Shown here: positions 1-64,000 of the stretch, in pieces
Layout of the letters: each line of letters opens with the position of its first letter
How positions within the stretch are numbered: the first letter of the stretch is position 1
Assembly (NCBI GenBank): GCA_029556915.1
Contig: JAKQIT010000146.1
Location: forward strand, 19,000-82,999
Length of the DNA: 64,000 bases
Reading direction: 5' to 3'
DNA from: Pseudomonadota bacterium
GTDB lineage: Bacteria > Pseudomonadota > Gammaproteobacteria > Burkholderiales > Methylophilaceae
Notes under the pieces: model-generated
What the model was told of the DNA's origin: nothing
Database searches by the model: none
Seen by the model: only the letters and a program-made list of their open reading frames with translations
Made by a program: the position numbers and the translations under genes

Positions 1-89
1 TGCACATTACGGGCTTGCTGAGCTTTAAGCTCTTCACTTAACAGTTGCTCTAAACCACGTGGACAGGTGGCAAAATATTGAAGTTCCAT
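1..89 (-). CDS. THUMP-domain 23S rRNA methyltransferase (RlmL-like), N-terminal fragment
   Basis: Only the first 29 codons lie in the window; the gene runs off the left edge. The peptide begins MELQYFATCPRGLEQLLSEE, which is the typical start of the THUMP-domain class I SAM-dependent methyltransferases of the RlmL/YcbY group. These methylate the N2 of a guanine in 23S rRNA. The family assignment rests on this N-terminal motif alone, because the methyltransferase domain is outside the window. The gene is followed downstream in the same direction by nothing visible, and its start lies 50 bp from the 3' end of the Sel1-repeat gene upstream of it. Confidence 0.7.
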   Translation of the reverse strand, partial: MELQYFATCPRGLEQLLSEELKAQQARNV

Positions 90-138
90 ACGACTTTTTG
101 ATTCCTAATATAATGGCGGCAAAATAGTAAGCTATATT

Positions 139-1908
139 TTAATAAGCCGATTTTGCAATAAATGTATCCAACGCTTTTAATAAATTGTCGGGCTTTTTCA
201 TTTCAGCAGCCAGTTGCAGGGCAATGACAATATCTTCTTTACCCATACTTCTGCCTATCTGCGCAAGGTTTTCGGGCGCATTTGCCTCGGTGGTGACTTC
301 GTTAGCGGCAGAGACATCATAAAGTGCATAGGCCAAAATTGCAGATTTTTTGACGCCCTCACCCGTTTCATATTTCAAGGCCAAGTTATTTTGTGCGCTG
401 GCATGGCCTTTTGCAGCGGCTTTGCGGTACAGTGCAATCGCCCTGTCATGGTTGACTTCAAAACCCTGACCCTCTTCATAGCGTGAGGCAAGGTTATATT
501 GTGCATCCATATCATTCTTAGCAGCGGCTAATAAATACCATAGATTGGCTTTAATATCGTTTTTCTTCACACCATTGCCATTAGCATACATCAATGCCAA
601 ATTATATTGCCCAGTGACATTTTTTTGATTAGCTGCTTTGCGATACCAAATTAGCGCCTTTTTATCACTTAATTTCTTATCATTTATTTCAACCCCTCGA
701 CCCTCTTCATACATCCAGCCCAAATACGTTTGCGCATCTGATGACCCTTGCATGGCGGCTCTGGCTATCCAAGCAAAGGCTTTTTTGCTGTCTTCAGCCA
801 CAACTTTGCCATTATCGTAAAACCAGCCCACTTTATATTGCCCATCTATATCGCCCACTGCGGCGGCTTTTCGGTACCATTTTAGCGCTTCTGTATCATC
901 TACCGGAACACTTAAACCTTTTTCGTAAAACCAGCCCACCTGATATAAACCATACCCATCGTTTAAGGCGGCTGTTTTTCTAAATCTTGCCAAAGCCTGA
1001 GCGTTATCCTGCGCAACGGCCTTACCCTCTTGGTAAAACCAGCCTACATTATTAATTGCTTCAGAATCACCCAAAGCCTCACCTTTTAAGTACAAAGCAA
1101 AAGCTTGCGCTTCATCTGCCTCAACAATATTGCCATCGCGATACATACGCGCCAAATTCATCTTATCTTCTAGTGTGCCTTTTTCAGCCCATTTGTTAAA
1201 CCAAATTGATGCTTGTTTATTATCTTTTTTAACGCCTTGTCCATAGGCATAAAACGTGGCAATTTGATAGCTGGCTTGATGATCACCTTGTTTTTCTGCG
1301 CGCTGATACCAAGCTAAAGCCTCCAGAAAATCTTGCGGAACTTGAATACCTTCGGCAAACAAATTACCGATGTAAGTTAAATCTGACGCTTGGCCATTAC
1401 GCACATATTGATTAAACAATGCGGTTGCCCGTGCTTTATCTTGAGAAACGTTTGCACCTTTGGTGTACAAAATGGCTAAATTTAAAATAGCATCTCGATC
1501 ATTTTTTTCCGCTGCTTTTCCATACCAGAGAACAGCATTTTTGTAATCTTCTAACGCGTAATATAGCTCGCCTAAATGGTTTTGTGCCGTAACATTGCCT
1601 TGATTGGCAGCCTTAGTGAGCCAAAAAATAGCTTGCTTACCATCATCATTAGCCACGACGCAGATTTCATTGTGATATAGCTCTCCCAATTTAAGTTGTT
1701 TTTCAACGTTGCCTTTTTCAGCCTGCGCTTTATAAAGCGCTATCGCCTCTTCTAGTTTTTTAGTATCAACTTCCTCTTCTTCACCTTCGCACACATCAAT
1801 TACACGCTCAGCTTCTTGTAGGGTCATGGCAGCAAACGCCATGTTAACTTGGAGTGGCAGCCACAACATGGTGCTGGCTAAAGCCAATTTAATAAATTGT
1901 TTTTTCAT
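139..1908 (-). CDS. Sel1-repeat (SLR) secreted protein
   Basis: The 589-residue product starts with a clear Sec signal peptide (Lys-rich N-terminus, hydrophobic core, likely cleavage after AFA near residue 27). The rest is a tandem array of about 36-residue Sel1-like repeats with the recurring pattern A..G...AQ..LG..Y..G.GV..D...A..WY.KAA. Roughly a dozen units run from about residue 50 to 530. Sel1 repeats form alpha-alpha solenoids of the TPR superfamily and act in protein-protein contacts, often in the periplasm. No catalytic domain is visible. The gene stands between the RlmL-like gene and the DUF1287 gene, all on the same strand, with a 71-bp gap upstream. The binding partner cannot be predicted. 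Confidence 0.85.
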   Translation of the reverse strand: MKKQFIKLALASTMLWLPLQVNMAFAAMTLQEAERVIDVCEGEEEEVDTKKLEEAIALYKAQAEKGNVEKQLKLGELYHNEICVVANDDGKQAIFWLTKAANQGNVTAQNHLGELYYALEDYKNAVLWYGKAAEKNDRDAILNLAILYTKGANVSQDKARATALFNQYVRNGQASDLTYIGNLFAEGIQVPQDFLEALAWYQRAEKQGDHQASYQIATFYAYGQGVKKDNKQASIWFNKWAEKGTLEDKMNLARMYRDGNIVEADEAQAFALYLKGEALGDSEAINNVGWFYQEGKAVAQDNAQALARFRKTAALNDGYGLYQVGWFYEKGLSVPVDDTEALKWYRKAAAVGDIDGQYKVGWFYDNGKVVAEDSKKAFAWIARAAMQGSSDAQTYLGWMYEEGRGVEINDKKLSDKKALIWYRKAANQKNVTGQYNLALMYANGNGVKKNDIKANLWYLLAAAKNDMDAQYNLASRYEEGQGFEVNHDRAIALYRKAAAKGHASAQNNLALKYETGEGVKKSAILAYALYDVSAANEVTTEANAPENLAQIGRSMGKEDIVIALQLAAEMKKPDNLLKALDTFIAKSAY

Positions 1909-1979
1909 AAATACATTCTCACTTAAACTAAAAAAATTGGGGCTAAAATCATTTGCTACTCAGCATGTTGGGTTGCTAG

Positions 1980-2564
1980 CTATTCAGGTTTTCTAAAATG
2001 TCCAGTTATTTGATAACTCAATAAACTCGCTTCTTCTTTTGTGCCACGTCCAATGTTGTGTATCACTAGAGGTTCATTATTAGTTAAGAATCCACGCGCT
2101 TTTGCATCACTCACCAGCATAATATGTGGCAAATTACCGGGTAACATCACCGTTACCACATCACCCGCTTGATATTGCGCAACATCTTGGGTGATAGCTA
2201 AGCTTTTCCAATGTCGCTTAAAATAAATCTGCAAATTAGGTACACGCCTATGATCAATATTTTTATCGGTTTTCTTTAAACCCCAGTTTTTTGGGTAAAG
2301 CCTAAAATTTTCAGCCATATCTTCATGTACTAGTTTTTGCAAATCTATTTGGTGTGCCTCACGCAAAGCACGAATAACCACGTCTGTACAAACACCCTTG
2401 CTTCTATCCACATCACCATTAGGATAAGCAAGTTTTGTATATTGCGGGTCATAACTTTTGGTAACACCAATTTGTTTACGTGCCGCCTCTACTAGCTTTA
2501 AATCTTCAGCAAGAGAAAATTGTGCAAAAGTCAGCATACAAACTATTAAAAAAACTTTAAACAT
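1980..2564 (-). CDS. DUF1287 family secreted protein (YijF-like)
   Basis: The 194-residue product has a signal peptide (cleavage near SLA, residue 19). The mature part matches the DUF1287 family: ARKQIGVTKSYDPQY near the start, GVCTDVVIRA with Cys59, DHRRVPNLQIYF in the middle, and GDVVTVMLPGNLPHIMLV with a His near residue 147. The Cys/His pair and the fold of this family resemble NlpC/P60-like cysteine peptidases or amidases, so a periplasmic cell-wall role is plausible but not proven. The gene is 2 bp behind the spermidine-synthase-like gene and is probably the third member of the operon that begins with the RNB-domain gene. Confidence 0.8.
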   Translation of the reverse strand: MFKVFLIVCMLTFAQFSLAEDLKLVEAARKQIGVTKSYDPQYTKLAYPNGDVDRSKGVCTDVVIRALREAHQIDLQKLVHEDMAENFRLYPKNWGLKKTDKNIDHRRVPNLQIYFKRHWKSLAITQDVAQYQAGDVVTVMLPGNLPHIMLVSDAKARGFLTNNEPLVIHNIGRGTKEEASLLSYQITGHFRKPE

Positions 2565-2566
2565 AG

Positions 2567-3358
2567 TTAGTCGCTTTTAAAAACCACTTTGTTGTGTTGT
2601 ACAGGGTTGTCATCAATCAGCCGCCCTACAAAATGACTAAATTCAATTTTATGGTGTGTTTCTAGCCATTTCGCACGTTCTTTTAAGCTGGTTAAACTCA
2701 AATTGGCAGGCGTTTTATTAAAACCAAACACCACAATATTGCCAGGGTTACCCGTGCGTAGTATCAACACCCTTTGTTTAAAGCTTTGCTCGATACGTTG
2801 TAAGTAAATATCAAATTTAACGTCGCTGCCCCACAAGTTAATTGCAAAAATGCCATTTATTTTTAGTGTGCGCGCGCATGAATCAAAAAAATCTTGGCTG
2901 CAAAAGTCAGGCGGAATGCCATAGCCATCAAACGCATCTGAAAGCAATAGATCTGTACTTTCTGGGTAATCTGCTAAATATTGCAGTCCATCGCCTTCAA
3001 TGACCTCAAGTCGCTGATCGTTTTCTGGCACATAAAACTGACTGCGTGCCACTTGAATCACTTTGGGATTGATTTCCACTACGGTTGTGGCTATTTCTGG
3101 GCAATAAGTGTGTATATATTTTGCAATCGAGCCGCCGCCCAAACCAATTGAAAGCACATTTTTAACTTGTGTATTAAATAGCAAAAAACACATCATACCG
3201 CGCGTATAGGTAAGTTCTAAAGCATTAGGGTCGCGAATTTTCATTGCACTTTGAATCGTGTCAGAACCCAAATGCAGCGAGCGCACGCCATTGCTTTCAC
3301 TCACATCCACAGAGTCGCCTTTTACTGCTTTCATTAAGTGTTTAGCTACGCGAAACAT
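2567..3358 (-). CDS. Spermidine-synthase-like SAM-dependent methyltransferase fold protein
   Basis: The 263-residue protein has the Rossmann core of the polyamine aminopropyltransferase family: glycine-rich loop LSIGLGGGSIAKY, acidic residue in TTVVEINPKVI, GDGLQYL, and LLSDAFDGYGIPPDF, where spermidine synthases carry their catalytic aspartates. It is shorter than a canonical SpeE at the N-terminus. Many betaproteobacteria have such orphan homologues whose substrate is unknown, so spermidine synthesis should not be assumed. The start codon overlaps the stop of the RNB gene by one base (TAATG), which suggests translational coupling, and the DUF1287 gene follows after 2 bp. Confidence 0.8.
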   Translation of the reverse strand: MFRVAKHLMKAVKGDSVDVSESNGVRSLHLGSDTIQSAMKIRDPNALELTYTRGMMCFLLFNTQVKNVLSIGLGGGSIAKYIHTYCPEIATTVVEINPKVIQVARSQFYVPENDQRLEVIEGDGLQYLADYPESTDLLLSDAFDGYGIPPDFCSQDFFDSCARTLKINGIFAINLWGSDVKFDIYLQRIEQSFKQRVLILRTGNPGNIVVFGFNKTPANLSLTSLKERAKWLETHHKIEFSHFVGRLIDDNPVQHNKVVFKSD

Positions 3359-5313
3359 TAACCAACCACCTCTTGATTAAGCTCTGGCGCTTGCGCTTCT
3401 TCAACTGCTGGAGTTTCAACCACAGGCGGCGCTTCAATAAACACGTCATCTTCATCTATGGCTAAAATGGTGGGGGCTTCCTCAAGCACGCAAATAAATT
3501 TAGTGCGTAATTCCATCATGAGCGTATCCACTTCTTGCACTTTTAAACTCACGCGCATGCCCGCTTTTAGCTCTGGTAAACCATACACTTTGGTCATATA
3601 CGGGGGAAAATCAATTTTAACGATATTTTCACGCCAAACGGTCGCATGCACTTCTTCTATATGTTCTTGAATCAAATATTGCAGGCACCAGTAGCGCTCC
3701 ATACGGGTTTGAAAATCACTATAGTTTTTGTAGGTCAATTCAAAGTTACGCATGTGCGTGGTGAGTGCATCGCTTTTTGGCGGGTATGTTGGTGCTGTAC
3801 CTTGCACCACGCTCATAATTTGGCGCTGGTTAATTAAATCCACCGCACGACGCAATGGCGATGTACTCCACGCATATTGCGCCACGCCCAAACCTTGATG
3901 CGGCTCAGCCTTGGTAGTCATATACACTTTGCCGCCCATTTGCGCTCTATATAAACCTGGCACTTCATGCGCAGCCAGCAATGCACCCCATTGCTGGTTG
4001 GCCTCTATCATCAACTCTGCCACCAGTTTATCCATTGGCGAACCGCGCCGACGACCAATAATGCTCACAATGCCATTTTCTACATAAAAATTGTAGTCCA
4101 TTTGCGGCGGTTTAGTGGGGTCGTATTTGCCTCGTGCTTTCTCTAAACTTTCCGCCAAGTTAAACAAAAACAAACAGTTAGCCCAATATGGATGACCACT
4201 ATCGGCACTTAAGGTTTCTTCATTAAAATAAGGTTCTAAATTATCGTGGCGCAGGTTATCGGCAATCTTGATGCGCTCCACTTTGCTCTCACGGTGCGTA
4301 ATGGTGTAATCCGCCGCCACATCTAAATACAGTGACAGCACGGGCTTAATTTCACCTGCGTCTAAACTAAAAGGCCGAATCGCGGCCTCGGGCAGCATGG
4401 TGATTTTATTGCCCGGCATATACACGGTTGATAGCCGCTTCATCGCTTCCACATCAAGTGGACTATCAGGCAAAATACCTAGCGCAGGTGCAGCAATATG
4501 AATGCCAACGCGCATTAGCCCATCCGCCAAAGCTTGCATTGAAAACGCATCGTCAATTTCAGTGGTAGTGCTGTCATCAATACTAAAAGCTTCGGCTTCA
4601 GCAAGTGGCAAATTATCGGGGATTTCCGCAATTTCTTCATTCGCAAACTGTGTGCCTTTTGCAAAATACTCGCGTAAAAACGCACCTAAATGGTAATCAT
4701 GCACAGAGGGAATTGCCCCGCACGCGTGTAGCAACTTGATGTGGTTGACTTTTAATTCGTTAGCGGCAGCATCTAAGGTTTTGTATTCAAAGGTGTTTTT
4801 ATCTGGTGCGTAGAGCAACATATCAAGCTTTTGCATCAGTTCTTCTGGCATTTCGTGCGCTTTAAGTTGCGCCACATAAGCTGCCATTCTTTCTGCCAGC
4901 AGGCGTTTTTTCTCTAGGCCCGCAAGCGCGGCTTTTAAAATCTCCGCTGGCGCAGCTTTGTAACGGCCTTTACCTTTGCGGTTAAAATAAACAGGTGCGC
5001 TGTGTAATTTAATAGCAATGGCGGCAGTTTCGGTGGGTGTAGGTTTGCGGCCGTAATATTCGGTGGCAAATTCTACCGTGCCAAATTCATCTTCACCGCA
5101 ACACTCCCACAAAAAGTCTAAATCCAGCGTGGCGGCCTCAGAATTGGCGGTATCCATAAAACCACTTAATGGCGCTTCAAAACGCAGCAACACCGTATTT
5201 GCCTTAATTTTGCTACGCTTACCCGAGGCTGACTCTACCTGCAGCGCGCTATCGGTTTCACTCATCACGCTGGCGACTTTAAAACTGCCGTCTTCTTCAA
5301 AAAATACGTTCAT
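3358..5313 (-). CDS. RNB-domain exoribonuclease (RNase II/R family)
   Basis: The product is 651 residues. A central RNB domain (about residues 240-560) carries the signature FSIDDSTTTEIDDAFS, with the aspartates that bind catalytic Mg2+, and the later STSPLRRAVDLINQRQ motif that contacts RNA. The N-terminal part has a small beta-barrel-like region. The C-terminal 35 residues are acidic and proline-rich. Enzymes of this family degrade RNA processively from the 3' end. The length fits the RNase II-like subgroup rather than the longer RNase R. It is the first gene of a three-gene leftward operon and overlaps the next start by one base. Confidence 0.88.
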   Translation of the reverse strand: MNVFFEEDGSFKVASVMSETDSALQVESASGKRSKIKANTVLLRFEAPLSGFMDTANSEAATLDLDFLWECCGEDEFGTVEFATEYYGRKPTPTETAAIAIKLHSAPVYFNRKGKGRYKAAPAEILKAALAGLEKKRLLAERMAAYVAQLKAHEMPEELMQKLDMLLYAPDKNTFEYKTLDAAANELKVNHIKLLHACGAIPSVHDYHLGAFLREYFAKGTQFANEEIAEIPDNLPLAEAEAFSIDDSTTTEIDDAFSMQALADGLMRVGIHIAAPALGILPDSPLDVEAMKRLSTVYMPGNKITMLPEAAIRPFSLDAGEIKPVLSLYLDVAADYTITHRESKVERIKIADNLRHDNLEPYFNEETLSADSGHPYWANCLFLFNLAESLEKARGKYDPTKPPQMDYNFYVENGIVSIIGRRRGSPMDKLVAELMIEANQQWGALLAAHEVPGLYRAQMGGKVYMTTKAEPHQGLGVAQYAWSTSPLRRAVDLINQRQIMSVVQGTAPTYPPKSDALTTHMRNFELTYKNYSDFQTRMERYWCLQYLIQEHIEEVHATVWRENIVKIDFPPYMTKVYGLPELKAGMRVSLKVQEVDTLMMELRTKFICVLEEAPTILAIDEDDVFIEAPPVVETPAVEEAQAPELNQEVVG

Positions 5314-5499
5314 ATTTATAACTCATTGCGAATTACCGTCATGATACATGAGTCATTGCTTTAATCGCCGCAAAAAAGCAACACTTCGTTAAAAGTGCCA
5401 GCAAAAACCCAGCATTTTATCGTTGAGTTGACCTATATCGTTGACAAGCCGTTTCAAAGGCATACCATGATACTCAATGATTTAATTTTTGGAGGCAAT

Positions 5500-6648
5500 A
5501 TGGCAACAAACACCAATACTGAAAAAAGCCCTAAAACCACGGTAGCCAAACGCTCAAATCGCGTGGCTAATCCAACTACGCCCACGGCTGACAACGTCGC
5601 GCACATTACGGTAAATAAAGAAGTTGCCGCCGCGCGCGAATCAAAAGTGGCGGCAGTTTCAAACATTGTAGAGCACATGGCAGGCATGAACCCCGCGCAA
5701 ATTTCTGCCGCTTTACAAGCTATTTTAGATGGTGCATCGCCCGATGATGCCGCCATATTAAGAAGCATGCTGGTTGGCACTGCGGCGGGCAATGTTAAAC
5801 AAGCCAAAAATGCCGATACCGAACTAGCAAGTGATTGGCGCGAAGGCGGCTACCCATATAAAAACCTGCTGTCTCGACGCAGTTACGAAAAACAAAAATA
5901 CAAACTGCAAGTAGAACTGCTGAAGCTACAAGCATGGGTAAAAGAAACAGGCCAGCGCGTAGTGATTATTTTTGAAGGCCGCGATGCAGCCGGCAAAGGC
6001 GGCGCCATTAAACGCTTTATGGAGCATTTAAACCCTCGTGGTGCGCGCGTAGTGGCGCTTGAAAAACCGAGCGAAGTCGAACGAGGCCAATGGTATTTTC
6101 AACGCTATGTTTCACAGTTACCCACCGCAGGCGAAATTGTACTGTTTGACCGCTCTTGGTATAACCGTGCAGGGGTTGAGCGCGTCATGGGCTTTTGTAG
6201 CAATGAAGAATATTTGGAATTTATGCGAGAAGCCCCAGAGTTTGAAAAACACTTAGTGCGTAGCGGCATACATCTCATCAAGTTCTGGTTCTCCGTCAGC
6301 CGCAAAGAGCAGCGCCGCCGCTTTAAAGAGCGCGAAGTGCACCCGCTAAAACAATGGAAACTCAGCCCGATTGATTTAGCCTCGCTCGAAAAATGGGACG
6401 ACTACACCAAAGCCAAAGAAGCCATGTTTTTTCATACCGACACCGCCGAAAGCCCTTGGACGGTAGTGAAATCGGACTGCAAAAAACGCGCGCGCCTTAA
6501 CGCCATGCGCTATGTGCTGCACAAATTACCATACAAAAACAAACAGTTAGATGATATTGGCTCAGTTGACCCACTACTGGTTGGGCGCGCACAAGTAGTG
6601 TATGAACGCGGTGAAAAAGATCTCACCATTCAAGATGCGATAGTTTAA
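5500..6648 (+). CDS. ppk2: Polyphosphate kinase 2 (PPK2)
   Basis: The enzyme transfers phosphate between inorganic polyphosphate and nucleotides (usually polyP-driven NDP phosphorylation). I chose the ATG at 5500 because a strong GGAGG lies at 5491-5495; an upstream in-frame start at 5395 has none. From 5500 the protein is 382 residues. The first 110 are low complexity and Ala-rich, and the rest is the PPK2 domain. Walker A is FEGRDAAGKGGAIKRF, Walker B is LFDRSWYNRAGVERVMGF, and the lid contains RRRFKEREVHPLKQWKLSPID. This is the class I PPK2 pattern. The gene stands alone, divergent from the RNB operon. Confidence 0.92.
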   Translation: MATNTNTEKSPKTTVAKRSNRVANPTTPTADNVAHITVNKEVAAARESKVAAVSNIVEHMAGMNPAQISAALQAILDGASPDDAAILRSMLVGTAAGNVKQAKNADTELASDWREGGYPYKNLLSRRSYEKQKYKLQVELLKLQAWVKETGQRVVIIFEGRDAAGKGGAIKRFMEHLNPRGARVVALEKPSEVERGQWYFQRYVSQLPTAGEIVLFDRSWYNRAGVERVMGFCSNEEYLEFMREAPEFEKHLVRSGIHLIKFWFSVSRKEQRRRFKEREVHPLKQWKLSPIDLASLEKWDDYTKAKEAMFFHTDTAESPWTVVKSDCKKRARLNAMRYVLHKLPYKNKQLDDIGSVDPLLVGRAQVVYERGEKDLTIQDAIV

Positions 6649-6657
6649 AGATGCCGC

Positions 6658-6692
6658 TATAATGGTGCGTTGTATTTCAATCAGCGCACCAT
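6658..6692 (+). promoter_or_regulatory. Promoter -10 and leader hairpin before the CobW-type GTPase gene
   Basis: A perfect TATAAT lies at 6658-6663. Directly after it, ATGGTGCG (6662-6669) and CGCACCAT (6685-6692) form perfect 8-bp inverted arms with a 15-bp spacer, ending exactly at the start codon. No Shine-Dalgarno sequence is present between them. The hairpin could be an operator or could hide the start codon in the RNA; which of the two is inference. Confidence 0.45.
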
Positions 6693-7709
6693 ATGGACAA
6701 ACGCATCCCCGTCACCCTGCTTACTGGCTTTTTAGGCTCAGGCAAAACCACTTTACTCAACAAGCTGTTGGCAAACCCCGCGATGAAAGACAGCGCGGTG
6801 ATTATTAACGAACTGGGCAACACGGGGCTAGACCATATTTTAGCCACGCAGGTGGAGAGTGAGCAAATTGCCGATAACACAGTGTTGTTGCAAAGCGGCT
6901 GTGTGTGTTGCACACTTAAAAATGAGCTGGCAGATACCATGCGCGACTTATTTTTTAAGCGCGCTTTGCAGGCCATCCCGCAATTTAATCGGCTGGTGAT
7001 TGAAACCACAGGCATGGCCGACCCCGGCCCAATTTTGGGCAATTTAATGAATGAGCCTGTGATAGAAAGCGTGTTTCGGCTAGATGCAGTGGTGGTGACT
7101 ATTGATTGCGTTTACGGTTTAAAACAGCTTGAAGAACATGCCGAAGCCCGCAAACAGGCCGCGGTGGCCGATGTATTGCTGCTCACCAAAACCGATTTAG
7201 CCAGCGCGGAAGAAATTAGCGCACTGAAGGAAAAGCTAATTGAAATTAACGCAGGCGCTACGCAACATAAAATCGCACATGGCGAAATTGACCCCGATTT
7301 TATTATTGATGTTGGCCTGTTTGACCCCAGCGGCAAAAGCGCTGAGCCGCAGCGTTGGCTACGCGCGCCTTTAAAGCTTGCAAAGCCAAAAGGCACTTTG
7401 CCGCAAACCAACCAACACGATGAAATTAGCAGTTTTACAGTCACCCTTCCCAGCCCGCTGAATTGGCGCGATTTAAAACCAGTGATTTTGCGCCTGTGCC
7501 AAATACATGGTGAAAAATTGCTCCGCTTAAAAGGCATTATTCACGCGGCTGACCAAGCGGCACCATTGGCGATTCACGCTGTGCATTTCACCCCCTACCC
7601 ACCCACCTTGCTAGAAGGCTGGACAGAAGACGAACCCGAAAACCGCATTGTATTAATTGGCAAAAATTTAGATGAAAATGCGATTAGAAAGCTACTGATG
7701 GAAGTGTAA
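6693..7709 (+). CDS. CobW/G3E-family GTPase, probable metal chaperone (YjiA/ZNG-like)
   Basis: The 338-residue product has the G3E GTPase core: P-loop TGFLGSGKTTLL at residues 10-21, the metal-binding GCVCCTL motif (CxCC) at about residue 70, the ETTGMADPGPI switch, and a LLTKTDLA guanine-specificity motif. A CobW C-terminal domain follows from about residue 240. Proteins of this family load metals (Zn, Co, Ni, Fe) into client enzymes using GTP hydrolysis. The clade and metal cannot be decided from the sequence. It is not next to cobalamin genes, so a cobaltochelatase role is unlikely. The ATG at 6693 follows a hairpin leader without a ribosome-binding site. Confidence 0.87.
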   Translation: MDKRIPVTLLTGFLGSGKTTLLNKLLANPAMKDSAVIINELGNTGLDHILATQVESEQIADNTVLLQSGCVCCTLKNELADTMRDLFFKRALQAIPQFNRLVIETTGMADPGPILGNLMNEPVIESVFRLDAVVVTIDCVYGLKQLEEHAEARKQAAVADVLLLTKTDLASAEEISALKEKLIEINAGATQHKIAHGEIDPDFIIDVGLFDPSGKSAEPQRWLRAPLKLAKPKGTLPQTNQHDEISSFTVTLPSPLNWRDLKPVILRLCQIHGEKLLRLKGIIHAADQAAPLAIHAVHFTPYPPTLLEGWTEDEPENRIVLIGKNLDENAIRKLLMEV

Positions 7710-7751
7710 ATAGCACAAAAATTTTGTGCCAATTTTTAAGGCTTTTGTAAC

Positions 7752-7832
7752 GTAAAAAATCCTCCGTACAAAAAAATATGCTCTGAAAGCCCCGCCGTTA
7801 TTGGCTTGCAGAGCAGGTGTTATGAAGATGTG
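7752..7832 (+). repeat. Dispersed hairpin repeat, copy 1
   Basis: Member of an intergenic repeat with consensus CCCGAGAGAAAATTTTATG, then hairpin CCTCTGCAAGCC/GGCTTGCAGAGG, then GGTCAAATGAAGATG. This copy has arms GCTCTGAAAGCC (7780-7791) and GGCTTGCAGAGC (7803-7814). Its outer pair is G-C where the consensus has C-G, a compensatory change. It lies between two convergent genes. Confidence 0.75.
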
Positions 7833-7871
7833 CTAAAAATGGTGCTTTTTGGGTATGTTACCGATCAAAAA

Positions 7872-8795
7872 TTAAAGCTCGGCAAGGCACTTCACGTGCG
7901 TCATCACACTGCGGCCTAGAGCGTGCAACTCATAGCCGCCTTCTAGCGCAGAAACGATGCGTTTATGACAAAATTGTGCGGCAATTTTTTTAAGTTGTTG
8001 CGTCACCCACAAATAATCTTTTTCATTCAAAGCCAAGCCGCCCATATCATCTTCTCTGTGTGCGTCAAAGCCTGCTGAAATCAATATCAATTGCGGTTCA
8101 AAGCGTGCGAGTGCAGGCAGCCAATGCGCTTCAACCGCCGACCTAAAGCCTTCGCCATTGGTGCCAGCGGCCAACGGCACGTTAATAATATGATCATTGC
8201 TACTCTCAGCACCACAAAATGGGTAAAAAGGGTGCTGAAAAGTGGAGCACAGCATCACACGTGGGTCATCGCGAAAAATATCTTCCGTACCGTCACAATG
8301 ATGCACGTCAAAATCCGCAATCGCCACACGTTGCAAACCGTGATACTCAAGCGCATAAGCCGCTGCCACTGCCACATTGTTAAAAATACAAAAGCCCGAT
8401 GCGCCATTGCGCTTGGCATGGTGGCCCGGTGGGCGAATATTACAAAAGGCGTTGTTTACCTCGCCAGACATCACTAAATCTACCGCATTCACCACTGCAC
8501 CTGTGGCATATAGTGCGGCATCTAGCGTGTAAGGGTTCATCAAAGTGTCGCCATCTAAATCAATTAAGCCGTCACTTGGTGCGTTTTGGTAAACCCAATC
8601 AATATAATCCACGTTGTGCGCTAGGGCGAGTATTTCTTTGCCCACTTTTGATGCCTCGTAGTGATTTAAATAATCTAATATGCCGGAAGCAATCAGTTGG
8701 TCAGAGATAGCGTACATGCGCGCTGGGCATTCTGGGTGGTCTGGCCCCATGTCGTGCTTGAGAAATTCAGGGTGAGAAATATAAGCCGTGCGCAT
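7872..8795 (-). CDS. Histone deacetylase family protein (putative protein lysine deacetylase)
   Basis: The 307-residue protein is a complete class II-type HDAC/acetoin-utilisation family member. Visible motifs are DHPECPARM near the N-terminus, RPPGHHAKRNGASGFCIFNN with the catalytic His pair, ADFDVHHCDGTEDIF with the zinc-binding Asp and His, and SAGFDAHREDDMGG with the second zinc Asp. All catalytic positions are present. It starts 8 bp after the stop of the Pat-type acetyltransferase gene, so the two are one transcription unit. That pairing supports a role in removing acetyl or acyl groups from protein lysines (inference). Confidence 0.88.
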   Translation of the reverse strand: MRTAYISHPEFLKHDMGPDHPECPARMYAISDQLIASGILDYLNHYEASKVGKEILALAHNVDYIDWVYQNAPSDGLIDLDGDTLMNPYTLDAALYATGAVVNAVDLVMSGEVNNAFCNIRPPGHHAKRNGASGFCIFNNVAVAAAYALEYHGLQRVAIADFDVHHCDGTEDIFRDDPRVMLCSTFQHPFYPFCGAESSNDHIINVPLAAGTNGEGFRSAVEAHWLPALARFEPQLILISAGFDAHREDDMGGLALNEKDYLWVTQQLKKIAAQFCHKRIVSALEGGYELHALGRSVMTHVKCLAEL

Positions 8796-8803
8796 ATCAG
8801 CCC

Positions 8804-11482
8804 TTATAAATCTAAATACACATTTTTAATGTTGCTATCATCTTCACTGGTTTTAGCGTTAAAACCCAAACGCTTCATCAGTTTTAGCATACTGGTGTTA
8901 TTTTTGAGCACTTCACCTTCAATCCGTTTTAGACCTCGGGCACGGGCAATATCCATTAAAGTGGTCATCAGTTTGTAACCTAAACCCGTACCCCGCATGC
9001 TGTCTGCAATCACCAAAGCAAATTCGCAACTTTGTCCATCTGGGTTAATCGCATAGCGCGTAACGCCCAATTCCACTTCTTTATCGTTTTCATTTTGCAC
9101 TGCAATGAGCGCCATTTCACGGCTGTAATCAATTTGGGTAAAACGAATGAGCAAGGTTTCACTCAGTGCTTCAACACTTTTCATAAACCGGAAATAGCGT
9201 GCTTCTTCTGATAAGTTTTTTACAAAATCTTGCACCAACCAAACGTCTTCTGGCCGAATGGGGCGAATCGTAACATCCGTGCCATCGGCTAATTGCCAGT
9301 TGCTCACCAAATGCGTGGGATAAGGGTAAATCGCCATGTGCTCATAACGCTCGCTACTTGGGTTCACATCCACCATAATGCGCGCATCGGCTGCCAGCAC
9401 ACCATTTTCATCTAAAATCAATGGGTTAATATCCATTTCCATCAACATTGGCAGCTCACAGACCATCTCAGAAACGCGCAACAGCACACTCTCAAGCGCC
9501 TCCATATTCACCGGCGGCATATTGCGGAATTCACCCAACATTTTAGCCACATGCGTCCCATTAATTAAATCTTTCACCAAAAAGCTATTTAACGGTGGCA
9601 ATGCTACGGACCTATCGTGCACAATTTCAACCGTTGTGCCCCCAGCGCCAAAGGTAATAATAGGGCCAAAAACAGCATCGTGCGTGACGCCCACCATCAA
9701 CTCACGGCCATTTTTTTTAACAATCATGGGCTGAATCGAAATACCGTTAATAAAGGCATCTGGGCGTTTACGTGTGACGTTTTCAATAATTTCATGATAA
9801 GCCGAGCGGACTTCTTGCGCATTCACTAGATTAAGCATGACCCCGCCAACATCTGATTTATGGGTAATATCGGGTGAATTAATTTTCATCGCCACCGGAA
9901 AACCCAATTGCTGCGCAATCAATAATGCCTCATTGGGCGAGCGCGCCACCATGGTATGCGCTACCGGAATGTGAAATGCGGAAAGCAAGGCTTTGGATTC
10001 CATTTCACCTAAAATTTTGCGTTTTTCCTGCAATGCGCCTTCAATAATCATGCGCGCACTTTCTACATCAGGCTCAAGATGATGCGAAAGTGGCCCGGGC
10101 ATTTGCATTAACAGTTTTTGGTTTTGGTGATACGCCGATAAAAATGAGAATACATCAACCGCAGATTCTGGGTTACGAAAGCTCGGTTTTCTTGCGTAGT
10201 TAAATGCCGCGCGAGATTCATTGACCTGCGCTTCGCCCATCCAAGAAGTGAGCAAAGGTTTTTTATATTGATTGCTCAATTCAATTACTACGTTGGCCAC
10301 ATCCAGAGGTTTAGTCATGGCTTGCGGGGTTAATATTGCCAGCACACCATCGACATTGGGGTCTTCTAAACAAGCTTTTACCGCATGCTGGTAACGGTCA
10401 GCTTGTGCATCGCCCACTATATCTACTGGATTGCCATGCGACCAAGTAGCTGGAAGCACTTGGTTTAACGTGGAAATGGTGTTGTCAGATAATGTGGCCA
10501 TTTCTAAGCCTAAATCAATGGCATAATCTGTCGCCATCACGCCTGGCCCGCCGCCATTGGTGACAATCGCCAAGCGCTTACCAGTAGGGTCAAAACCGCA
10601 AGATAACGCCTTTGCAGCAGAGAATAACTGCGTAATGGTTTGCACACGCACCACGCCAGCACGGCGAATTGCCGCATCAAAAGCATCATCCGAGCCCACA
10701 AAAGAAGCCGTATGCGAAATGGCCGCTTTAGAAGCCGCTGGGTGACGCCCAACTTTCACTAAAATCACCGGTTTAACCCGTGCTGCCGCGCGAATGGCAC
10801 TCATAAACCCTCGTGCATCATGAATGCCTTCAATGTAAAGCAAAATACTGCGCGTTTTGGTGTCTGAAATTAAATAATCTAAAATTTCACCAAAATCAAT
10901 ATCCAAGCTAGCGCCCATCGAAACCACGCTAGAAAAGCCCACATCATTCGCATTTGCCCAATCTAAAATCGCGGTACAAAGCGCGCCCGATTGCGATACA
11001 AAAGCAATGTTGCCAGAAATGGCGTTGCCTTTATTAAAGGTCGCATTTAGGCCAATATCGGGGCGCATCACGCCTAAACAATTGGGCCCAATTAAACGGA
11101 TGCCGTAGCGCCGCGCATTTTCAAGCACTTGCGCTTCTAGGGCTTTTCCAACCGCATCGCCCGCCTCACCAAAACCCGCGCTGATGATAATGGCCGCTTT
11201 TACGTTATGCTCGCCACACTGCGCAATAATGCCCGGAACGCGTTGCGCGGGCGTCGCAATAACCGCTAAATCAACTGTCTCTGTAATATGTGAAATGGCT
11301 GGGTAAGCTTTACAGCCTTGTACCGTAGCGTGGCTGGGATTAACTGGATAAAGCTTGCCTTTGTAGCCACTTTGCAACATGTTTTGAAAAACAATTTGCC
11401 CTACCGAATCCACGCGATCACTTGCCCCAAACACTGCAACTGATTTGGGGGCAAATAAAGGTTTAAGATGGTGCTGGCTCAT
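8804..11482 (-). CDS. Pat/PatZ-type protein lysine acetyltransferase (acyl-CoA synthetase-like domain plus GNAT)
   Basis: The product is 892 residues. It begins with a CoA-binding Rossmann domain (FAPKSVAVFGASDRVDSVGQ, residues 10-30), continues with succinyl-CoA-ligase-like flavodoxin domains and an ATP-grasp-like region (about 480-700), and ends with a GNAT acetyltransferase domain (about 725-892) containing the acetyl-CoA loop RGTGLGYKLMTTLMD. This is the architecture of the NDP-forming acyl-CoA synthetase-like lysine acetyltransferases, whose best-known target is acetyl-CoA synthetase. Whether the synthetase half is still catalytic cannot be told. It is co-transcribed with the HDAC-family gene 8 bp downstream, giving a writer/eraser pair. 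Confidence 0.88.
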   Translation of the reverse strand: MSQHHLKPLFAPKSVAVFGASDRVDSVGQIVFQNMLQSGYKGKLYPVNPSHATVQGCKAYPAISHITETVDLAVIATPAQRVPGIIAQCGEHNVKAAIIISAGFGEAGDAVGKALEAQVLENARRYGIRLIGPNCLGVMRPDIGLNATFNKGNAISGNIAFVSQSGALCTAILDWANANDVGFSSVVSMGASLDIDFGEILDYLISDTKTRSILLYIEGIHDARGFMSAIRAAARVKPVILVKVGRHPAASKAAISHTASFVGSDDAFDAAIRRAGVVRVQTITQLFSAAKALSCGFDPTGKRLAIVTNGGGPGVMATDYAIDLGLEMATLSDNTISTLNQVLPATWSHGNPVDIVGDAQADRYQHAVKACLEDPNVDGVLAILTPQAMTKPLDVANVVIELSNQYKKPLLTSWMGEAQVNESRAAFNYARKPSFRNPESAVDVFSFLSAYHQNQKLLMQMPGPLSHHLEPDVESARMIIEGALQEKRKILGEMESKALLSAFHIPVAHTMVARSPNEALLIAQQLGFPVAMKINSPDITHKSDVGGVMLNLVNAQEVRSAYHEIIENVTRKRPDAFINGISIQPMIVKKNGRELMVGVTHDAVFGPIITFGAGGTTVEIVHDRSVALPPLNSFLVKDLINGTHVAKMLGEFRNMPPVNMEALESVLLRVSEMVCELPMLMEMDINPLILDENGVLAADARIMVDVNPSSERYEHMAIYPYPTHLVSNWQLADGTDVTIRPIRPEDVWLVQDFVKNLSEEARYFRFMKSVEALSETLLIRFTQIDYSREMALIAVQNENDKEVELGVTRYAINPDGQSCEFALVIADSMRGTGLGYKLMTTLMDIARARGLKRIEGEVLKNNTSMLKLMKRLGFNAKTSEDDSNIKNVYLDL

Positions 11483-11649
11483 GGGCAGAAAAAATTGAAG
11501 TAAAACGTTATGTTAGCGCATTACCGAGTTGATTTGATGACATAGCGCAACAAACATCGTGGTTTTAATCAAAGTTAAAAAACTGTATTGCGCATAAAAT
11601 TTTGCTAAAAATTGAATCTGAAAATAATCAATAATTAGCTGTTAATTTC

Positions 11650-11720
11650 GCCCGAGAGAATTTTATGCCTCTGGAAGCCGCATGGATACTGGCTTACAGA
11701 AGCGGTGAAATGAAGATGCG
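11650..11720 (+). repeat. Dispersed hairpin repeat, copy 2
   Basis: Full-length copy with CCCGAGAGAATTTTATG, arms CCTCTGGAAGCC/GGCTTACAGAAG and tail GGTGAAATGAAGATG. The hairpin is imperfect here. It lies just past the 3' end of the leftward TonB-like gene. Confidence 0.78.
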
Positions 11721-11741
11721 TAAAAAAAGTGTCTTTTTAGC

Positions 11742-12656
11742 TTAAAATTTGGCTTTATAATGCGTGCCATAAAACTCCATCATCAAAAAATTTTCAAGCT
11801 CTGCGTTATCTTCTAAACGTGCAGATTTCACCACCGTGCGGTTTAAGCGTTGCGACTCCCAATTAAAATCGCCTTGATAATGCGTGCGAATTAAACTGAT
11901 CATTTTTTGCACAGCCAGCAAGCGCACATCTTCATCTTGCATGGCTTCAACTTCAAAATATTCGCGCCGCGCATTGCTATAATCGTTCGTCCACCCTTTA
12001 AATGAAAAAGTGATGCGGCGACTACTTTTGCTGGTGATTTCAAATATGCCATTGGTGCCCACTTTTAAATTATTTTTAATGCGTTCCTCGCGTTTTTGTT
12101 CTTCGCTTGGACCTTGCTCGCGCGCAATCGCCTCTGCATTTTGCTGTGCCGCATCGCCTTCTCCAGCATTGCGTTTGGCTTGTTGCGCTTTGATGTATGA
12201 AGCCATGTCGGTAGGCTCGCTTGCAGATGGCACATTGACTGGCGGCGTTGGCGCTGGCGTGCTTTCAACAACCGGCTTAGTGTCTTCTTCAGGCATGGTA
12301 AATACTGGCTTTTGTGCGGCGTTTGCTGGTTTAGCCATCACTTTGCGTTTGGGTTTCACTTTTTTTTCGACCTTTTTCACCACTGGTTTTTCAGGCACAA
12401 GTTCAGGCAAAGGTTCGGGGTTGGCTTCTGGCACAATAGGTTTTTCTATCTTGGCTGGGGCAAGGCTGATTTCTAGTGTGGTTGGCGGTGGAGAGGCTTG
12501 ATTAAAAAGCAACATTGGCGCCACAAACACCAAAATGAGCGCATGAATGACCAGTGAAAAAATTACTGCGATTAATGTGTTTCGGCTAATTTGCAGGCGG
12601 ATAGAGGCATCACCGCGTGGTCTTAATATTTGAGTTTGTAAGCGTTGGTTTTGCAT
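11742..12656 (-). CDS. TonB-like inner-membrane-anchored proline-rich protein
   Basis: The 304-residue product has one N-terminal membrane segment (about residues 27-50, LIAVIFSLVIHALILVFV). A long Pro/Lys/Glu-rich linker (about 58-120) with EKPVVKKVEKKVKPKRK follows, then a charged region and a folded C-terminal part of about 110 residues. The layout is that of TonB or TonB-like energy transducers, but the C-terminus lacks the usual YP motif, so TonB function is uncertain. It starts 6 bp after the stop of hrpA and is probably co-transcribed with it; such a pair is common in related betaproteobacteria (recollection, not checked). Confidence 0.6.
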   Translation of the reverse strand: MQNQRLQTQILRPRGDASIRLQISRNTLIAVIFSLVIHALILVFVAPMLLFNQASPPPTTLEISLAPAKIEKPIVPEANPEPLPELVPEKPVVKKVEKKVKPKRKVMAKPANAAQKPVFTMPEEDTKPVVESTPAPTPPVNVPSASEPTDMASYIKAQQAKRNAGEGDAAQQNAEAIAREQGPSEEQKREERIKNNLKVGTNGIFEITSKSSRRITFSFKGWTNDYSNARREYFEVEAMQDEDVRLLAVQKMISLIRTHYQGDFNWESQRLNRTVVKSARLEDNAELENFLMMEFYGTHYKAKF

Positions 12657-12662
12657 CGCTAA

Positions 12663-15600
12663 TTAAAAGCGCATGTCTGCCCACGTTTTTTCAAGCCGCT
12701 TAATCGAGACTGGATAAGGTGTGCGCAACTCTTGCGCAAAAAGCGAAACACGTAACTCTTCTATTTGCCATCTAAACGCTTGCAACTCTGGCGGAACATC
12801 TAAATGCGCGCTAAACAGCGCATGGGTTTTAGCCTGCCATTTATCCCAAATTTGCCCCACGCTGGCTGCATTTTTGCCATCACGGTCTGGGTTGGCAGGT
12901 TGTTTTTCAATGCGTAAGCGCAAAGCTTTTAAATAGCGCGGCACGTTCTGCAATTGCTCCCACGGTGTTTGGCTAAAGCAACCTTTATACACCAACAAAC
13001 CAATTTGTTGTTCACAATCGCGTTTTAGGCGATTGACCGTAGTAGGCATTTTGGCTTGCTGCGCTATCAGTAATTGATATTCCGTTGCAATCGCTTGGGC
13101 TTGGCGCGCTATCGCTTCTGTCACCGCTGGCAAGCGCGTTATGGCTCTGGCTTTCAGTTTCATAAAATCGGCATTAGTGCGCGGCACATCATCATCGCCA
13201 ATAAAAGCACGGTCGGCAATGGCGCTAATCATATCTTCTCGCAAATCATCGGGCGAAATCACCCCTCGCAACGTAAGCGCATATTGGTTAAAATTCGGCA
13301 GACTTTTCTCAAGCTGCTTCATTTGTTCTTTTAACTCAAAACGCATTAATCGGCAAACACCCTGCCGCAGATTTACCGCCGCCTCACGCTCAGTATCAAA
13401 TAACTTAACTGAAACGCTCTCAACATCATCTTCAAGCGCTGGGTAACCCACCATTTTTACACCATCACGCTCAAAATTTAAGGTCTCTGGTAAATCGCCA
13501 AAATCCCACTGTTTTAAGCCATTTTTTTCAATATCGGGCGATGTGTTTCTAAAGGTGAGCTGCGCGGCTGAACCTAATTGTTTTTTTAGGGCATTCCAAT
13601 CGCGCCCCATGGCAAGTTCGCGCCCAGCATCATCAATCACACTAAAGTTCATTAAATGGTGCGGTGAAACCTCCGCTAAATCCCAGTCTTCTTTGCTAAT
13701 TTTCAGGGTGGTTTTGTGTTGAATATAGGCCGCTAGCGTTTCTAATAGCGGCGTGTTGTAACGATGGTCAATATGTTCTAAAAACCCTGTCACGAACTCA
13801 GGCACTGGCACGCATACGCGACGAAAAGTTTTAGGTAACGCTTTAATTAAATAGGTGAGTTTTTCACGCAACATGCCTGGCACCAGCCACTCTGTTTGCA
13901 CCGGGTTGAGTTGGTTGAGCAAAGCGAGTGGAATCGTCGCCGTAACGCCATCTAAAACATGATTAGGTTCAAAACGGTATTTAAGTGCAATATCCACGGT
14001 TTTTCCCTCACCCGCACTGTCGTGCACCCCTCTCCCGCTTGCGGGAGAGGGGCTGGGGGTGAGGGAAACATGGATGGCTGAAAGCATCAATGTTTCAGGA
14101 AACTGTATTTCAGTAATTGCATCCGCGCCATGACGCATTAAATCATCGCGTGTTAAATAAAGCAGCTTTGGGTTAAGTTTTTCTGCGCCTTCGCGCCATT
14201 TTTCAAAAGTTGCCGCTTGGCAAATATCAGCTGGAATTTTGCTATCGTAGAAGGCAAAAAGCTGATGTTCGTCTATTAACACATCTTGGCGTCTTGCCTT
14301 ATGTTCAAGCTCTTCAACTTCGGCGATTAAGCGCTCATTAGCTGTGAAAAAAGCAGCTTTGGTATCAAACTCACCATTGGCTAATGCTTCACGAATAAAA
14401 ATTTCACGCGACTCTTGCGGGTTAATTGGCCCATAATGCACGCGGCGCTTTGGGATAATCGTTAAACCATAAAGTGAAACACGTTCCCACGCGTTCACCA
14501 TGCCCATGCGCCTATCCCAGCGCGGGTCGGTATATTGGCTATCGGTCAAACCGCGCGCCAGCGGCTCTATCCAATCAGGTTCAATTTTGGCGACACAACG
14601 CGCATATAGCTTTGTCGTGTCAACCAACTCCGCCGCAATCACCCATTTTGGGCGCACTTTTTTGAGCGTTGAGCCCGGTGCAATATGAAAGCGAATGCCT
14701 CGCGCACCTGCATAAGATTCGTTTTCACCATCTTTAAAGCCAATATTGCCCAATAAGCCTGCCAATAAAGCCTTATGAATTTGCTCATAATTAGCCTCTT
14801 TGTCATTGAGCTTAAAATCCATTTCTTGGACTATCTCTAGCAACTGCGCATGGAGCTCTCGCCACTCTTTTAGGCGTAAAAATGACAGAAAATTGGTGTG
14901 ACACTGATTGAGTAAATCTTTATTAGACTTTTTGTTTTTGAGCGCGCTATCAAACCAATTCCAAAGCTTAAGGTAGCTCATAAAATCCGAGCCTAGACTT
15001 TCTAATGTGTTAGATTGGGCAAACTTACTATGCGCATTATCGGCTGCTTCACGCTTATCCATTGGGCGCTCGCGTGGGTCCTGAATACTGAGCACGCTGG
15101 CAATAATGAGTATTTCTTTTAAACATGCTTCCCGTTTAGCTGCCAAAATCATGCGTCCCACTCGAGGGTCTAAAGGCAGTTTAGCGAGCTGCAAGCCAGT
15201 TTCGGTAATTTGGCGTTTGGCATCCACTGCGCCAAGTTCTTGCAATAGCAAATAACCATCGGCTATTAAACGTGAGCTAGGCGCCTCAATAAACGGAAAC
15301 TCCGCCACATCGCCCAAGCGCAAGGCTGACATGCGCAAAATGACACTCGCTAATGAGCTGCGTAAAATTTCTGGCTCAGTAAATTCTGGGCGGCCATTAA
15401 AATCTTGCTCAGAATATAACCTAACGCAAATACCATTTGAAACTCGCCCGCAGCGCCCCGCCCTTTGCTTGGCGGCGGCTTGGCTGATTTTTTCAATCTG
15501 CAATTGCTCAACTTTTGCGCGCGGGCTATAGCGATTCACGCGCGCTAACCCTGCATCTATCACATATTTGATGCCCGGCACGGTGAGTGAGGTTTCTGCC

Positions 15601-16805
15601 ACATTGGTGGCCAACACAATACGACGCGCGCTGTGCGATTTAAAAATCTTTTGCTGGTCTTCAATACTCAAGCGCGCAAACAGCGGCAGCACTTCAATAT
15701 GCTTGAGTTTGGCAGAGCGACCTTGATATTTGCGTAAATGGTCGGCCACATCGCGAATTTCGCGCTCGCCAGGCAAAAATACTAAAATATCGCCATCACC
15801 CTGACGCAACAAATCATCGGCCGCATCTAAAATGGCCTCTTCAATCGCTTCTTCTTCGTCATCTTCTTCCAGCCAGCGTGCCTCGGTGCGAGCTTTGCGC
15901 TTTATACCCATTAAATCTTGGCCTAGCAGCTCAATGTCGCCTTCATCATCATCCGCTGTCAGCTCTTTTGCCGTGAAGCCAGCTTTTCCCAGCGGGCGAT
16001 AACGCACTTCTACTGGAAAAGTCCGCCCAGAAACTTCAATGACGGGTGCGCCGTTAAAATGTCGCGAAAAACGGTCGGCATCAATGGTAGCCGAAGTCAC
16101 AATCACCTTTAAATCTGGCCGCTTTGGCAAAAGTTGCTTTAAATAGCCAAGCAAAAAATCAATATTTAAGCTGCGCTCATGCGCCTCATCAATAATAATC
16201 GTGTCGTAAGCGTTTAAAAATTTATCGCCTTGCGTTTCAGCCAACAAAATACCATCCGTCATCAGCTTGACGTAGCTGCTTTCAGAGAGCTTATCGTTAA
16301 AGCGCACTTTGTAACCCACCGCCTCACCTAATGGTGAGTTTAATTCTTGCGCAATGCGGCTAGCCACCGAGCGTGCGGCGATACGTCTTGGCTGCGTGTG
16401 CCCAATTAAACCAGCCACGCCACGGCCTAACTCTAAACAAATTTTGGGTAGCTGCGTGGTCTTACCTGAGCCGGTTTCGCCACACACAATCACCACTTGA
16501 TGTTGTTGTATCGCTGCTGCAATCTCATCTTTTTTGCCGCTAACTGGCAATGCTGGTGGATAAACAGGCTTTGGTAAACGTGTTAACCGCGCACTAAATT
16601 TAGCCTGTGAGGCACGTACTTTTTGCGCGACATCATTGAGCAGTCGCTGCGCTGTTTGGGTTGATTTCTCATCGGTGGTTTTTTGCAGGTCTTGCACATC
16701 GCGCAATTTGCGTCGCAGTGCATGGCGGTCAGTCAACATGCAGTTGGCAAGCGCCTTTAAAAATGAAGATACTTGGCTAGAATGGTGGTTGTGTTGACTT
16801 GTCAT
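12663..16805 (-). CDS. hrpA: ATP-dependent RNA helicase HrpA
   Basis: The 1380-residue protein is a DEAH-box helicase of HrpA type, slightly longer than the roughly 1300 residues usual for the family. Walker A is GETGSGKTTQLP (about 109-120), the DEAH box is IIIDEAHERS (about 205-214), SATI and QRAGRCGR motifs follow, and the long C-terminal HrpA domain (DUF3418-like) is complete. HrpA acts on mRNA structure and on stalled ribosomes. About 20 residues (near 913-933, LTPSPSPASGRGVHDSAGEG) are the in-frame translation of a REP-like palindrome that interrupts an otherwise conserved stretch before YRFEPNHVLDG. The reading frame is kept, so the gene is probably functional. Confidence 0.93.
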   Translation of the reverse strand: MTSQHNHHSSQVSSFLKALANCMLTDRHALRRKLRDVQDLQKTTDEKSTQTAQRLLNDVAQKVRASQAKFSARLTRLPKPVYPPALPVSGKKDEIAAAIQQHQVVIVCGETGSGKTTQLPKICLELGRGVAGLIGHTQPRRIAARSVASRIAQELNSPLGEAVGYKVRFNDKLSESSYVKLMTDGILLAETQGDKFLNAYDTIIIDEAHERSLNIDFLLGYLKQLLPKRPDLKVIVTSATIDADRFSRHFNGAPVIEVSGRTFPVEVRYRPLGKAGFTAKELTADDDEGDIELLGQDLMGIKRKARTEARWLEEDDEEEAIEEAILDAADDLLRQGDGDILVFLPGEREIRDVADHLRKYQGRSAKLKHIEVLPLFARLSIEDQQKIFKSHSARRIVLATNVAETSLTVPGIKYVIDAGLARVNRYSPRAKVEQLQIEKISQAAAKQRAGRCGRVSNGICVRLYSEQDFNGRPEFTEPEILRSSLASVILRMSALRLGDVAEFPFIEAPSSRLIADGYLLLQELGAVDAKRQITETGLQLAKLPLDPRVGRMILAAKREACLKEILIIASVLSIQDPRERPMDKREAADNAHSKFAQSNTLESLGSDFMSYLKLWNWFDSALKNKKSNKDLLNQCHTNFLSFLRLKEWRELHAQLLEIVQEMDFKLNDKEANYEQIHKALLAGLLGNIGFKDGENESYAGARGIRFHIAPGSTLKKVRPKWVIAAELVDTTKLYARCVAKIEPDWIEPLARGLTDSQYTDPRWDRRMGMVNAWERVSLYGLTIIPKRRVHYGPINPQESREIFIREALANGEFDTKAAFFTANERLIAEVEELEHKARRQDVLIDEHQLFAFYDSKIPADICQAATFEKWREGAEKLNPKLLYLTRDDLMRHGADAITEIQFPETLMLSAIHVSLTPSPSPASGRGVHDSAGEGKTVDIALKYRFEPNHVLDGVTATIPLALLNQLNPVQTEWLVPGMLREKLTYLIKALPKTFRRVCVPVPEFVTGFLEHIDHRYNTPLLETLAAYIQHKTTLKISKEDWDLAEVSPHHLMNFSVIDDAGRELAMGRDWNALKKQLGSAAQLTFRNTSPDIEKNGLKQWDFGDLPETLNFERDGVKMVGYPALEDDVESVSVKLFDTEREAAVNLRQGVCRLMRFELKEQMKQLEKSLPNFNQYALTLRGVISPDDLREDMISAIADRAFIGDDDVPRTNADFMKLKARAITRLPAVTEAIARQAQAIATEYQLLIAQQAKMPTTVNRLKRDCEQQIGLLVYKGCFSQTPWEQLQNVPRYLKALRLRIEKQPANPDRDGKNAASVGQIWDKWQAKTHALFSAHLDVPPELQAFRWQIEELRVSLFAQELRTPYPVSIKRLEKTWADMRF
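14005..14065. repeat. REP-like palindromic element inside hrpA
   Basis: Nested palindrome: outer arms CCCTCACCC (14005-14013) and GGGTGAGGG (14057-14065), inner perfect 12-bp arms CCCCTCTCCCGC (14027-14038) and GCGGGAGAGGGG (14041-14052). This CCCTCACCC...CTCTCCCGC type is a widespread proteobacterial intergenic repeat, but here it lies in a coding region and keeps the frame. Confidence 0.8.
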
Positions 16806-16896
16806 ACGTGGCGCATTTTATCATGCTATGTGACACAATATAGGCTATTCTCAGCGGCAAATATATGCAAAATAACAACAGTACACCGCGTTATTG

Positions 16897-16924
16897 TGAC
16901 AATTTAAGTACATTTAGCTATAAT
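16897..16924 (+). promoter_or_regulatory. Sigma-70-type promoter for the GAF-domain gene
   Basis: TATAAT at 16919-16924 with TGACAA at 16897-16902, spacing 16 bp. It lies 54 bp before the chosen start codon and is divergent from hrpA. Confidence 0.5.
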
Positions 16925-16977
16925 GCCTACCAGCGTACTACGCATAAGCCCCATTGTTGCAACCTTTAGGACAACAG

Positions 16978-17523
16978 ATGATGATAACAGTGCCAACACC
17001 AATAAATGAAAAAGCACGCCTTGAAAAACTGCACCAGCTCATGGTGCTAGACACGCCACCAGAAGCTATTTTTGACGAAATTGTAAAGTTAGTGAGCCAA
17101 GTCTGCGCAGCACCCATCGCGCTCATTAGCTTAGTAGATGCAAATAGACAGTGGTTTAAAGCCAATGTAGGTTTGGAAAGCGTAAAGGAAACGCACCGTG
17201 ACTTGGCATTTTCAACCATTGCCAACTTAGATAATCAGATGATTGAAGTGTCTGATGCCAGCTTAGACGCACGATTTTCTGATAGCCCCTTTGTCACAGC
17301 CTATCCGCATATTCGCTTTTATGCTGGTGTGCCGCTCAAAATGCCAAGTGGTGAAAATATTGGCAGTATCTGCATTATTGGGCAAGAACCCAAAACGCTC
17401 ACGCTCTACCAAAAAGGCATTTTACTTGGCCTAGCTAATATCGTTGTACAAGCCTTGATTCATCGTGCTGCGCTTTTAGAGTTCAACAATATGAACGACA
17501 GCAGCGTATTAAAAAAAGTTTAG
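16978..17523 (+). CDS. GAF-domain protein
   Basis: I chose the ATG at 16978, preceded by TTTAGGA at 16965-16971, rather than the upstream in-frame start at 16954; the protein is then 181 residues. It is a single GAF domain: PINEKARLEKLHQLMVLDTPPE, then DEIVKLVSQVCAAPIALISLVD, FKANVGLE, AFSTIANLDNQMIEVSDAS, FYAGVPLKMPSGENIGSICIIG. This is the pattern of stand-alone GAF proteins, and of the N-terminal GAF of sensor kinases and diguanylate cyclases. No output domain follows, so it is either a free sensor or a remnant. The ligand is unknown. It is monocistronic and divergent from hrpA. Confidence 0.8.
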   Translation: MMITVPTPINEKARLEKLHQLMVLDTPPEAIFDEIVKLVSQVCAAPIALISLVDANRQWFKANVGLESVKETHRDLAFSTIANLDNQMIEVSDASLDARFSDSPFVTAYPHIRFYAGVPLKMPSGENIGSICIIGQEPKTLTLYQKGILLGLANIVVQALIHRAALLEFNNMNDSSVLKKV

Positions 17524-17536
17524 CGCAAAACAAGCT

Positions 17537-18427
17537 TTAATCGTTTCTCACCCGCAAAAAGCTAGCAAATTTTGGCTTGCCATTTTTTGTAACTTCACGG
17601 TAAGTATAAGTCACCACACTGCCAATTTTGGGCGGGTTTTGGCGCTCGGCGTCACTTAAACCAGTGCCTAACTTAAACTGCACCCCTTCTGGCGTTTGCA
17701 CCACCAGCGCACCAAGCTTGCCTTGATATTTTCCGCGCCCTGCGGTGTGCGCAATCACGGTTGCCTCAGCATCTAACAACAGTTTTAGTTTGAGTAGCGC
17801 ATCATTGCGCCCCGTTACATAAAGTGCATCTGCACGATGCAACATCAAACCCTCGCCACCTGCCGCTACAATTTGCTTTAGCTTTAGGTTGAGCTCCGCT
17901 TCATTTTTTAGCCGAAACTGCTTTACCGCTTTTAAATGCGCTAAATGAGCTTCTTCTACAATTTCTTCAATGTGTTTTGCGCGTGCTTCAAATGTGCCAG
18001 CGTCACCCGGCAACTCAAACACGTTATAACTAATATTTTTCCATTCTGCCTCTACAGGCACCTCTTTACGCACCGCAGCAGAAAGCGCATCAAATTGCCT
18101 GCGCGCTAGCCACAATTCACCATCCAGCGCTGTGGCAGGCAATGGTTTGGTAAACCAAAATGGCGCGTTAATCACATTACCAGCGCGCGTGCGCAACACT
18201 TTGCCATCCCAAATCGCGCGCACGCCATCTAATTTTTCACTCACTAAATATTGCTTAACATCCACACCGCGCTGGTAAATGTGTGCAAGTAAAATGTCGG
18301 GCGATTTCTGCGCAGTTTTAGCAACTTCATCCGCAAGAGTATTGGGTGAAAAATGCGCGCAAACAAGCAGCCAAATCCACACGAAAAATTGTGAAAATTG
18401 AATATGCATTTTATTACACTGTAGCAT
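17537..18427 (-). CDS. ATP-dependent DNA ligase, secreted LigE type
   Basis: The 296-residue protein has a signal peptide (cleavage near TLA, residue 32). A minimal ATP-dependent ligase follows, with the nucleotidyl-lysine motif I in VSEKLDGVRAIWDG (Lys65), motif III-like LDGELW, motif IV GGEGLMLHR, and motif V LLKLKLLLDAEATVI. The C-terminal OB domain ends VVTYTYREVTKNGKPKFASFLRV. Small ligases of this kind with signal peptides (LigE) are exported to the periplasm in many proteobacteria and are thought to seal nicks in DNA taken up during transformation or in biofilm DNA. It stands alone between the convergent GAF gene and a methyltransferase gene. Confidence 0.88.
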   Translation of the reverse strand: MLQCNKMHIQFSQFFVWIWLLVCAHFSPNTLADEVAKTAQKSPDILLAHIYQRGVDVKQYLVSEKLDGVRAIWDGKVLRTRAGNVINAPFWFTKPLPATALDGELWLARRQFDALSAAVRKEVPVEAEWKNISYNVFELPGDAGTFEARAKHIEEIVEEAHLAHLKAVKQFRLKNEAELNLKLKQIVAAGGEGLMLHRADALYVTGRNDALLKLKLLLDAEATVIAHTAGRGKYQGKLGALVVQTPEGVQFKLGTGLSDAERQNPPKIGSVVTYTYREVTKNGKPKFASFLRVRND

Positions 18428-18435
18428 TAAAAAAC

Positions 18436-18504
18436 GTCCGAGAGATTTTTATGCCGCTGCAAGCCTCATGCTGACTGGCTTACAGAGGTGGTCAAATGAT
18501 GTTG
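18436..18504 (+). repeat. Dispersed hairpin repeat, copy 3
   Basis: Copy with GTCCGAGAGATTTTTATG, arms CGCTGCAAGCC/GGCTTACAGAGG and tail GGTCAAATGATGTTG. It lies between two leftward genes, at the 3' side of the methyltransferase gene. Confidence 0.75.
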
Positions 18505-18557
18505 ATATAAAAAAGCCAAAAAAACCTTATTTTTTAGCGTTATATTTGCTGTGTTAA

Positions 18558-19394
18558 TTATGCGCAAAAACTAAAACGATGCTGTATGTCTTGCAGGTTA
18601 AATTCTTGCAAAATTGCCTCCATACGCGCTTGCGCATTTTTGCGTGGCTGGCCAGTATATTTGGCAATAATCAGCTCATTTTTCATCGAATGTTCCCAGC
18701 CCACCAACTCGGTCACCGTCACGCTATAGCCAGCGGCTTCTAGCTGCAAACAGCGCAACACATTGGTAATTTGGCTGCCAAATTCGCGCGTGTGTATGGG
18801 GTGACGCCAAATTTCACTCAAAGGCGTTTTGCCAAAGCTCTCATTTTTATGCTTGCGCAAGACTTCTGCCACCTCGGCTTGGCAACACGGCACCAGCACC
18901 ATGTATTTTGCGTGCTTTATTAAACCAAATTGAATGGCGTCATCGGTAGCTGTATTACAAGCGTGCAACGCGGTGACAATATCAACCCTTTCAGGAATCG
19001 TAGCAGAAGTGATGGATTCTTCTACGGTTAAATGCTCAAAATGCATACGCTCAAAACCGCACTGCAGTGCTAAAGTCTTTGATTTTTCTACTAATTCTTC
19101 GCGTGTTTCAATGCCAATCACCTGCCCGCTGCTATGTTGCTTGATGAGCAAATCATACAAAATAAACCCTAAATATGACTTGCCCGCACCGTGATCCACC
19201 AACGTTGGATTAGCGTTTTGTGCCAATACGGCATTAAAAAGTGGCTCGATGAAATTCACCAAATGATAAACCTGTTTTAACTTACGGCGGCTATCTTGGT
19301 TAAGTTTGCCGTCACGCGTCAATATATGCAGCGCTTTAAGTAAGGCAACAGATTGATTCGGCTTGATTTCTGAGTGTTCAGTCGCGGTATTCAT
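18558..19394 (-). CDS. Class I SAM-dependent methyltransferase (Methyltransf_32 type)
   Basis: The 278-residue protein has a Rossmann methyltransferase core with motif I TLVDHGAGKSYLGFILYD, GQVIGIETREELVEKS, and VDIVTALHACNTATDDAIQFGL, followed by a conserved YMVLVPCCQAEVAEVLR. The DHGAGKSYLGF and PCCQ motifs place it in the Methyltransf_32 group, whose substrates are mostly unknown (tRNA or small molecules have been suggested for relatives). It is monocistronic. No partner gene helps to name the substrate. Confidence 0.75.
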   Translation of the reverse strand: MNTATEHSEIKPNQSVALLKALHILTRDGKLNQDSRRKLKQVYHLVNFIEPLFNAVLAQNANPTLVDHGAGKSYLGFILYDLLIKQHSSGQVIGIETREELVEKSKTLALQCGFERMHFEHLTVEESITSATIPERVDIVTALHACNTATDDAIQFGLIKHAKYMVLVPCCQAEVAEVLRKHKNESFGKTPLSEIWRHPIHTREFGSQITNVLRCLQLEAAGYSVTVTELVGWEHSMKNELIIAKYTGQPRKNAQARMEAILQEFNLQDIQHRFSFCA

Positions 19395-19620
19395 GCGCTT
19401 ATTTTAATTGAAAAAGCAAGCTTCAAGCGCATATTTGCATTAGCTCACACGCATAAGCGCTATTTTTGTTCATCAATTTAACAACTGCGTTGAAAGTTGG
19501 ACAATTTTCAGCAGGGCTAAGCGATTGCATGCTGGCTTAAACTCGCAAAATTTGAATAATGCCCACGCATAGTTAGCGTTATTGCTAAGCATTTATTTAA
19601 TTTACATAAATTAACGTTTA

Positions 19621-19636
19621 TGGCATTATTTTTGCT
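19621..19636 (+). promoter_or_regulatory. Candidate sigma-54 promoter for the pilin-like/GGDEF-EAL genes
   Basis: TGGCA at 19621-19625 and TTGCT at 19632-19636 place GG and GC exactly 10 bp apart, the -24/-12 signature of RpoN promoters. The expected start of transcription is near 19647, 27 bp before the ATG of the pilin-like gene. Sigma-54 control is known for many type IV pilin genes. The match is by eye only. Confidence 0.5.
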
Positions 19637-19673
19637 TGATAAATGATTAAATATTCTCCTAGTAATAATAAGC

Positions 19674-20156
19674 ATGATCATACCCCCCTTAAAATTAAAG
19701 CCACGCTATATAAAAAAACATCGCGGCTTTACGCTGATAGAAATGATGATTACAGTTGCCATTATTGGCATTTTGGCTGCAATTGCCATCCCCGCATATA
19801 AAGACTATACGGAGAAGGCCAAAATAAGCGGGGCAGTTTCTGATATTGCCGCGATGGGCACAATAATTGAGCAATTTTTTCAAGAAAATCGCAGATACCC
19901 AGACTCTTTGGCCGAAGTAAACCTAGATACAAAACGAGACCCGTGGGACCAGCCCTATGTTTACCTTAATTTAACTGGCCCTGGTAATGGTGGCGCCAGA
20001 AAAGACCATGCCTTAAACCCGATTAACACCTATTTTGATTTATATAGTATTGGTAGCAGTCATGACACACATGTGCAAGTGTCGCACGCCAGAAGCAAAG
20101 AGGATGTCATTTGGGGCAGAGATGGAAAGTTTATTAATGTAGGTGCTAAGTTTTAA
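19674..20156 (+). CDS. Type IV pilin-like / GspG-like pseudopilin
   Basis: The 160-residue product has a basic leader and the class III prepilin cleavage site [10 protein letters not shown], with Glu at +5 of the mature protein. A hydrophobic helix ([21 protein letters not shown]) follows. The C-terminal part reads [19 protein letters not shown]...FDLYSIG, which resembles the calcium-binding region of GspG major pseudopilins. The leader of 18 residues is longer than in most type IVa pilins. No secretion or pilus assembly genes are nearby, so it is an orphan pilin. It is 4 bp ahead of a GGDEF-EAL gene and probably shares its mRNA. Confidence 0.8.
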
Positions 20157-20160
20157 TTAA

Positions 20161-22959
20161 ATGGTGATTACGGGTACTTTTTTAAAAAGCAAAGTTTCTC
20201 AACGGATTGCTATTTTACTGTTTTTGGCAGCGGCCATTCCTGCCATGCTGGTGTCTGGTCTCACGCACCGCAATATGGGGCGGCTCATTCATGAATATGA
20301 GCACCAATCAGAAATAGACCTGAGCAAAAACTATGGTTTATCCACTTTTAGCAACTTGCTATTTGCCAGATCAATGCTACAGCACTTTACGACAGCGCAT
20401 GCAAATGAGGCGCAAAATGCCGAGCAATTATGGCAATTAATTGCGACAAAATCTTATGAAATCCCTATTTTCAAATCACTCGTGCAAGTTGGCGTTGATG
20501 GCCAAATGACTGCCAAATATGGTGACGCTAATCAAATCGCCGAATTTTTAAATCATCCAATGGTTATGCCAGCGCAAACTTCAGTACGTGAGCAAAGAAT
20601 GCAATTATTGGTGTTAGCGCCTAAAAACCTAAGCCATGCGCCCTTAATTAGCCTTGTGATGCCAACTAACCACGCAAATACCACCTGGCTAGTTGCCGAG
20701 CTTAACCCTGTTTATGTGTGGCGAAATAAAGACGAATATCCATCTGATATTAAAGTATGCGCCTATCGCAACGCTGCCAACACTAAACTTACCTTATTTT
20801 GCTCTAGCGATGAAGCCAGCCCTAATAAGACCCAGCAAGCCAATAGTAATACCGCAGGCTCGTGGGAGTTATTTTTAAATGCGGAGTTTAATGATGAGCC
20901 TTGGACTTTTGAAACCACGCGTTTAACGCCTAGTGCCAGTAGCGGCCTGTGGGATTTTTATGGTGATAATGGTTATATCTGGATAGCCGTGTTAAGTTTG
21001 CTCATTATCGGGCTGTTAAGCTTATCGCAAATTAGACGCACCATGATTCCGCTTGAGCATTTAATTGCTGGCACCAGAAAAATCTCAAAAGGCCAATTTG
21101 AAGCAGTGCAAGTGGATGATAAATCAGAGTTTTCTGAATTAGCCAGCGCATTTAATCATATGTCGTCTGACATTAAACGCCAGCTCAATACGCTGCAAGT
21201 GTTGGCCGATGTGGACAAAAAAATGGTTGCAAAACTAGATGTTGACCATCTAGTTAAGCAAATCATCCAGCGTATTTTGCAACTCAAGCCGCATACTTAT
21301 GTGCAAGTGTTTCGCATTGCCGAAAGCACCGAGACGGAAGCACACGGCTTGGTCAATTTTGCGTATGCTGGTATAGAGTCACACTTTCCACTGTCTATTC
21401 CATTAATTGAAATCTCTGCATTAACTGAGCAATCAATGGGGCAATTTTCTGAGCTTGATGCCAACTTGGTATATCAGCATGAAATAGCCAAACTAGGTGC
21501 GCAGTATTTATGGGTGCTACCTATTTTTTGGCAGGGAAACATTTGCGCGTTGCTCACGGTCGGTAGCAAGTCCGTCTTTAACGCTGATGATAGCGACTGG
21601 AGTGAAATTCGTGACCTTTCAAACCGCATTGGTATTGCCATTTCTGCCCAAAAGCGTGAAGAACAATTGCTCATTCAAGCCCATCATGACCAGCTTACCG
21701 GCTTGCCAAACCGCATTTTATTAGATGATCGCTTGCAGCAAGCCATAGAGCACAGCCAACGCACAAAACTGCCTACTTGGGTCGTGTTTTTAGATTTAGA
21801 TCGCTTTAAATATATCAACGACAGCATGGGGCATCACCTTGGCGATCAAGTATTAATTGAAGTATCTAAACGCCTGCAAAGTGCCATTAGAGAGTCCGAT
21901 ACTGTGGCGCGCTTTGGTGGAGATGAGTTTATTATTGTATTACAAGGCCACAGCAATGAAGCGTTGGTGATGGGGGTGCTGCAACGCATCATAGAGTTTG
22001 TAGCGCAGCCGCTCACAATTAACCAACTTGAGCTTAATATGACATGCAGCGTGGGCGTTGCGGTTTATCCCAATGATGGTGACACGGTGGGCACGCTTAT
22101 TCAGCATGCTGACATTGCCATGTATCGCGCTAAAGAGTTAGGTAAAAACAACTTTCAATTTTTTACTGAAGCGCTCAACAAAAAAGTGGCAGACCGAATT
22201 TATATGGAGAACTTGCTACGCCATGCGCTGGATAAAAATGAGCTTGTTCTGCACTATCAACCCAAAGTCAATTTACAAACCATGCAAGTGGTCGGCATGG
22301 AGGCACTTATTCGCTGGCAAAGCCAAGAATTGGGCTTTGTTTCACCCGTGCAATTTATACATATTGCGGAAGAAACAGGTTTGATTGTACCGATAGGTGA
22401 ATGGGTGATTAAAACCGCCTGTGCCCAAGCAACTGCTTGGCAAAAAGCAGGTTATGGCAATCTACTCATGTCCGTCAATTTATCAATGCGCCAATTTGGA
22501 CAATCCAACCTACTTGATTCGATTAAAAATATTTTGAGCGAAACTGGCTTGCAAGCACATTACTTAGAAATTGAACTCACCGAAAGTATGGTGATGAGCG
22601 AACTAGGTGCGTCACTCAAAATACTGCATGAAATCAAAGCGTTGGGAGTAAAAATTTCAATTGATGATTTTGGCACTGGGTATTCAAGCTTATCGTATCT
22701 CAAACAATTGCCGTTAGATACGTTGAAAATTGATAAATCGTTTGTAGATGATGTTGTGATGCATAACAACAATGTGCCTATCGTGCAAACAATTATTGCA
22801 CTGGCAAAAAATCTTAATCTTAAAATAGTTGCTGAAGGGGTTGAGTCGCAAGAGCAAGTGCTGTATCTGCAAGCGCATGCTTGCGATGAGATGCAAGGCT
22901 ATTTTTTCAGCCGCCCAAAACCTGCCAATGAAATTACTCCTTTGCTGCACAACACGTAA
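20161..22959 (+). CDS. Membrane HAMP-GAF-GGDEF-EAL c-di-GMP enzyme
   Basis: The 932-residue protein has two membrane segments (about 17-37 and 272-290) enclosing a periplasmic sensor region. A HAMP domain (about 292-345), a GAF-like region (about 350-495), a GGDEF domain (about 500-665) with intact ARFGGDEF and the product-binding inhibitory site RESD five residues before it, and an EAL domain (about 680-930) follow. The EAL part keeps GMEALIRW, ELTESMVM, IDDFGTGYSS and VAEGVES, so both synthesis and hydrolysis of cyclic di-GMP are possible. It follows the pilin-like gene by 4 bp, which links surface structures with c-di-GMP signalling (inference). Confidence 0.9.
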   Translation: MVITGTFLKSKVSQRIAILLFLAAAIPAMLVSGLTHRNMGRLIHEYEHQSEIDLSKNYGLSTFSNLLFARSMLQHFTTAHANEAQNAEQLWQLIATKSYEIPIFKSLVQVGVDGQMTAKYGDANQIAEFLNHPMVMPAQTSVREQRMQLLVLAPKNLSHAPLISLVMPTNHANTTWLVAELNPVYVWRNKDEYPSDIKVCAYRNAANTKLTLFCSSDEASPNKTQQANSNTAGSWELFLNAEFNDEPWTFETTRLTPSASSGLWDFYGDNGYIWIAVLSLLIIGLLSLSQIRRTMIPLEHLIAGTRKISKGQFEAVQVDDKSEFSELASAFNHMSSDIKRQLNTLQVLADVDKKMVAKLDVDHLVKQIIQRILQLKPHTYVQVFRIAESTETEAHGLVNFAYAGIESHFPLSIPLIEISALTEQSMGQFSELDANLVYQHEIAKLGAQYLWVLPIFWQGNICALLTVGSKSVFNADDSDWSEIRDLSNRIGIAISAQKREEQLLIQAHHDQLTGLPNRILLDDRLQQAIEHSQRTKLPTWVVFLDLDRFKYINDSMGHHLGDQVLIEVSKRLQSAIRESDTVARFGGDEFIIVLQGHSNEALVMGVLQRIIEFVAQPLTINQLELNMTCSVGVAVYPNDGDTVGTLIQHADIAMYRAKELGKNNFQFFTEALNKKVADRIYMENLLRHALDKNELVLHYQPKVNLQTMQVVGMEALIRWQSQELGFVSPVQFIHIAEETGLIVPIGEWVIKTACAQATAWQKAGYGNLLMSVNLSMRQFGQSNLLDSIKNILSETGLQAHYLEIELTESMVMSELGASLKILHEIKALGVKISIDDFGTGYSSLSYLKQLPLDTLKIDKSFVDDVVMHNNNVPIVQTIIALAKNLNLKIVAEGVESQEQVLYLQAHACDEMQGYFFSRPKPANEITPLLHNT

Positions 22960-23037
22960 CTAGCGAGCAAAAATATTTAAGTTTTTTTTCATACTCTTGT
23001 CGTCAAACACTATTTGACTGCGTTTTGATAGTTAAGA

Positions 23038-23058
23038 GCACGCTATTTTGCGTGTTTT
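23038..23058 (+). terminator. Probable Rho-independent terminator after the GGDEF-EAL gene
   Basis: Hairpin CACGC (23039-23043) with loop TATTTT and GCGTG (23050-23054), followed by TTTT. It sits between the upstream gene and the KGDRI-repeat gene. The stem is short, so confidence is moderate. Confidence 0.45.
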
Positions 23059-23082
23059 AAACCCAACAAAAAGGAAAATATC

Positions 23083-23451
23083 ATGAAAAAAAGTTTAATT
23101 CTTATTAGCACCCTATTTGCATTAGGCACTTCATACAATGCGATGGCGGATAAAGCCACTTATCTGGACAAAAAAGGTGACCGTATTGAAGATCGCTTAG
23201 ATAACCGTGGTGATCGCATTGAAAACCGTTTAGACAACAAGGGTGATCGTATTGAAGACCGTTATGATGCCAGAGCCGATAAAGCACGCGCCAATGGCCA
23301 TGAGCAACATGCCAATGCGCTTGAGCAAAAAGGTGATCGTATTGACCAACGTTTAGACAAACGCGGTGACCGCATTGATAATCATCTAGATAGAAAAGGG
23401 GAGCGCATCAATAACCGCCTAGACAAACGTGCAGCGCATCATCGTAAATAA
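23083..23451 (+). CDS. Small secreted KGDRI-repeat protein
   Basis: The 122-residue product has a signal peptide (cleavage after AMA, residue 22). The mature part is almost wholly built of a degenerate 11-residue repeat of the type KGDRIENRLDN. About four units come first, then a less regular ADKARANGHEQHANALE segment, then about four more, ending in a His/Arg tail. A good AAGGAA ribosome-binding site precedes the ATG. The periodicity and charge pattern suggest a long amphipathic helix or coiled coil. I know no function for it. It lies 56 bp ahead of an ECF sigma factor gene, in the same direction. Confidence 0.75.
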   Translation: MKKSLILISTLFALGTSYNAMADKATYLDKKGDRIEDRLDNRGDRIENRLDNKGDRIEDRYDARADKARANGHEQHANALEQKGDRIDQRLDKRGDRIDNHLDRKGERINNRLDKRAAHHRK

Positions 23452-23507
23452 TTGCTGTAGGGTGTTTTGAATAGCTACAATGGTGGTTTGGCAGAATAAA
23501 AATTTGC

Positions 23508-24044
23508 ATGCAATATTTTTTGAGTAGCATAGAAGGTCGTGCTTTTCGCATCGCGCAGATTGCCACAGGCAATCGCGACGATGCGCTCGACATCGTACAA
23601 GATGCCATGATAAAAATGGTGCAAAATTACAGCATGCATGCCAAAGATGAATGGAAAGCGCTGTTTTATAGCATTTTGCAAACGCGTATCTTAGATTGGC
23701 ATCGGCGGCAAAAAGTACGCAATCGTTTTAGAAGCTGGTTTAACTGGAATAGCGCTGAGAATGAAGACGACGAAGAAGACTTTATAGCCCAACAGCCTGC
23801 CAACCAAGCCTATGCGCCCGATGTAAAGCTGCAAGATGCGCAGTTTATGGATGATTTAAACACCGCGCTTTCTACCCTGCCCTTGCGTCAGCAACAAGTG
23901 TTTTTAATGCGCGTGTGGGAAGGCTTAGATATTGCTGAAACTGCCACCGTCATGCAATGCTCAGAAAGTAGCGTCAAAACCCATTATGCGCGCGCTTTAG
24001 AAAAACTACGCGGCCAATTAGCACAACACCATGAGGTTAATTAA
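23508..24044 (+). CDS. ECF-type RNA polymerase sigma factor
   Basis: The 178-residue protein has sigma region 2 (residues 10-65: GNRDDALDIVQDAMIKMV, with WKALFYSILQTRILDWHRRQ) and region 4 (about 120-170: LNTALSTLPLRQQQVFLMRVWEGLDIAETATVMQCSESSVKTHYARALEKLR, read as consecutive helices). An acidic linker (ENEDDEEDF) lies between. It belongs to the short sigma-70-like group that precedes DUF3619 and DUF3106 genes in betaproteobacteria. The DUF3619 membrane protein encoded next may be its anti-sigma factor (inference). No Shine-Dalgarno is obvious at the ATG. Confidence 0.85.
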   Translation: MQYFLSSIEGRAFRIAQIATGNRDDALDIVQDAMIKMVQNYSMHAKDEWKALFYSILQTRILDWHRRQKVRNRFRSWFNWNSAENEDDEEDFIAQQPANQAYAPDVKLQDAQFMDDLNTALSTLPLRQQQVFLMRVWEGLDIAETATVMQCSESSVKTHYARALEKLRGQLAQHHEVN

Positions 24045-24045
24045 C

Positions 24046-24417
24046 ATGCAAACCGACTTTGAAAATAGAATAAAAGCCAACCTAGATGCCAGCGTCAATA
24101 GCATTGATGCCGACACGCGCAAGCAATTAGCAGATATTCGTCGTCAATCTTTGCAGGCAAATACGTCAAGCCTAGCCCCAGCAAGATGGCTCACGCTGAG
24201 TTTTTTACATCAGCATTGGCTTGCAGTTACCGCGATGATGGTCGTGTTTAGCTTGGTTGCTTTCATGTTGCTGTCACCAAGCGCTTCACCCACAAATCAC
24301 CAAGACCTTGCCTTGCTTGAAGCTTTAAATAATGCAGAAGATTTGGAAGTGATGAGTGACCCTGATTTTTATCTATGGGCTGATGAAGTATTAATGGAAG
24401 AAACCCATGCTTTATAA
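24046..24417 (+). CDS. DUF3619 family membrane protein (possible anti-sigma partner)
   Basis: The start at 24046 lies one base after the sigma factor stop and is preceded by GAGG; the product is 123 residues. A soluble N-terminal part (QTDFENRIKANLDASVNSID...TRKQLADIRRQSL) is followed by one membrane segment (about 58-78, HWLAVTAMMVVFSLVAFMLL) and a short acidic C-terminus ending in DFYLWADEVLMEE. This is the DUF3619 pattern found directly behind such sigma factors. The topology resembles small anti-sigma factors, with the N-terminus in the cytoplasm. That role is inferred from position. Confidence 0.75.
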   Translation: MQTDFENRIKANLDASVNSIDADTRKQLADIRRQSLQANTSSLAPARWLTLSFLHQHWLAVTAMMVVFSLVAFMLLSPSASPTNHQDLALLEALNNAEDLEVMSDPDFYLWADEVLMEETHAL

Positions 24418-24622
24418 ATGGCAACTTGTGTGCTGCTTGTTGTGCTTATTATTACTGCCAGCTGCGCAAGCACAAACGCCTCCATTACCCATTGATTTGA
24501 TTGAATTATTGGGTGAATTGGATGATGAGGATAGCGAATCTTTAGCCGCTGCACTGGCAGATGTACAAGCTGAACAAAATAATACGCAAAGCCAACCTTT
24601 GCCGCAGGAGACAAAAAAATGA
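24407..24622 (+). CDS. Small secreted protein of the sigma/DUF3106 operon
   Basis: The 71-residue product overlaps the end of the DUF3619 gene by 11 bp and the start of the DUF3106 gene by 4 bp (ATGA). It has a strong signal sequence (LLYKWQ-like start, hydrophobic core LVCCLLCLLLLPAA, cleavage near AQA) and a very acidic mature part (LIELLGELDDEDSESLAAAL). The tight overlaps on both sides and the signal peptide support a real gene. I do not recognise a family. The preceding Cys residues lie inside the hydrophobic core and do not form a clear lipobox. Confidence 0.65.
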   Translation: MLYKWQLVCCLLCLLLLPAAQAQTPPLPIDLIELLGELDDEDSESLAAALADVQAEQNNTQSQPLPQETKK

Positions 24623-25155
24623 ATGTATTTTCTTTCTACTATACAAAAATAAAAATGCTTGCAAAAAGCATCTCTTTTAGCGCTGTACTATTATGTCAGC
24701 TCAGTTTTTTGCCATTAAATGCCCACGCTGAAGCAAGTATTGCTTGGGATAGCTTGAGCACTCAGCAGCAAGAAACGCTCGCCCCAATGAAAGATCAATG
24801 GCAAAACTTGCCAGCCGAACGCCAGCTTCGCTTAAGCAAAGGGGCTGAAAAATGGGCTAATATGGATCCAGCGCAACGTGAAAACTTAAAATCGGGTTTG
24901 CAACGCTATAAAAAACTTTCAAAAGAAGAAAAGGCCGAAGTGAAGGCGCAGATGCGTGCCTTTAAAGCGCTGCCGCCTGAAGAGCGCAAGTTGCTGCGTG
25001 AGCGCTGGAAAAACTTATCCCCAGAGCAAAAAGCCCAGTTTCGCCAAAAATTTAAAAATATGACGCCAGAGCAACGCCAAGAAATTCGCGAAAAAAGAAA
25101 ACTTCGCCAGCAAGAAAGACGAGAACGCAAAGCGCAACGCGAATTAGCGCAATAA
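24619..25155 (+). CDS. DUF3106 family secreted protein
   Basis: The 178-residue product has an N-terminal signal (cleavage near AHA, residue 37). Its highly charged helical repeats have the DUF3106 pattern: LPAERQLRLSKGAEKWANMDPAQREN, LPPEERKLLRERWKNLSPEQ, FKNMTPEQRQEIREKRK, each with W or F and P-E-[EQ]-R (separate repeats). It resembles periplasmic charged repeat proteins that sense or buffer envelope stress, but no activity is proven. It is the last gene of the ECF sigma operon, and its start overlaps the preceding stop (ATGA). Confidence 0.82.
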   Translation: MNVFSFYYTKIKMLAKSISFSAVLLCQLSFLPLNAHAEASIAWDSLSTQQQETLAPMKDQWQNLPAERQLRLSKGAEKWANMDPAQRENLKSGLQRYKKLSKEEKAEVKAQMRAFKALPPEERKLLRERWKNLSPEQKAQFRQKFKNMTPEQRQEIREKRKLRQQERRERKAQRELAQ

Positions 25156-25212
25156 GCGCAATATTGCGTTAAATTTTTAAGTAACAAAACTCGCTTTTTA
25201 AACCTGAATTCA

Positions 25213-25284
25213 CACATCTTCCCTTCACCACCTCTGCAAGCCAGTATCTATGCGGCTTCCAGAGGCATGATTTTCTCTCGGGCA
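25213..25284 (-). repeat. Dispersed hairpin repeat, copy 4 (reverse orientation)
   Basis: Read on the minus strand it has GCCCGAGAGAAAATCATG, arms CCTCTGGAAGCC/GGCTTGCAGAGG and tail GGTGAAGGGAAGATG. It lies 58 bp after the DUF3106 gene. This is the only copy on the minus strand. Confidence 0.78.
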
Positions 25285-25395
25285 GTTTTTAGGCTTGTTT
25301 TATAGATTTATTTGAGGTGAATCATACACCTCAAGTTAGCGCAAACAACTCATGTACTAAATGTTAAAATACCAAGGTGGCCTAACTTCGTTTCA

Positions 25396-25472
25396 AAATA
25401 AAAAAAGACAAGAAGGCGAGCCGCAGACAGTACATTTTAGTACGGCAAGGCGATGCCGACGCAGTATTTTTT
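25396..25472 (+). repeat. GC-rich interspersed repeat, copy A
   Basis: A GC-rich block AAGGCGAGCCGCAGACAGTAC ... TAGTACGGCAAGGCGATGCC (in two separate parts) in an AT-rich spacer just before the RbgA gene. It has an internal GTAC...GTAC symmetry and shares AAGGCG...CGCAGA...GTA elements with the block at 34,400-34,515. The relationship is by eye and weak. Confidence 0.35.
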
Positions 25473-25493
25473 CAATTATCAAACGGAGTTTAA

Positions 25494-26456
25494 ATGGCGA
25501 TTCAGTGGTATCCGGGGCACATGACCCAAGCACGCAAAAAGGCGGAAGAAACCATGGAATTTACCGACATGGTGATTGAGGTGCTCGATGCGCGCGTGCC
25601 TGCTGCCAGCCATAACCCGATGATTGATGAAATGCGGCTGTTTAGGCAACGCCCCCAACTTAAAGTGCTCAATAAATCAGACCTAGCCGACCCCAAAGCA
25701 ACTGAAGCTTGGCTAAATTACTTTAACAAACTACCTAATACCAAAGCGATTGCCCTTTCATGTAAAAAAGCCGGAGAAGCACAAAAAATATTAAAGCATT
25801 GCTTAGCGCTTACGCCGCATCGCGGCACACATTTAAAGCCATTGCGCATGTTGATTATGGGCATTCCTAACGTCGGCAAATCTACCCTGATGAACGCCCT
25901 GCTCAACCGCCGCGTGGCCAAAGTGGGCGATGAACCTGCCGTGACTAAAACACAGCAACGCTTTGATTTATCTGAAACCATGAGCATTACCGATACGCCC
26001 GGCATGATGTGGCCAAAAATTGAATATGAAAGTGACGGCTATATGTTGGCTGCCAGCCACGCCATTGGCCGCAATGCCGTAATTGATGAAGATGTGGCGC
26101 TTTTTTTAGCCAATAATTTGCTAAAAACTTACCCAGATTTACTCAATGCGCGCTATAAATTAGATGCGATGAAGATTGATGTCACCAAGATTGACGGCGT
26201 AGATTTGCTTGAAGCCATCGCAAAACGCCGCTCTTACAAGCGCCATGATGGTTTTTTTGATATGGAAAAAACAGCGATGGCTTTTTTAACGGATTATCGT
26301 AGCGGTGCGATTGGTCGCGTGAGCTTGGAAACGCCATTGAGTCGTCAAGCAATGATTGAAGCTAGCCGTGAAAAGGCTATTTCCAGTGACAAAAATAATG
26401 CTGCGCAAAACGCAGCATCAGCAATTGATGAGCGTGCATCCAACAATACTGACTAA
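25494..26456 (+). CDS. rbgA: Ribosome biogenesis GTPase RbgA/YlqF
   Basis: The 320-residue protein is a circularly permuted GTPase. The G4 motif NKSD (about residue 62) comes before the G1 P-loop GIPNVGKSTLMNAL (about 120-133) and the G3 motif DTPGMMWPK. The N-terminus IQWYPGHMTQARKKAEE is the hallmark of the YlqF/RbgA family. The enzyme acts in late assembly of the 50S ribosomal subunit. The ATG at 25494 follows AACGGAG. The C-terminal 30 residues are low complexity. It is monocistronic. Confidence 0.92.
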   Translation: MAIQWYPGHMTQARKKAEETMEFTDMVIEVLDARVPAASHNPMIDEMRLFRQRPQLKVLNKSDLADPKATEAWLNYFNKLPNTKAIALSCKKAGEAQKILKHCLALTPHRGTHLKPLRMLIMGIPNVGKSTLMNALLNRRVAKVGDEPAVTKTQQRFDLSETMSITDTPGMMWPKIEYESDGYMLAASHAIGRNAVIDEDVALFLANNLLKTYPDLLNARYKLDAMKIDVTKIDGVDLLEAIAKRRSYKRHDGFFDMEKTAMAFLTDYRSGAIGRVSLETPLSRQAMIEASREKAISSDKNNAAQNAASAIDERASNNTD

Positions 26457-26481
26457 GTTTTGTTGCGCATTAATTACAAGG

Positions 26482-27810
26482 CTATTTGCATTGCCCTAAA
26501 GCAACTTCGCCTTGCGAACAAGTGCGTTGTTGTGAGCCTTGTTTTACGCTATCTTTAAAGCTATCCCAGCCTGATTTATCGGCAGATTTCTTTTCTACTG
26601 CTTTTTGATGATTCGCTGTTTGTGGTTCCGTCTTGGCAGGCTCGGTAGTTTTTTGCTCTGGCTCGTTTTCTGTAGTTGCTGTTTGTGTTACTTGGCTTGT
26701 TTCCTGCCCCGCATTTACAGCGCTCTCGCTAGCGGATTTTTTATAAACCCGCTTATTAACGCGTTTTGATTCCGACTTAGACCCTTCATCAGTCACCGTT
26801 ATTTTTGCGGCTTCAGGTGCAACTGGCTGGTCTTTATTTACCGTTGCCTGACTGGTTTTAGTCTCCATTTTTGGCAACTCTTCAATGGTTTCATTGGGTA
26901 GCAAACCATGTGTGTCTTGTGTGCTGGTAGCGGTAGCGCTTTGTGCAGCTAAAGCCGCGTCATCGTTCGCAGTAGCTGGCTTTGTTGCTTCAGGTTTAAC
27001 AACTTCTTGTTCAATAGGTTCAGGTGAACTCATGATGATTTCTGGCGTTTTTGGTGCATTCAGAACCGTGATCACCACATATAATCCAAGCAAAATCGCC
27101 AATCCAGCTAACATTACTTTCCAATTTAGCTTACTAAAAATACTGGTGCTTTTATCTGGTTGGTAAGCTGGTAATAGGCCTGGTTGTTCTACTGGGGCAG
27201 CTTCTGTAGTGGGTTCAGGCTGCACTTCATTGGCCAAAAGGCTTTCAATATGATTTGCCGAATCTAAAGCATATGCTTGGTATTCCGTGGCTTTTGGATC
27301 TTTTTTAAAGCCTGAATATGCGTACAAAGCGGCTATTTCACTAGGTAAAGGTAATGTGACTGCATAATAGGCAGGTGAAACAACAATGCCATTTTCTTGC
27401 GCAAAATGCGTAATACGTTGCGCTTCGTTTAAACCCTCGCCTATAAAATTAGGCTGCTCATTGACATCGTGCACCACGCGCACCGCCCCAAGGTGAATAC
27501 CGATGCGCACAAATATTGGCACCAAACCTTGTGCGTTATGCTGCATAATCTGCTGACGTATATCTACCATAATCGCCAACATGTCTTCAGGCGTAGCCAA
27601 ATAAGCCATCACTACACCATCACCTTTGTCCAGCAATATGCGGTCATAGCGTGCATATTCTTTTAATGCCGCATTGACCAACTGGTTTAAACTATATTTG
27701 CTATTAATCTGCTCGGCGTCATTTTTCTTAGAAAAATCGACAATTTCGATGGCCGCAATGGCGCAAATGGTCGTTTTATTTAATTTATCGTTCATCTTTG
27801 TTGTCATCAT
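26482..27810 (-). CDS. Membrane protein with N-terminal class III nucleotide cyclase-like domain
   Basis: From the ATG at 27810 the product is 442 residues; a TTG six codons upstream is possible. Residues 1-190 match a class III adenylate/guanylate cyclase domain: AIEIVDFSKKN, KGDGVVMAYL, RIGIHLGAVRVV and FIGEGLNEAQRI. The transition-state Asn and Arg (LNEAQR) and the second metal Asp (GDG) are present, but the first metal Asp is Glu (AIEI for the usual ADI). A membrane segment (about 222-240) follows, then a long Thr/Glu/Lys-rich tail that ends in a short Cys-containing segment. Activity is uncertain; it may be a sensor that has lost catalysis. It is convergent with rbgA. Confidence 0.65.
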   Translation of the reverse strand: MMTTKMNDKLNKTTICAIAAIEIVDFSKKNDAEQINSKYSLNQLVNAALKEYARYDRILLDKGDGVVMAYLATPEDMLAIMVDIRQQIMQHNAQGLVPIFVRIGIHLGAVRVVHDVNEQPNFIGEGLNEAQRITHFAQENGIVVSPAYYAVTLPLPSEIAALYAYSGFKKDPKATEYQAYALDSANHIESLLANEVQPEPTTEAAPVEQPGLLPAYQPDKSTSIFSKLNWKVMLAGLAILLGLYVVITVLNAPKTPEIIMSSPEPIEQEVVKPEATKPATANDDAALAAQSATATSTQDTHGLLPNETIEELPKMETKTSQATVNKDQPVAPEAAKITVTDEGSKSESKRVNKRVYKKSASESAVNAGQETSQVTQTATTENEPEQKTTEPAKTEPQTANHQKAVEKKSADKSGWDSFKDSVKQGSQQRTCSQGEVALGQCK

Positions 27811-28110
27811 TTTTGATTCTATCAACAACTTAAGTAGCTGCCAACTAAAATCATTTTTTAATTTAATATCAATAACTTAATATTTTATATCACCATAATT
27901 ACCAGCTATTCATTTATGCGTAGCGCAGGCATAAATCAAAGTGCATTAAAACTCTACTGATGTTAAAAGCAATTACTATGCCATTAGTGGATTATTTAAT
28001 TGGCATCGAGTTAGCACTAAACGATTGATATTTTAATAGCCAGTTTTGCCCATAAAAGCTAAAATCGCACGCTTGCAAGTTCAGTGTACTTCCGTCAACG
28101 TCAGAACCTT

Positions 28111-30147
28111 ATGCTTAACTCCCTCAATGCGCCCCAGCGCGAAGCCGTAAAATATTTAGATGGCCCACTTCTGGTGTTGGCTGGTGCTGGCTCTGGAAAA
28201 ACGCGTGTTATTACACAAAAAATCAGCTACTTAATTAACGAGGCTGATTATCAGCCCAAAGAAATCGCTGCAATCACTTTCACTAATAAAGCTGCATTGG
28301 AAATGCGCGAACGCGTGACTAAACTCATGCAAGGCAAAAACCTCAAAGGCCTCACCATTGCCACTTTCCACTCGCTAGGGCTACAAATATTACGCCAAGA
28401 GGCAGCACTTCTGGGCTATAAGCCTCAGTTTTCCATTTTAGATGCTAGCGATAGTTATAAAATTTTAAGTGATGTGCTTGCCACTACCGACAAACAATTA
28501 TTACGCAAAACCCAATGGCAGATTTCAAACTGGAAAAACGGCTTTGTGAATCCAGACCAAGCTAAGGCCACGGCGAATGAAGAACTCACCCACGCTGCGG
28601 CCAAGGTTTATCAGATTTATCAACAAACCTTAAAAGCGTATCAAGCGGTTGATTTTGATGATTTAATTAAACTGCCAGTTGAATTATTTGATACACACGA
28701 AGACGCTCTTAATCGCTGGCAACGCAAATTGCAATATTTGCTGATAGATGAATATCAAGACACCAATGCTTGCCAATATAAGCTCGTCAAAATGCTCACC
28801 GGCGTGCGTGGCCAATTTACAGCCGTAGGGGATGATGACCAAGCCATTTACGGCTGGCGCGGTGCAGACGTTGAAAATTTACGGCAACTCACCGAAGACT
28901 TTAGCAAGCTAAAAGTGATTAAATTAGAACAAAATTATCGCTCTACCGTGCGGATTTTACGTGCTGCAAATCAAGTCATTAGCAATAATCCCAAATTATT
29001 TGAAAAGAAACTTTGGAGCGAGCTTGGCACTGGCGATTTAATGCAAATCACCGCCTGCATGAGTGAAGAGCATGAAGCAGAAAGTGTGCTCATGAAACTG
29101 CAAGCACATAAATTTGAACATAGAACACAATTTAAAGATTATGCAATTCTCTATCGCGGTAACCATCAGGCCCGCATTTTTGAAAAAGAATTACGTAAAA
29201 ATAATATTCCCTACACGATTTCTGGTGGTCAATCTTTTTTTGATAAAGCTGAAATCAAAGACTTAGTCAGTTACTTACGCCTGATTGCGAATGAAGATGA
29301 TGACCCTGCGTTTATTCGCGCCGCTACCACGCCCAAAAAAGGCATCGGCAACACGACATTAGAACGATTGGGGGAATACGCGAGTGCGCACAAAATATCG
29401 CTCTTTGCTGCAGCTTTTGAAAGTGAATTTCAAAGTGAAATCGGCCATAAGCAATGCGATGATTTACTCAATTTCTGCCAGTATATCAATAAGTTGCAAG
29501 ATAGAGCAGTTAGCGATATTGCGGGCGAAGTGCTCAATGACTTACTAACTGCCATTCAATATGAATCTTATTTATATGATATTGAAGAACCACGCGCCGC
29601 AGAAGCTAAATGGTCGAATGTGCTAGACTTTGTCGGTTGGCTAACTAAAAAAGGCGAAGCTAGCACCGAATTTGGCGCTGAGACTGAAGGCAAAAACCTG
29701 CTAGAGCTCACGCAAATGGTATCGCTGATGAGCATGTTGGAAGGTCAAGAAGAAGGTGAGCCCGATGCCGTTAAACTCTCAACTTTGCATGCCGCTAAGG
29801 GCTTGGAGTTTGGCCATGTATTTTTAATTGGCGTAGAAGAAGGTATATTACCGCACAGAGAAAGTGTTGATTTGGCCACTTCTGACCCGACTAAAATCGA
29901 GGAAGAACGCCGCTTAATGTATGTGGGCATCACGCGCGCGCAAAAATCGCTCAATATCTCATGGTGCAAAAAACGTAAGCGGGCGGGCGAAATGGAAATG
30001 TGCGAACCCAGCCGCTTTATTGGTGAAATTCCTAAAGAAGATGTGCGCCATTTTGGCAACCCTTTCAATAAAGACCCAGAAGCCAGTAAAGACTTTGGTA
30101 AATCTAAAATGGCCAACATTAGAGAAATGCTCGCAAAAAATAGTTAG
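28111..30147 (+). CDS. rep: ATP-dependent DNA helicase Rep
   Basis: The chosen ATG at 28111 gives 678 residues, close to the 673 of the Escherichia coli enzyme; an upstream GTG at 28084 is less likely. All SF1A motifs are visible: Q motif LNAPQREAV, Walker A GAGSGKTRV, AITFTNKAA, Walker B IDEYQDTN, GDDDQAIYGWRGA, QNYRST, STLHAAKGLEF and YVGITRAQ. LNAPQREAVKYLDGPLLVLAG and the size favour Rep over UvrD or PcrA. The enzyme moves 3' to 5' on single-stranded DNA and clears proteins ahead of the replication fork. It is monocistronic. Confidence 0.9.
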   Translation: MLNSLNAPQREAVKYLDGPLLVLAGAGSGKTRVITQKISYLINEADYQPKEIAAITFTNKAALEMRERVTKLMQGKNLKGLTIATFHSLGLQILRQEAALLGYKPQFSILDASDSYKILSDVLATTDKQLLRKTQWQISNWKNGFVNPDQAKATANEELTHAAAKVYQIYQQTLKAYQAVDFDDLIKLPVELFDTHEDALNRWQRKLQYLLIDEYQDTNACQYKLVKMLTGVRGQFTAVGDDDQAIYGWRGADVENLRQLTEDFSKLKVIKLEQNYRSTVRILRAANQVISNNPKLFEKKLWSELGTGDLMQITACMSEEHEAESVLMKLQAHKFEHRTQFKDYAILYRGNHQARIFEKELRKNNIPYTISGGQSFFDKAEIKDLVSYLRLIANEDDDPAFIRAATTPKKGIGNTTLERLGEYASAHKISLFAAAFESEFQSEIGHKQCDDLLNFCQYINKLQDRAVSDIAGEVLNDLLTAIQYESYLYDIEEPRAAEAKWSNVLDFVGWLTKKGEASTEFGAETEGKNLLELTQMVSLMSMLEGQEEGEPDAVKLSTLHAAKGLEFGHVFLIGVEEGILPHRESVDLATSDPTKIEEERRLMYVGITRAQKSLNISWCKKRKRAGEMEMCEPSRFIGEIPKEDVRHFGNPFNKDPEASKDFGKSKMANIREMLAKNS

Positions 30148-30668
30148 TATATGTTTATATTCATATAGTTAATTTATATATATAAAGTTTAGCTTTAACT
30201 TTAATGCGCCAAACCACTACACTACTATCAATCTACAAAAAAAAGCCAATAAACCACGAAAAACACCCGAGCGAAAATCATCGCCCTGGAAGCCACATGG
30301 ATACTGGCTTCCAGCGGTGATCAAATGATGACATGCAAATATGAGTACTCAATAACGCAGAAAACGACTGCATAACTACCATTGCTTTGTAATAGACATG
30401 GCGCAATAACTTAAATCGCCCGATTTTGCTGGCTATTTAGCCAAAATAATTAAATTAAACGCACAATCAGCCGTTATAAAATGCAGCTATAGCGCTTATG
30501 AAACAGCTAATCTATTGAATTATTTACAAATATTCACATTGCAGATAAGCACATAAATTCTTAATGCAGTTACTTATCAAGTTTGTTTAAGTGTTTGTTA
30601 GTATTTGATAAAAATAGATTTTATTTACCTACAGTTACTTTATGCAGTTATAATTATTCTATGCGATT
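30148..30668. other. 521-bp intergenic region between rep and the PAS-GGDEF-EAL gene
   Basis: Apart from hairpin repeat copy 5 (30264-30334) this is AT-rich non-coding DNA. I see no RNA gene or convincing promoter. The last 100 bp are very AT-rich and should hold the promoter of the gene at 30669. Confidence 0.5.
30264..30334 (+). repeat. Dispersed hairpin repeat, copy 5
   Basis: Copy with ACCCGAGCGAAAATCATCG, arms CCTGGAAGCC/GGCTTCCAG(C) and tail GGTGATCAAATGATG. Both arms differ from the consensus at the same pair (GGAAGCC with GGCTTCC), so the stem is perfect through a compensatory change. Confidence 0.75.
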
Positions 30669-33600
30669 ATGGGCAGTTTCAGGGACTATCACAGCATGAC
30701 TATCGGCCGTAAGCTGATGTTAATTGTGGCCACTAGCGTTGCACTAGTGACCTTACCTGCTGCCACGGGCATTTACGCATACGTTAAACATAAGCTGTTG
30801 GCCAGTGAATCAGCCGTTCAACTTGCTGAAACAAAAAACCTTGTTGAAGCCAACACGCAAAAAATCATCGCTTATGAAACAGGCTTAAAAGCGTTATCTC
30901 TTACACTGAAACAAACATTAACCCCTCCCCCGATTGCTGGCGAAGAGGCTGCTTTTAATCGCATCATTCAGCAAGATCCAGATGGTGCTTGGCGCAATAA
31001 TGCTGCCATATTTGATGGCAAGCATGAATCTGGGCTGTTTTTACCGCCTGATGCAAAGCTTGACGCGCATCAAAAATCATTTCATTTACGCACCAAACTA
31101 GCGTTAGATGCTTTTGGCAGTTCAATCACTACCAACACGGGCAATATTTGGGTGCTCACTTTAGATAAAACTGAAGTTATTTTTGATCACCTTTACCCCA
31201 ATTTTACTTCACTCATGAAGGCCGACACTGATTACACCAATACTCCTTGGCTCACCTTAGGCAACCCAAAAACCAACCCGCAGCGTGAAGTGCGCTGGAC
31301 CAGCCCCACGCTCGACCCAGTGTCAATGGATTGGATTATCAGCGCCGTTTTGCCCATTGATTTGAATGAAAAATGGGTTGGTACTGTTGGGCGTGATATT
31401 GGTCTGAGAAAAGAATCGCTTGATATTTTTCAACAAAACAATCGTTATCAAGGTGAGCAGCGTTTTTTATTAGATGCTGAAAATCACATGATTGAAGCTG
31501 GCCCTTGGCAAGAAATACTGAGAGCTAACCCAAAAGATATTGAACCCTATTTAGAAAAAGAGCCTGCACTTAAAAAGCTATTACGCGCTAACAGTAGCAA
31601 TGACTCCACACCAAAACTGCAAAAGGTCGTCTTTCAGGGCAAATCATACATGGTGACCTCCATGCAGTTACCCGTTGTGAAGTGGCAATACTTTAGACTG
31701 GTGCCGATTGATGAAATTTTATCCCCGATGCGGCAGCTATTTTATTCTCTCACCTCTATGGTACTTGCCATTGGCTTACTGATTGGATTTTTAATTGATC
31801 TTGCCGTAGAGCGCCACATTGTTTCACGCGTCAAAAAGCTCGCCAATACTATTCATCAATACAGTAGCGGTAAATTAGATGCACGCGCTAATTTAGGTGG
31901 TAACGATGAAATTGCATTGGCTTCCACCGAGTTTGACATCATGGCAGGCCAACTTACCTCTACTTTAGAAGCCCTACCCGACATGTTGTTTGATTTAGGG
32001 CTAGATGGCCGCTATTACGCTATCCACGCCCCTGATGAAAGCTTACTTGTCGCGCCTATCAAAGAAACACTAGGTAAAACTGTGCCGCAAATGTTGCCGC
32101 AACGCGCTGCCACCGTCATCATGGGTGCTTTACAAGAGGCTAACACACAAGGTTGGTCTCGTGGGAAGCAGTATCCTCGTTCCACTCCCAAAGGTGAATT
32201 ATGGTTTGAGTTATCCATCGCAAAAAAATCAGATTCAGACCCCAATAATCCACGTTTTATTGTGCTTTCACGCGACGTGACTGAGCGTAAAAATTATGAA
32301 ACTCAATTAAGCGAAAGTGAGAATCGCTGGAAACTAGCTATTGAGGGCTCGGGCGATGGCGTGTGGGATTGGGATATACCTTCAAATGAAATTAAATATT
32401 CGACACGCTGGCTACACTTATTTGGTTATGGTGACACGGACAAACTCCCTTCTAGCTATGAAGAGCGAATAGCGCTTATCCACCCTGATGATAGCAAACA
32501 AGTCACTGCAACATTAAAAGACTATATAGACGGTAAATCAGACCACTACTTAATAGAATATCGGCTGAAGTGTAAAGACGGTCAATACAAATGGATTTCC
32601 AGTCGTGGACTGGTGGTAAACCGTGATGAAAATGGTAAACCCTTGCGCATGATAGGCACGCATACTGACATTACCGATCGCAAAAACACTGAGCTCAACT
32701 TGAGCATTTCGGCAATTGCCTTTGAAGCGCAAGAAAGCATGATGGTGTCAGACCATAACCAAGTCATTTTGCGCGTCAATAAGGCGTTCACAGAGATTAC
32801 TGGTTATGAGGCTAGTGAGGTCATTGGAAAAACGGCATTACCGCTCAGGTCAAATCTGCATGATGCTGATTTTTACAAGGGCATATGGGATAGCGTAAAC
32901 ACCCATGGCGCTTGGAAAGGTGAACTTTACAGTATGCGTAAAAATGGTGAAGTTTACCCTGGTATCCTATCCATTACTGCCGTCAAAGACTCAGACAATA
33001 GAGTGACTAACTATGTGACGACTTTGGTGGACATTACGCGAGAAAAATCTACCGCCGATGAAATTCAGTTTTTAGCGTTTTACGACCCACTGACTGGTTT
33101 AGCGAATCGCCGTTTACTGATTGATAGACTTAACCATGCACTGGTATCGCATGCGCGTAGTGGCAGAGATGGTGCTCTGCTATTTTTAGACTTGGACCAT
33201 TTTAAATCCTTAAACGACACCTTGGGTCACGACGTAGGCGACATGCTATTAAAAGAAGTGGCTAAACGCCTGACAGACTGCGTACGTGAAGACGACACAG
33301 TTGCCCGTTTAGGTGGTGATGAATACGTGGTATTACTTGAAAACCTGAGCGAAAAACCACTAGAAGCTGCAAGGCAAGCTGAAATTATTGGCACCAAGAT
33401 TTTAAATGCCCTAAACGCGCCTTACCAACTGGGCATACATGAGCACCATAACACGCCTAGCATAGGTGCAGCGCTGTTTAGTGATCATAACGAATCACAA
33501 GAAGAGCTACTCAAACACGCTGACATTGCCATGTATCAGGCCAAAAAAGCAGGTCGCAACAACTTACGTTTTTATGACCCCCAAATGCAAGAAGCAATTC

Positions 33601-34397
33601 ATCAACGCGTTGAGCTTGAGCGCGAGCTTAGAAAAGCCGTTGAAAAAAGACAACTTGAACTATATTACCAAATTCAAGTAAACCAAAAATGTGAAATCAT
33701 TGGCGCAGAAGCTTTAGTGCGCTGGATACACCCTACGCGCGGTCTCGTCCCACCGCTACAATTTATTCCACTTGCGGAAGAAACAGGTTTAATTTTGCCT
33801 ATTGGCCAGTGGGTGTTAGAAACCGCGTGCGCACAAATTAAGAAATGGCAAAAAAATGATTTAACACGCAACATTGTTTTATCTGTTAATGTCAGCGCTA
33901 AGCAATTTCACCAAAATACTTTCGCTAAGCATGTTAAATCAGCCTTGCAAGCAAATAACATCAATCCTAAATTACTCACTCTTGAACTTACAGAAAGTAT
34001 TTTATTAGAAGATTTTGATGCCACCATTGCTACCATGAATACATTGAAAAAAATAGGCGTACAATTTTCGCTCGATGACTTTGGTACTGGTTATTCATCA
34101 TTGCAATATCTCAAACGCTTGCCACTTAGCCAGCTTAAAATCGACCAAACTTTTGTGCGCGATATTTTTACAGATAGCAGCGATAAAGCCATTGTCACCA
34201 CGATTATTGCCATGGCCAACAGCTTAGATTTAGAAGTCATTGCCGAAGGCGTTGAAACTGCAGAGCAACAATTACAATTATTTGATTTAGGTTGCAATGC
34301 TTATCAAGGATTTTTGTACGGCAAACCCATCCCGATTGCGCCATTTGAAGACATGCTCAAAGCCTTAGCCAGTAAGAAACAATCAGGGGACTTCTAA
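30669..34397 (+). CDS. Membrane Cache-HAMP-PAS-PAS-PAS-GGDEF-EAL c-di-GMP enzyme
   Basis: The 1242-residue protein has an N-terminal membrane segment (about 14-34), a large periplasmic Cache-like sensor (about 40-345), a second membrane segment (about 355-378) and a HAMP domain. Three PAS regions follow (about 435-545, 555-675 and 680-795), with the PAC signatures GTHTDITDRKN and VTTLVDITREK. The GGDEF domain (about 800-970) reads ARLGGDEY with I-site REDD, and the EAL domain (about 985-1235) keeps GAEALVRW, ELTESILL, DDFGTGYSS and AEGVET. Tyr for Phe in GGDEY is usually tolerated. An alternative ATG at 30696 (MTIGRKL) is also a good start. Confidence 0.9.
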   Translation: MGSFRDYHSMTIGRKLMLIVATSVALVTLPAATGIYAYVKHKLLASESAVQLAETKNLVEANTQKIIAYETGLKALSLTLKQTLTPPPIAGEEAAFNRIIQQDPDGAWRNNAAIFDGKHESGLFLPPDAKLDAHQKSFHLRTKLALDAFGSSITTNTGNIWVLTLDKTEVIFDHLYPNFTSLMKADTDYTNTPWLTLGNPKTNPQREVRWTSPTLDPVSMDWIISAVLPIDLNEKWVGTVGRDIGLRKESLDIFQQNNRYQGEQRFLLDAENHMIEAGPWQEILRANPKDIEPYLEKEPALKKLLRANSSNDSTPKLQKVVFQGKSYMVTSMQLPVVKWQYFRLVPIDEILSPMRQLFYSLTSMVLAIGLLIGFLIDLAVERHIVSRVKKLANTIHQYSSGKLDARANLGGNDEIALASTEFDIMAGQLTSTLEALPDMLFDLGLDGRYYAIHAPDESLLVAPIKETLGKTVPQMLPQRAATVIMGALQEANTQGWSRGKQYPRSTPKGELWFELSIAKKSDSDPNNPRFIVLSRDVTERKNYETQLSESENRWKLAIEGSGDGVWDWDIPSNEIKYSTRWLHLFGYGDTDKLPSSYEERIALIHPDDSKQVTATLKDYIDGKSDHYLIEYRLKCKDGQYKWISSRGLVVNRDENGKPLRMIGTHTDITDRKNTELNLSISAIAFEAQESMMVSDHNQVILRVNKAFTEITGYEASEVIGKTALPLRSNLHDADFYKGIWDSVNTHGAWKGELYSMRKNGEVYPGILSITAVKDSDNRVTNYVTTLVDITREKSTADEIQFLAFYDPLTGLANRRLLIDRLNHALVSHARSGRDGALLFLDLDHFKSLNDTLGHDVGDMLLKEVAKRLTDCVREDDTVARLGGDEYVVLLENLSEKPLEAARQAEIIGTKILNALNAPYQLGIHEHHNTPSIGAALFSDHNESQEELLKHADIAMYQAKKAGRNNLRFYDPQMQEAIHQRVELERELRKAVEKRQLELYYQIQVNQKCEIIGAEALVRWIHPTRGLVPPLQFIPLAEETGLILPIGQWVLETACAQIKKWQKNDLTRNIVLSVNVSAKQFHQNTFAKHVKSALQANNINPKLLTLELTESILLEDFDATIATMNTLKKIGVQFSLDDFGTGYSSLQYLKRLPLSQLKIDQTFVRDIFTDSSDKAIVTTIIAMANSLDLEVIAEGVETAEQQLQLFDLGCNAYQGFLYGKPIPIAPFEDMLKALASKKQSGDF

Positions 34398-34399
34398 AA

Positions 34400-34515
34400 A
34401 TGTAGAGTTTGGGATGCAGTTCAAGGCGCACGGAACGCAGAAACCGAGATAGTATGCCCTATACAGCGAGGTTACGAATACCGCGCAACGAAGTAATGCA
34501 CCCAAAAAATGTATT
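34400..34515 (+). repeat. GC-rich interspersed repeat, copy B
   Basis: Block of about 115 bp with outer arms TTGGGATGCA and TGCACCCAA (one base shorter) and an inner GATAGTAT...CTATAC symmetry, containing CAAGGCGCACGGAACGCAGA and CCGCGCAACGAAGTAA. This kind of imperfect long palindrome recurs in proteobacterial genomes. It lies between the PAS-GGDEF-EAL gene and uup. Confidence 0.5.
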
Positions 34516-34620
34516 TATAGAAGACCCCATCAAAATAAAGCGCCTTAAATTGGTATAATGCGCGACTTAACTTCAGCCGCTAAGTGTATTTAGCTCTGTA
34601 ACAACCAAATAGAAATTACC

Positions 34621-36531
34621 ATGCCTTATATCACGCTAGACAATGCCTGCCTTGCTTTTGGTCACCACGCCCTGCTGGATGGCGCTGCCTTTCAATTAGA
34701 TGCTGGTGAGCGCGTTGGCCTGATTGGGCGCAATGGCGCTGGTAAATCTAGCCTATTAAAAGCGATTGCTGGTACGATTAAACTCGATGATGGCGTAGTG
34801 TGGCGTGCACCTAATGCACGTGTCGTTTATGTGCCACAAGAGCCAGAACTCAATACCGAACACACGATTTTTGAAGCTGTGGCGGAAGGTTTGGGTAACT
34901 TGCAACAAATCATCCTAGATTACCATCAAGTGACACACGACATGGGCATGATAGATGCCGATATTGATGCACTGATGACTAAAATGCAGCATTTGCAGCA
35001 CGAAATGGATGCCCAAAATGGCTGGGCGGCGCAATCACGCGTTGAAACGGTACTCAGCCGCTTAAATTTAAACGCCGATGCATTAATTAGCACGCTTTCA
35101 GGCGGCTGGCGCAAACGCGTGGCTTTAGGCCGCGCGCTGGTAGCCGAACCTGAAGTGTTATTACTCGATGAACCAACGAACCATTTAGATTTAGAAGCGA
35201 TTGAGTGGCTAGAAAATCTGCTACTAGGCTTTCAAGGTAGCGTGTTATTTATCACGCACGACCGTCGTTTTTTAGACAGTTTAGCCACCCGCATTACCGA
35301 ATTAGACCGTGGCAAACTCACTGACTTTACTGGCAACTTTACGCAATACCAAGTTAAAAAAGAAGAACTCATCGCGGTGGAAGAAACCCATGCCGCGAAA
35401 TTTGACAAAGTGCTCGACCAAGAAGAAGTTTGGATACGTCAAGGCATTAAAGCACGTCGCACCCGTAACGAAGGTCGCGTTCGCAGACTAGAAGCCTTGC
35501 GACTTGAGCGCGCTGCCCGCCGTGAACGCCAAGGTAACGTTAAGCTCAATATTGATGCGGGCGAACGTAGCGGAAAATTGGTAGCAGAGCTAGAAAATGT
35601 GACTAAAGCCTATGGCAATAAAACATTGATTAAGAACTTTAGCACGCGCATTTTGCGTGGCGATAAAATTGGCTTGCTTGGCCCAAATGGTGTTGGCAAA
35701 ACGACGTTACTTAAACTCATTCTAGGTGAAATTGAGGCTGACAGCGGCAAAATTGAACGCGGCACCAAAATTAACGTCGCCTATTTTGACCAAATGCGCG
35801 AACAACTCAACGAAGAAGCCACACTCGCGGATACGATTAGCCCAGGCTCAGACTTTGTAGAAATTGGAAACGAACGCAAACACGTCATTAGCTATTTGGA
35901 AGATTTTTTATTTCCGCCACAGCGTTCACGCTCCCCCGTGAAGTCGCTTTCTGGTGGTGAGAGAAACCGTTTATTGTTAGCCCGTTTATTTGCCCGCCCT
36001 GCCAATGTGCTGGTGCTAGATGAGCCAACTAACGACCTCGACATTGATACGCTTGAATTGCTTGAAAGCCTATTACAAGACTTCACAGGCACGCTGTTTT
36101 TAGTCAGCCATGATCGCGCTTTTTTAGAAAACACCGTGACCCAAGTGATTGCGTTTGAAGGCAATGGCGTGCTAACAGAATTTGGCGGCGGCTATGATGA
36201 CTGGCAGCGCTTTACACTGCAACGCCAAGCTGACGCTGCGCAAGCTGCGAAAGTAGCGCCTAAGGCTGCCGCCAATGCAACCAAGGTAGAAGCAAAAACC
36301 GCCGCTAAACTCAGCTTTAAAGAGCAAAAAGAGTTAGACGAAATTCCCACACAAATTGAGCAATTAGAAACTGAACAAGCTAATATCAACACACAATTAG
36401 CGAATGGCGAACTTTACAAAACGCAAGCGGATTTGGTAAAAACCCTGCAAACCAGGCTGACAGAAATTGACCAATTACTAGAAAATTTACTCGCGCGATG
36501 GGAAACGTTAGACGCCAAAAACAGCAAATAA
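34621..36531 (+). CDS. uup: ABC-F family ATPase Uup
   Basis: The 636-residue protein has two ABC ATPase domains in one chain and no membrane segment. The first has GRNGAGKSSLLKAI, LSGGWRKRVALGRAL and LLDEPTNHLDLEAIEWLE; the second has GPNGVGKTTLLKLI, LSGGERNRLLLARL and LDEPTNDLDIDTLELLE. The linker between them is the ABC-F P-site tRNA interaction motif region (ARRTRNEGRVRRLEALR). A C-terminal coiled coil (about 560-636) distinguishes Uup from EttA. Uup acts on the ribosome and on branched DNA intermediates, and its loss raises precise transposon excision in E. coli. Confidence 0.9.
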   Translation: MPYITLDNACLAFGHHALLDGAAFQLDAGERVGLIGRNGAGKSSLLKAIAGTIKLDDGVVWRAPNARVVYVPQEPELNTEHTIFEAVAEGLGNLQQIILDYHQVTHDMGMIDADIDALMTKMQHLQHEMDAQNGWAAQSRVETVLSRLNLNADALISTLSGGWRKRVALGRALVAEPEVLLLDEPTNHLDLEAIEWLENLLLGFQGSVLFITHDRRFLDSLATRITELDRGKLTDFTGNFTQYQVKKEELIAVEETHAAKFDKVLDQEEVWIRQGIKARRTRNEGRVRRLEALRLERAARRERQGNVKLNIDAGERSGKLVAELENVTKAYGNKTLIKNFSTRILRGDKIGLLGPNGVGKTTLLKLILGEIEADSGKIERGTKINVAYFDQMREQLNEEATLADTISPGSDFVEIGNERKHVISYLEDFLFPPQRSRSPVKSLSGGERNRLLLARLFARPANVLVLDEPTNDLDIDTLELLESLLQDFTGTLFLVSHDRAFLENTVTQVIAFEGNGVLTEFGGGYDDWQRFTLQRQADAAQAAKVAPKAAANATKVEAKTAAKLSFKEQKELDEIPTQIEQLETEQANINTQLANGELYKTQADLVKTLQTRLTEIDQLLENLLARWETLDAKNSK

Positions 36532-36558
36532 AATGGCTTAAAATTTAAGCAATATTTC

Positions 36559-36682
36559 ACCCGAGAGAAAATCATGCCTCTGTACCAGCACTTGGCATCC
36601 CCATTCTCGCTAAGTGCGTGCGCACTAAGTCGAATGTGAAAGCCGCATGTAATAAGGCTTGCAGAGGTGGTCAAATGAAGAT
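36559..36682 (+). repeat. Dispersed hairpin repeat, copy 6 (with inserted segment)
   Basis: Copy with ACCCGAGAGAAAATCATG, left arm CCTCTG at about 36576 and right arm GGCTTGCAGAGG (36656-36667), tail GGTCAAATGAAGAT. About 55 extra bases split the left arm from AAGCC, including a small palindrome AGTGCG-TG-CGCACT. It lies between convergent genes. Confidence 0.72.
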
Positions 36683-36725
36683 AGGCATATTTCCAGTTGA
36701 ATTTCACTTTGAATACGCCAAAAAT

Positions 36726-37052
36726 TTAGTGAGGTTCGTTGGTATCTAACACAGGCAAATGATAGTATTTTCTCGCCTCATGGCATTCTGGCGAGCCAGC
36801 TTGAAACTCGCGGCAAGTGCTTGAGCGCAACGCATAAATCTCACAACGCACTTGCTCACCCACCTCCCCTTTAAGGGCGATGCATTTAACAGGCTTTTTT
36901 TCAGTGCCTTTCATACAAACATAGTGCGGATTAACACTTTGCGTGAGTTGCGCAGGCACTTGCCCCAAAGGATGCGCGTCGGTTTCAGCCCAATAAAATG
37001 ACACACGAAACGCAGCGCAACAAGCGCCACAATGTTGGCAATCTAGTGACAA
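36726..37052 (-). CDS. YkgJ-family cysteine cluster protein
   Basis: The 108-residue protein starts MSLDCQHCGACCAAFRVSFY and contains C-x2-C-x2-CC followed by KCIALKGEVGEQVRCEIYALRSSTCREF and a further CH. This is the CxCxxCC pattern of the YkgJ/UPF0153 family, thought to bind Zn2+ or an iron-sulfur cluster. The function is unknown. The same layout (about 110 residues, HxxP end) is common in proteobacteria. It is monocistronic and flanked on both sides by hairpin repeat copies. Confidence 0.8.
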   Translation of the reverse strand: MSLDCQHCGACCAAFRVSFYWAETDAHPLGQVPAQLTQSVNPHYVCMKGTEKKPVKCIALKGEVGEQVRCEIYALRSSTCREFQAGSPECHEARKYYHLPVLDTNEPH

Positions 37053-37082
37053 ATTTTACCCTTAAAAAAAGCGTACTAATAA

Positions 37083-37153
37083 TACCGATAAATTTTTATG
37101 CCTCTACAAGCCTTATAGAATAAGGATTGTAGAGGTGGCTTAATGATGTTGTG
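37083..37153 (+). repeat. Dispersed hairpin repeat, copy 7
   Basis: Copy with TACCGATAAATTTTTATG, arms CCTCTACAA and TTGTAGAGG, extended by CCTTAT/ATAAGG, and tail GGTGGCTTAATGATG. The G-C pair of the consensus stem is A-T here on both arms. This is the clearest compensatory change in the family. Confidence 0.78.
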
Positions 37154-37179
37154 CTATAAATTAACTTTTAAATATCACT

Positions 37180-40100
37180 TTAAGCGGCAAAAGTCTGACC
37201 TTTGCTGCCAAACTTTTGGTACAACATCGGCAACAATATCAGCGTTAAAAATGTGCTGCTAATCAAGCCGCCAATCACGACAATTGCCAGTGGTTTTTGA
37301 ATTTCTGAGCCTGGTCCTGTAGCAAACAGCAGCGGCACTAAGCCAAACGCAGCAATACTGGCGGTCATCAGTACTGGGCGCAATCTGCGTTTTGCCCCTT
37401 CAATCACCACTTCCATCATCGCATAGCCTTCAATTCGTAGTTGATTGAAATAACTCATCATCACGACACCATTAAGCACAGCGATGCCGAGTAAAGCAAT
37501 AAAGCCAACGGATGCGGGCACCGATAAATACTCGCCAGACAACCAAAGCGCAAACACGCCACCTATCATGGCAAAAGGAATATTCGCTAAGATTAGCACG
37601 GTTTGGCGGATAGAATGAAAGGTAGAGAATAACAATATAAATATTAATAATATGGCAATAGGAATTACAATTGAAAGCCGCTGTGCGGCGCGCTGCTGAT
37701 TTTCAAACTGACCGCCAAATTGAATGCGATAACCCGCATCTAACTTCACTTGTGCGCCAATTTTTTGCTTGGCTTCTTCCACAAAGCTCACCAAATCGCG
37801 GTCTTTCACATTGCTAGTCACCACAACCATACGGCTGGCACGTTCTCGATCAATTTTAACAGGGCCTTCCACGCGTTCTAAAGCGGCTAGGGTAGCCAGT
37901 GGTACGCTCACACCTTCATTTGAAGTAATGCGAATTTGTGCAAAATCAGTGGGCGATATGCGCAAGCTTTCTGCGCCCTTAATGACAAGCGGCGTTCGCC
38001 GCTCTGCCTCTTGCACAATGCCAAGTTGCATGCCTTCTACTTGCGTACGCAGCGCTTCTTGAATACGGGCAATATCAAAGCCTAAGCGCCCTGCTTTTTC
38101 ACGGTCAATTTTCACTGAAAAATATTGCACACCGCTGTTTTGGGGCGTGTAAACATCCTCTGCACCATTAATCCCTTCTAAAATAGATTTGATTTGCGCA
38201 GCTTTTGCACTTAACACTTTTAAGTCTGCACCATAAAGTTTTATTGCCAAATCGCCACGCACACCCAAAATCATTTCATTGACACGCATATCAATCGGCT
38301 GGGTAAAACTGTAATCAATGCCCGCAAAATCAGCCATCACATTGCGCAAACTATCTACAATGTCTTCTTTATTTTGTGTGCGCCACTGGTCACGCGGCTT
38401 CAAAATAATAAAATTATCTGTTTGATTTAAGCCCATTGGGTCAAGCCCTAACTCATCAGAACCCACGCGCGATACAATCTGCGCCACCTCAGGCACATTT
38501 TTTAGCACCGCAGCCTGCACGCGTAAATCAACGGCGACACTTTGCTCTAAGGTAATCGAGGGTAGCTTTTCAGTGCCCATGATAATGTCACCTTCATCCA
38601 TCGTAGGCATAAAGGTTTTACCAATTTGCGTGTAAATACCTGCGGTAATCAGCAGCATAACAACTGCAACCGTCATGACTAATTGGCTTCTTTTTAACGC
38701 AAAGTTGAGGATAGGTGTGTATAAGCGTAATGCTTGCCGTACCAGCCAAGGTTCTGCATGATGCTTGGTTGAAATCAGCATGGTGGCAACAACGGGAATT
38801 ACCGTAAGTGATAACAATAAAGAAGCCGCGAGTGCAAATACAATTGTGAGCGCTACGGGCGCAAATAACTTGCCTTCTAGGCCCTGCAAGGTGAGCAAAG
38901 GCAAAAACACGATAATGATAATCGCAATACCCGATAACACAGGCGTGCCAACCTCTTCTACTGCTTTAAGCACTAAACCAACTTTTGAACCCTTGCCAGA
39001 AAAATGCGCAAGTTTAGATTCTACATTTTCTACCACCACAACCGCAGCATCTACTAACATCCCGATGGCAATGGTTAGGCCGCCCAAGCTCATTAAATTT
39101 GCACTCATGCCAAAATAACGCATCAACATAAATGTACACAAAGCCGAAAGTGGCAAAATAATGGCTACGGTAATAGCGGCGCGCAGATTGCCTAGAAACA
39201 AAAACAGTAAAACCATGACCAGCGCAATCGCTTCAACCATGGCTTTTGACACGCCTTGAATTGCACGATCCACCAAATTGCCACGATTATAAAAAATATT
39301 GAGTTTGACGCCTTTAGGTAAAGTTGGCTCAATTTCTTTGAGTTTGGCTTCAACCCCTTGCACCAGTTTTTGTGCGTTTGCACCACGTAAGCCCAGCACC
39401 AATCCTTCCACCACTTCGCCTTGCCCATTATGGCTCACTGCGCCATTGCGAGTCAGATGACTAATATTAACGGTAGCAACATCTTTAACGCGCACTACTG
39501 TGCCAGCATCCGCTTTAACAACCGTATTTAACATGTCATCTATGCTATTGATACGCCCTTCAGAACGCACAATAATGGCTTCTTCACCTTGGCTTAGCCG
39601 CCCTGCGCCATCGTTGCGATTATTACGCTCTACCGCAGTTTGCAGGCTTTCTAGCGTAATGCCACGCGCTTGCATTGCAGCTAAATCAGGCACAATCTCA
39701 AAGGTTTTTACCCTGCCGCCCAGCGCATTGACATCGGCAACACCTTCTAAACTACGCAGTTGCGGGCGTATCACCCAATCAAGCAAACTGCGCTGCTCAG
39801 CCAAACTCAAACCACCGCCTTCTACGGTAAACATCAGCATTTCGCCCAAAGGCGTGGTCATAGGCGCAATACCACCGGTTGCATCACTGGGCAAATCTCC
39901 ACGTATTGCGTTGATACGCTCAGCCACTTGGTTGCGCGCCCAGTAAATATCGGTGCCATCGGCAAAATCAATAGTGATGTCGGTCAGGCCATATTTTGCC
40001 ACTGAGCGCAACATCGTTTGATTCGGCAAACCCAGCATTTCAATTTCAATCGGTGCAGTAATGCGCGCCTCAACCTCTTCTGGCGTCAGACCGGGCGACT

Positions 40101-40251
40101 TCATGATAATCTTTACCTGTGTGCTAGAAACATCAGGAAAAGCATCAATGGGCAATTCTTTTGCCGCGAAAAGCCCACCTGCTATCAGGCAAACGGTGAA
40201 TACAATGACCAATAGCGGATTTCTTAAAGCAAGTTCAATTAACTTATTCAT
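37180..40251 (-). CDS. Heavy-metal RND efflux pump, inner-membrane component (CusA/CzcA family)
   Basis: I place the start at 40251, where the ATG overlaps the adaptor stop (TGATG), giving 1023 residues; a 24-base extension is possible. It has the full RND layout of 12 membrane segments: the first near residues 10-30, a block at 335-480, one near 520, and a block at 860-1010. The motif GMLVDAAVVVVENVES in membrane segment 4 is of heavy-metal type. Such pumps export cations from periplasm or cytoplasm to the outside using the proton gradient. The metal (Cu, Ag, Zn, Cd, Co or Ni) cannot be read reliably. It is the last gene of a four-gene operon. Confidence 0.9.
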   Translation of the reverse strand: MNKLIELALRNPLLVIVFTVCLIAGGLFAAKELPIDAFPDVSSTQVKIIMKSPGLTPEEVEARITAPIEIEMLGLPNQTMLRSVAKYGLTDITIDFADGTDIYWARNQVAERINAIRGDLPSDATGGIAPMTTPLGEMLMFTVEGGGLSLAEQRSLLDWVIRPQLRSLEGVADVNALGGRVKTFEIVPDLAAMQARGITLESLQTAVERNNRNDGAGRLSQGEEAIIVRSEGRINSIDDMLNTVVKADAGTVVRVKDVATVNISHLTRNGAVSHNGQGEVVEGLVLGLRGANAQKLVQGVEAKLKEIEPTLPKGVKLNIFYNRGNLVDRAIQGVSKAMVEAIALVMVLLFLFLGNLRAAITVAIILPLSALCTFMLMRYFGMSANLMSLGGLTIAIGMLVDAAVVVVENVESKLAHFSGKGSKVGLVLKAVEEVGTPVLSGIAIIIIVFLPLLTLQGLEGKLFAPVALTIVFALAASLLLSLTVIPVVATMLISTKHHAEPWLVRQALRLYTPILNFALKRSQLVMTVAVVMLLITAGIYTQIGKTFMPTMDEGDIIMGTEKLPSITLEQSVAVDLRVQAAVLKNVPEVAQIVSRVGSDELGLDPMGLNQTDNFIILKPRDQWRTQNKEDIVDSLRNVMADFAGIDYSFTQPIDMRVNEMILGVRGDLAIKLYGADLKVLSAKAAQIKSILEGINGAEDVYTPQNSGVQYFSVKIDREKAGRLGFDIARIQEALRTQVEGMQLGIVQEAERRTPLVIKGAESLRISPTDFAQIRITSNEGVSVPLATLAALERVEGPVKIDRERASRMVVVTSNVKDRDLVSFVEEAKQKIGAQVKLDAGYRIQFGGQFENQQRAAQRLSIVIPIAILLIFILLFSTFHSIRQTVLILANIPFAMIGGVFALWLSGEYLSVPASVGFIALLGIAVLNGVVMMSYFNQLRIEGYAMMEVVIEGAKRRLRPVLMTASIAAFGLVPLLFATGPGSEIQKPLAIVVIGGLISSTFLTLILLPMLYQKFGSKGQTFAA

Positions 40252-41351
40252 CACTCGCCACCCATACCCTGCCAACTCGCCTTAATTGCCGCAGTGCCAC
40301 TGAAAGCCACTTGTTCCGTACCATTTAATTGGCTCGAAATCGTGCTGGTAACCCCTTGCGTACTTAATACTTTTGCCTCGCGCACCTCAAACCCTTTGCT
40401 GGTTTGCACAAAAATAACAGTGCGGGATTGATGGTTGACTAACGCTACGGTTGGCACGGTAAAACTTGCATTCCCCAATGTGGTGCTGGCAGGCGCTATC
40501 ATGGCATCGACCATTTGGCTAGGGAATAAATTATCTGCGCCTTGTCTGACTTCTGCGCGCACTATCGCAGTTTGGTCTTGCGATTTAACACTAGGCAATA
40601 GCGCAATGACGGTGCCGGTAGCATCCAGCCCTTTCACAGAAATCAGCGCCCCTTTTTGAATGTTACTACGCTTAATATCCGCCAAAGGGACGTGAATCTC
40701 TACCCATAATGGATGCATTTGGGCGATTTTTAACAAAGGTGAAGTTGCATCAATGCGCTGCCCTTGTGCCACCATTTGCTCTAACACCACCCCAGCCACT
40801 GGCGCTGTTAGCGTAATACCATTCTGAAAGCGCCCACCTTTATCTAACTGGTTAATCGAACTATCGCTCAAGCCAGATAGTTTTAACAGTTGGCGACGCT
40901 CATTATGTTGCGCAGCACTTTCTAAATGTGCATTTTGCGAAGCTTGCAACCGCTTTTCTGCCACAATTCCTTCTTTAAAAAGCGTTGCATCGCGGTCTAG
41001 CGACTGTTTGGCTAGTCGCTGCTGCGCACTACTTTGTAAATATTCGCGCTGCATAATAATCAATTCAGGGCTAGTAATATGCGCTAACACTTGCCCTTGC
41101 TTTACTGTTTGCCCCGCAGTAACCAATAACTGATCTACCAAACCCGCGTAAGCGCTGCTCACAACGCGCACTTGGTTGACGGGCACCACAACTTCAGCGG
41201 GGTAAGCTTGGCCTGTAACTTGCCTAGCCGCCTGCAACTTAGTTACTTTCACTCCTAAGTTTTTTTGCTGCAACACCGTCATGGGAATCATTTCTGCAGC
41301 CACTACACATTGGCTGAATAAAGTTAACGCGATAAATATAATACTTTTCAT
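40251..41351 (-). CDS. RND efflux periplasmic adaptor (membrane-fusion protein)
   Basis: The 366-residue product starts with a signal peptide (cleavage near VVA, residue 18). It has the adaptor layout: beta-barrel and lipoyl halves (AGLVDQLLVTAGQTVKQGQVLAHITSPEL and TLTAPVAGVVLEQMVAQGQRID, each counted separately), a coiled-coil hairpin (about 105-165), and the C-terminal membrane-proximal domain. It bridges the RND pump and the TolC-type channel. The start overlaps the TolC-family stop by 4 bp and its own stop overlaps the pump start, so the three genes are translationally coupled. Confidence 0.88.
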   Translation of the reverse strand: MKSIIFIALTLFSQCVVAAEMIPMTVLQQKNLGVKVTKLQAARQVTGQAYPAEVVVPVNQVRVVSSAYAGLVDQLLVTAGQTVKQGQVLAHITSPELIIMQREYLQSSAQQRLAKQSLDRDATLFKEGIVAEKRLQASQNAHLESAAQHNERRQLLKLSGLSDSSINQLDKGGRFQNGITLTAPVAGVVLEQMVAQGQRIDATSPLLKIAQMHPLWVEIHVPLADIKRSNIQKGALISVKGLDATGTVIALLPSVKSQDQTAIVRAEVRQGADNLFPSQMVDAMIAPASTTLGNASFTVPTVALVNHQSRTVIFVQTSKGFEVREAKVLSTQGVTSTISSQLNGTEQVAFSGTAAIKASWQGMGGE

Positions 41352-42598
41352 GGTAAGTCTCCTACTGCCTGGTTATACCGTGCAGTGTTCCAAAGCTGTT
41401 GAATTTGTTGGTTTTTAAAGGCGCGCTCAGCATTAAATGCTTGCGTTTGTACGCGTAAATAATCGCTTAAATCTAGCTCACCCACTTGAAAAGCTTTGCG
41501 CGTGACCGCCAAACTTTGCTGCGCAATCTGATGCTGCTTAGTGAGCACTTCAAGCTGCATCTTGCCAACTTCCAGGTTATGCTCAGCCTCGTGCATGGCT
41601 GCGGCAAGTAACTGTTTTAACTGGCTTAAATTAACTTGCTGCATCACATATTGCATTTCTGCCTCTGCGCGCGCAGGGGCATTACGCGTTTCACTACTTA
41701 AGGGAATGGTGAGCGTAACCCCGAGACTATCGTTATAGCTATTATCAAAAGCACCGCGCGTGGTGCGCGTGCCGAACAACACTTTAGGATTATCGCGCGT
41801 TTCAATTTTTACCAAATTGCGTTGTTCTGCTCTCAACGCGATTTTCCCTTGCGCATCTAACAAGGCTGGATGACTTTCTTCCACATCTTGCTTACTAGAT
41901 TTAGTTTCTGAATATTCAGCCGGGATGACTTGCAAACCTGTTAAATTGATATAGCGAAACTTAGCATGCTGAACTTCAGCTTCAGTATTAATTTTCTCGG
42001 TTTTGGCCTGTAAAGTTTCGGTTTGCGCTACGAGCAAATCTTTTTGCGCCATATCACCCAATTTCACGCGCATTTCCACATCACGCTCTAACTGGCTGGC
42101 AGATTCAAGCTTCGCTTGCGCTATTTCGGCTAACCCTTGCGCGAGTTGAATATCCCACAAGGCATCGCGGATAAGCCCAGTCAATTGCAGACGGACATTT
42201 TGTGTATCATTACCTAAATTTTGCGCAGAAATAGCGGCAATAGCCTCACGCGCTTGTCGCTGACCGCTGAGCCAAATAGGCAACTCAATACCCACTTCCC
42301 ATTCCATTTCACCGCGGTTACTTAATATTTTATCGTTTTGATTACGCAACATCACGCTGGGCGCATGTGGCAAAAAACTTTTTGCGTGCGTTTTTCGCGC
42401 CTCAATTTCAAGTCTTTTTGCAGCGAATAGTTGGCTAGTTGGGTAGTGTGGCAACGCTTTTTCAACTAAATCTTTAAGCGTTAAACGGTTATCAACGGTT
42501 AATAAGTCTTCATGTGGCGCTTCTTCCGCGCGCACAGACACACTATGAAAAGTCAATAACAGTAGTATAGGCCACAGTAAACGTGGTAAATGCATCAT
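41348..42598 (-). CDS. TolC-family outer-membrane factor of the RND system
   Basis: I chose the ATG at 42598 because AGGA lies 5 bp upstream; another ATG at 42610 is possible. The product is 416 residues with a signal peptide (cleavage near VRA). It has the long alpha-helical pattern of outer-membrane efflux proteins: LTLKDLVEKALPHYPTSQL, ARKTHAKSFLPHAPSV, GVTLTIPLSS and LDLSDYLRVQTQAFNAERAF. The family forms the trimeric exit duct. It lies between the small His-containing gene and the adaptor gene, overlapping the adaptor start by 4 bp. Confidence 0.87.
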   Translation of the reverse strand: MMHLPRLLWPILLLLTFHSVSVRAEEAPHEDLLTVDNRLTLKDLVEKALPHYPTSQLFAAKRLEIEARKTHAKSFLPHAPSVMLRNQNDKILSNRGEMEWEVGIELPIWLSGQRQAREAIAAISAQNLGNDTQNVRLQLTGLIRDALWDIQLAQGLAEIAQAKLESASQLERDVEMRVKLGDMAQKDLLVAQTETLQAKTEKINTEAEVQHAKFRYINLTGLQVIPAEYSETKSSKQDVEESHPALLDAQGKIALRAEQRNLVKIETRDNPKVLFGTRTTRGAFDNSYNDSLGVTLTIPLSSETRNAPARAEAEMQYVMQQVNLSQLKQLLAAAMHEAEHNLEVGKMQLEVLTKQHQIAQQSLAVTRKAFQVGELDLSDYLRVQTQAFNAERAFKNQQIQQLWNTARYNQAVGDLP

Positions 42599-42656
42599 AT
42601 AAATCCTCATTAAATCAATTGGTTAAAACTAACCAATATAAACAAATTTGATTTAA

Positions 42657-43058
42657 TTAACGAGGAGGTGCACGTGGGCTGGGGTGGTTGTAACTAAGCC
42701 GCTTGCGAAACAGTGGTTTTAAAGGAGGATAGCTAATATGCGTTTGCTGAGACATTAACAGCAAAGCAAAGCTAAAAAATATTGCGATGCCCAATATTGG
42801 ACTTAGCATTAAATCATCCATATTTTGTGGCACTATGCCATTTGCCACTGTTACCACATAACCTATAGCTTGCTCGGTTGATGTGTCCATCAGCATATTC
42901 GAAGTTGATTGTGCGGTTGCGATATGGCTATGAATATGTACCGCACGCTCATTTAACGAATCCAGCCCGAACGCGTGGGCGTGAATAAACGGCCCAATGA
43001 GTTGTAAACCGATTAAGCAAAATGCGAGATAAATTTTAAGACTGTTTAGCATGCGCAC
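42657..43058 (-). CDS. Small membrane-associated protein heading the RND operon
   Basis: The 133-residue product has an N-terminal signal or anchor (about 5-25), a His-rich stretch (FIHAHAFG...AVHIHSHIA), a second hydrophobic helix (about 83-103, LSPILGIAIFFSFALLLM) and a basic Pro-rich tail (PPLKPLFRKRLSYNHPSPRAPPR). The His pattern, its place as the first gene of the metal efflux operon and the 58-bp gap to the TolC gene suggest a metal-binding accessory or sensor role. That is inference; I know no named family for it. Confidence 0.65.
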   Translation of the reverse strand: MRMLNSLKIYLAFCLIGLQLIGPFIHAHAFGLDSLNERAVHIHSHIATAQSTSNMLMDTSTEQAIGYVVTVANGIVPQNMDDLMLSPILGIAIFFSFALLLMSQQTHISYPPLKPLFRKRLSYNHPSPRAPPR

Positions 43059-43197
43059 ATTATAGTGTTTTAAGTACCAGATTCAATTTTAGTTGGCAAA
43101 TATTAAGGATTTCTTAAATGAGTCATTCAGTGCTAAAAAAGTTGCATTCTAATCACAAAATTGCAAAATAATAACGTTAATACACCACCAAAAAAAC

Positions 43198-43268
43198 TGC
43201 CGAGAAAATTTTATGCCTCTGGAAGCCGCATGGATACTGGATTGCAGAGGCACACAAATGAAGACACA
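43198..43268 (+). repeat. Dispersed hairpin repeat, copy 8
   Basis: Copy with TGCCGAGAAAATTTTATG, arms CCTCTGGAAGCC/GGATTGCAGAGG and tail ACACAAATGAAGACA. It lies 26 bp from the 3' end of the split tRNA-Arg gene. Confidence 0.72.
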
Positions 43269-43293
43269 CAATTTTACGTTAAAAAAAAACATT

Positions 43294-43340
43294 TGGCGCC
43301 CCCGACACGAATCGAACGTGTGACCTCTCCCTTAGGAGGG
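43294..43340 (-). pseudogene. 3' half of the host tRNA-Arg(CCU) gene, split by the element
   Basis: On the minus strand this runs from the anticodon loop (CCCTCCTAAGG, the att core) through the 3' anticodon stem, variable loop, T arm (ACACG-TTCGATT-CGTGT) and acceptor strand CGGGGGC to G73 and an encoded CCA. Upstream of the core the sequence turns abruptly AT-rich and has no 5' half. Joined with the fragment at 55644-55683 it forms a perfect cloverleaf with a 7-bp acceptor stem (GCCCCCG/CGGGGGC) and anticodon CCU. Confidence 0.9.
43330..43340 (+). repeat. Left attachment core (attL)
   Basis: CCTTAGGAGGG, identical to the copy at 55644-55654. It corresponds to CCCTCCTAAGG of the tRNA-Arg anticodon arm on the minus strand. 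Confidence 0.85.
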
Positions 43341-43399
43341 ATTATTTAAAATGAATATAAGATATTGTTTTTAAATAGTATTCTATTTTTTTATCATTT

Positions 43400-43462
43400 T
43401 TTTTGTCAAATTTTTGTCAAATAAAATAATGCTGTTTAGTGTTTTTTGTCAATTTTTGTCAA
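43400..43462 (+). repeat. Left-end TTTTTGTCAA repeats (candidate integrase arm sites)
   Basis: Four direct copies of TTTTTGTCAA at 43400, 43411, 43443 and 43453. They form two pairs with 10-11 bp spacing, about one helical turn. The same paired motif occurs near the right end at 55529-55549. Arm-site function is inferred from position. Confidence 0.65.
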
Positions 43463-43465
43463 AAT

Positions 43466-43540
43466 TGGTATCCCCGACAGGAATCGAACCTGTATTTATC
43501 GCTTAGGAGGCAATTATTCTATCCGTTGAATTACGAGGAC
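43466..43540 (-). tRNA. tRNA-Arg(CCU), element-borne replacement
   Basis: A complete cloverleaf: acceptor GTCCTCG/CGGGGAT with two G-U pairs, D stem ATTC/GAAT, anticodon stem ATTGC/GCGAT with loop CTCCTAA (anticodon CCU), T arm ACAGG-TTCGATT-CCTGT, A73 and encoded CCA. It keeps the known arginyl-tRNA synthetase identity bases A20, C35 and A/G73. It differs from the host tRNA-Arg at many positions and lacks the complete 11-bp att core (GCCTCCTAAGC instead of CCCTCCTAAGG). It is 125 bp inside the left end of the element, which broke the host gene for the same tRNA. Confidence 0.92.
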
Positions 43541-43639
43541 TTTAAAGAGTGAATTTTACACGATTAGAGCAATTATTTTAGGCTAATTGATATGGTTGTA
43601 TCAAAAAACTATTTTAAGCCGTTTAAATGAGCCTTAATG

Positions 43640-43720
43640 AGCTTATGCATATATGCATATGAATAAACCCCCGAAGAAAGCCAACAAGCTAATTCGTAGG
43701 GGGTCTTATGATTGTGTATA
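43640..43720. other. Palindromic segments downstream of the left-end operon
   Basis: The spacer contains GCATATATGCATAT and ACCCCCGAA...TTCGTAGGGGGT arms. On the minus strand the latter ends GGGGGTTTATT and could be a terminator with a long loop for the leftward genes. Nothing else is recognisable in this spacer. Confidence 0.35.
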
Positions 43721-43739
43721 TGTGTGTAAGGTTATTGTA

Positions 43740-44102
43740 TTAATTAAGATTATAAACTTTACTATTCTTTATATAGATATAATTGTTTAAAACAAAATCT
43801 TTAATTTCTGCATGGCTTTCATATGAGTTTATTTCATTATATAAAAGAATAAAGAATATATTTTTATCAATATCTTCATTATTTTTATCAGCTTCATCAG
43901 CTAAATTTTGAATGAAATTAACCCATTCCAAAGAAAAAATAGGTAAATCTTCTTTTTTAATATGATTTAATCTTAATTCTTCATAATGATTTAAAGCACC
44001 TATTAAACAATTTTTAATTACTTTAAATGAAAGTTGCTCTAAAACATTTTTGTTAGCATTATGATTTCTTAAATATTGTTCTTGATTTAGTATATATGCC
44101 AT
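43740..44102 (-). CDS. Element protein of unknown function, paralogue of the gene at 44396
   Basis: The 120-residue product is predicted all-alpha and acidic. It shares with the product of 44396-44779 the aligned pattern L.Q...K.I...LI..L..Y..L.L..I..E..P...L.WV, followed by a second match H.[ED]IK[DE]F near the C-terminus, so the two are divergent paralogues. No known domain is recognised. It is the last gene of a tight leftward group (1-bp spacing to the gene at 44104). A moderate Shine-Dalgarno (AAGGGG) precedes its ATG inside the end of the upstream gene. Confidence 0.6.
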   Translation of the reverse strand: MAYILNQEQYLRNHNANKNVLEQLSFKVIKNCLIGALNHYEELRLNHIKKEDLPIFSLEWVNFIQNLADEADKNNEDIDKNIFFILLYNEINSYESHAEIKDFVLNNYIYIKNSKVYNLN

Positions 44103-44103
44103 T

Positions 44104-44394
44104 TTAAACCCCTTTATTTTTGTTAAGTATATTTTTTTCTAATGCAATCATTGAGAAGCATAGAGTAGCTAAAATTGCAGTATTTTCGTGTTCTTTACTG
44201 TCCTTAAATTTACTTCTATCTAAATAACTTAAATGAAATTCAAGTAATTTATCAAAAGCTAATGGCAAGTTTTTAGCTGTATCTTCTCTTTCAAGCATAT
44301 CGCTTAATGTAGCTATTACACCTTCTTTTAATGGATTTTTGTTTCTTTCATTAAAAGTAGAGTTTTTTAAATAGTTATCTAATAAGCTTTTCAT
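44104..44394 (-). CDS. Element protein of unknown function (96 aa)
   Basis: The product is a small, charged, probably all-helical protein (SLLDNYLKNSTFNERNKN, then LSDMLEREDTAKNLPLAFDK, then AILATLCFSMIALEKNILNK, each separate). I recognise no domain. It sits between the two paralogous genes at 43740 and 44396 with a gap of one base on each side, so the three form one transcription unit and probably act together. Confidence 0.55.
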   Translation of the reverse strand: MKSLLDNYLKNSTFNERNKNPLKEGVIATLSDMLEREDTAKNLPLAFDKLLEFHLSYLDRSKFKDSKEHENTAILATLCFSMIALEKNILNKNKGV

Positions 44395-44395
44395 A

Positions 44396-44779
44396 TTAAA
44401 TAGTCACAACAATGGGGTTATAGTATTCTTTTAATTCTTTTAATCTTGCTGCTCTTTCACATTCAAATAAATAAAGGTTTGTAATAAATTCTTTAATATC
44501 TTTGTGTTTTTTACAAGATAATACTTTACTTGTTAGTTCAGCTTCAAAATCTTCAAAAACATTATCAAGGTCAAAATAACCATATCTATTAGTTTGAATT
44601 GCAAAAATGTCTAAATATGTTACCCAAGTTAAAGCACGAAGAGGTATTTCTTCGTCTGTAATATTATCTAAGGCTAATTGTTTGTATATTGGTAAAACAG
44701 AAATCAAAGAGGTTTGAATTTGTTTTAATGTGAATTGGTTTAATGCTTTATTGATTTTTTCTAATGTGTAATATGACAT
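44396..44779 (-). CDS. Element protein of unknown function, paralogue of the gene at 43740
   Basis: The 127-residue product aligns with the product of 43740-44102 over most of its length (LNQFTLKQIQTSLISVLPIY and IPLRALTWVTYLDIF regions, and HKDIKEFITNLYLFE near the end). No known domain is recognised. It is the first gene of the leftward three-gene group. The ATG is preceded by AAAAGGAATACATCAA, a usable ribosome-binding site. Its 171-bp upstream spacer is AT-rich and should contain the promoter. Confidence 0.6.
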   Translation of the reverse strand: MSYYTLEKINKALNQFTLKQIQTSLISVLPIYKQLALDNITDEEIPLRALTWVTYLDIFAIQTNRYGYFDLDNVFEDFEAELTSKVLSCKKHKDIKEFITNLYLFECERAARLKELKEYYNPIVVTI

Positions 44780-44950
44780 TTGATGTATTCCTTTTAAATC
44801 TTAGTTTAGTTTTGTTTCTCCTTTGTATTGCACCCGTAATTCTTTTGTTGGGTAATCATTAAAGATTTAATTATATCACAATCAAATATAGTTCACAAGT
44901 ATTATTATAAAGTTAATTAAAAAGCCATTATTAAAAATGGCTTGTGTTTA

Positions 44951-45310
44951 TTAAAATTCAAATATTGTTTTTAAGTTATTTAGTTTCTCTGTTTTAAAAA
45001 GTTTGGTATCTAATGGACTATCTGCAAGCTCTTCAAAATCAAATATGTTATTAACTGTTTGATTAAGTTTATATAGCTTCTTTAAAGCACACCATTTAAC
45101 AAGTCTGCAAGCTTCTAAATCTTTTTCTGTTTGTTTAATATTGTCTTTGTTCCATTTTTTATAAACTTTAAGATTAAGCTTGTAATCTTTTTGTTGTAAT
45201 ACATATATAGTATATGCATTAGTGTTTAAATAAAGCCTGTCTGTATTAGCTTTAAATGTGTGGTCTATTTTTAAATCTGTTAATACTTTACTTAATTCTT
45301 CTAAATTCAT
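44951..45310 (-). CDS. Element protein of unknown function (119 aa)
   Basis: The product is a small basic protein. Its first half has a beta-rich look (DHTFKANTDRLYLNTNAYTI, then YVLQQKDYKLNLKVYKKW), and its second half is helical. No domain is recognised. The ATG is preceded by the conserved element leader AATAATAATAAAAAGGAG. It is 21 bp downstream of the relaxase gene on the same strand, so it may be co-transcribed with the mobilization genes. Confidence 0.55.
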   Translation of the reverse strand: MNLEELSKVLTDLKIDHTFKANTDRLYLNTNAYTIYVLQQKDYKLNLKVYKKWNKDNIKQTEKDLEACRLVKWCALKKLYKLNQTVNNIFDFEELADSPLDTKLFKTEKLNNLKTIFEF

Positions 45311-45331
45311 TTTTGAAACTCCTTTTTATTA

Positions 45332-47263
45332 TTATTTTTGTATTTCGGTTGTTTTGTCTTTCGCAAGTGATAGCACTTTATATTTATCATTTAAATGATT
45401 ATTTATTTTTGAGTGTATAGATAAGTGTTTATTTAATTCGTTGTTAAGTTTTCCGTCTGTAAGATTATCTTTATTTTCTTCAAGTTCTAAAAGTTTATCT
45501 TGTAGTTGTTGCTCGTTGATTTCACTTATTTTTTCAATATTAGATAATGTTAAGTCATTAAGATTATTATCAATATATTGCTTAATTTCAAAATCAAGTA
45601 ATTTATCAGCATATTCATTTAAAGATAATTTAAGATGTTTATTAAGTTCTAATTTTTCTTCAAATTCTTTTTGTCTTTTAGCTCTTTCTTCATTTTCTAA
45701 GTGTTTTGATTTATCTGCTTCTTTTGAGCTTTCTGCATTATTTGAAGATACAGAATTATCAATATTACTTACACTATCTTCATTAGATATTGCTTTATTG
45801 CTTTTCTCTTCTGCCATTAATTGAGTTTTGAGCATTCCTATTTGTTGCATTAACATTTGAAATTGAAAAGCAAAATCTTCGGCTTTTGGGTCTAATAAAA
45901 ATAATTTGTCTTCAAGGTTTTTTAGATTACTTAAAATTTCGTTTTTATCTCTGGCTGGACCTAATGCCATATCAATATTATTTTTAGGTTTGTTGATATT
46001 ATTCATAAGTCCATTAAATTTTTGTTCTAATGGTTTAGATTGTGTTTTAGTTGGTTTTGATTGTTTAGTGTCTTTGTTATTTGATATATTATTATTTTTG
46101 TTTGATATTTTTTTAAATGCATTGTTTGCACTACTTATTTTATAGTTTTCTGCTTGTTTTTGTATGAATGAGTTTTTAGAATAAAACATAACTTGTTTTG
46201 TTATTGAAGTTAATTTTTTATCATTTTTATATTCTTCAAATATTTCTTTGCTTGATTTAGTTGAGAATTTAGCTTGATTGTTTGCAATAGTTTTTAATTT
46301 CTTTAATGAAATACCTGCTTTATTATCTTTCATTATTTCACTAAAAGATTTGTGATTATCTTTTTGATTAGATTTAATAGATTGTAATTTATCAATATCA
46401 AAGCCTAAATCTTTTGCATTTGATTGCCAGTAAGTTCTTAAATCTTCTAAATTATGACTATCTTTTTTAGCTCTTACTTTTAAACTTATATTTTTCTTTT
46501 CATTATAAGTTGCACTTTCTCCTGCTAATTTATCAATTTGTTGAGTTCTTTTTGAAAAATTATCTCTTAAATCGTCTGTAATTCCTTTTACTTTAAAATT
46601 ACCGTGTTTATCTTCTTGCTCTATATTAAAGCCTAATTCTTGAAGTCCTTTTGCAAGTTCTAATTGTCCTACACTATCAAAATATTTTAATGTTTCGTGT
46701 CCGTTGTTCTTTTCATATTTAGCTTGTAATAGTGTATGACTGTGAAATTGTCCGTCTTTACCTAATGATTTAGGAAATACTGTTATATGTGTGTGTTCCT
46801 GGGGGTCTATTATTCCTAATGGGTTAATATCTTTATCATTAACTTCTCTGCTTGTGTGATGGTTAAAAATAGCCATTCCAGTAGCTTTGGCTAATTCAAA
46901 AGATGTTTTACCGTTTTCAGTTTTTCTAATGTATGTATTCTGTTCTATTGCTTTACATATATTATTTACTGCTTTATCTCTTATGCCGTCCATTTTTAAC
47001 CTTGTTTCACTATCTACAAGGTTATAAATTAAAGTCCAGTCCTTAGGTGGTGAAAAGCATATATCTACACCTTTATTATCTTCTCCTCCGTGTTCTATCA
47101 TTTTTAAATACTTATTTTCAGTGACTTCTTTATTTTCTAATTTTTGAAATCTCATTAAAGAGCCTTTAAAAATACCTTTCTCATTATCATTTTCACTATA
47201 ATAATCGTGTTGTGAATGTTCTAAATGATAACTAACATTACTTATTTTACTCATTGAAATCAT
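45332..47263 (-). CDS. MobF (TrwC-type) conjugative relaxase without helicase domain
   Basis: The 643-residue protein starts like TrwC relaxases, with adjacent tyrosines at 21-22 in HDYYSEND. It continues with VDICFSPPKDWTLIYNL (about 66-82) and the HUH metal site, NHHTSRE (about 144-150) plus EHTHITVFPK (about 156-165). FHSHTLLQAKYE and YFDSVGQLELAKGLQELGFN complete the fold to about residue 300. The enzyme nicks oriT and pilots the strand through Tyr-DNA linkage. The helicase half present in TrwC and TraI is absent; instead there is a 340-residue Ser/Asn/Lys-rich coiled-coil tail. Its start overlaps the coupling ATPase stop (ATGA), with GGAG eight bases upstream. Confidence 0.8.
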   Translation of the reverse strand: MISMSKISNVSYHLEHSQHDYYSENDNEKGIFKGSLMRFQKLENKEVTENKYLKMIEHGGEDNKGVDICFSPPKDWTLIYNLVDSETRLKMDGIRDKAVNNICKAIEQNTYIRKTENGKTSFELAKATGMAIFNHHTSREVNDKDINPLGIIDPQEHTHITVFPKSLGKDGQFHSHTLLQAKYEKNNGHETLKYFDSVGQLELAKGLQELGFNIEQEDKHGNFKVKGITDDLRDNFSKRTQQIDKLAGESATYNEKKNISLKVRAKKDSHNLEDLRTYWQSNAKDLGFDIDKLQSIKSNQKDNHKSFSEIMKDNKAGISLKKLKTIANNQAKFSTKSSKEIFEEYKNDKKLTSITKQVMFYSKNSFIQKQAENYKISSANNAFKKISNKNNNISNNKDTKQSKPTKTQSKPLEQKFNGLMNNINKPKNNIDMALGPARDKNEILSNLKNLEDKLFLLDPKAEDFAFQFQMLMQQIGMLKTQLMAEEKSNKAISNEDSVSNIDNSVSSNNAESSKEADKSKHLENEERAKRQKEFEEKLELNKHLKLSLNEYADKLLDFEIKQYIDNNLNDLTLSNIEKISEINEQQLQDKLLELEENKDNLTDGKLNNELNKHLSIHSKINNHLNDKYKVLSLAKDKTTEIQK

Positions 47264-49428
47264 ATTTCTAACTCCTTATCTTTCTTTTTTGTTATTGTTG
47301 TTTTTAATTCATTTGTAAGAGTGATATTGTTATTAGTATTTTTACTTGTAAAATTATCAATCATATCTCCTACTGCACTTGCTATACTTAATGAAGGGTC
47401 AATAGAATGAGCTAATTGCTCTTCTAATGCATTTGCAATAGGGTTAATATCGTCTAAAAAATCTAAATCAGATGCTTCATTATGTATTGTTTCTATTTCT
47501 TGTTGTATCTCTATTACTTCTTCTTTTACAGTTTCTAATTCTTTATCTTCTTCTGTAATTGATTTATTTAGATTTACTTTAATATTATTTGAAGTTATAG
47601 ATTTAGTAATTTTCTTTAATTTTTTTGGAAAGCTTACAGTTGGCATAATGATTAAAGGTAAAGTATTATTTTGAGAGAATTTGAATAATATTCTTACACC
47701 TATAAATTTATTATTTGTATCAAATTGTGGACCTAATAAATTATTTAATTCATTAATGTTATATGCTGGTTGTCTTTTTTCATTTGTTTTATTTGAAAAT
47801 GTTTGTCCTGTTGCCGTAAAGTTGCTTGTAGTTGAATATTCAATAATGTCTTGTTCTCCTATTATTTCTTTAACATATTCAATATCGTCACTTGCAAATC
47901 TACATATAACTTTATTTTGAAAGCTTGCCATAAAGCTTTTACTATCTGCTGGCTTACCATTGCTTTGAAACTTTTCTTTTATTTGGCTTGCTCTTTGTAA
48001 TATAACTGTTGTTCTTATTTGCTTACTTCTTCCTACATCTGGCAATTTCATAAATGTATCTAATGAGATTGAAGATAATTGTGGGAATTCGTCTAAAATA
48101 AAATGTATTTGTGAAGTTGGTTTATATGAGTTATCTATAAGCTCAGGCACTATAAGATTGATAAATGCACTTATATAGCAGTTAGCTATATCACTGTATG
48201 TATTTGAGTTTGATAAAACAATAGCTTGTCTATCGTCTTTGTCTGCAATCCATTTTCTTATATTTAATGCTTTGTTCTTTTGTTTATCTCCCCAAAAGCT
48301 TGATAATGTTTCAAATTTTCTAATAATATCTATACAGCTTGCTAATACACATAATGAAGTTTTTGCATTTTGAGAATTAATATAAACACTTGCAGTTGGG
48401 TTATAAATAGATATGAAAGCATTGATTAAATCTAATTGTTCTTTATTTTTATCAAGCTCTTCTTTAAGTTTGTTTATTGAAGTGTCGTTAGTTTCTAATA
48501 AATTTGTGTCTATTGGTTGAATATTAAAACTATTCCATTTTTCTACAATATCGCCTAAATTACCTTTTACTATTCCTTTTACTTTTGTTTCTCTTACTAC
48601 ATATCTTACAAATGTTTCAATAACAGATATTGAGCCTATTTGAAAAAAGTCTGTTTTGCTTATTGCTTCTGTAAATGCTAAAACAAAAGTTCTTATCCTT
48701 GAATTTTCATTTTGAATTACTTCACTTGATATAAGGTTTAAAAAATCGATTGAATAACCTTCTTGCTTATTCCAAGGTTCTATTAAATAAAGTTTTGTAT
48801 AGCCGTCAAGTTTTGATAGTTCGTCACCTTTTACATTATGTACTATTAATTTATGCTTATTATCTATTACCTCTTTAAACATTCTATCGGTTAATACAGT
48901 TTTACCACTTCCAGCTTCTCCTGTTATAACAGTAGATAATTCTTTGATGTTTTCGGGTAAATAGATAGTATTTAATAATTTTTTATATGGTAGTTTATTG
49001 AAGTCTGTATCTCCTTCTTTTAAAAATGCTATCGTTTTGTCTTTTACATTTTTAAAATTCTTTTCAATATTTTCAATTACATTTTCTGTATCGTCTATGT
49101 AATTACCACTTTTTATAGTTTGTCTATTTGTTGGTTTAGTAATTATATTAGTTAAGAAGTATGAAACAGCTATTGATATGCTTAATAAAAATAATGTAGA
49201 TAGTTTAAAAGTTAATCTATCTATTGAAGTATCATTATTTAGAAAAAGAATTAAAGATTTTAAATAATCTATATGCATAATTTTATAAAATAAAATGTAT
49301 GTTAATAGAGAATAAAATAAAACAGTAAAGAAGATATTGAAACTAATAATATGGTTTGTGTATCTTCTATATTCACTTGGGGCTAAAATGCTATCTTGTT
49401 TTGGACTTGATATATATCTTATTTTCAT
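47260..49428 (-). CDS. Type IV coupling ATPase (TraD/TraG/VirD4-like)
   Basis: The 722-residue product has two N-terminal membrane segments (about 28-50 and 76-97). An AAA/FtsK-like ATPase follows, with Walker A ITGEAGSGKTVLTDRM (about 168-183), VHNVKGDELSKLDGY, Walker B HFILDEFPQLSSI (about 438-450) and VGRSKQIRTTVILQRASQI. It is the receptor that carries relaxase-DNA to a secretion channel. The C-terminal 130 residues are low complexity and acidic. It lies between a ribbon-helix-helix gene and the relaxase gene, whose start overlaps its stop. No channel genes accompany it. Confidence 0.83.
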   Translation of the reverse strand: MKIRYISSPKQDSILAPSEYRRYTNHIISFNIFFTVLFYSLLTYILFYKIMHIDYLKSLILFLNNDTSIDRLTFKLSTLFLLSISIAVSYFLTNIITKPTNRQTIKSGNYIDDTENVIENIEKNFKNVKDKTIAFLKEGDTDFNKLPYKKLLNTIYLPENIKELSTVITGEAGSGKTVLTDRMFKEVIDNKHKLIVHNVKGDELSKLDGYTKLYLIEPWNKQEGYSIDFLNLISSEVIQNENSRIRTFVLAFTEAISKTDFFQIGSISVIETFVRYVVRETKVKGIVKGNLGDIVEKWNSFNIQPIDTNLLETNDTSINKLKEELDKNKEQLDLINAFISIYNPTASVYINSQNAKTSLCVLASCIDIIRKFETLSSFWGDKQKNKALNIRKWIADKDDRQAIVLSNSNTYSDIANCYISAFINLIVPELIDNSYKPTSQIHFILDEFPQLSSISLDTFMKLPDVGRSKQIRTTVILQRASQIKEKFQSNGKPADSKSFMASFQNKVICRFASDDIEYVKEIIGEQDIIEYSTTSNFTATGQTFSNKTNEKRQPAYNINELNNLLGPQFDTNNKFIGVRILFKFSQNNTLPLIIMPTVSFPKKLKKITKSITSNNIKVNLNKSITEEDKELETVKEEVIEIQQEIETIHNEASDLDFLDDINPIANALEEQLAHSIDPSLSIASAVGDMIDNFTSKNTNNNITLTNELKTTITKKKDKELEI

Positions 49429-49439
49429 TTTTATTATTC

Positions 49440-49688
49440 CTATATTATTTTCTTTTGTTCTAATATAGTAATAAGCTTTTCAAAAGTTATTCTTATATCG
49501 TCTGTATCTTGTTGAATACTACTAAGCTTTTCATTTATCTTATTTTCTTCTTTAATATTTAAAGTATGATTTTCTAAAATATTACTTATATAGTCATTTA
49601 AGTTTTTAAAGATTTTATCGTCTGCTCTTTTTAAAAGTATAGTTTTTACTGATGGTTTAACTCTAATAGTTATTTGTTCTTTATTCAT
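49440..49688 (-). CDS. Ribbon-helix-helix accessory protein of the mobilization operon
   Basis: The 82-residue product has an N-terminal RHH-like fold: a beta strand EQITIRVKPSV followed by helices KTILLKRADDKIF and LNDYISNILENH. A C-terminal coiled coil (INEKLSSIQQDTDDIRITFEKL) follows. Such proteins bind oriT next to relaxases as accessory factors. It is 11 bp ahead of the coupling ATPase gene, preceded by the leader AACAATAATAAAAGGAATT. Its role in the relaxosome is inferred. Confidence 0.6.
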   Translation of the reverse strand: MNKEQITIRVKPSVKTILLKRADDKIFKNLNDYISNILENHTLNIKEENKINEKLSSIQQDTDDIRITFEKLITILEQKKII

Positions 49689-50144
49689 AATTAATTCCTT
49701 TTATTATTGTTGTTGTTGTATATTAAATATAATAGAAAAAAAATCATTATCAAGCTTTAAATCTGATTTATTTTTAAAGCTATATAAATAAAGGGTTTAA
49801 ATAGATTTAATGAATTAAATAAAAGGTTTTAGATTTAAAACTGATTTATTTAATTTGCCTTACTTTTCAATACCCGTAAGGGTTTGAGCAGAATAGCAAC
49901 CTGAAAGGGTTGCACTATGTATGAATAAATTAAGAATTAATTTATGGGTAGCTAACTTCGCCTTTTGCTTTTGTTTTTAATGTCTTATATATAAAGTCTT
50001 ACGCTTAATGTCTTACTTTCTTTTAAGCTTTTTTATATGTCTTACTTTATAGGTCTTATATTTAATGTTTGACAATTTAAAATATTTTATTATCTTATAT
50101 GTAAGGTCTTACATTTAAGGTCTTATAATTGGAAGGGGTTTAAT
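49689..50144. promoter_or_regulatory. Divergent control region with candidate oriT hairpin
   Basis: This 456-bp spacer separates the leftward mobilization genes from a small rightward gene. It contains ACCC-GTAA-GGGT near 49872 and a perfect hairpin GCAACC (49896-49901), loop TGAAAG, GGTTGC (49908-49913). To the right lies the iteron array. MobF origins of transfer have an inverted repeat close to the nick and lie next to the relaxosome genes, so this is the best oriT candidate. The nick cannot be placed. Confidence 0.45.
49979..50127 (+). repeat. Iteron-like GTCTTA array with 14-bp period
   Basis: Seven copies of GTCTTA at 49982, 49996, 50010, 50039, 50053, 50106 and 50120, most inside a unit of type TAATGTCTTANNNT. 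Intervals are 14, 14, 29, 14, 53 and 14 bp. The last copy lies 25 bp before the start codon at 50145. It could be an operator of the encoded small DNA-binding protein, or replication iterons. Confidence 0.7.
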
Positions 50145-50324
50145 ATGGCAATGAAAAGAGTTTATGAAGGTGAGAAATTAATTAAGAAAACTATATATTT
50201 AGAAAAAGAGGATGTAGAAATTTTTGAGAGGTATGCTTTATTAGAAAATAAATCATTACCTATTTTAGTAAGAGCTGTTATGAGTAAGTTTGCTGCAAGC
50301 TATAAACAGAGATTGAAACAATAA
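50145..50324 (+). CDS. Small putative DNA-binding protein (59 aa) downstream of the iterons
   Basis: The ATG at 50145 has a strong GGAAGGGG seven bases upstream. The 59-residue product is MAMKRVYEGEKLIKKTIYLE, then EDVEIFERYALLENKSLPILVRAVMSKF in pieces, then a basic tail. The strand-helix-helix layout (KKTIYL, EDVEIFERYALLE, LPILVRAVMSKF) looks like a ribbon-helix-helix repressor. A strong terminator follows at once. It is the only rightward gene in this part and probably acts on the GTCTTA array in front of it (inference). Confidence 0.6.
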   Translation: MAMKRVYEGEKLIKKTIYLEKEDVEIFERYALLENKSLPILVRAVMSKFAASYKQRLKQ

Positions 50325-50327
50325 AAT

Positions 50328-50348
50328 AAAACCCCTTGCGGGGTTTTT
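50328..50348. terminator. Bidirectional Rho-independent terminator
   Basis: Perfect hairpin AAAACCCC-TTGC-GGGGTTTT followed by TTATTATT. It lies between the convergent genes ending at 50324 and 50350. Confidence 0.85.
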
Positions 50349-50349
50349 A

Positions 50350-50547
50350 TTATTTGCATTGAGCTTCTGGAATTAGATAAGCTATTAAATAAATAATTGG
50401 AATCAATGAAAAACATAATATGTAAATTCCTAAAAGCATTACTAAAAATTCTTTTAACACTTCTTTCAATTTTCTTTCATTAATTTTCTCTAAAAATTGT
50501 GGTTCTTTTTCTGTTGTAATGTTTAATTCGTATTCTGTATTTTTCAT
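50350..50547 (-). CDS. Small membrane protein of the element (65 aa)
   Basis: The product has a charged N-terminal half (ELNITTEKEPQFLEKINERK) and a long hydrophobic stretch (about 35-60, FLVMLLGIYILCFSLIPIIYLIAYLIP) with one or two membrane helices, ending in a Cys-containing tail. No family is recognised. It follows the RHH gene at 50549 by one base. A single-pass membrane protein behind an RHH gene can be a toxin, but nothing in the sequence shows this. Confidence 0.5.
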   Translation of the reverse strand: MKNTEYELNITTEKEPQFLEKINERKLKEVLKEFLVMLLGIYILCFSLIPIIYLIAYLIPEAQCK

Positions 50548-50548
50548 T

Positions 50549-50737
50549 TTATTTTCCTTTAAAATTATTTATTGTTTTATTTATTATTGTTTTACTGTCA
50601 TTATCTTGTGTTGTTATATGCAATAATGTTAAATAATTGCTTAATGTTAAATGATAGTATTTAGCTGTATTAATCATTTCAGTTTTTAAATCTTCTGCTA
50701 CTCGTATTTGAATTATTTTGTTTTTATTGTTATTCAT
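50549..50737 (-). CDS. Ribbon-helix-helix protein (Arc/MetJ-like, 62 aa)
   Basis: The product has the pattern KIIQIRVAEDLKTEMINTAK followed by YYHLTLSNYLTLLHI, an N-terminal strand and two helices typical of RHH DNA-binding proteins. It overlaps the gene at 50730 by 8 bp and is one base ahead of the small membrane protein gene. It may be a local repressor or a relaxosome accessory factor; the target is unknown. Confidence 0.6.
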   Translation of the reverse strand: MNNNKNKIIQIRVAEDLKTEMINTAKYYHLTLSNYLTLLHITTQDNDSKTIINKTINNFKGK

Positions 50738-51059
50738 ATTTTTTATCTCCTAATGCTTTATGAAAATGAAGAGCTATAAACTTTTCCCCATTCTTAATAG
50801 TGTGATTAATTTCGTATTGTTCTAATGCTTCTTCTATTAGTTCGTCTGCGAATTCATTAAAATACAATTCTATTTTTTGGATGTCTTCATAAGAAAATCT
50901 TTTGTATATTGCAAATACTTTCAATCTTATGTTGTAAGCTATATAGCTATCATAAAAACCACCAAAATTATTAGTATCTTTTTCTGCTAATATTTCTTTT
51001 AATACTTGTTTTTTATCTTTATTAGCATTGATAAATTTATTTTTTAGTTCTGTAATCAT
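50730..51059 (-). CDS. Element protein of unknown function (109 aa)
   Basis: The product is helical and acidic, with ADELIEEALEQYEINHTIKN near the end and FGGFYDSYIAYNIRLKVFAI in the middle. No domain is recognised. It has the conserved leader AATAATAAAAAGGAG before its ATG. It lies between the gene at 51084 and the RHH gene, which it overlaps by 8 bp; all three are one leftward operon. Confidence 0.55.
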   Translation of the reverse strand: MITELKNKFINANKDKKQVLKEILAEKDTNNFGGFYDSYIAYNIRLKVFAIYKRFSYEDIQKIELYFNEFADELIEEALEQYEINHTIKNGEKFIALHFHKALGDKKYE

Positions 51060-51083
51060 ATTATTTTCTCCTTTTTATTATTA

Positions 51084-51458
51084 TTATGATTTTGTGTAAT
51101 AGTGTTTTAATTGTTCTTCTGTTAGTGTGTTTTCTTCGTGTTTATTGTTTTTAAATTTTTCCATATCAATTTCAATAAATTCTATTTCGTCATTTTCACT
51201 ATCTTTTATATATTTTTCATTACCTGTATAATTTATTTCTAATGGGTCAAAATCATTAGGTATTTCATTATCTTTTGCAAATTCTCTTTTACCGTTTTCA
51301 ACCACAAGAAAATATATTAGCTCTTCTTTTAAGTTCTTATATTCATTTTGAAAAGGTTCTTTTAAATCACCCATTGATATTTCGTGTTTAATAAAATCAT
51401 TTTGTATTTCTTGCATTAATCTTAATGCTTTTAATCTTTGATATATTTGTATTTCCAT
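51084..51458 (-). CDS. Element protein of unknown function (124 aa)
   Basis: The product is acidic, with a helical N-terminal half (IYQRLKALRLMQEIQNDFIK) and a Glu/Asp-rich second half (DSENDEIEFIEIDMEKFKNN). No domain is recognised. Its promoter at 51495-51522 carries an operator shared with the metallopeptidase-like gene upstream, and its leader has AACAATAATAATAAAAGGAG. It heads an operon of at least four leftward genes. The acidity could suggest DNA mimicry, but this is speculation. Confidence 0.55.
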   Translation of the reverse strand: MEIQIYQRLKALRLMQEIQNDFIKHEISMGDLKEPFQNEYKNLKEELIYFLVVENGKREFAKDNEIPNDFDPLEINYTGNEKYIKDSENDEIEFIEIDMEKFKNNKHEENTLTEEQLKHYYTKS

Positions 51459-51494
51459 TTTTTAAACTCCTTTTATTATTATTGTTGTATTTTT

Positions 51495-51522
51495 AATATA
51501 GTAAATGTATTTACATTGTCAA
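51495..51522 (-). promoter_or_regulatory. Promoter with palindromic operator, copy 1
   Basis: On the minus strand TTGACA (51522-51517), 16-bp spacer and TATATT (51500-51495). The spacer contains the inverted repeat AATGTA-AA-TACATT, and an extra AATGTA-like half site (AAATGTATTGACA) lies on the -35 side. The same arrangement recurs at 52354-52381. Confidence 0.65.
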
Positions 51523-51541
51523 TACATTTAGGATATTTATT

Positions 51542-52318
51542 TTAAAATGTTATTGCTTTACTTCTTATTTTTTCTGCATAAATACAAGATTTATTGTATA
51601 AATCTTTTAAGTTCTTAAATTTTATACTTCTTATTAAATCGTCAAACTTACATACATTTATTGAAAGTAAAGAATATGCAGGGTCTTCGTGTATATCGTA
51701 TGCTCTAAAAAAACATCTTTGATTATCTAAAAAATCATTATCTTTTTTGTTTATTAGAATGTCGTCACTTTTAAAGTAATATTTATTAAATAAACAATAA
51801 TTAAATATTGCAAATTCTAATGTATGAAGATAATTTTTATTATTTGAAAAATGATATAAAGCAACATGTGAAAACTCATGAATTAAAAGCCTTGCAAAAC
51901 TTGACTCATTATTTTTATTAATTTCTATTATATTTTCAGTAACTTTTGCAAGTCCTGCATAATTTCCAATATCTTTAAATTCAATTTTTAAAGATATTAG
52001 TAATTTTTCTAAAATATCATTTTCTTTTTTATTTTCTTGATATATTTCATCTGTAATATTTATGTAACTTTTGTTATCATAGTAATTCATATTATTATCT
52101 TGGCTAATAGTGTAAATTATTGATTGCCAGCAACTATTTATATCTTTTATATATTGTTTTTTAATTTCTTCTCTGTTTAATTCTTTTAAATATTCTTCTT
52201 TAATTTCATTTTTCAAATCTTCCCTTTGTTTTGCTTTTTTCTTATTTTCAATAATTTCTAATTCTTCTGCTTTTGATATTTCTTCTTGATAATCTATATT
52301 TGTTATTATATTTTCCAT
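51542..52318 (-). CDS. Putative zinc metallopeptidase-like element protein
   Basis: The 258-residue protein has a charged coiled-coil N-terminus (about 10-55). A folded domain follows that contains the zinc-binding helix ARLLIHEFSHVALYHFS (about 143-159, HExxH type), and HTLEFAIFNYCLF follows about 20 residues later, where Glu could be the third ligand. The spacing resembles gluzincin-type or ImmA-like peptidases found on mobile elements, some of which inactivate repressors or help evade restriction. The substrate is unknown. It has its own operator-containing promoter, identical in design to that of the next gene. Confidence 0.55.
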   Translation of the reverse strand: MENIITNIDYQEEISKAEELEIIENKKKAKQREDLKNEIKEEYLKELNREEIKKQYIKDINSCWQSIIYTISQDNNMNYYDNKSYINITDEIYQENKKENDILEKLLISLKIEFKDIGNYAGLAKVTENIIEINKNNESSFARLLIHEFSHVALYHFSNNKNYLHTLEFAIFNYCLFNKYYFKSDDILINKKDNDFLDNQRCFFRAYDIHEDPAYSLLSINVCKFDDLIRSIKFKNLKDLYNKSCIYAEKIRSKAITF

Positions 52319-52353
52319 TTTAAATAGTCCTTTTTTATAGTTGTTATCTATTT

Positions 52354-52381
52354 AATTTAGTAAATGTATTTACATTGTCAA
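52354..52381 (-). promoter_or_regulatory. Promoter with palindromic operator, copy 2
   Basis: On the minus strand TTGACA (52381-52376), 16-bp spacer with AATGTA-AA-TACATT, and TAAATT (52359-52354). It drives the metallopeptidase-like gene and is nearly identical to the promoter at 51495-51522, so one regulator probably controls both. Confidence 0.65.
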
Positions 52382-52939
52382 TACATTTAAAGAATTTATT
52401 TTTTAATATATGAAGTCAAAAGCAGTTCGCTCGCAAGCTCGCTTCTTATGGGAAGTAGGAAAAGCAATTGATAGCAAGCTATCAAGTTATGCTTACAGCA
52501 ATGAGTTTTAAAGCTGTTTTGAAGTGTTATTGATATGTTTGTATTGCTGTGAGTGTTTAAATCGTTTGTAGAGCATTAAAATTGAGTATTAAAGCTGTTT
52601 AAGTTGTTTATTAAGTCATTAGGGGGTTGTTTTTGACTTTCGCCCGTATGGGCACACCTTTACTTACCTCCCCCGGGGGGGCTGGGGGGCGATTAAATAC
52701 TATTATTTAATTAATCTTGAATATGCAGGTTAAAAATGATGCTTTTGACTTTAAGAATTAATTAGTTTTGTTGTGAGCTTAAAGCGAACATAAACAAAAC
52801 GGCTATGCTTTTGATTTTGTTTTATCTATATCTATGTAATAGATATAGATAAATCTATATCTGTCTATCTGCTTTTTTTTATCATTCTTTGTTAAGCCAT
52901 ATAAACAAAGGCTTAAAGCACTGTAAAAGCTAAATTTAT

Positions 52940-52983
52940 TTAGTCCATTTTATTACAGTATTTCCTGTATGTTTTTGGACTAA
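52940..52983. repeat. Nested palindrome upstream of the Rep-like gene
   Basis: Outer arms TTAGTCCA (52940-52947) and TGGACTAA (52976-52983), inner arms TACAG (52954-52958) and CTGTA (52965-52969). It can form a cruciform or a long RNA hairpin. Confidence 0.55.
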
Positions 52984-53146
52984 CTGTAATATTGATTTTA
53001 ATATTTACAGATTTTCCTTTATTCAATTACCGATTTTTGAGAATTTTTATTTTATATTTTTCTCGTATTACTGTAATAATGATATTGACTTTTACTTATT
53101 AACTGCTTTAATTAAATTACAACAATAATAAAAAAGGGTTAATGAT

Positions 53147-53719
53147 ATGAAAGAAAATAAGTTTATTAAACAGTATTTAGATAATAATAATTTTGAAGTG
53201 ATTAATGGTAAGTTTTATAATAAGAAAGATAAATTGATTAAAAAACCAGTTCAACTTTTAGATGATAAAGAGTTTATTAAGGTTTTTATTAATGCGAATA
53301 GTGTATTAAGTGATTTAAAAAACAGTTCTAAATTAGTATTTGAATATGTGTTTAAATGCTTACAATCAAGTTCAAGCTTTAATAAAACTGAAATAGAAGT
53401 TAATTTTAAGCATTACAATAGATTTTGTAGATACAATAATATTAAAGCTTTATGTGAGAAAAGCTTTTATCTTGCAAGAAAGCAATTGATTGATTTAGAT
53501 ATTATTGACGAAACAGAAGATAAGGGAGTTTATTACTTTAATCTTAATTACTTTTTTAATGGTAATAGATTAACTGTTATTACTGAATATGTTAGAAGTA
53601 ATTCAAGCATTAAAGAAGATAATAAAAAATTAGATGAAGATACTAATTTAAAACAGAATGATATTAAAGATAATGAATTAGAAGGTTATAAACAGAAAAA
53701 AACAGCATTTCAAAGTTAA
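53147..53719 (+). CDS. Probable replication initiator (winged-helix Rep-like)
   Basis: The 190-residue product has an N-terminal winged-helix-like domain. LSDLKNSSKLVFEYVFKCLQ is followed by EIEVNFKHYNRFCRYNNIKAL, FYLARKQLIDLDIIDETEDKGV and YYFNLNYFFNGNRLTVI (separate pieces). The order helix, strand, recognition helix and a final Y.FNL.YFF wing resembles RepL-like and other plasmid initiators. The C-terminal 40 residues are polar. It is preceded by AACAATAATAAAAAAGGG and 828 bp of palindrome-rich DNA. Replication of the excised circle is therefore plausible. It ends at a bidirectional terminator. Confidence 0.55.
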   Translation: MKENKFIKQYLDNNNFEVINGKFYNKKDKLIKKPVQLLDDKEFIKVFINANSVLSDLKNSSKLVFEYVFKCLQSSSSFNKTEIEVNFKHYNRFCRYNNIKALCEKSFYLARKQLIDLDIIDETEDKGVYYFNLNYFFNGNRLTVITEYVRSNSSIKEDNKKLDEDTNLKQNDIKDNELEGYKQKKTAFQS

Positions 53720-53724
53720 TAAAA

Positions 53725-53745
53725 AAGCCCCAAATTTTGGGGCTT
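53725..53745. terminator. Bidirectional terminator between the Rep-like and H-NS genes
   Basis: Near-perfect hairpin AAGCCCCAAA/TTTTGGGGCTT, flanked by an A-run on the left and T-rich sequence on the right. It lies between convergent genes. Confidence 0.8.
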
Positions 53746-53767
53746 AATATTTTTAAGCATGTTTATA

Positions 53768-54073
53768 CTATTCTTTAATTAAAGCACTATCTAATGTATT
53801 ACCAGCTTTTAAGTAAGCTTCAATCCATAAAGGTTTTCTACCTTTGCCCGTCCAAGTTTGTGTTTTGTCTGTTGGGTTAGCATATACAGCTTTTGATTTT
53901 GATTTAGCTTTTGACTTTGATTTAATGTTTAACTCTTTTGCTGTGAAGCTGTATTTTTCAATATCTTCATTAACTCTTTTTAATGCTTCTTTTCTTGTTG
54001 TATTTAACAAGTCTGTTTTCTTTGTTAGTAATTCTTGAATTTGTAAATCAATATCTTCTACTGTATTAGCCAT
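53768..54073 (-). CDS. H-NS family nucleoid-associated protein
   Basis: The 101-residue protein has an N-terminal helical oligomerization region (VEDIDLQIQELLTKKTDLLN), a basic linker (KSKSKAKSKSKA) and a C-terminal DNA-binding motif (YANPTDKTQTWTGKGRKPLW, residues about 64-83). The last is the H-NS core with TWTGKGRKP as the AT-hook-like loop. H-NS proteins silence AT-rich DNA. Being carried on a very AT-rich element, it may mask the element's genes in the host or keep them quiet until transfer (inference). It is monocistronic, next to the integrase gene. Confidence 0.82.
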   Translation of the reverse strand: MANTVEDIDLQIQELLTKKTDLLNTTRKEALKRVNEDIEKYSFTAKELNIKSKSKAKSKSKAVYANPTDKTQTWTGKGRKPLWIEAYLKAGNTLDSALIKE

Positions 54074-54165
54074 TTTTTAAGCTCCTTAATTTAGTAATAA
54101 GTTTAAAACAAAATCGATTTTAAATATGTTTTAAAAAAAAGTATACTAATTTATTAAACTATTTA

Positions 54166-55482
54166 TTAATTTTCACTTATTTTTTTAGTTAAATTATCAA
54201 TTAAGTTTCTTGAATAATGCTTAGTCATTCCTTTGTTTAAATGTCCTGCTTGCCTTTGTATATCTCTTTCTGTTGATACTAAATCATTATTAACCCTGTT
54301 GTTTTCTTCATAATTAAATAAATGAGTCTTCTCAAAATAAGCTATATCATTAATGTTAGCTAATTCACTTACTGCAATTGGGTTTAAATGTTCTTCTAAT
54401 GCTCTACTTATAAACTCACTTCTTAAATCGTGAAATTTAAAATCTTCTATGTTGAGTTCTTTAATAATTCTATTCCAAGAGGAATTAAAGCCCTCTATTG
54501 ATAGATTAAACACCATATCATTAGATTTCTTATGTTCTATATCAATAAGTATCTTTTTAACGATTATTTGAGCTTGTGGAAGTAATTTTACTTTTCTTGG
54601 TAAGCCGTTTTTAGTTTTGTTTAACTGTATATAGTTATCTTTTAAATCATTTTTTTTCATTAAAAGTATTTCACTTTTTCGCATACCAGTTGTTAAAGCT
54701 AATAATGTTATTATCAATAAATTTTTATTTTCGTTCTTGTTTAAAGCATCTAAAATTAATTCTTCTTCTTTTTTGCTTAATCTTCTATCTCTCTTTATAA
54801 AGAAATTCTTTAAGTCTTTCTTATTAACTTTTTTGACAGGGTTAATTTCTGCAAGTATTTCATACTTACTATAATAGTTTGAAAAATTACTAAAAAAGCT
54901 ACTGATATAGTTTAACTCTCTTTTTACTGTTGATTTTTTTACTGTTTCTAATCTTTTTGATATGTAGCTGGCTATATCGCTTGAAGTCATTTTTAAAGGG
55001 TCTAAATCTCCAAATTCTATTAAAAAATCTTCTCCAAAAGCATTAGCTACTGATACAGGGGAATTTTCAAATAAAATATTGTTAGTGATTTTAACTTTTG
55101 ATATGTTTTTAACAAGTAATCTATATTTTCTATTACTCATTCTGTCTAATTCGTTTAAGTCTTTATGTGTCCTTATAAAATGCTTTTCATTAAATGCTTC
55201 TAGTAATGCAGATAAGCTATTATTCTCTTTAAAGCTTTTATCTTCATACTCATTATATAAATCATTGTCTTCTTGGGTTAAAAATGTATTTAAAGCATTT
55301 TTACCTATGATTGTTTTTGAGTTGTTTATAATTTCATTTGCAATATCAAGAGTATCAACAAGCTTATTTAATTTAATATCTTTCTTATTAATTCTTACTC
55401 TATATTTAGTTATTAAAGTGCCGTCTTTTTGTTTATATGTAATCTCTTGAATACCTTTTTGAATTAAAGACATTTTATTCAT
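54166..55482 (-). CDS. int: Tyrosine recombinase (integrase) of the tRNA-Arg element
   Basis: The 438-residue protein has an N-terminal arm-binding-like region, a core-binding domain (about 130-230) and a catalytic domain. The catalytic Arg lies in LLALTTGMRKSEILLM (about 262-277), HxxR in FKFHDLRSEFI, and the His-Tyr end in QAGHLNKGMTKHYSR. All tyrosine recombinase residues are present. It reads leftward from the right end, 161 bp from the att core and directly downstream of the host tRNA-Arg 5' half. The host tRNA promoter therefore points into it. TTTTTGTCAA repeats lie just upstream of its start. Confidence 0.88.
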   Translation of the reverse strand: MNKMSLIQKGIQEITYKQKDGTLITKYRVRINKKDIKLNKLVDTLDIANEIINNSKTIIGKNALNTFLTQEDNDLYNEYEDKSFKENNSLSALLEAFNEKHFIRTHKDLNELDRMSNRKYRLLVKNISKVKITNNILFENSPVSVANAFGEDFLIEFGDLDPLKMTSSDIASYISKRLETVKKSTVKRELNYISSFFSNFSNYYSKYEILAEINPVKKVNKKDLKNFFIKRDRRLSKKEEELILDALNKNENKNLLIITLLALTTGMRKSEILLMKKNDLKDNYIQLNKTKNGLPRKVKLLPQAQIIVKKILIDIEHKKSNDMVFNLSIEGFNSSWNRIIKELNIEDFKFHDLRSEFISRALEEHLNPIAVSELANINDIAYFEKTHLFNYEENNRVNNDLVSTERDIQRQAGHLNKGMTKHYSRNLIDNLTKKISEN

Positions 55483-55528
55483 AGCTCCGTAGCAGTTGAT
55501 ATGAATGAGATTAGAACAGCCCCTTCTT

Positions 55529-55549
55529 TTTTTGTCAAATTTTTGTCAA
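55529..55549 (+). repeat. Right-end TTTTTGTCAA repeats (candidate integrase arm sites)
   Basis: Two direct copies at 55529 and 55540, 11 bp apart, in the same orientation as the four copies near the left end. They lie between the integrase start and the att core. Confidence 0.65.
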
Positions 55550-55643
55550 AATTTGTGATAAAAAGAGGTTTTATTGAAGTGTAGTAAATTACTAACTTAT
55601 TGAATTTATTAGATATTGTATATGAGTGAAAGGTTAAACGACA

Positions 55644-55654
55644 CCTTAGGAGGG
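55644..55654 (+). repeat. Right attachment core (attR)
   Basis: CCTTAGGAGGG, identical to 43330-43340. It is the anticodon arm segment at the end of the host tRNA-Arg 5' half. Confidence 0.85.
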
Positions 55655-55683
55655 GAGAGCTCTATCCACTGAGCTACGGGGGC
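55644..55683 (-). pseudogene. 5' half of the host tRNA-Arg(CCU) gene, split by the element
   Basis: On the minus strand it reads GCCCCCG (acceptor), TA, D arm GCTC-AGTGGATA-GAGC, T, anticodon stem CTCCC and loop CTCCTAA, then leaves tRNA sequence after GG. No 3' half follows in the element. It complements the fragment at 43294-43340. Confidence 0.9.
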
Positions 55684-55803
55684 AAACTTGCAAAGCCGTC
55701 ATTTTCTCACATTTGTGGCCTTCAGGCGCGCGTGAATATTTTGTAGCTAATAAAAAATGTTAAAATAACGCACCGCAACCGATTGCCCCAACGGAGTACA
55801 TGC

Positions 55804-56346
55804 ATGACACTTAAAATATTGTTCTACTCCGCTGTGTTATTGATTGCTTTGCTGGGTTATCGCAGCTATGCCACGGCTGGCGAATTACCAAAAGTGGGTA
55901 ATTTTGCCCCCAACTTCAAACTCAATGATGCGCAGGGAAAAACACATCAACTGGCTGATTACGCAGGTCAATATCTAGTGTTGTATTTTTATCCAAAAGA
56001 TGACACGCCAGGCTGTACCAAAGAAGCCTGCCAATTTAGAGATGACTTAGTACAACTTGAAAAACTGGGCGCAAAAGTAGTAGGTGTGAGCGTAGATAAT
56101 AGTGATTCACATGCCAATTTTGCCAAAAAATACCATTTACCATTTCCGCTACTGTCTGACATTGAGGGTAAAGTGGCGGATAGTTACGGTGCGCTAAGTC
56201 ATTTAATCGTGGTAAAAATTGCCAAACGCTATACCTTTTTGATTGACTCGCAAGGTAAAATAGCAAAAGTTTATACTAAAGTTGATACATCAAAACATTC
56301 CCAACAAATTATCGATGACATCAATAATATTAAAAATAATCATTAA
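55804..56346 (+). CDS. Peroxiredoxin, Bcp/PrxQ type, with N-terminal membrane anchor or signal
   Basis: I chose the ATG at 55804 with GGAG nine bases upstream, giving 180 residues. The N-terminus (about 4-20, KILFYSAVLLIALLGY) is a signal or anchor, which is unusual for Bcp and suggests periplasmic location. The thioredoxin-fold domain carries the peroxidatic Cys71 in YPKDDTPGCTKEACQFRDD and a second Cys76 five residues later, the PrxQ spacing. The enzyme reduces hydroperoxides with thioredoxin as electron donor. It is host chromosome between the two elements. Confidence 0.87.
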   Translation: MTLKILFYSAVLLIALLGYRSYATAGELPKVGNFAPNFKLNDAQGKTHQLADYAGQYLVLYFYPKDDTPGCTKEACQFRDDLVQLEKLGAKVVGVSVDNSDSHANFAKKYHLPFPLLSDIEGKVADSYGALSHLIVVKIAKRYTFLIDSQGKIAKVYTKVDTSKHSQQIIDDINNIKNNH

Positions 56347-56391
56347 GTTGCATCAAATTTCAATCGTTACTCATTTCAAATACTTATAAAA

Positions 56392-57417
56392 ATGCCTACC
56401 GACCAATCTTTTGCAGTTATTATTGCCCTCACTATTTTTGTACTCCTTTTTGGCGCTATGGGGATTTTTTATGCGCTAAAGTTAAAACGTAGCGAGGAAC
56501 TTTGGAAGTTTGCCTTAGAAGGTGCTGGTGATGGCGTTTGGGATTGGGACATCAAAAATAATATTGCCCACTTTTCTGAACGCTACAAAGAGCTTTTTGG
56601 CTTTACCGATGACGAAATCAGCACGAGTTTGCAAGCTTGGGATGACCGAATTCACCCTGAAGATCTAGTTTCAATGAAAGATGCCATCAATAATTATTTA
56701 ACGGGTAAAACGGTAAGATACCAGCACGAACATCGTGTGATTTGTAAGGATAAAAGTGTTAAATGGGTGCTGTCACGTGGCATGGTGATTTCGCGCGATA
56801 GAAGTGGCAATCCACTTCGCATGGTGGGCACGCACGCAGATATTACTGAGCGTAAATTATTGGAAAGCCAACAAAAAAATCTGGCCCACTTTGATGTGCT
56901 GACGGGTTTGCCAAATCGTAAACTATTTAATGACAGACTTAAGCTCGCCCTTGCTTATGCTAAGCGTGAAAGCAAAACACTGGCGGTGATGTTTATCGAT
57001 TTAGATTTATTTAAAGAAATTAACGACCAGCACGGCCACAAAGTAGGCGACATGGTACTCAAAAAAATCGCGCAGCGCCTCACCACCTGCGTGCGTGAAA
57101 CTGACACGGTAGCTAGGCTGGGGGGGGACGAATTTATTATTTTGCTGCCCAATGTTGATAACAAAGCCGACATTCAAACGGTTGCCAATAAAATTTTAGA
57201 AACCGCGGTCAAGTTTATTGAAATCGTTAAACCCACAGAAGCCAGCAACAAACCGCAACTTAAAAATCTGCAAGTGTCTGCCAGTATAGGCATCGCCATT
57301 TATCCTGAGCATGGTGGCACAGAAAAAACCTTAATAGCTAATGCCGACATGGCAATGTACCTAGCAAAAAAACATGGTAAAAATCAGGCCATATTTTTTG
57401 ATAAGAATATGAATTAA
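56392..57417 (+). CDS. PAS-GGDEF diguanylate cyclase
   Basis: The 341-residue protein has one N-terminal membrane helix (about 8-28), a PAS domain with PAC motif (about 35-155: GAGDGVWDWDIKNNIAHFSE, then MVGTHADITERKLLE) and a GGDEF domain (about 165-340) with ARLGGDEFIILLPN and I-site RETD. It should make cyclic di-GMP and be subject to product inhibition. The PAS segment closely resembles one in the large protein encoded at 30669 (GSGDGVWDWDI, GTHTDITDRK). It is 45 bp behind the peroxiredoxin gene and may be co-transcribed with it. Confidence 0.88.
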   Translation: MPTDQSFAVIIALTIFVLLFGAMGIFYALKLKRSEELWKFALEGAGDGVWDWDIKNNIAHFSERYKELFGFTDDEISTSLQAWDDRIHPEDLVSMKDAINNYLTGKTVRYQHEHRVICKDKSVKWVLSRGMVISRDRSGNPLRMVGTHADITERKLLESQQKNLAHFDVLTGLPNRKLFNDRLKLALAYAKRESKTLAVMFIDLDLFKEINDQHGHKVGDMVLKKIAQRLTTCVRETDTVARLGGDEFIILLPNVDNKADIQTVANKILETAVKFIEIVKPTEASNKPQLKNLQVSASIGIAIYPEHGGTEKTLIANADMAMYLAKKHGKNQAIFFDKNMN

Positions 57418-57487
57418 GTTGCTGCTGGATTCAAAGGGCGAAAGATTTAGAGAGCATAAATGCCGTAAAGGCATGATAAGAAAAGCT

Positions 57488-57507
57488 TGGTGCCGGGGCC
57501 TGAACCT
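57488..57507 (+). repeat. Degenerate tRNA-Leu 3' end, probable left attachment site of element 2
   Basis: TGGTGCC-GGGGCC-TGAACC resembles the plus-strand image of the tRNA-Leu 3' end at 63820 (TGGTGCCCGGGGCCGGAA), with one base missing and one changed. It lies near the point where element genes begin. Confidence 0.45.
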
Positions 57508-57562
57508 AACAATTGCTTGTAGGCATTGATACATATAGATTCGCACAAATCACATTAAAAAG

Positions 57563-57588
57563 TTACCAACAAAGTTACCAGCAATTAT
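57563..57588 (+). repeat. Left-end TTACCAAC repeats of element 2
   Basis: TTACCAACAAAGTTACCAGCA, closely matching 63687-63711 at the other end (about 21 of 22 bases). These are candidate integrase arm sites. Confidence 0.6.
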
Positions 57589-57688
57589 GTAAGTAACCCA
57601 GCTTTGATTATAATCTTTGTCATCCATACAAAACAAAGCCAGTTTGCCAAATAAATTGTGCTTCTTAATACTGAAGAAAAGGTTAATG

Positions 57689-58930
57689 ATGAAACTACTA
57701 ACGAAACCCATTACTGAATTGATACTACTGCTAGGTCTCATCATTCCTTCACTATGCTCAGCCGAAATTCACCCAATAGTTTTCATAGACGACAACGACT
57801 TATATAACAAAACTGCTTTCGGGATGTCGTTTTCCGACTTTAAGTCCAAAGCTGGCACATACATAAGCGCCTGCCAAGATGCAAACAGGTCTAATCAGTT
57901 TGCGGACAAAGCTTGCAAAGTCGCTTTTAAGACCAACGATTATGGCATGGCGGAAGCACTAGTGATGTTTAAGAATGAGCAGTTAATTAGCGTGTATCAC
58001 AAGCTTAACAACGAAAATTACGAAAAGCTCGTTAAAAATCTAAACGACATTTATAAGGAAAACGCTCAAATAGAAAAACGTGTAGAGAAGAAAGGAATAT
58101 TCTCTGATTCACTTGCAAATGAATATGCTATTTGGTCATTCAGCAACTATTTAATGCTTGCCTCAAAGTTTGATGTTCAAAAATATCAGAAAAATAGCCC
58201 GAATTTTCTTTATGCAATGGAATCAACAAACCCAGAGTTTATGAATAACATTAAGGATGAAGCAAAAAAGAAATCAAATATTGAAGTTATTACAAAACAA
58301 GCACCGCTAAATTTGCCTTCAAATTCTCTCGTACAAAACACACCCAACACCGAAGACAATCCAACTAGCACAGCCGTTGAACAACCCAAACCCATAGCCA
58401 AAAAGGCCAAAATTATTAACCCCAATTGGCCTCAAGAACCTGATAGCTTTATGGGGGTAAATTTCGGTGAGAGTTTTACAAGTCAGGTAAATAGATGCCC
58501 TTCTAAATCTACCATTATTGAAAAAAATCGCTGCTACAACGTTATTTCTGAGAAAGCCGAATTTTACGAAGCACATAACTTGGCAGACCTAGGGATGTAT
58601 CTACTTGACGTTTGGCCAAAAGTTAAAAATGGCAATTTTGAGGGCATTGAATTTGAAATCAATCGCCTTCAGTATTTGCAAATGCTTGAATTACTAGAGG
58701 CAAAATTCGGAAAAGCTCATGCTGTTAAAGATACCGTTGTTCAAAACAAAATGGGGGCTAAGTTTCAAGGTAAGGTATTTATGTGGAACGGCATGAATGC
58801 TTCTATCGAGCTAAAAGAATATGGCAGCAAAATAGATAGGGCTTCGGTCAGCGTATTTACTAAATCATTTATGGATTTGTTAAATAAAGAACAAAAAAAC
58901 AAAGCCCAACAGTACAAAAACAACCTCTAG
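57689..58930 (+). CDS. Secreted two-lobed cargo protein of element 2
   Basis: I chose the ATG at 57689 (AAAGG at a good distance); the ATG at 57686 is equally in frame. The product is 413 residues with a signal peptide (cleavage near CSA). Two related halves are separated by a low-complexity linker (about 225-265, ending PKPIAKKAKI). Each half begins FG.[SN]F or similar, contains a pair of cysteines (CQDANRSNQFADKAC and CPSKSTIIEKNRC) and ends in a helical L..I/LEAKFG part. No family is recognised. It is convergent with the next gene, and the two stops share the CTAG at 58927-58930. Confidence 0.65.
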   Translation: MKLLTKPITELILLLGLIIPSLCSAEIHPIVFIDDNDLYNKTAFGMSFSDFKSKAGTYISACQDANRSNQFADKACKVAFKTNDYGMAEALVMFKNEQLISVYHKLNNENYEKLVKNLNDIYKENAQIEKRVEKKGIFSDSLANEYAIWSFSNYLMLASKFDVQKYQKNSPNFLYAMESTNPEFMNNIKDEAKKKSNIEVITKQAPLNLPSNSLVQNTPNTEDNPTSTAVEQPKPIAKKAKIINPNWPQEPDSFMGVNFGESFTSQVNRCPSKSTIIEKNRCYNVISEKAEFYEAHNLADLGMYLLDVWPKVKNGNFEGIEFEINRLQYLQMLELLEAKFGKAHAVKDTVVQNKMGAKFQGKVFMWNGMNASIELKEYGSKIDRASVSVFTKSFMDLLNKEQKNKAQQYKNNL

Positions 58931-59757
58931 CCTACCTTATGGGTTTTCCTGTAAATTTGCTGGCTTCTAAGTCCTTCAATAGCTCGACTAAGCTCGTTAT
59001 CCAATGCTACCTGATAGCGCGCTAACAGTTCATTGGTATATGGGCAAAGTTTTTCCGTTTGCACAAGCTGCATCACGGTTTTACAGGCAAGCTTAATTTT
59101 TAGCTGACCTTGCAAATTCACACAGTAATCCAGATAAGAGTCTAACCATTTGGCGATACTTTCAGAGTCTAGAACTTCGCTGCTGGCAGGGGAAATATCA
59201 GCTTCCAGCATATAGGCTTCATAAAGTTCGGGGCATTTTTTTAGCTCAGCAACATCACCCGAATGAAGTTTTCTTAAATTTAATGTGCTATATTTTTCCA
59301 GAATTATGTTTCCGAAATCTAGCTGGCTTTTATCGTCTTCGTTAAAGTCGAAATCAATAGTGGAATTTTGATAACCCAGCATTCCAAATTGGTAGCCAAG
59401 GGCATTTTCAGCACTGTGTATGTTTTCACTGCGCTTCTTAGTTCGCTGCAATTCAATATATGCTGATTCTGCTTTTACTAGTCGAAATTGCCGCCACATA
59501 CTGTGCGCGATTCTTTCAACATAGAATTGCTCTAACGTGCCGACGGGCTTGAGTGATTCAACCAATCCACCAAGCAATAACTGGAAGTCTTCAAGACTCT
59601 CACCATGAATAACGACTTTTGAGCTATATATCCCGTGTTTGATTGAGTTAGAAGCCACTATCGCCTTCCCCTTGGGAGATTTGGCACCTGTACTCTTTTG
59701 GGCATTCGCTTTGTTAGCAGCTATTTGTTTGTCAGTTGTCATTTTTACACCACACAT
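58927..59757 (-). CDS. Protein with N-terminal KSTGAKSPKGK motif, element 2
   Basis: The product is 276 residues (or 271 from the second ATG). Its N-terminus reads KQIAANKANAQKSTGAKSPKGKA and NSIKHGIYSS in succession. This [NQ]A.[KR]STGPKTPEGK-type motif is found at the start of many mobile-element and environmental bacterial proteins of unknown role. The rest is helical with SMWRQFRLVKAESAYIELQR and no catalytic signature. It overlaps the DUF3631 gene by 13 bp, which suggests translational coupling. Its use with a DUF3631 ATPase hints at a DNA-associated role (inference). Confidence 0.65.
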   Translation of the reverse strand: MCGVKMTTDKQIAANKANAQKSTGAKSPKGKAIVASNSIKHGIYSSKVVIHGESLEDFQLLLGGLVESLKPVGTLEQFYVERIAHSMWRQFRLVKAESAYIELQRTKKRSENIHSAENALGYQFGMLGYQNSTIDFDFNEDDKSQLDFGNIILEKYSTLNLRKLHSGDVAELKKCPELYEAYMLEADISPASSEVLDSESIAKWLDSYLDYCVNLQGQLKIKLACKTVMQLVQTEKLCPYTNELLARYQVALDNELSRAIEGLRSQQIYRKTHKVG

Positions 59758-61184
59758 TTCTTAATAGGTAGCTTCAAAAAATCAGTAACAGAGTCACAAT
59801 CCTTATCTGGCATAGGTTCAAGCGTGACCGACTTGTTAGCTGTTACCGTAACAGAATCTGAATAGGTCACATCAGCACCCGCATGATTGCTACCTTCAAG
59901 CTTATCGTTACCGTGTGACGTGACATTTTCTCTCCCTGGTAAATACCGTTTAAACGCATCTTCAAACTGACTTAGCTCATAGCCTTTGAACGTTAAATAT
60001 CCGTCTCGTAGCGTTTTCGATGTTATCCCATAACTAGATAACCGTTTTGCAATCTGTCGGGGTGATATTGGTTTGCCCCGATTATAATTACCCCACGCCC
60101 CCTCTTCATCTAGTAATAGCGCATTTATTAGCTTTAAAGTAGAGAGCTTATCTGTTTCCATTACTTCGAAAGCTACGCGAATATCAGAAAGCAACTCGTT
60201 TCCAGTTTCATTAGAACTGATATTTGCTGCTGAGATTTTCAATGCAGCGTCAGTTACACGGGAAAGCCATTCTTCACCAGCAAAAGAGGCAATCAAAAAC
60301 AATGACTCGAAATTATCTTGTTGTCTATCGGTCAATACCTCAGGCAACGTAACTTTAATTGCGTGCACTTTATCGGCAAAATCAAGCGCTAATCGTGACA
60401 GCTTTTCTTTCAACATATGCTCATCGAAGATTGAATGGCGAAGACGTTGCACTTGCTCCCCGGGGAGTTTTCTTCGCATTTCGATAACAATAGCTCGACT
60501 CATTGTTGCATCTGGCAAGTGCCTTTCGAGTGCAATCCCAGCCAATGCTTTTGCACCCCATACACGGAAGGATTTTGGCTCATGATTATCACCCACCACA
60601 CGCAAAACAAACGCATTGCTCCGCGAATGTCCGGCATTGATTAGCCCAATCAACTCATCACTGTGTTTTATGAAAGTGTCCGCTTCATCTACAAGTAAGG
60701 TAGGTGACCACTTCTCTACAGAGCGAAATAACGCAGCGGGTGTTGAATTTGCAGCGGGCAGCGGCTTCGCCACAAGCCTACCAACCAAATCTAGTAATTG
60801 AGTTTTGCCGCATGATTTTTCCGGCGCACTAATGACTAGTAAGGGAGCAATTGCTGCTTGGTCTATCATCCAAGTAAAAGCAATCCAGAGAGTAATTGCA
60901 TCGGCTTGGTATTGCTCAAGCACTATATATTGTCTGATTGTGCTAGAAATCTCAGAAAGCAAATCCCTCGGACAAAAATCCTCCTCATACGGGTTAATCT
61001 CTACAAAGGGTGAATCAGCACTTGTTTTCTGGTTGTTTTTTTTCGCTTCCACCAATTTATCGAGCACTGAAGGTCTAATGCCAAGTTTTTTAGCTTCATT
61101 CTTACGTGTTTGCTCATACTCAAGCGCTGAGAGTGCAACCAGTTGCAAAATTCGTGCAGGAACGTCATGAAGCAATTCAGCCAT
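59745..61184 (-). CDS. DUF3631 domain ATPase of element 2
   Basis: I chose the ATG at 61184 (MAELLHDVPARI), giving 479 residues. The core ATPase shows a Walker A variant SAPEKSCGKTQLLDLVGR (about 125-142), SPTLLVDEADTFIK (about 165-178) as Walker B, and SNAFVLRVVGDNHEPKSF and WGAKALAGI, which are typical of DUF3631. A C-terminal winged region (GNYNRGKPISPRQIAKRLSSYGI) is the usual end of this family. Such ATPases occur in satellites and prophages beside AlpA and primase genes and are thought to help replicate the element. It overlaps the upstream small gene by 8 bp. Confidence 0.8.
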   Translation of the reverse strand: MAELLHDVPARILQLVALSALEYEQTRKNEAKKLGIRPSVLDKLVEAKKNNQKTSADSPFVEINPYEEDFCPRDLLSEISSTIRQYIVLEQYQADAITLWIAFTWMIDQAAIAPLLVISAPEKSCGKTQLLDLVGRLVAKPLPAANSTPAALFRSVEKWSPTLLVDEADTFIKHSDELIGLINAGHSRSNAFVLRVVGDNHEPKSFRVWGAKALAGIALERHLPDATMSRAIVIEMRRKLPGEQVQRLRHSIFDEHMLKEKLSRLALDFADKVHAIKVTLPEVLTDRQQDNFESLFLIASFAGEEWLSRVTDAALKISAANISSNETGNELLSDIRVAFEVMETDKLSTLKLINALLLDEEGAWGNYNRGKPISPRQIAKRLSSYGITSKTLRDGYLTFKGYELSQFEDAFKRYLPGRENVTSHGNDKLEGSNHAGADVTYSDSVTVTANKSVTLEPMPDKDCDSVTDFLKLPIKKCVV

Positions 61185-61464
61185 TACAACTCTCCAAAAA
61201 ATACTCGGCAAATCGCCTTACAGTACCTAGACTGTCGGCGCTATAAACCAAACGAGTACCGATACCATAGCCCGCCTGCCTGAGTTCTAATACTCGCGGC
61301 GCGGGTGAGTTTATGCCCAAAAAATTCCGGGCTTCGCTAGTAGAAACTGGAAAATTTTTAAGCGCACCCAAAAGTAAAAGCCTTTGATTTTGATTTGAGT
61401 TGTCGTCAAAATCAGTTCTCAGCTTTAGCAATGCCGCTTCTTTTTCAGGGGTGATTGCAGTCAT
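61177..61464 (-). CDS. Small helix-turn-helix protein of element 2
   Basis: The 95-residue product has RLLLLGALKNFPVSTSEARNFLGINSPAPRVLELRQAGYGI, in segments. This is a winged helix-turn-helix of the type used by small element regulators (VSTSEARNFLGI as turn, PAPRVLELRQAGY as recognition helix). It overlaps the AlpA gene by 4 bp and the DUF3631 gene by 8 bp, so all three are one leftward operon. Confidence 0.65.
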   Translation of the reverse strand: MTAITPEKEAALLKLRTDFDDNSNQNQRLLLLGALKNFPVSTSEARNFLGINSPAPRVLELRQAGYGIGTRLVYSADSLGTVRRFAEYFLESCNG

Positions 61465-61646
61465 GATTTTTTCTCCCCCGCCTTGTTGGCAATCCAGCCT
61501 GTGACATCAGCCTCAAGCCATCCGACAGACCTCTCGCTAAGTTTCATCGACCGCGGAAAACTGCCTGATTTTTGAAATGAATAGATTGAAGAACGTGATA
61601 ATCCAGTCATTGCGATTACATTTTTAAGGCGCAAAATTTTTGCCAT
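61461..61646 (-). CDS. AlpA-family regulatory protein
   Basis: The 61-residue protein is a MerR-like winged helix of the AlpA type: ILRLKNVIAMTGLSRSSIYS, then FPRSMKLSERSVGWLEADVTGWI. AlpA proteins control integrase or excision in P4-like elements. A good GGAG precedes the ATG. GTACTCC at 61651-61657 and GGAGTAC at 61690-61696 form an inverted repeat in its leader that may be an operator. Confidence 0.85.
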   Translation of the reverse strand: MAKILRLKNVIAMTGLSRSSIYSFQKSGSFPRSMKLSERSVGWLEADVTGWIANKAGEKKS

Positions 61647-61760
61647 TTTCGTACTCCTTTTGAACGATTTGAAATTCAGTGACTACCTAGGAGTACTATA
61701 GACGTGGGCAACGATAGGATGTTGGGACTTAGAAAGCTCCATCTGTCCCAAGCTTTATGG

Positions 61761-62462
61761 CTACTGCTTTTTATTACGTTGCAGTCTTTTCTTTGTTTTT
61801 TCCGAAAGGGGTTTGGAGGGGTCTTTTTTATGGAAAAAGTCTTGATAGTAGAGCCTGCTAATTTCCATACTTTGTTTGATTGATAAATCCAATTGTGACT
61901 GAATTTCTGCAACAAAAGCTTCAACAGGTATCATTGGTTTTATCTCAGGCTGGTACTTATTTACAAAGTTCGCAGCAAGTTGCCCATCTACCTTATACTG
62001 TAATCTCAAACTCGAAAACATATCTATTGCGTCTAATCTGACATAGTTTTTATTTATTCGGTCATACAAGTCGCAAGCAGCACTATGACTCATTCCTTGC
62101 GACTCACACTGATTCACAAAGCTTTCTGCTGACTTTAACTCATATAGACTTAACGAACTTGTGTCTAAACTAAACGCTTCATTGGGAGACACCCCTTCAC
62201 TTATCTTTTGTAGAACTTCCACAAGCCAGCCGATTCTACGAAGTCCCGTTTCACGCTCGAAATTCAGCCACGATTGCGCTGGAGAATTATCTTTATCCCC
62301 AATCGACTTAAGCAACGTAGCCATCGCCCGAATTTCTGAGAGCTTGTCATCTTTAGGGCCATTTTCAAGTATCTCGCTCACGGTTACTCGGTTTGCTTCA
62401 TCAGCTTGGCGATTCGTTAAATCTACGTAAATTGTTTCATTTGCCGCTTTCTCCTTAGCCAT
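61761..62462 (-). CDS. Element 2 protein of unknown function (233 aa)
   Basis: I chose the ATG at 62462 (MAKEKAANETIYVDLTNRQA), which overlaps the integrase end by 8 bp; a longer in-frame start at 62486 is inside the integrase gene. The product is helical and charged, with a basic Lys/Arg tail (SEKTKKRLQRNKKQ). No domain is recognised. The overlap means it is co-transcribed with the integrase and may be a DNA-binding accessory or excision factor (inference). Confidence 0.6.
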   Translation of the reverse strand: MAKEKAANETIYVDLTNRQADEANRVTVSEILENGPKDDKLSEIRAMATLLKSIGDKDNSPAQSWLNFERETGLRRIGWLVEVLQKISEGVSPNEAFSLDTSSLSLYELKSAESFVNQCESQGMSHSAACDLYDRINKNYVRLDAIDMFSSLRLQYKVDGQLAANFVNKYQPEIKPMIPVEAFVAEIQSQLDLSIKQSMEISRLYYQDFFHKKDPSKPLSEKTKKRLQRNKKQ

Positions 62463-63666
62463 GCTTAAACTCCAAAACATCGCCACCAGCTTTTAATTTA
62501 TCAAGGTAATCTGCCCATTGTTGCATCATGATTTTTCTGGCCTTGAGAAATTGAGCGCGTTCGTAGGCTTCCCCAAGCGGATTTGCTACTGAGTGCGCAA
62601 GCTGTCGTTCGATATGTTTTGGGTCAAAGCCTAATTCCTGTTCGCCCAGCGTTTGTGCAATAGCTCTAAAGCCATGCCCAGTAATATCAGACTGCGTGTC
62701 ATAACCCAGCTTACGCAAAGCGCCGTTGATGGCATTTTCACTCATGGGATTACTTGGGTCTCTACCCCCGGGGAACACATGCGCTAGGTGGCCGGAATAA
62801 GGTTGTATGTCTTTGAGAATTGCAATTGCCTGCATAGATAAAGGCACGATATGCGGTGTTTTGGTTTTGGAGACAAGATGCCGCCATTCTTTGTTTTCAA
62901 AATCCACATCCGCCCATTTCATTTGACGCAGTTCGCCAATCCGCTGAAATAGCAAAGGAGCTAGCTTCAGTGCACACTGCACGGTTAATGACCCTTTGTA
63001 GCCATCAATCGCTTGAAGCAGTTTTGCCACATCCTTTGACTCAACAAAAGCTGGCATGTGCTTAACGGTTGGCATCGGGAGCGCCCCCGCAAGCTCTCGT
63101 GCTGGGTTGGTAGTTGCTAAACCCTTTTGTATCGCGTATTTAATGACTTGCCCGGCAACACTGATGATGCGATGAGCCGTTTCTAACTTATCTTGCTTTT
63201 GCAGGCTAGCGGTAGCCGCCAAAATTTGCGGGGCAGTAATTTCATTCACCAGCTTTTTACCTAGTTTGGGGAAAAGATAAACCTCAAGCCACCTTTTAAC
63301 CCTGTATTGATGATGCTCCGACTTCTTAGCCAGATGAAGTTTGTGCCACTCTCTTGCTACTGATTCGAAATTGTTGCTTTCGGCCTGCTTGGCTTGCTCT
63401 TTGGCTTCTTTACGGTTCTCGCTTGGGTCAACCCCTAGAGCAAGTAGTTTTTTCGCGTTATCGCGCTCTATACGGGCTTGTTGCAGATTGATTTGCGGGT
63501 AAACCCCTAGTGAAATAGTTTTTTGCTTACCGTTAAATCGGTAATTTAGCCTCCACCATTTCGACCCGGTAGGCTGAATAAGCAAAGTCAAGCCACCAGC
63601 GTCTGATATTTTGTAGGGCTTTGGTAAAGGCTTGAGCGCCTCAATTTGGGTATAGGTAAGCGGCAT
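62455..63666 (-). CDS. int: Tyrosine recombinase of element 2 (P4/DUF4102 type)
   Basis: I chose the ATG at 63666 (MPLTYTQIEALKPLPKPYKI), the usual start of this family, rather than the longer frame to 63708; the product is 403 residues. It has the N-terminal DUF4102 domain (DAGGLTLLIQPTGSKWWRLNYRF), a core-binding domain and a catalytic domain with RIGELRQMKW, HGFRAIAQT, and QLAHSVANPLGEAYER. Enzymes of this group integrate at the 3' ends of tRNA genes. It lies 153 bp from tRNA-Leu, and TTACCAAC repeats cover its promoter region. Confidence 0.9.
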   Translation of the reverse strand: MPLTYTQIEALKPLPKPYKISDAGGLTLLIQPTGSKWWRLNYRFNGKQKTISLGVYPQINLQQARIERDNAKKLLALGVDPSENRKEAKEQAKQAESNNFESVAREWHKLHLAKKSEHHQYRVKRWLEVYLFPKLGKKLVNEITAPQILAATASLQKQDKLETAHRIISVAGQVIKYAIQKGLATTNPARELAGALPMPTVKHMPAFVESKDVAKLLQAIDGYKGSLTVQCALKLAPLLFQRIGELRQMKWADVDFENKEWRHLVSKTKTPHIVPLSMQAIAILKDIQPYSGHLAHVFPGGRDPSNPMSENAINGALRKLGYDTQSDITGHGFRAIAQTLGEQELGFDPKHIERQLAHSVANPLGEAYERAQFLKARKIMMQQWADYLDKLKAGGDVLEFKHG

Positions 63667-63711
63667 AATTGTTGGTAAGTTTATTATTACCAACAAAGTT
63701 ACCAACATTAT
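63667..63711 (+). repeat. Right-end TTACCAAC repeats of element 2
   Basis: TTACCAACAAAGTTACCAACA at 63687-63707 plus an inverted copy (ATTGTTGGTAAG) at 63667-63678. The direct pair matches 57563-57588. They lie just upstream of the integrase start and may both guide recombination and control int. Confidence 0.6.
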
Positions 63712-63819
63712 TTCTGGAAGTCAACAAACATCAAAAGACTTTAGCAAACGATAACTTGCTGTTAATGCTATAATTTAACAGAAAATTTGGACTTTAATGA
63801 ATATCTGAAAACTAAGTGA

Positions 63820-63906
63820 TGGTGCCCGGGGCCGGAATCGAACCGGCACGACCTTGCGATCGAGAGATTTTAAGTCTCTTGTGTCTACCAATTTCACCAC
63901 CCGGGC
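63820..63906 (-). tRNA. tRNA-Leu(UAA)
   Basis: Complete class II tRNA: acceptor GCCCGGG/CCCGGGC, D arm GGTGAAATTGGTAGACAC, anticodon stem AGAGA/TCTCT with loop CTTAAAA (anticodon UAA), long variable arm CGATCGCAAGGTCG, T arm GCCGG-TTCGATT-CCGGC, A73 and encoded CCA. It is intact and marks the right boundary of element 2. Confidence 0.95.
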
Positions 63907-64000
63907 ATGGGTGACATTAAAACTCTTAATTAGCGCACTTAATAAGCGCACGTATTTTACCACTGCAATACAAAATTTCTGTATTATTTTTTTGGAGGCG

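Follow-up and report, generated by a model that had tools for sequence, protein, structure and literature searches.

A putative integrative mobilizable element that splits a tRNA-Arg(CCU) gene in Methylophilaceae and carries a complete tRNA-Arg(CCU)

INTRODUCTION

Conventional tRNA-targeting elements, with a crossover in the anticodon loop, were reportedly described by Williams in 2002. Such elements bring the missing 3' part of the gene with them and leave an intact tRNA behind (PMC8371274). In 2024, tRNA-dependent lysogeny was published for the actinobacteriophages Fionnbharth, LeBron, and Gaia; the paper left two questions open, namely its frequency beyond actinobacteriophages and its relationship to tRNA-rebuilding elements (PMC10865867). 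Lo5R7ANS-like prophages sit in tRNA-Leu(UAG) of Sinorhizobium meliloti (PMC11476347), and phiLM21-like prophages were examined for the mechanism, which was not seen there according to the accessible text (PMC12429752). In Methylophilaceae, tRNA-Ser(gga) and tRNA-Arg(cct) border the flexible genomic island fGI-1 (PMC10872708).

Here, we analyze a locus in the window (the whole stretch of 64,000 nucleotides of DNA under study), where a tRNA-Arg(CCU) gene is split by an element that carries a complete tRNA with the same anticodon. The logic of this element matches that of tRNA-dependent lysogeny, in what appears to be a mobilizable element rather than a phage. As in the actinobacteriophages, there is a tyrosine integrase, attB lies in a tRNA gene, no tRNA is rebuilt, and a complete tRNA of the same isotype is carried. 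On the other hand, the phage mechanism was proven with mutants and involved an essential tRNA in the tested case (PMC10865867), whereas the carrier described here is a non-phage mobilizable element, its target tRNA may be dispensable, and the system is known from sequence. Lo5R7ANS-like prophages also hit a tRNA gene in its middle, inactivate it, and bring along a divergent version of that tRNA; however, these are intact prophages in two strains, and the accessible text reports no relics left after their loss (PMC11476347). Conventional elements use the same kind of site as the window element but differ in restoring the gene (PMC8371274). The island fGI-1 is found in the same family and also has tRNA-Arg(CCU) as a border, but it is a replacement island, and the accessible sections mention neither a split tRNA nor a substituted one (PMC10872708). 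The mechanism itself was already published in 2024 for actinobacteriophages, and given that phage precedent the design is not unique (PMC10865867); what is new is the non-phage carrier and the relics. Our literature search turned up neither a description of such relics nor one of tRNA-dependent lysogeny in a mobilizable, non-phage element; this does not prove their absence, as most subscription journals lay outside the search.

RESULTS AND DISCUSSION

The host tRNA-Arg(CCU) gene is split in the anticodon loop

The AT-rich element (positions 43341-55643, 12.3 kb) is inserted in the anticodon loop of the host tRNA-Arg(CCU) gene (Table 1). The two host halves overlap by an 11-bp core, CCCTCCTAAGG, which corresponds to nucleotides 30-40 of the tRNA. 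When the host flanks were joined, ARAGORN identified a complete 76-nt tRNA-Arg(CCT), and it identified no tRNA at either element/host junction. Thus, attB lies inside the host gene, the core is short, and no functional tRNA is rebuilt, as in tRNA-dependent lysogeny. GC content is 0.21-0.27 in the 1-kb bins wholly within the element, 0.44-0.47 in the left flank (40-43 kb), and 0.36-0.40 in the right flank (56-59 kb). These results bear out what the earlier note had claimed about the split gene, its core, the composition of the element, and the failure of both junctions to fold. The differences between the host halves and the copy in a genome of the same genus (G403) are paired in the stem (CTCCC/GGGAG vs TCCCC/GGGGA), which suggests that the halves formed one functional gene until recently.

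It is scarcely credible that an unrelated contig was fused into the tRNA by misassembly or contamination: although the assembly is a draft of 165 contigs with 5.65% estimated contamination, the two tRNA halves fit each other, and the same structure is present in the independent genome of Methylophilus methylotrophus ATCC 53528, where the split host tRNA belongs to another tRNA sequence class. The split-tRNA arrangement is confirmed as real, and chance is excluded, because a homologous element in M. methylotrophus shows it again, as does a third genome, G442, in which the integrase is different.

Table 1. Features of the element and of the split host gene, in window coordinates
Feature	Coordinates	Strand	Evidence or remark
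Host tRNA-Arg(CCU) 3' half (attL), nt 30-76, 11-bp core at its start	43294..43340	-	100% match to nt 30-75; nothing folds at junction
Repeat pair TTTTTGTCAAATTTTTGTCAAA, left arm	43400..43421	.	Conserved in M. methylotrophus element
Second left repeat pair, 2 bp from CCA end of element tRNA	43442..43463	.	Partly matching repeat at same spot in M. methylotrophus element
Complete substitute tRNA-Arg(CCU) of element, CCA encoded	43466..43540	-	ARAGORN; RF00005, 60.2 bits
-10-like motif GTGTAAAAT, 12 bp upstream of element tRNA	43553..43561	-	Identical and equally placed in M. methylotrophus element
Four small cargo ORFs	43740..45310	-	No family match: Pfam, two ORFs tested; PHROGs and NCBIfam, three each; PADLOC, all four
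MobF/TrwC relaxase	45332..47263	-	PF08751, E 5.6e-41; NF041492 MobF, 128.5 bits (cut-off 100)
Type IV coupling protein (TrwB/TraD type)	47260..49428	-	PF10412, E 1.1e-20; PF12696, E 7.8e-13
Conserved 190-aa protein	53147..53719	+	74% identical in M. methylotrophus element
H-NS-like DNA-binding protein	53768..54073	-	PF00816, E 3.5e-12
Tyrosine integrase, 438 aa	54166..55482	-	PF00589, E 1.2e-17; PHROG integrase, E 2e-33
Right-arm repeat pair (2 x TTTTTGTCAAA)	55529..55550	.	Conserved in M. methylotrophus element
Host tRNA-Arg(CCU) 5' half (attR), nt 1-40, 11-bp core at its end	55644..55683	-	100% match to joined tRNA; nothing folds at junction

Gene content of the element

The integrase gene is located downstream of the host tRNA 5' half, on the same strand. 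Ten element proteins were scanned (the small ORF at 50350-50547 was left out), and the integrase was the only one with a match in PHROGs; together with the presence of a relaxase and a coupling protein, this sets the element apart from the temperate phages of tRNA-dependent lysogeny. Searches of the scanned ORFs against Pfam, PHROGs, NCBIfam, and PADLOC revealed no further transfer genes. An integrase and a relaxase without the full conjugation machinery (in the scanned ORFs) are the hallmark of integrative mobilizable elements, and we read the 12.3-kb element as one of these. The conserved 190-aa protein has no match in Pfam, PHROGs, or NCBIfam; we suspect that it is a replication initiator.

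Related elements in other genomes

The close element family was found in two genomes only, that of the window and that of M. methylotrophus ATCC 53528 (an assembly of about 10 contigs), a named strain that carries the same architecture and is suited to testing. The two elements share 76% identity in the integrase, 61% in the relaxase (over 504 residues), and 65% in the coupling protein. In M. methylotrophus, the host halves overlap by 17 bp, compared with 11 bp in the window and cores of 8-17 bp in the actinobacteriophages (PMC10865867), and a complete tRNA is located 124 bp inside the element. In G442, the host tRNA is also split, the integrase is different, and the substitute tRNA follows it after 8 bp. 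In both genomes, a complete tRNA-Arg(CCT) is recovered on joining the host flanks, and none is found at either junction.

Beyond this pair, integrase relatives are distant. Apart from the genome of the window itself, 8 of the 398 genomes in the order-level search had a match at E<=1e-20, the best with 33% identity over nearly the full length; among 369 genomes sampled from the class, only the window's own had one at E<=1e-40. A scan of genome contigs yielded 17 loci, of which the M. methylotrophus locus alone is close, the others being at most 33% identical. Relatives from plasmids (2,239 records) and phages (10 records) were all below 60% identity, with none covering 80% of the query, and two scans of viral contigs gave none. 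Three integrases that are 32-33% identical (G251, G077, and G120) border a gene start that we take to be that of msrA and seem to use another site. We did not count as a case a locus in G427, where a 35% identical integrase lies beside a cut half that we read as tRNA-Val(GAC); a substitute tRNA is absent from the integrase contig, and an intact tRNA-Val(GAC) is present elsewhere in that genome.

Relic-like and conventional loci at the same tRNA

In three genomes (G540, G554, and G556), a cut host half lies beside an inverted substitute tRNA, and the stretch read contains neither the 3' half nor a window-type integrase. These are probably permanent tRNA swaps from which the element is gone, judging by their arrangement; the relic in G554 is on a 7.3-kb contig, so an element may lie elsewhere in that genome. 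The earlier note had regarded a divergent tRNA without the element in relatives as a refutation of replacement; such tRNAs do occur in these three genomes, but with a cut host half beside them, and we therefore read them as support. At the M. methylotrophus locus, G340 and G485 have an A-like tRNA in inverted orientation, but no host half was found there, so they were not counted as relics.

Seven other Methylophilaceae loci at this tRNA have a complete tRNA and a repeated 3' part, which indicates that the rebuilding kind of element uses the site too; loci in G433 and G366, with a complete tRNA and a copy without nucleotides 1-8, were left out of this set. One tRNA gene in one family is thus host to the replacing kind of element, to rebuilding-like loci, and to seemingly permanent swaps, so that the order of events becomes testable. 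We lean toward the view that mobilizable elements are engines of tRNA gene displacement and that the tRNA-Arg(CCU) gene of Methylophilaceae has been broken several times and replaced by divergent tRNAs that elements brought in from a mobile pool, with the foreign tRNA staying after the element decayed. This would be a route for mobile DNA to exchange a core translation gene.

Role of the substitute tRNA

The divergent tRNA-Arg(CCU) that had been noticed earlier, 125 bp inside the left end of the element, is a complete tRNA gene: it scores well above the RF00005 cut-off of 29 bits, its minimum-energy fold is a full cloverleaf, and it is 71.1% identical to the host tRNA that it replaces. As in tRNA-dependent lysogeny, the carried tRNA is complete and has the anticodon (CCU) of the broken gene. 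The earlier note had called for a search for another copy; we found no second complete tRNA-Arg(CCU) in the draft assembly by RF00005 (209 candidates, 59 of which were left out of scoring) and ARAGORN, two tRNA DNA queries, and two pattern searches. A copy may have been missed, because tRNA-Ile(GAU) and tRNA-Ala(UGC) were not found in this draft assembly either.

We consider it likely that an integrative mobilizable element breaks tRNA-Arg(CCU) by integration and that its own tRNA takes over the function. The tyrosine integrase would insert the element at the anticodon loop, and the host gene would be left broken, as attP and the target have just 11 bp in common. The complete tRNA-Arg(CCU), which has a fixed place next to the left attP repeats, would supply the lost function, and the integrant would pay little or nothing because of this takeover. 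Precise excision would restore the host tRNA, and if the broken host half decayed before excision, the foreign tRNA would become the resident gene. We infer that the element tRNA is expressed and charged and that the element excises and transfers; its effect on fitness and the way in which the relics arose are likewise inferred.

The genome also contains a tRNA-Arg(UCU) gene, which probably reads AGG, by analogy with E. coli, where tRNA-Arg(UCU) does so and argW(CCU) is dispensable (PMC4652775). With this gene present and AGG rare in the host (30 of 14,023 codons in 26 host ORFs), tRNA-Arg(CCU) may be unneeded. The same facts would suit a substitute tRNA that is ordinary cargo, serving the element's own codon usage or escape from tRNA-cutting defences, with the breakage tolerated since tRNA-Arg(UCU) reads AGG; the tRNA-Val(GAC) half in G427, with no substitute on its contig, also hints that breakage may be tolerated given another copy. 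However, we find this explanation improbable: the anticodon of the carried tRNA is that of the broken gene in the window, in M. methylotrophus, and in G442, the last with a different integrase; the Arg codon heavily used by the element is AGA (23.2 per 1000, against 2.4 per 1000 for AGG), for which codon help would need a UCU tRNA; and the substitute was kept in all three relic genomes.

If, instead, the tRNA served as a toxin-antitoxin-like addiction system, loss of the element would harm the cell since its sole tRNA-Arg(CCU) would go with it. Such a dependency had been proposed in the earlier note, and its premise stands insofar as no complete Arg(CCU) gene other than the element copy was found. 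Addiction is nevertheless very unlikely. Clean loss of the element would go unpunished because the joined host flanks form a perfect tRNA, which would make precise excision self-curing, and redundancy with tRNA-Arg(UCU) would reduce any penalty (PMC4652775). Dependence would arise only through imprecise loss or decay of the host half, and it would last only if the host half decayed first, a stage at which the three relic genomes look to be. Takeover by the element tRNA with a restorable host gene is the reading we prefer.

Element ends

The repeat pairs on both arms are presumably arm-type (integrase-binding) sites. A promoter scan around the -10-like motif found 7 candidates compared with 4.1 +- 2.0 in shuffles, which is not clearly above chance. 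The element tRNAs of the window and M. methylotrophus are only 74% identical, yet both have the same placement relative to the repeats and have kept the upstream motif.

Split host gene and its substitute

The host tRNA-Arg(CCU) gene is present in two pieces, each a 100% match, that lie 12.3 kb apart and share an 11-bp overlap, CCCTCCTAAGG, in the anticodon arm. ARAGORN called no tRNA at the left or the right junction of the element, and the joined flanks gave a complete 76-nt tRNA-Arg(CCT). Thus, the earlier note's claim that the gene was split without being rebuilt is borne out. Compared with the copy of a same-genus genome, G403, whose anticodon stem is TCCCC/GGGGA, the joined gene (CTCCC/GGGAG) shows paired changes (pairing read by eye), which argues that the pieces were one functional gene until recently. 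GC content in 1-kb bins falls from 0.44-0.47 to the left of the element (40-43 kb) to 0.21-0.27 in bins that lie entirely inside it, and rises to 0.36-0.40 to its right (56-59 kb).

Coordinates of tRNA genes, gene groups, and elements
Sequence	Feature	Position	Strand	Remarks
Window	Substitute tRNA-Arg(CCU), complete, CCA encoded	43466-43540	-	RF00005, 60.2 bits (cut-off 29)
Window	Host tRNA-Arg(CCU), nt 1-40	55683-55644		
Window	Host tRNA-Arg(CCU), nt 30-75	43340-43295		
Window	Possible origin region	52319-53146		
L145 (M. methylotrophus element)	Type II restriction-modification genes	1543-3655		Cargo near substitute tRNA
L206 (G442 element)	Type II restriction-modification genes	10102-12110		Near substitute tRNA
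L172 (G427, contig C22)	Small element	3452-6890		
L136 (G340)	Inverted A-like tRNA-Arg(CCU)	6950-7026		
L137 (G485)	Inverted A-like tRNA-Arg(CCU)	6681-6757		

The element does carry the complete, divergent tRNA-Arg(CCU) that had been proposed: it has a predicted cloverleaf fold and shares 71.1% identity with the broken host tRNA. Among ten other tRNAs compared, the closest to it are the substitutes of genomes G556 (81.8%) and then G442 (78.7%). The window occupies positions 19000-82999 of contig C155 in a draft assembly of 3.28 Mb (165 contigs, 99.99% completeness, 5.65% contamination), in which RF00005 and ARAGORN, two tRNA DNA queries, and two pattern searches found no second complete tRNA-Arg(CCU). 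With 150 of 209 candidates scored, RF00005 matched 37 sites, 35 of which were called by ARAGORN. Of the remaining two, one is truncated at a contig end and the other scores 29.9 bits; their anticodons were read as UUU and GUU. The pattern searches gave three and two matches, and ARAGORN does not call the extra one as a tRNA. The assembly has a single tRNA each for Arg(UCU), Arg(CCG), and Arg(ACG); Ile(GAU) and Ala(UGC) tRNAs are absent from the tRNA census of this assembly, which therefore has gaps. The check for another copy thus leaves the element's tRNA as the sole complete one found in a gapped draft.

The element, which we call a putative integrative mobilizable element, encodes a PF00589 integrase, a MobF/TrwC relaxase, a TrwB/TraD coupling protein, and an H-NS-like protein; the integrase was the only one of ten element proteins scanned to match PHROGs. 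Repeats resembling TTTTTGTCAAA lie near either end, the inner left one 2 bp from the CCA end of the substitute tRNA. The integrase gene lies downstream of the host tRNA 5' half, on the same strand, and may be driven by the host tRNA promoter. A possible origin region, a long stretch with a G-rich run and no listed ORF, precedes the gene for a conserved 190-aa protein.

Related element in Methylophilus methylotrophus

Another member of the Methylophilaceae, M. methylotrophus DSM 46235 (= ATCC 53528; G461), has a 12.7-kb element whose products resemble those of the window (integrase, 76% identity; relaxase, 61% over 504 residues; coupling protein, 65%; 190-aa protein, 74%). It interrupts a tRNA-Arg(CCU) of class B, the halves overlapping by 17 bp, and holds a complete tRNA-Arg(CCU) resembling class A, the window host's class, 124 bp within its left end. 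Again, ARAGORN called a complete tRNA-Arg(CCT) once the flanks were joined and no tRNA at the two junctions. Aligned left ends place the tRNA equally relative to the repeats, and both elements have GTGTAAAAT upstream of it. The element tRNAs share 74% identity with each other. The one from M. methylotrophus shares 71.4% with the host tRNA joined from its own flanks and 85.7% with the host tRNA of the window; the one from the window shares 72.4% with the M. methylotrophus host tRNA. Because identities to their own hosts are this low, both carried tRNAs are clearly divergent from the host tRNAs that they break. Five same-genus genomes (G311, G452, G467, G473, and G479) have an intact class B tRNA beside the same flanks. 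In the M. methylotrophus genome, a pattern search matched the 3' half of the host gene, the tRNA of the element, and one further site that ARAGORN does not call as a tRNA.

The M. methylotrophus element has restriction-modification cargo (see table); the window element has small ORFs of no assigned function at the corresponding place. Two genomes of the same genus, G340 and G485, have an inverted A-like tRNA at the locus where relatives are of class B. About 7.5 kb of genes that look ordinary lie next to it, and the tRNA may stem from an old replacement.

A different integrase at the same gene, and distribution

G442 has the same arrangement with a different integrase, which follows the host 5' half. 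A substitute tRNA lies 8 bp beyond the integrase, a type II restriction-modification pair comes next, and the host 3' half closes the locus; about 11.4 kb separates the two halves. Neither junction folds as a tRNA, and the joined flanks fold as tRNA-Arg(CCT). No match to the window integrase was found at this locus at E<=1e-4; the G442 integrase has the PF14659 N-terminal domain above the Pfam cut-off and PF00589 below it. An extra 5'-truncated tRNA-Arg copy, not called by ARAGORN, lies 1.2 kb past the 3' half.

Relatives of the window integrase at E<=1e-20 occur in 5 of 187 family genomes and 9 of 399 order genomes, its own included in both; at E<=1e-40, a class sample of 369 gave a match in its own genome alone. 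By these counts, the close element family therefore comprises two genomes. In G427, a small element adjoins a cut 5' half read as tRNA-Val(GAC); its integrase is 35% identical to the window's, and other ORFs were read as MobA/MobC-like; an intact tRNA-Val(GAC) lies elsewhere (L184), and no substitute tRNA was found on contig C22. Integrases in G251, G077, and G120 (L056, L057, and L058), 32-33% identical to the window's, border an apparent msrA gene start.

Probable relics

Three genomes of the window's genus, G540, G554, and G556, have a fragment of the host 5' half with an inverted, complete, divergent tRNA-Arg(CCU) beside it, and are probable relics of a tRNA swap. Neither a host 3' half nor a window-type integrase was found within about 20 kb (G540 and G556) or on a 7.3-kb contig (G554). 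The host half ends directly after CTCCTAAG of the anticodon loop in G554 and G556 and is additionally damaged inside that loop in G540. ORFs at the G540 site look ordinary by eye; a ParE-like gene lies nearby in G554 and a RelE-like gene, just below its cut-off, in G556. The substitute tRNA is the same in G540 and G554, so these two may represent one event.

Orientation was surveyed at 80 distinct loci, 50 of them without the Bcp peroxiredoxin gene in view. Where Bcp was in view, all 23 A-type tRNAs (at least 80% identity to the window host) lie on the strand opposite to it, and five of seven non-A tRNAs lie on its strand, including those of G540 and G556; the other three have no host half. 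By hand count, the genus signature is A in 36 of 52 genomes, different in 12, and without a match in 3, plus the window's own; a tRNA-Arg(CCU) was confirmed in 8 of the 12 (ARAGORN on fetched loci). Replacement may also account for divergent tRNA-Arg(CCU) genes in G430, G496, G504, and G465 (L205, L207, L208, and L209), which are 64-73% identical to both classes A and B and have no host half in view.

Mechanism and precedent

Integration disrupts the host tRNA gene, and the carried tRNA would make up for the loss. The dependency had been likened to addiction, a likeness that probably fails in the toxin-antitoxin sense because the joined flanks form a complete tRNA, so precise excision should restore the gene. 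The host's need for a CCU tRNA is uncertain. Passages of PMC4652775 state that in E. coli argW is dispensable, since argU reads AGG by wobble, and that loss of both is lethal. Across the window's 26 host ORFs, called mechanically at a length of at least 200 aa, AGG accounts for 30 of 14,023 codons; across fifteen element ORFs it accounts for 8 of 3,271.

The same design is described, in passages of PMC10865867, as tRNA-dependent lysogeny, proven with phage mutants; its authors write there that prevalence beyond actinobacteriophages needs study. Two S. meliloti prophage cases appear in part of PMC11476347. We therefore rate the logic as already known; what is new is a carrier of a different class, a putative mobilizable element in place of a phage, together with the probable relics in related genomes.

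Apparent conventional insertions at the same tRNA

Integration usually reconstitutes an intact tRNA (review PMC8371274, in part), and, for Methylophilaceae, PMC10872708 describes an island bordered by tRNA-Arg(cct). A complete tRNA and a repeated 3' part, as an insertion that rebuilds the tRNA usually leaves them, are present at seven family loci (G441, G437, G475, G391, G466, G535, and G559). A window-integrase-like gene is present at four (G441, G437, G466, and G559); at the remaining three, the repeat itself suggests an insertion. G391 has a second complete Arg(CCU). Both G391 (L130) and G472 (L135) have two complete tRNA-Arg(CCU) genes close together, and one of those in G391 adjoins an integrase that shares 40% identity with the G442 integrase.
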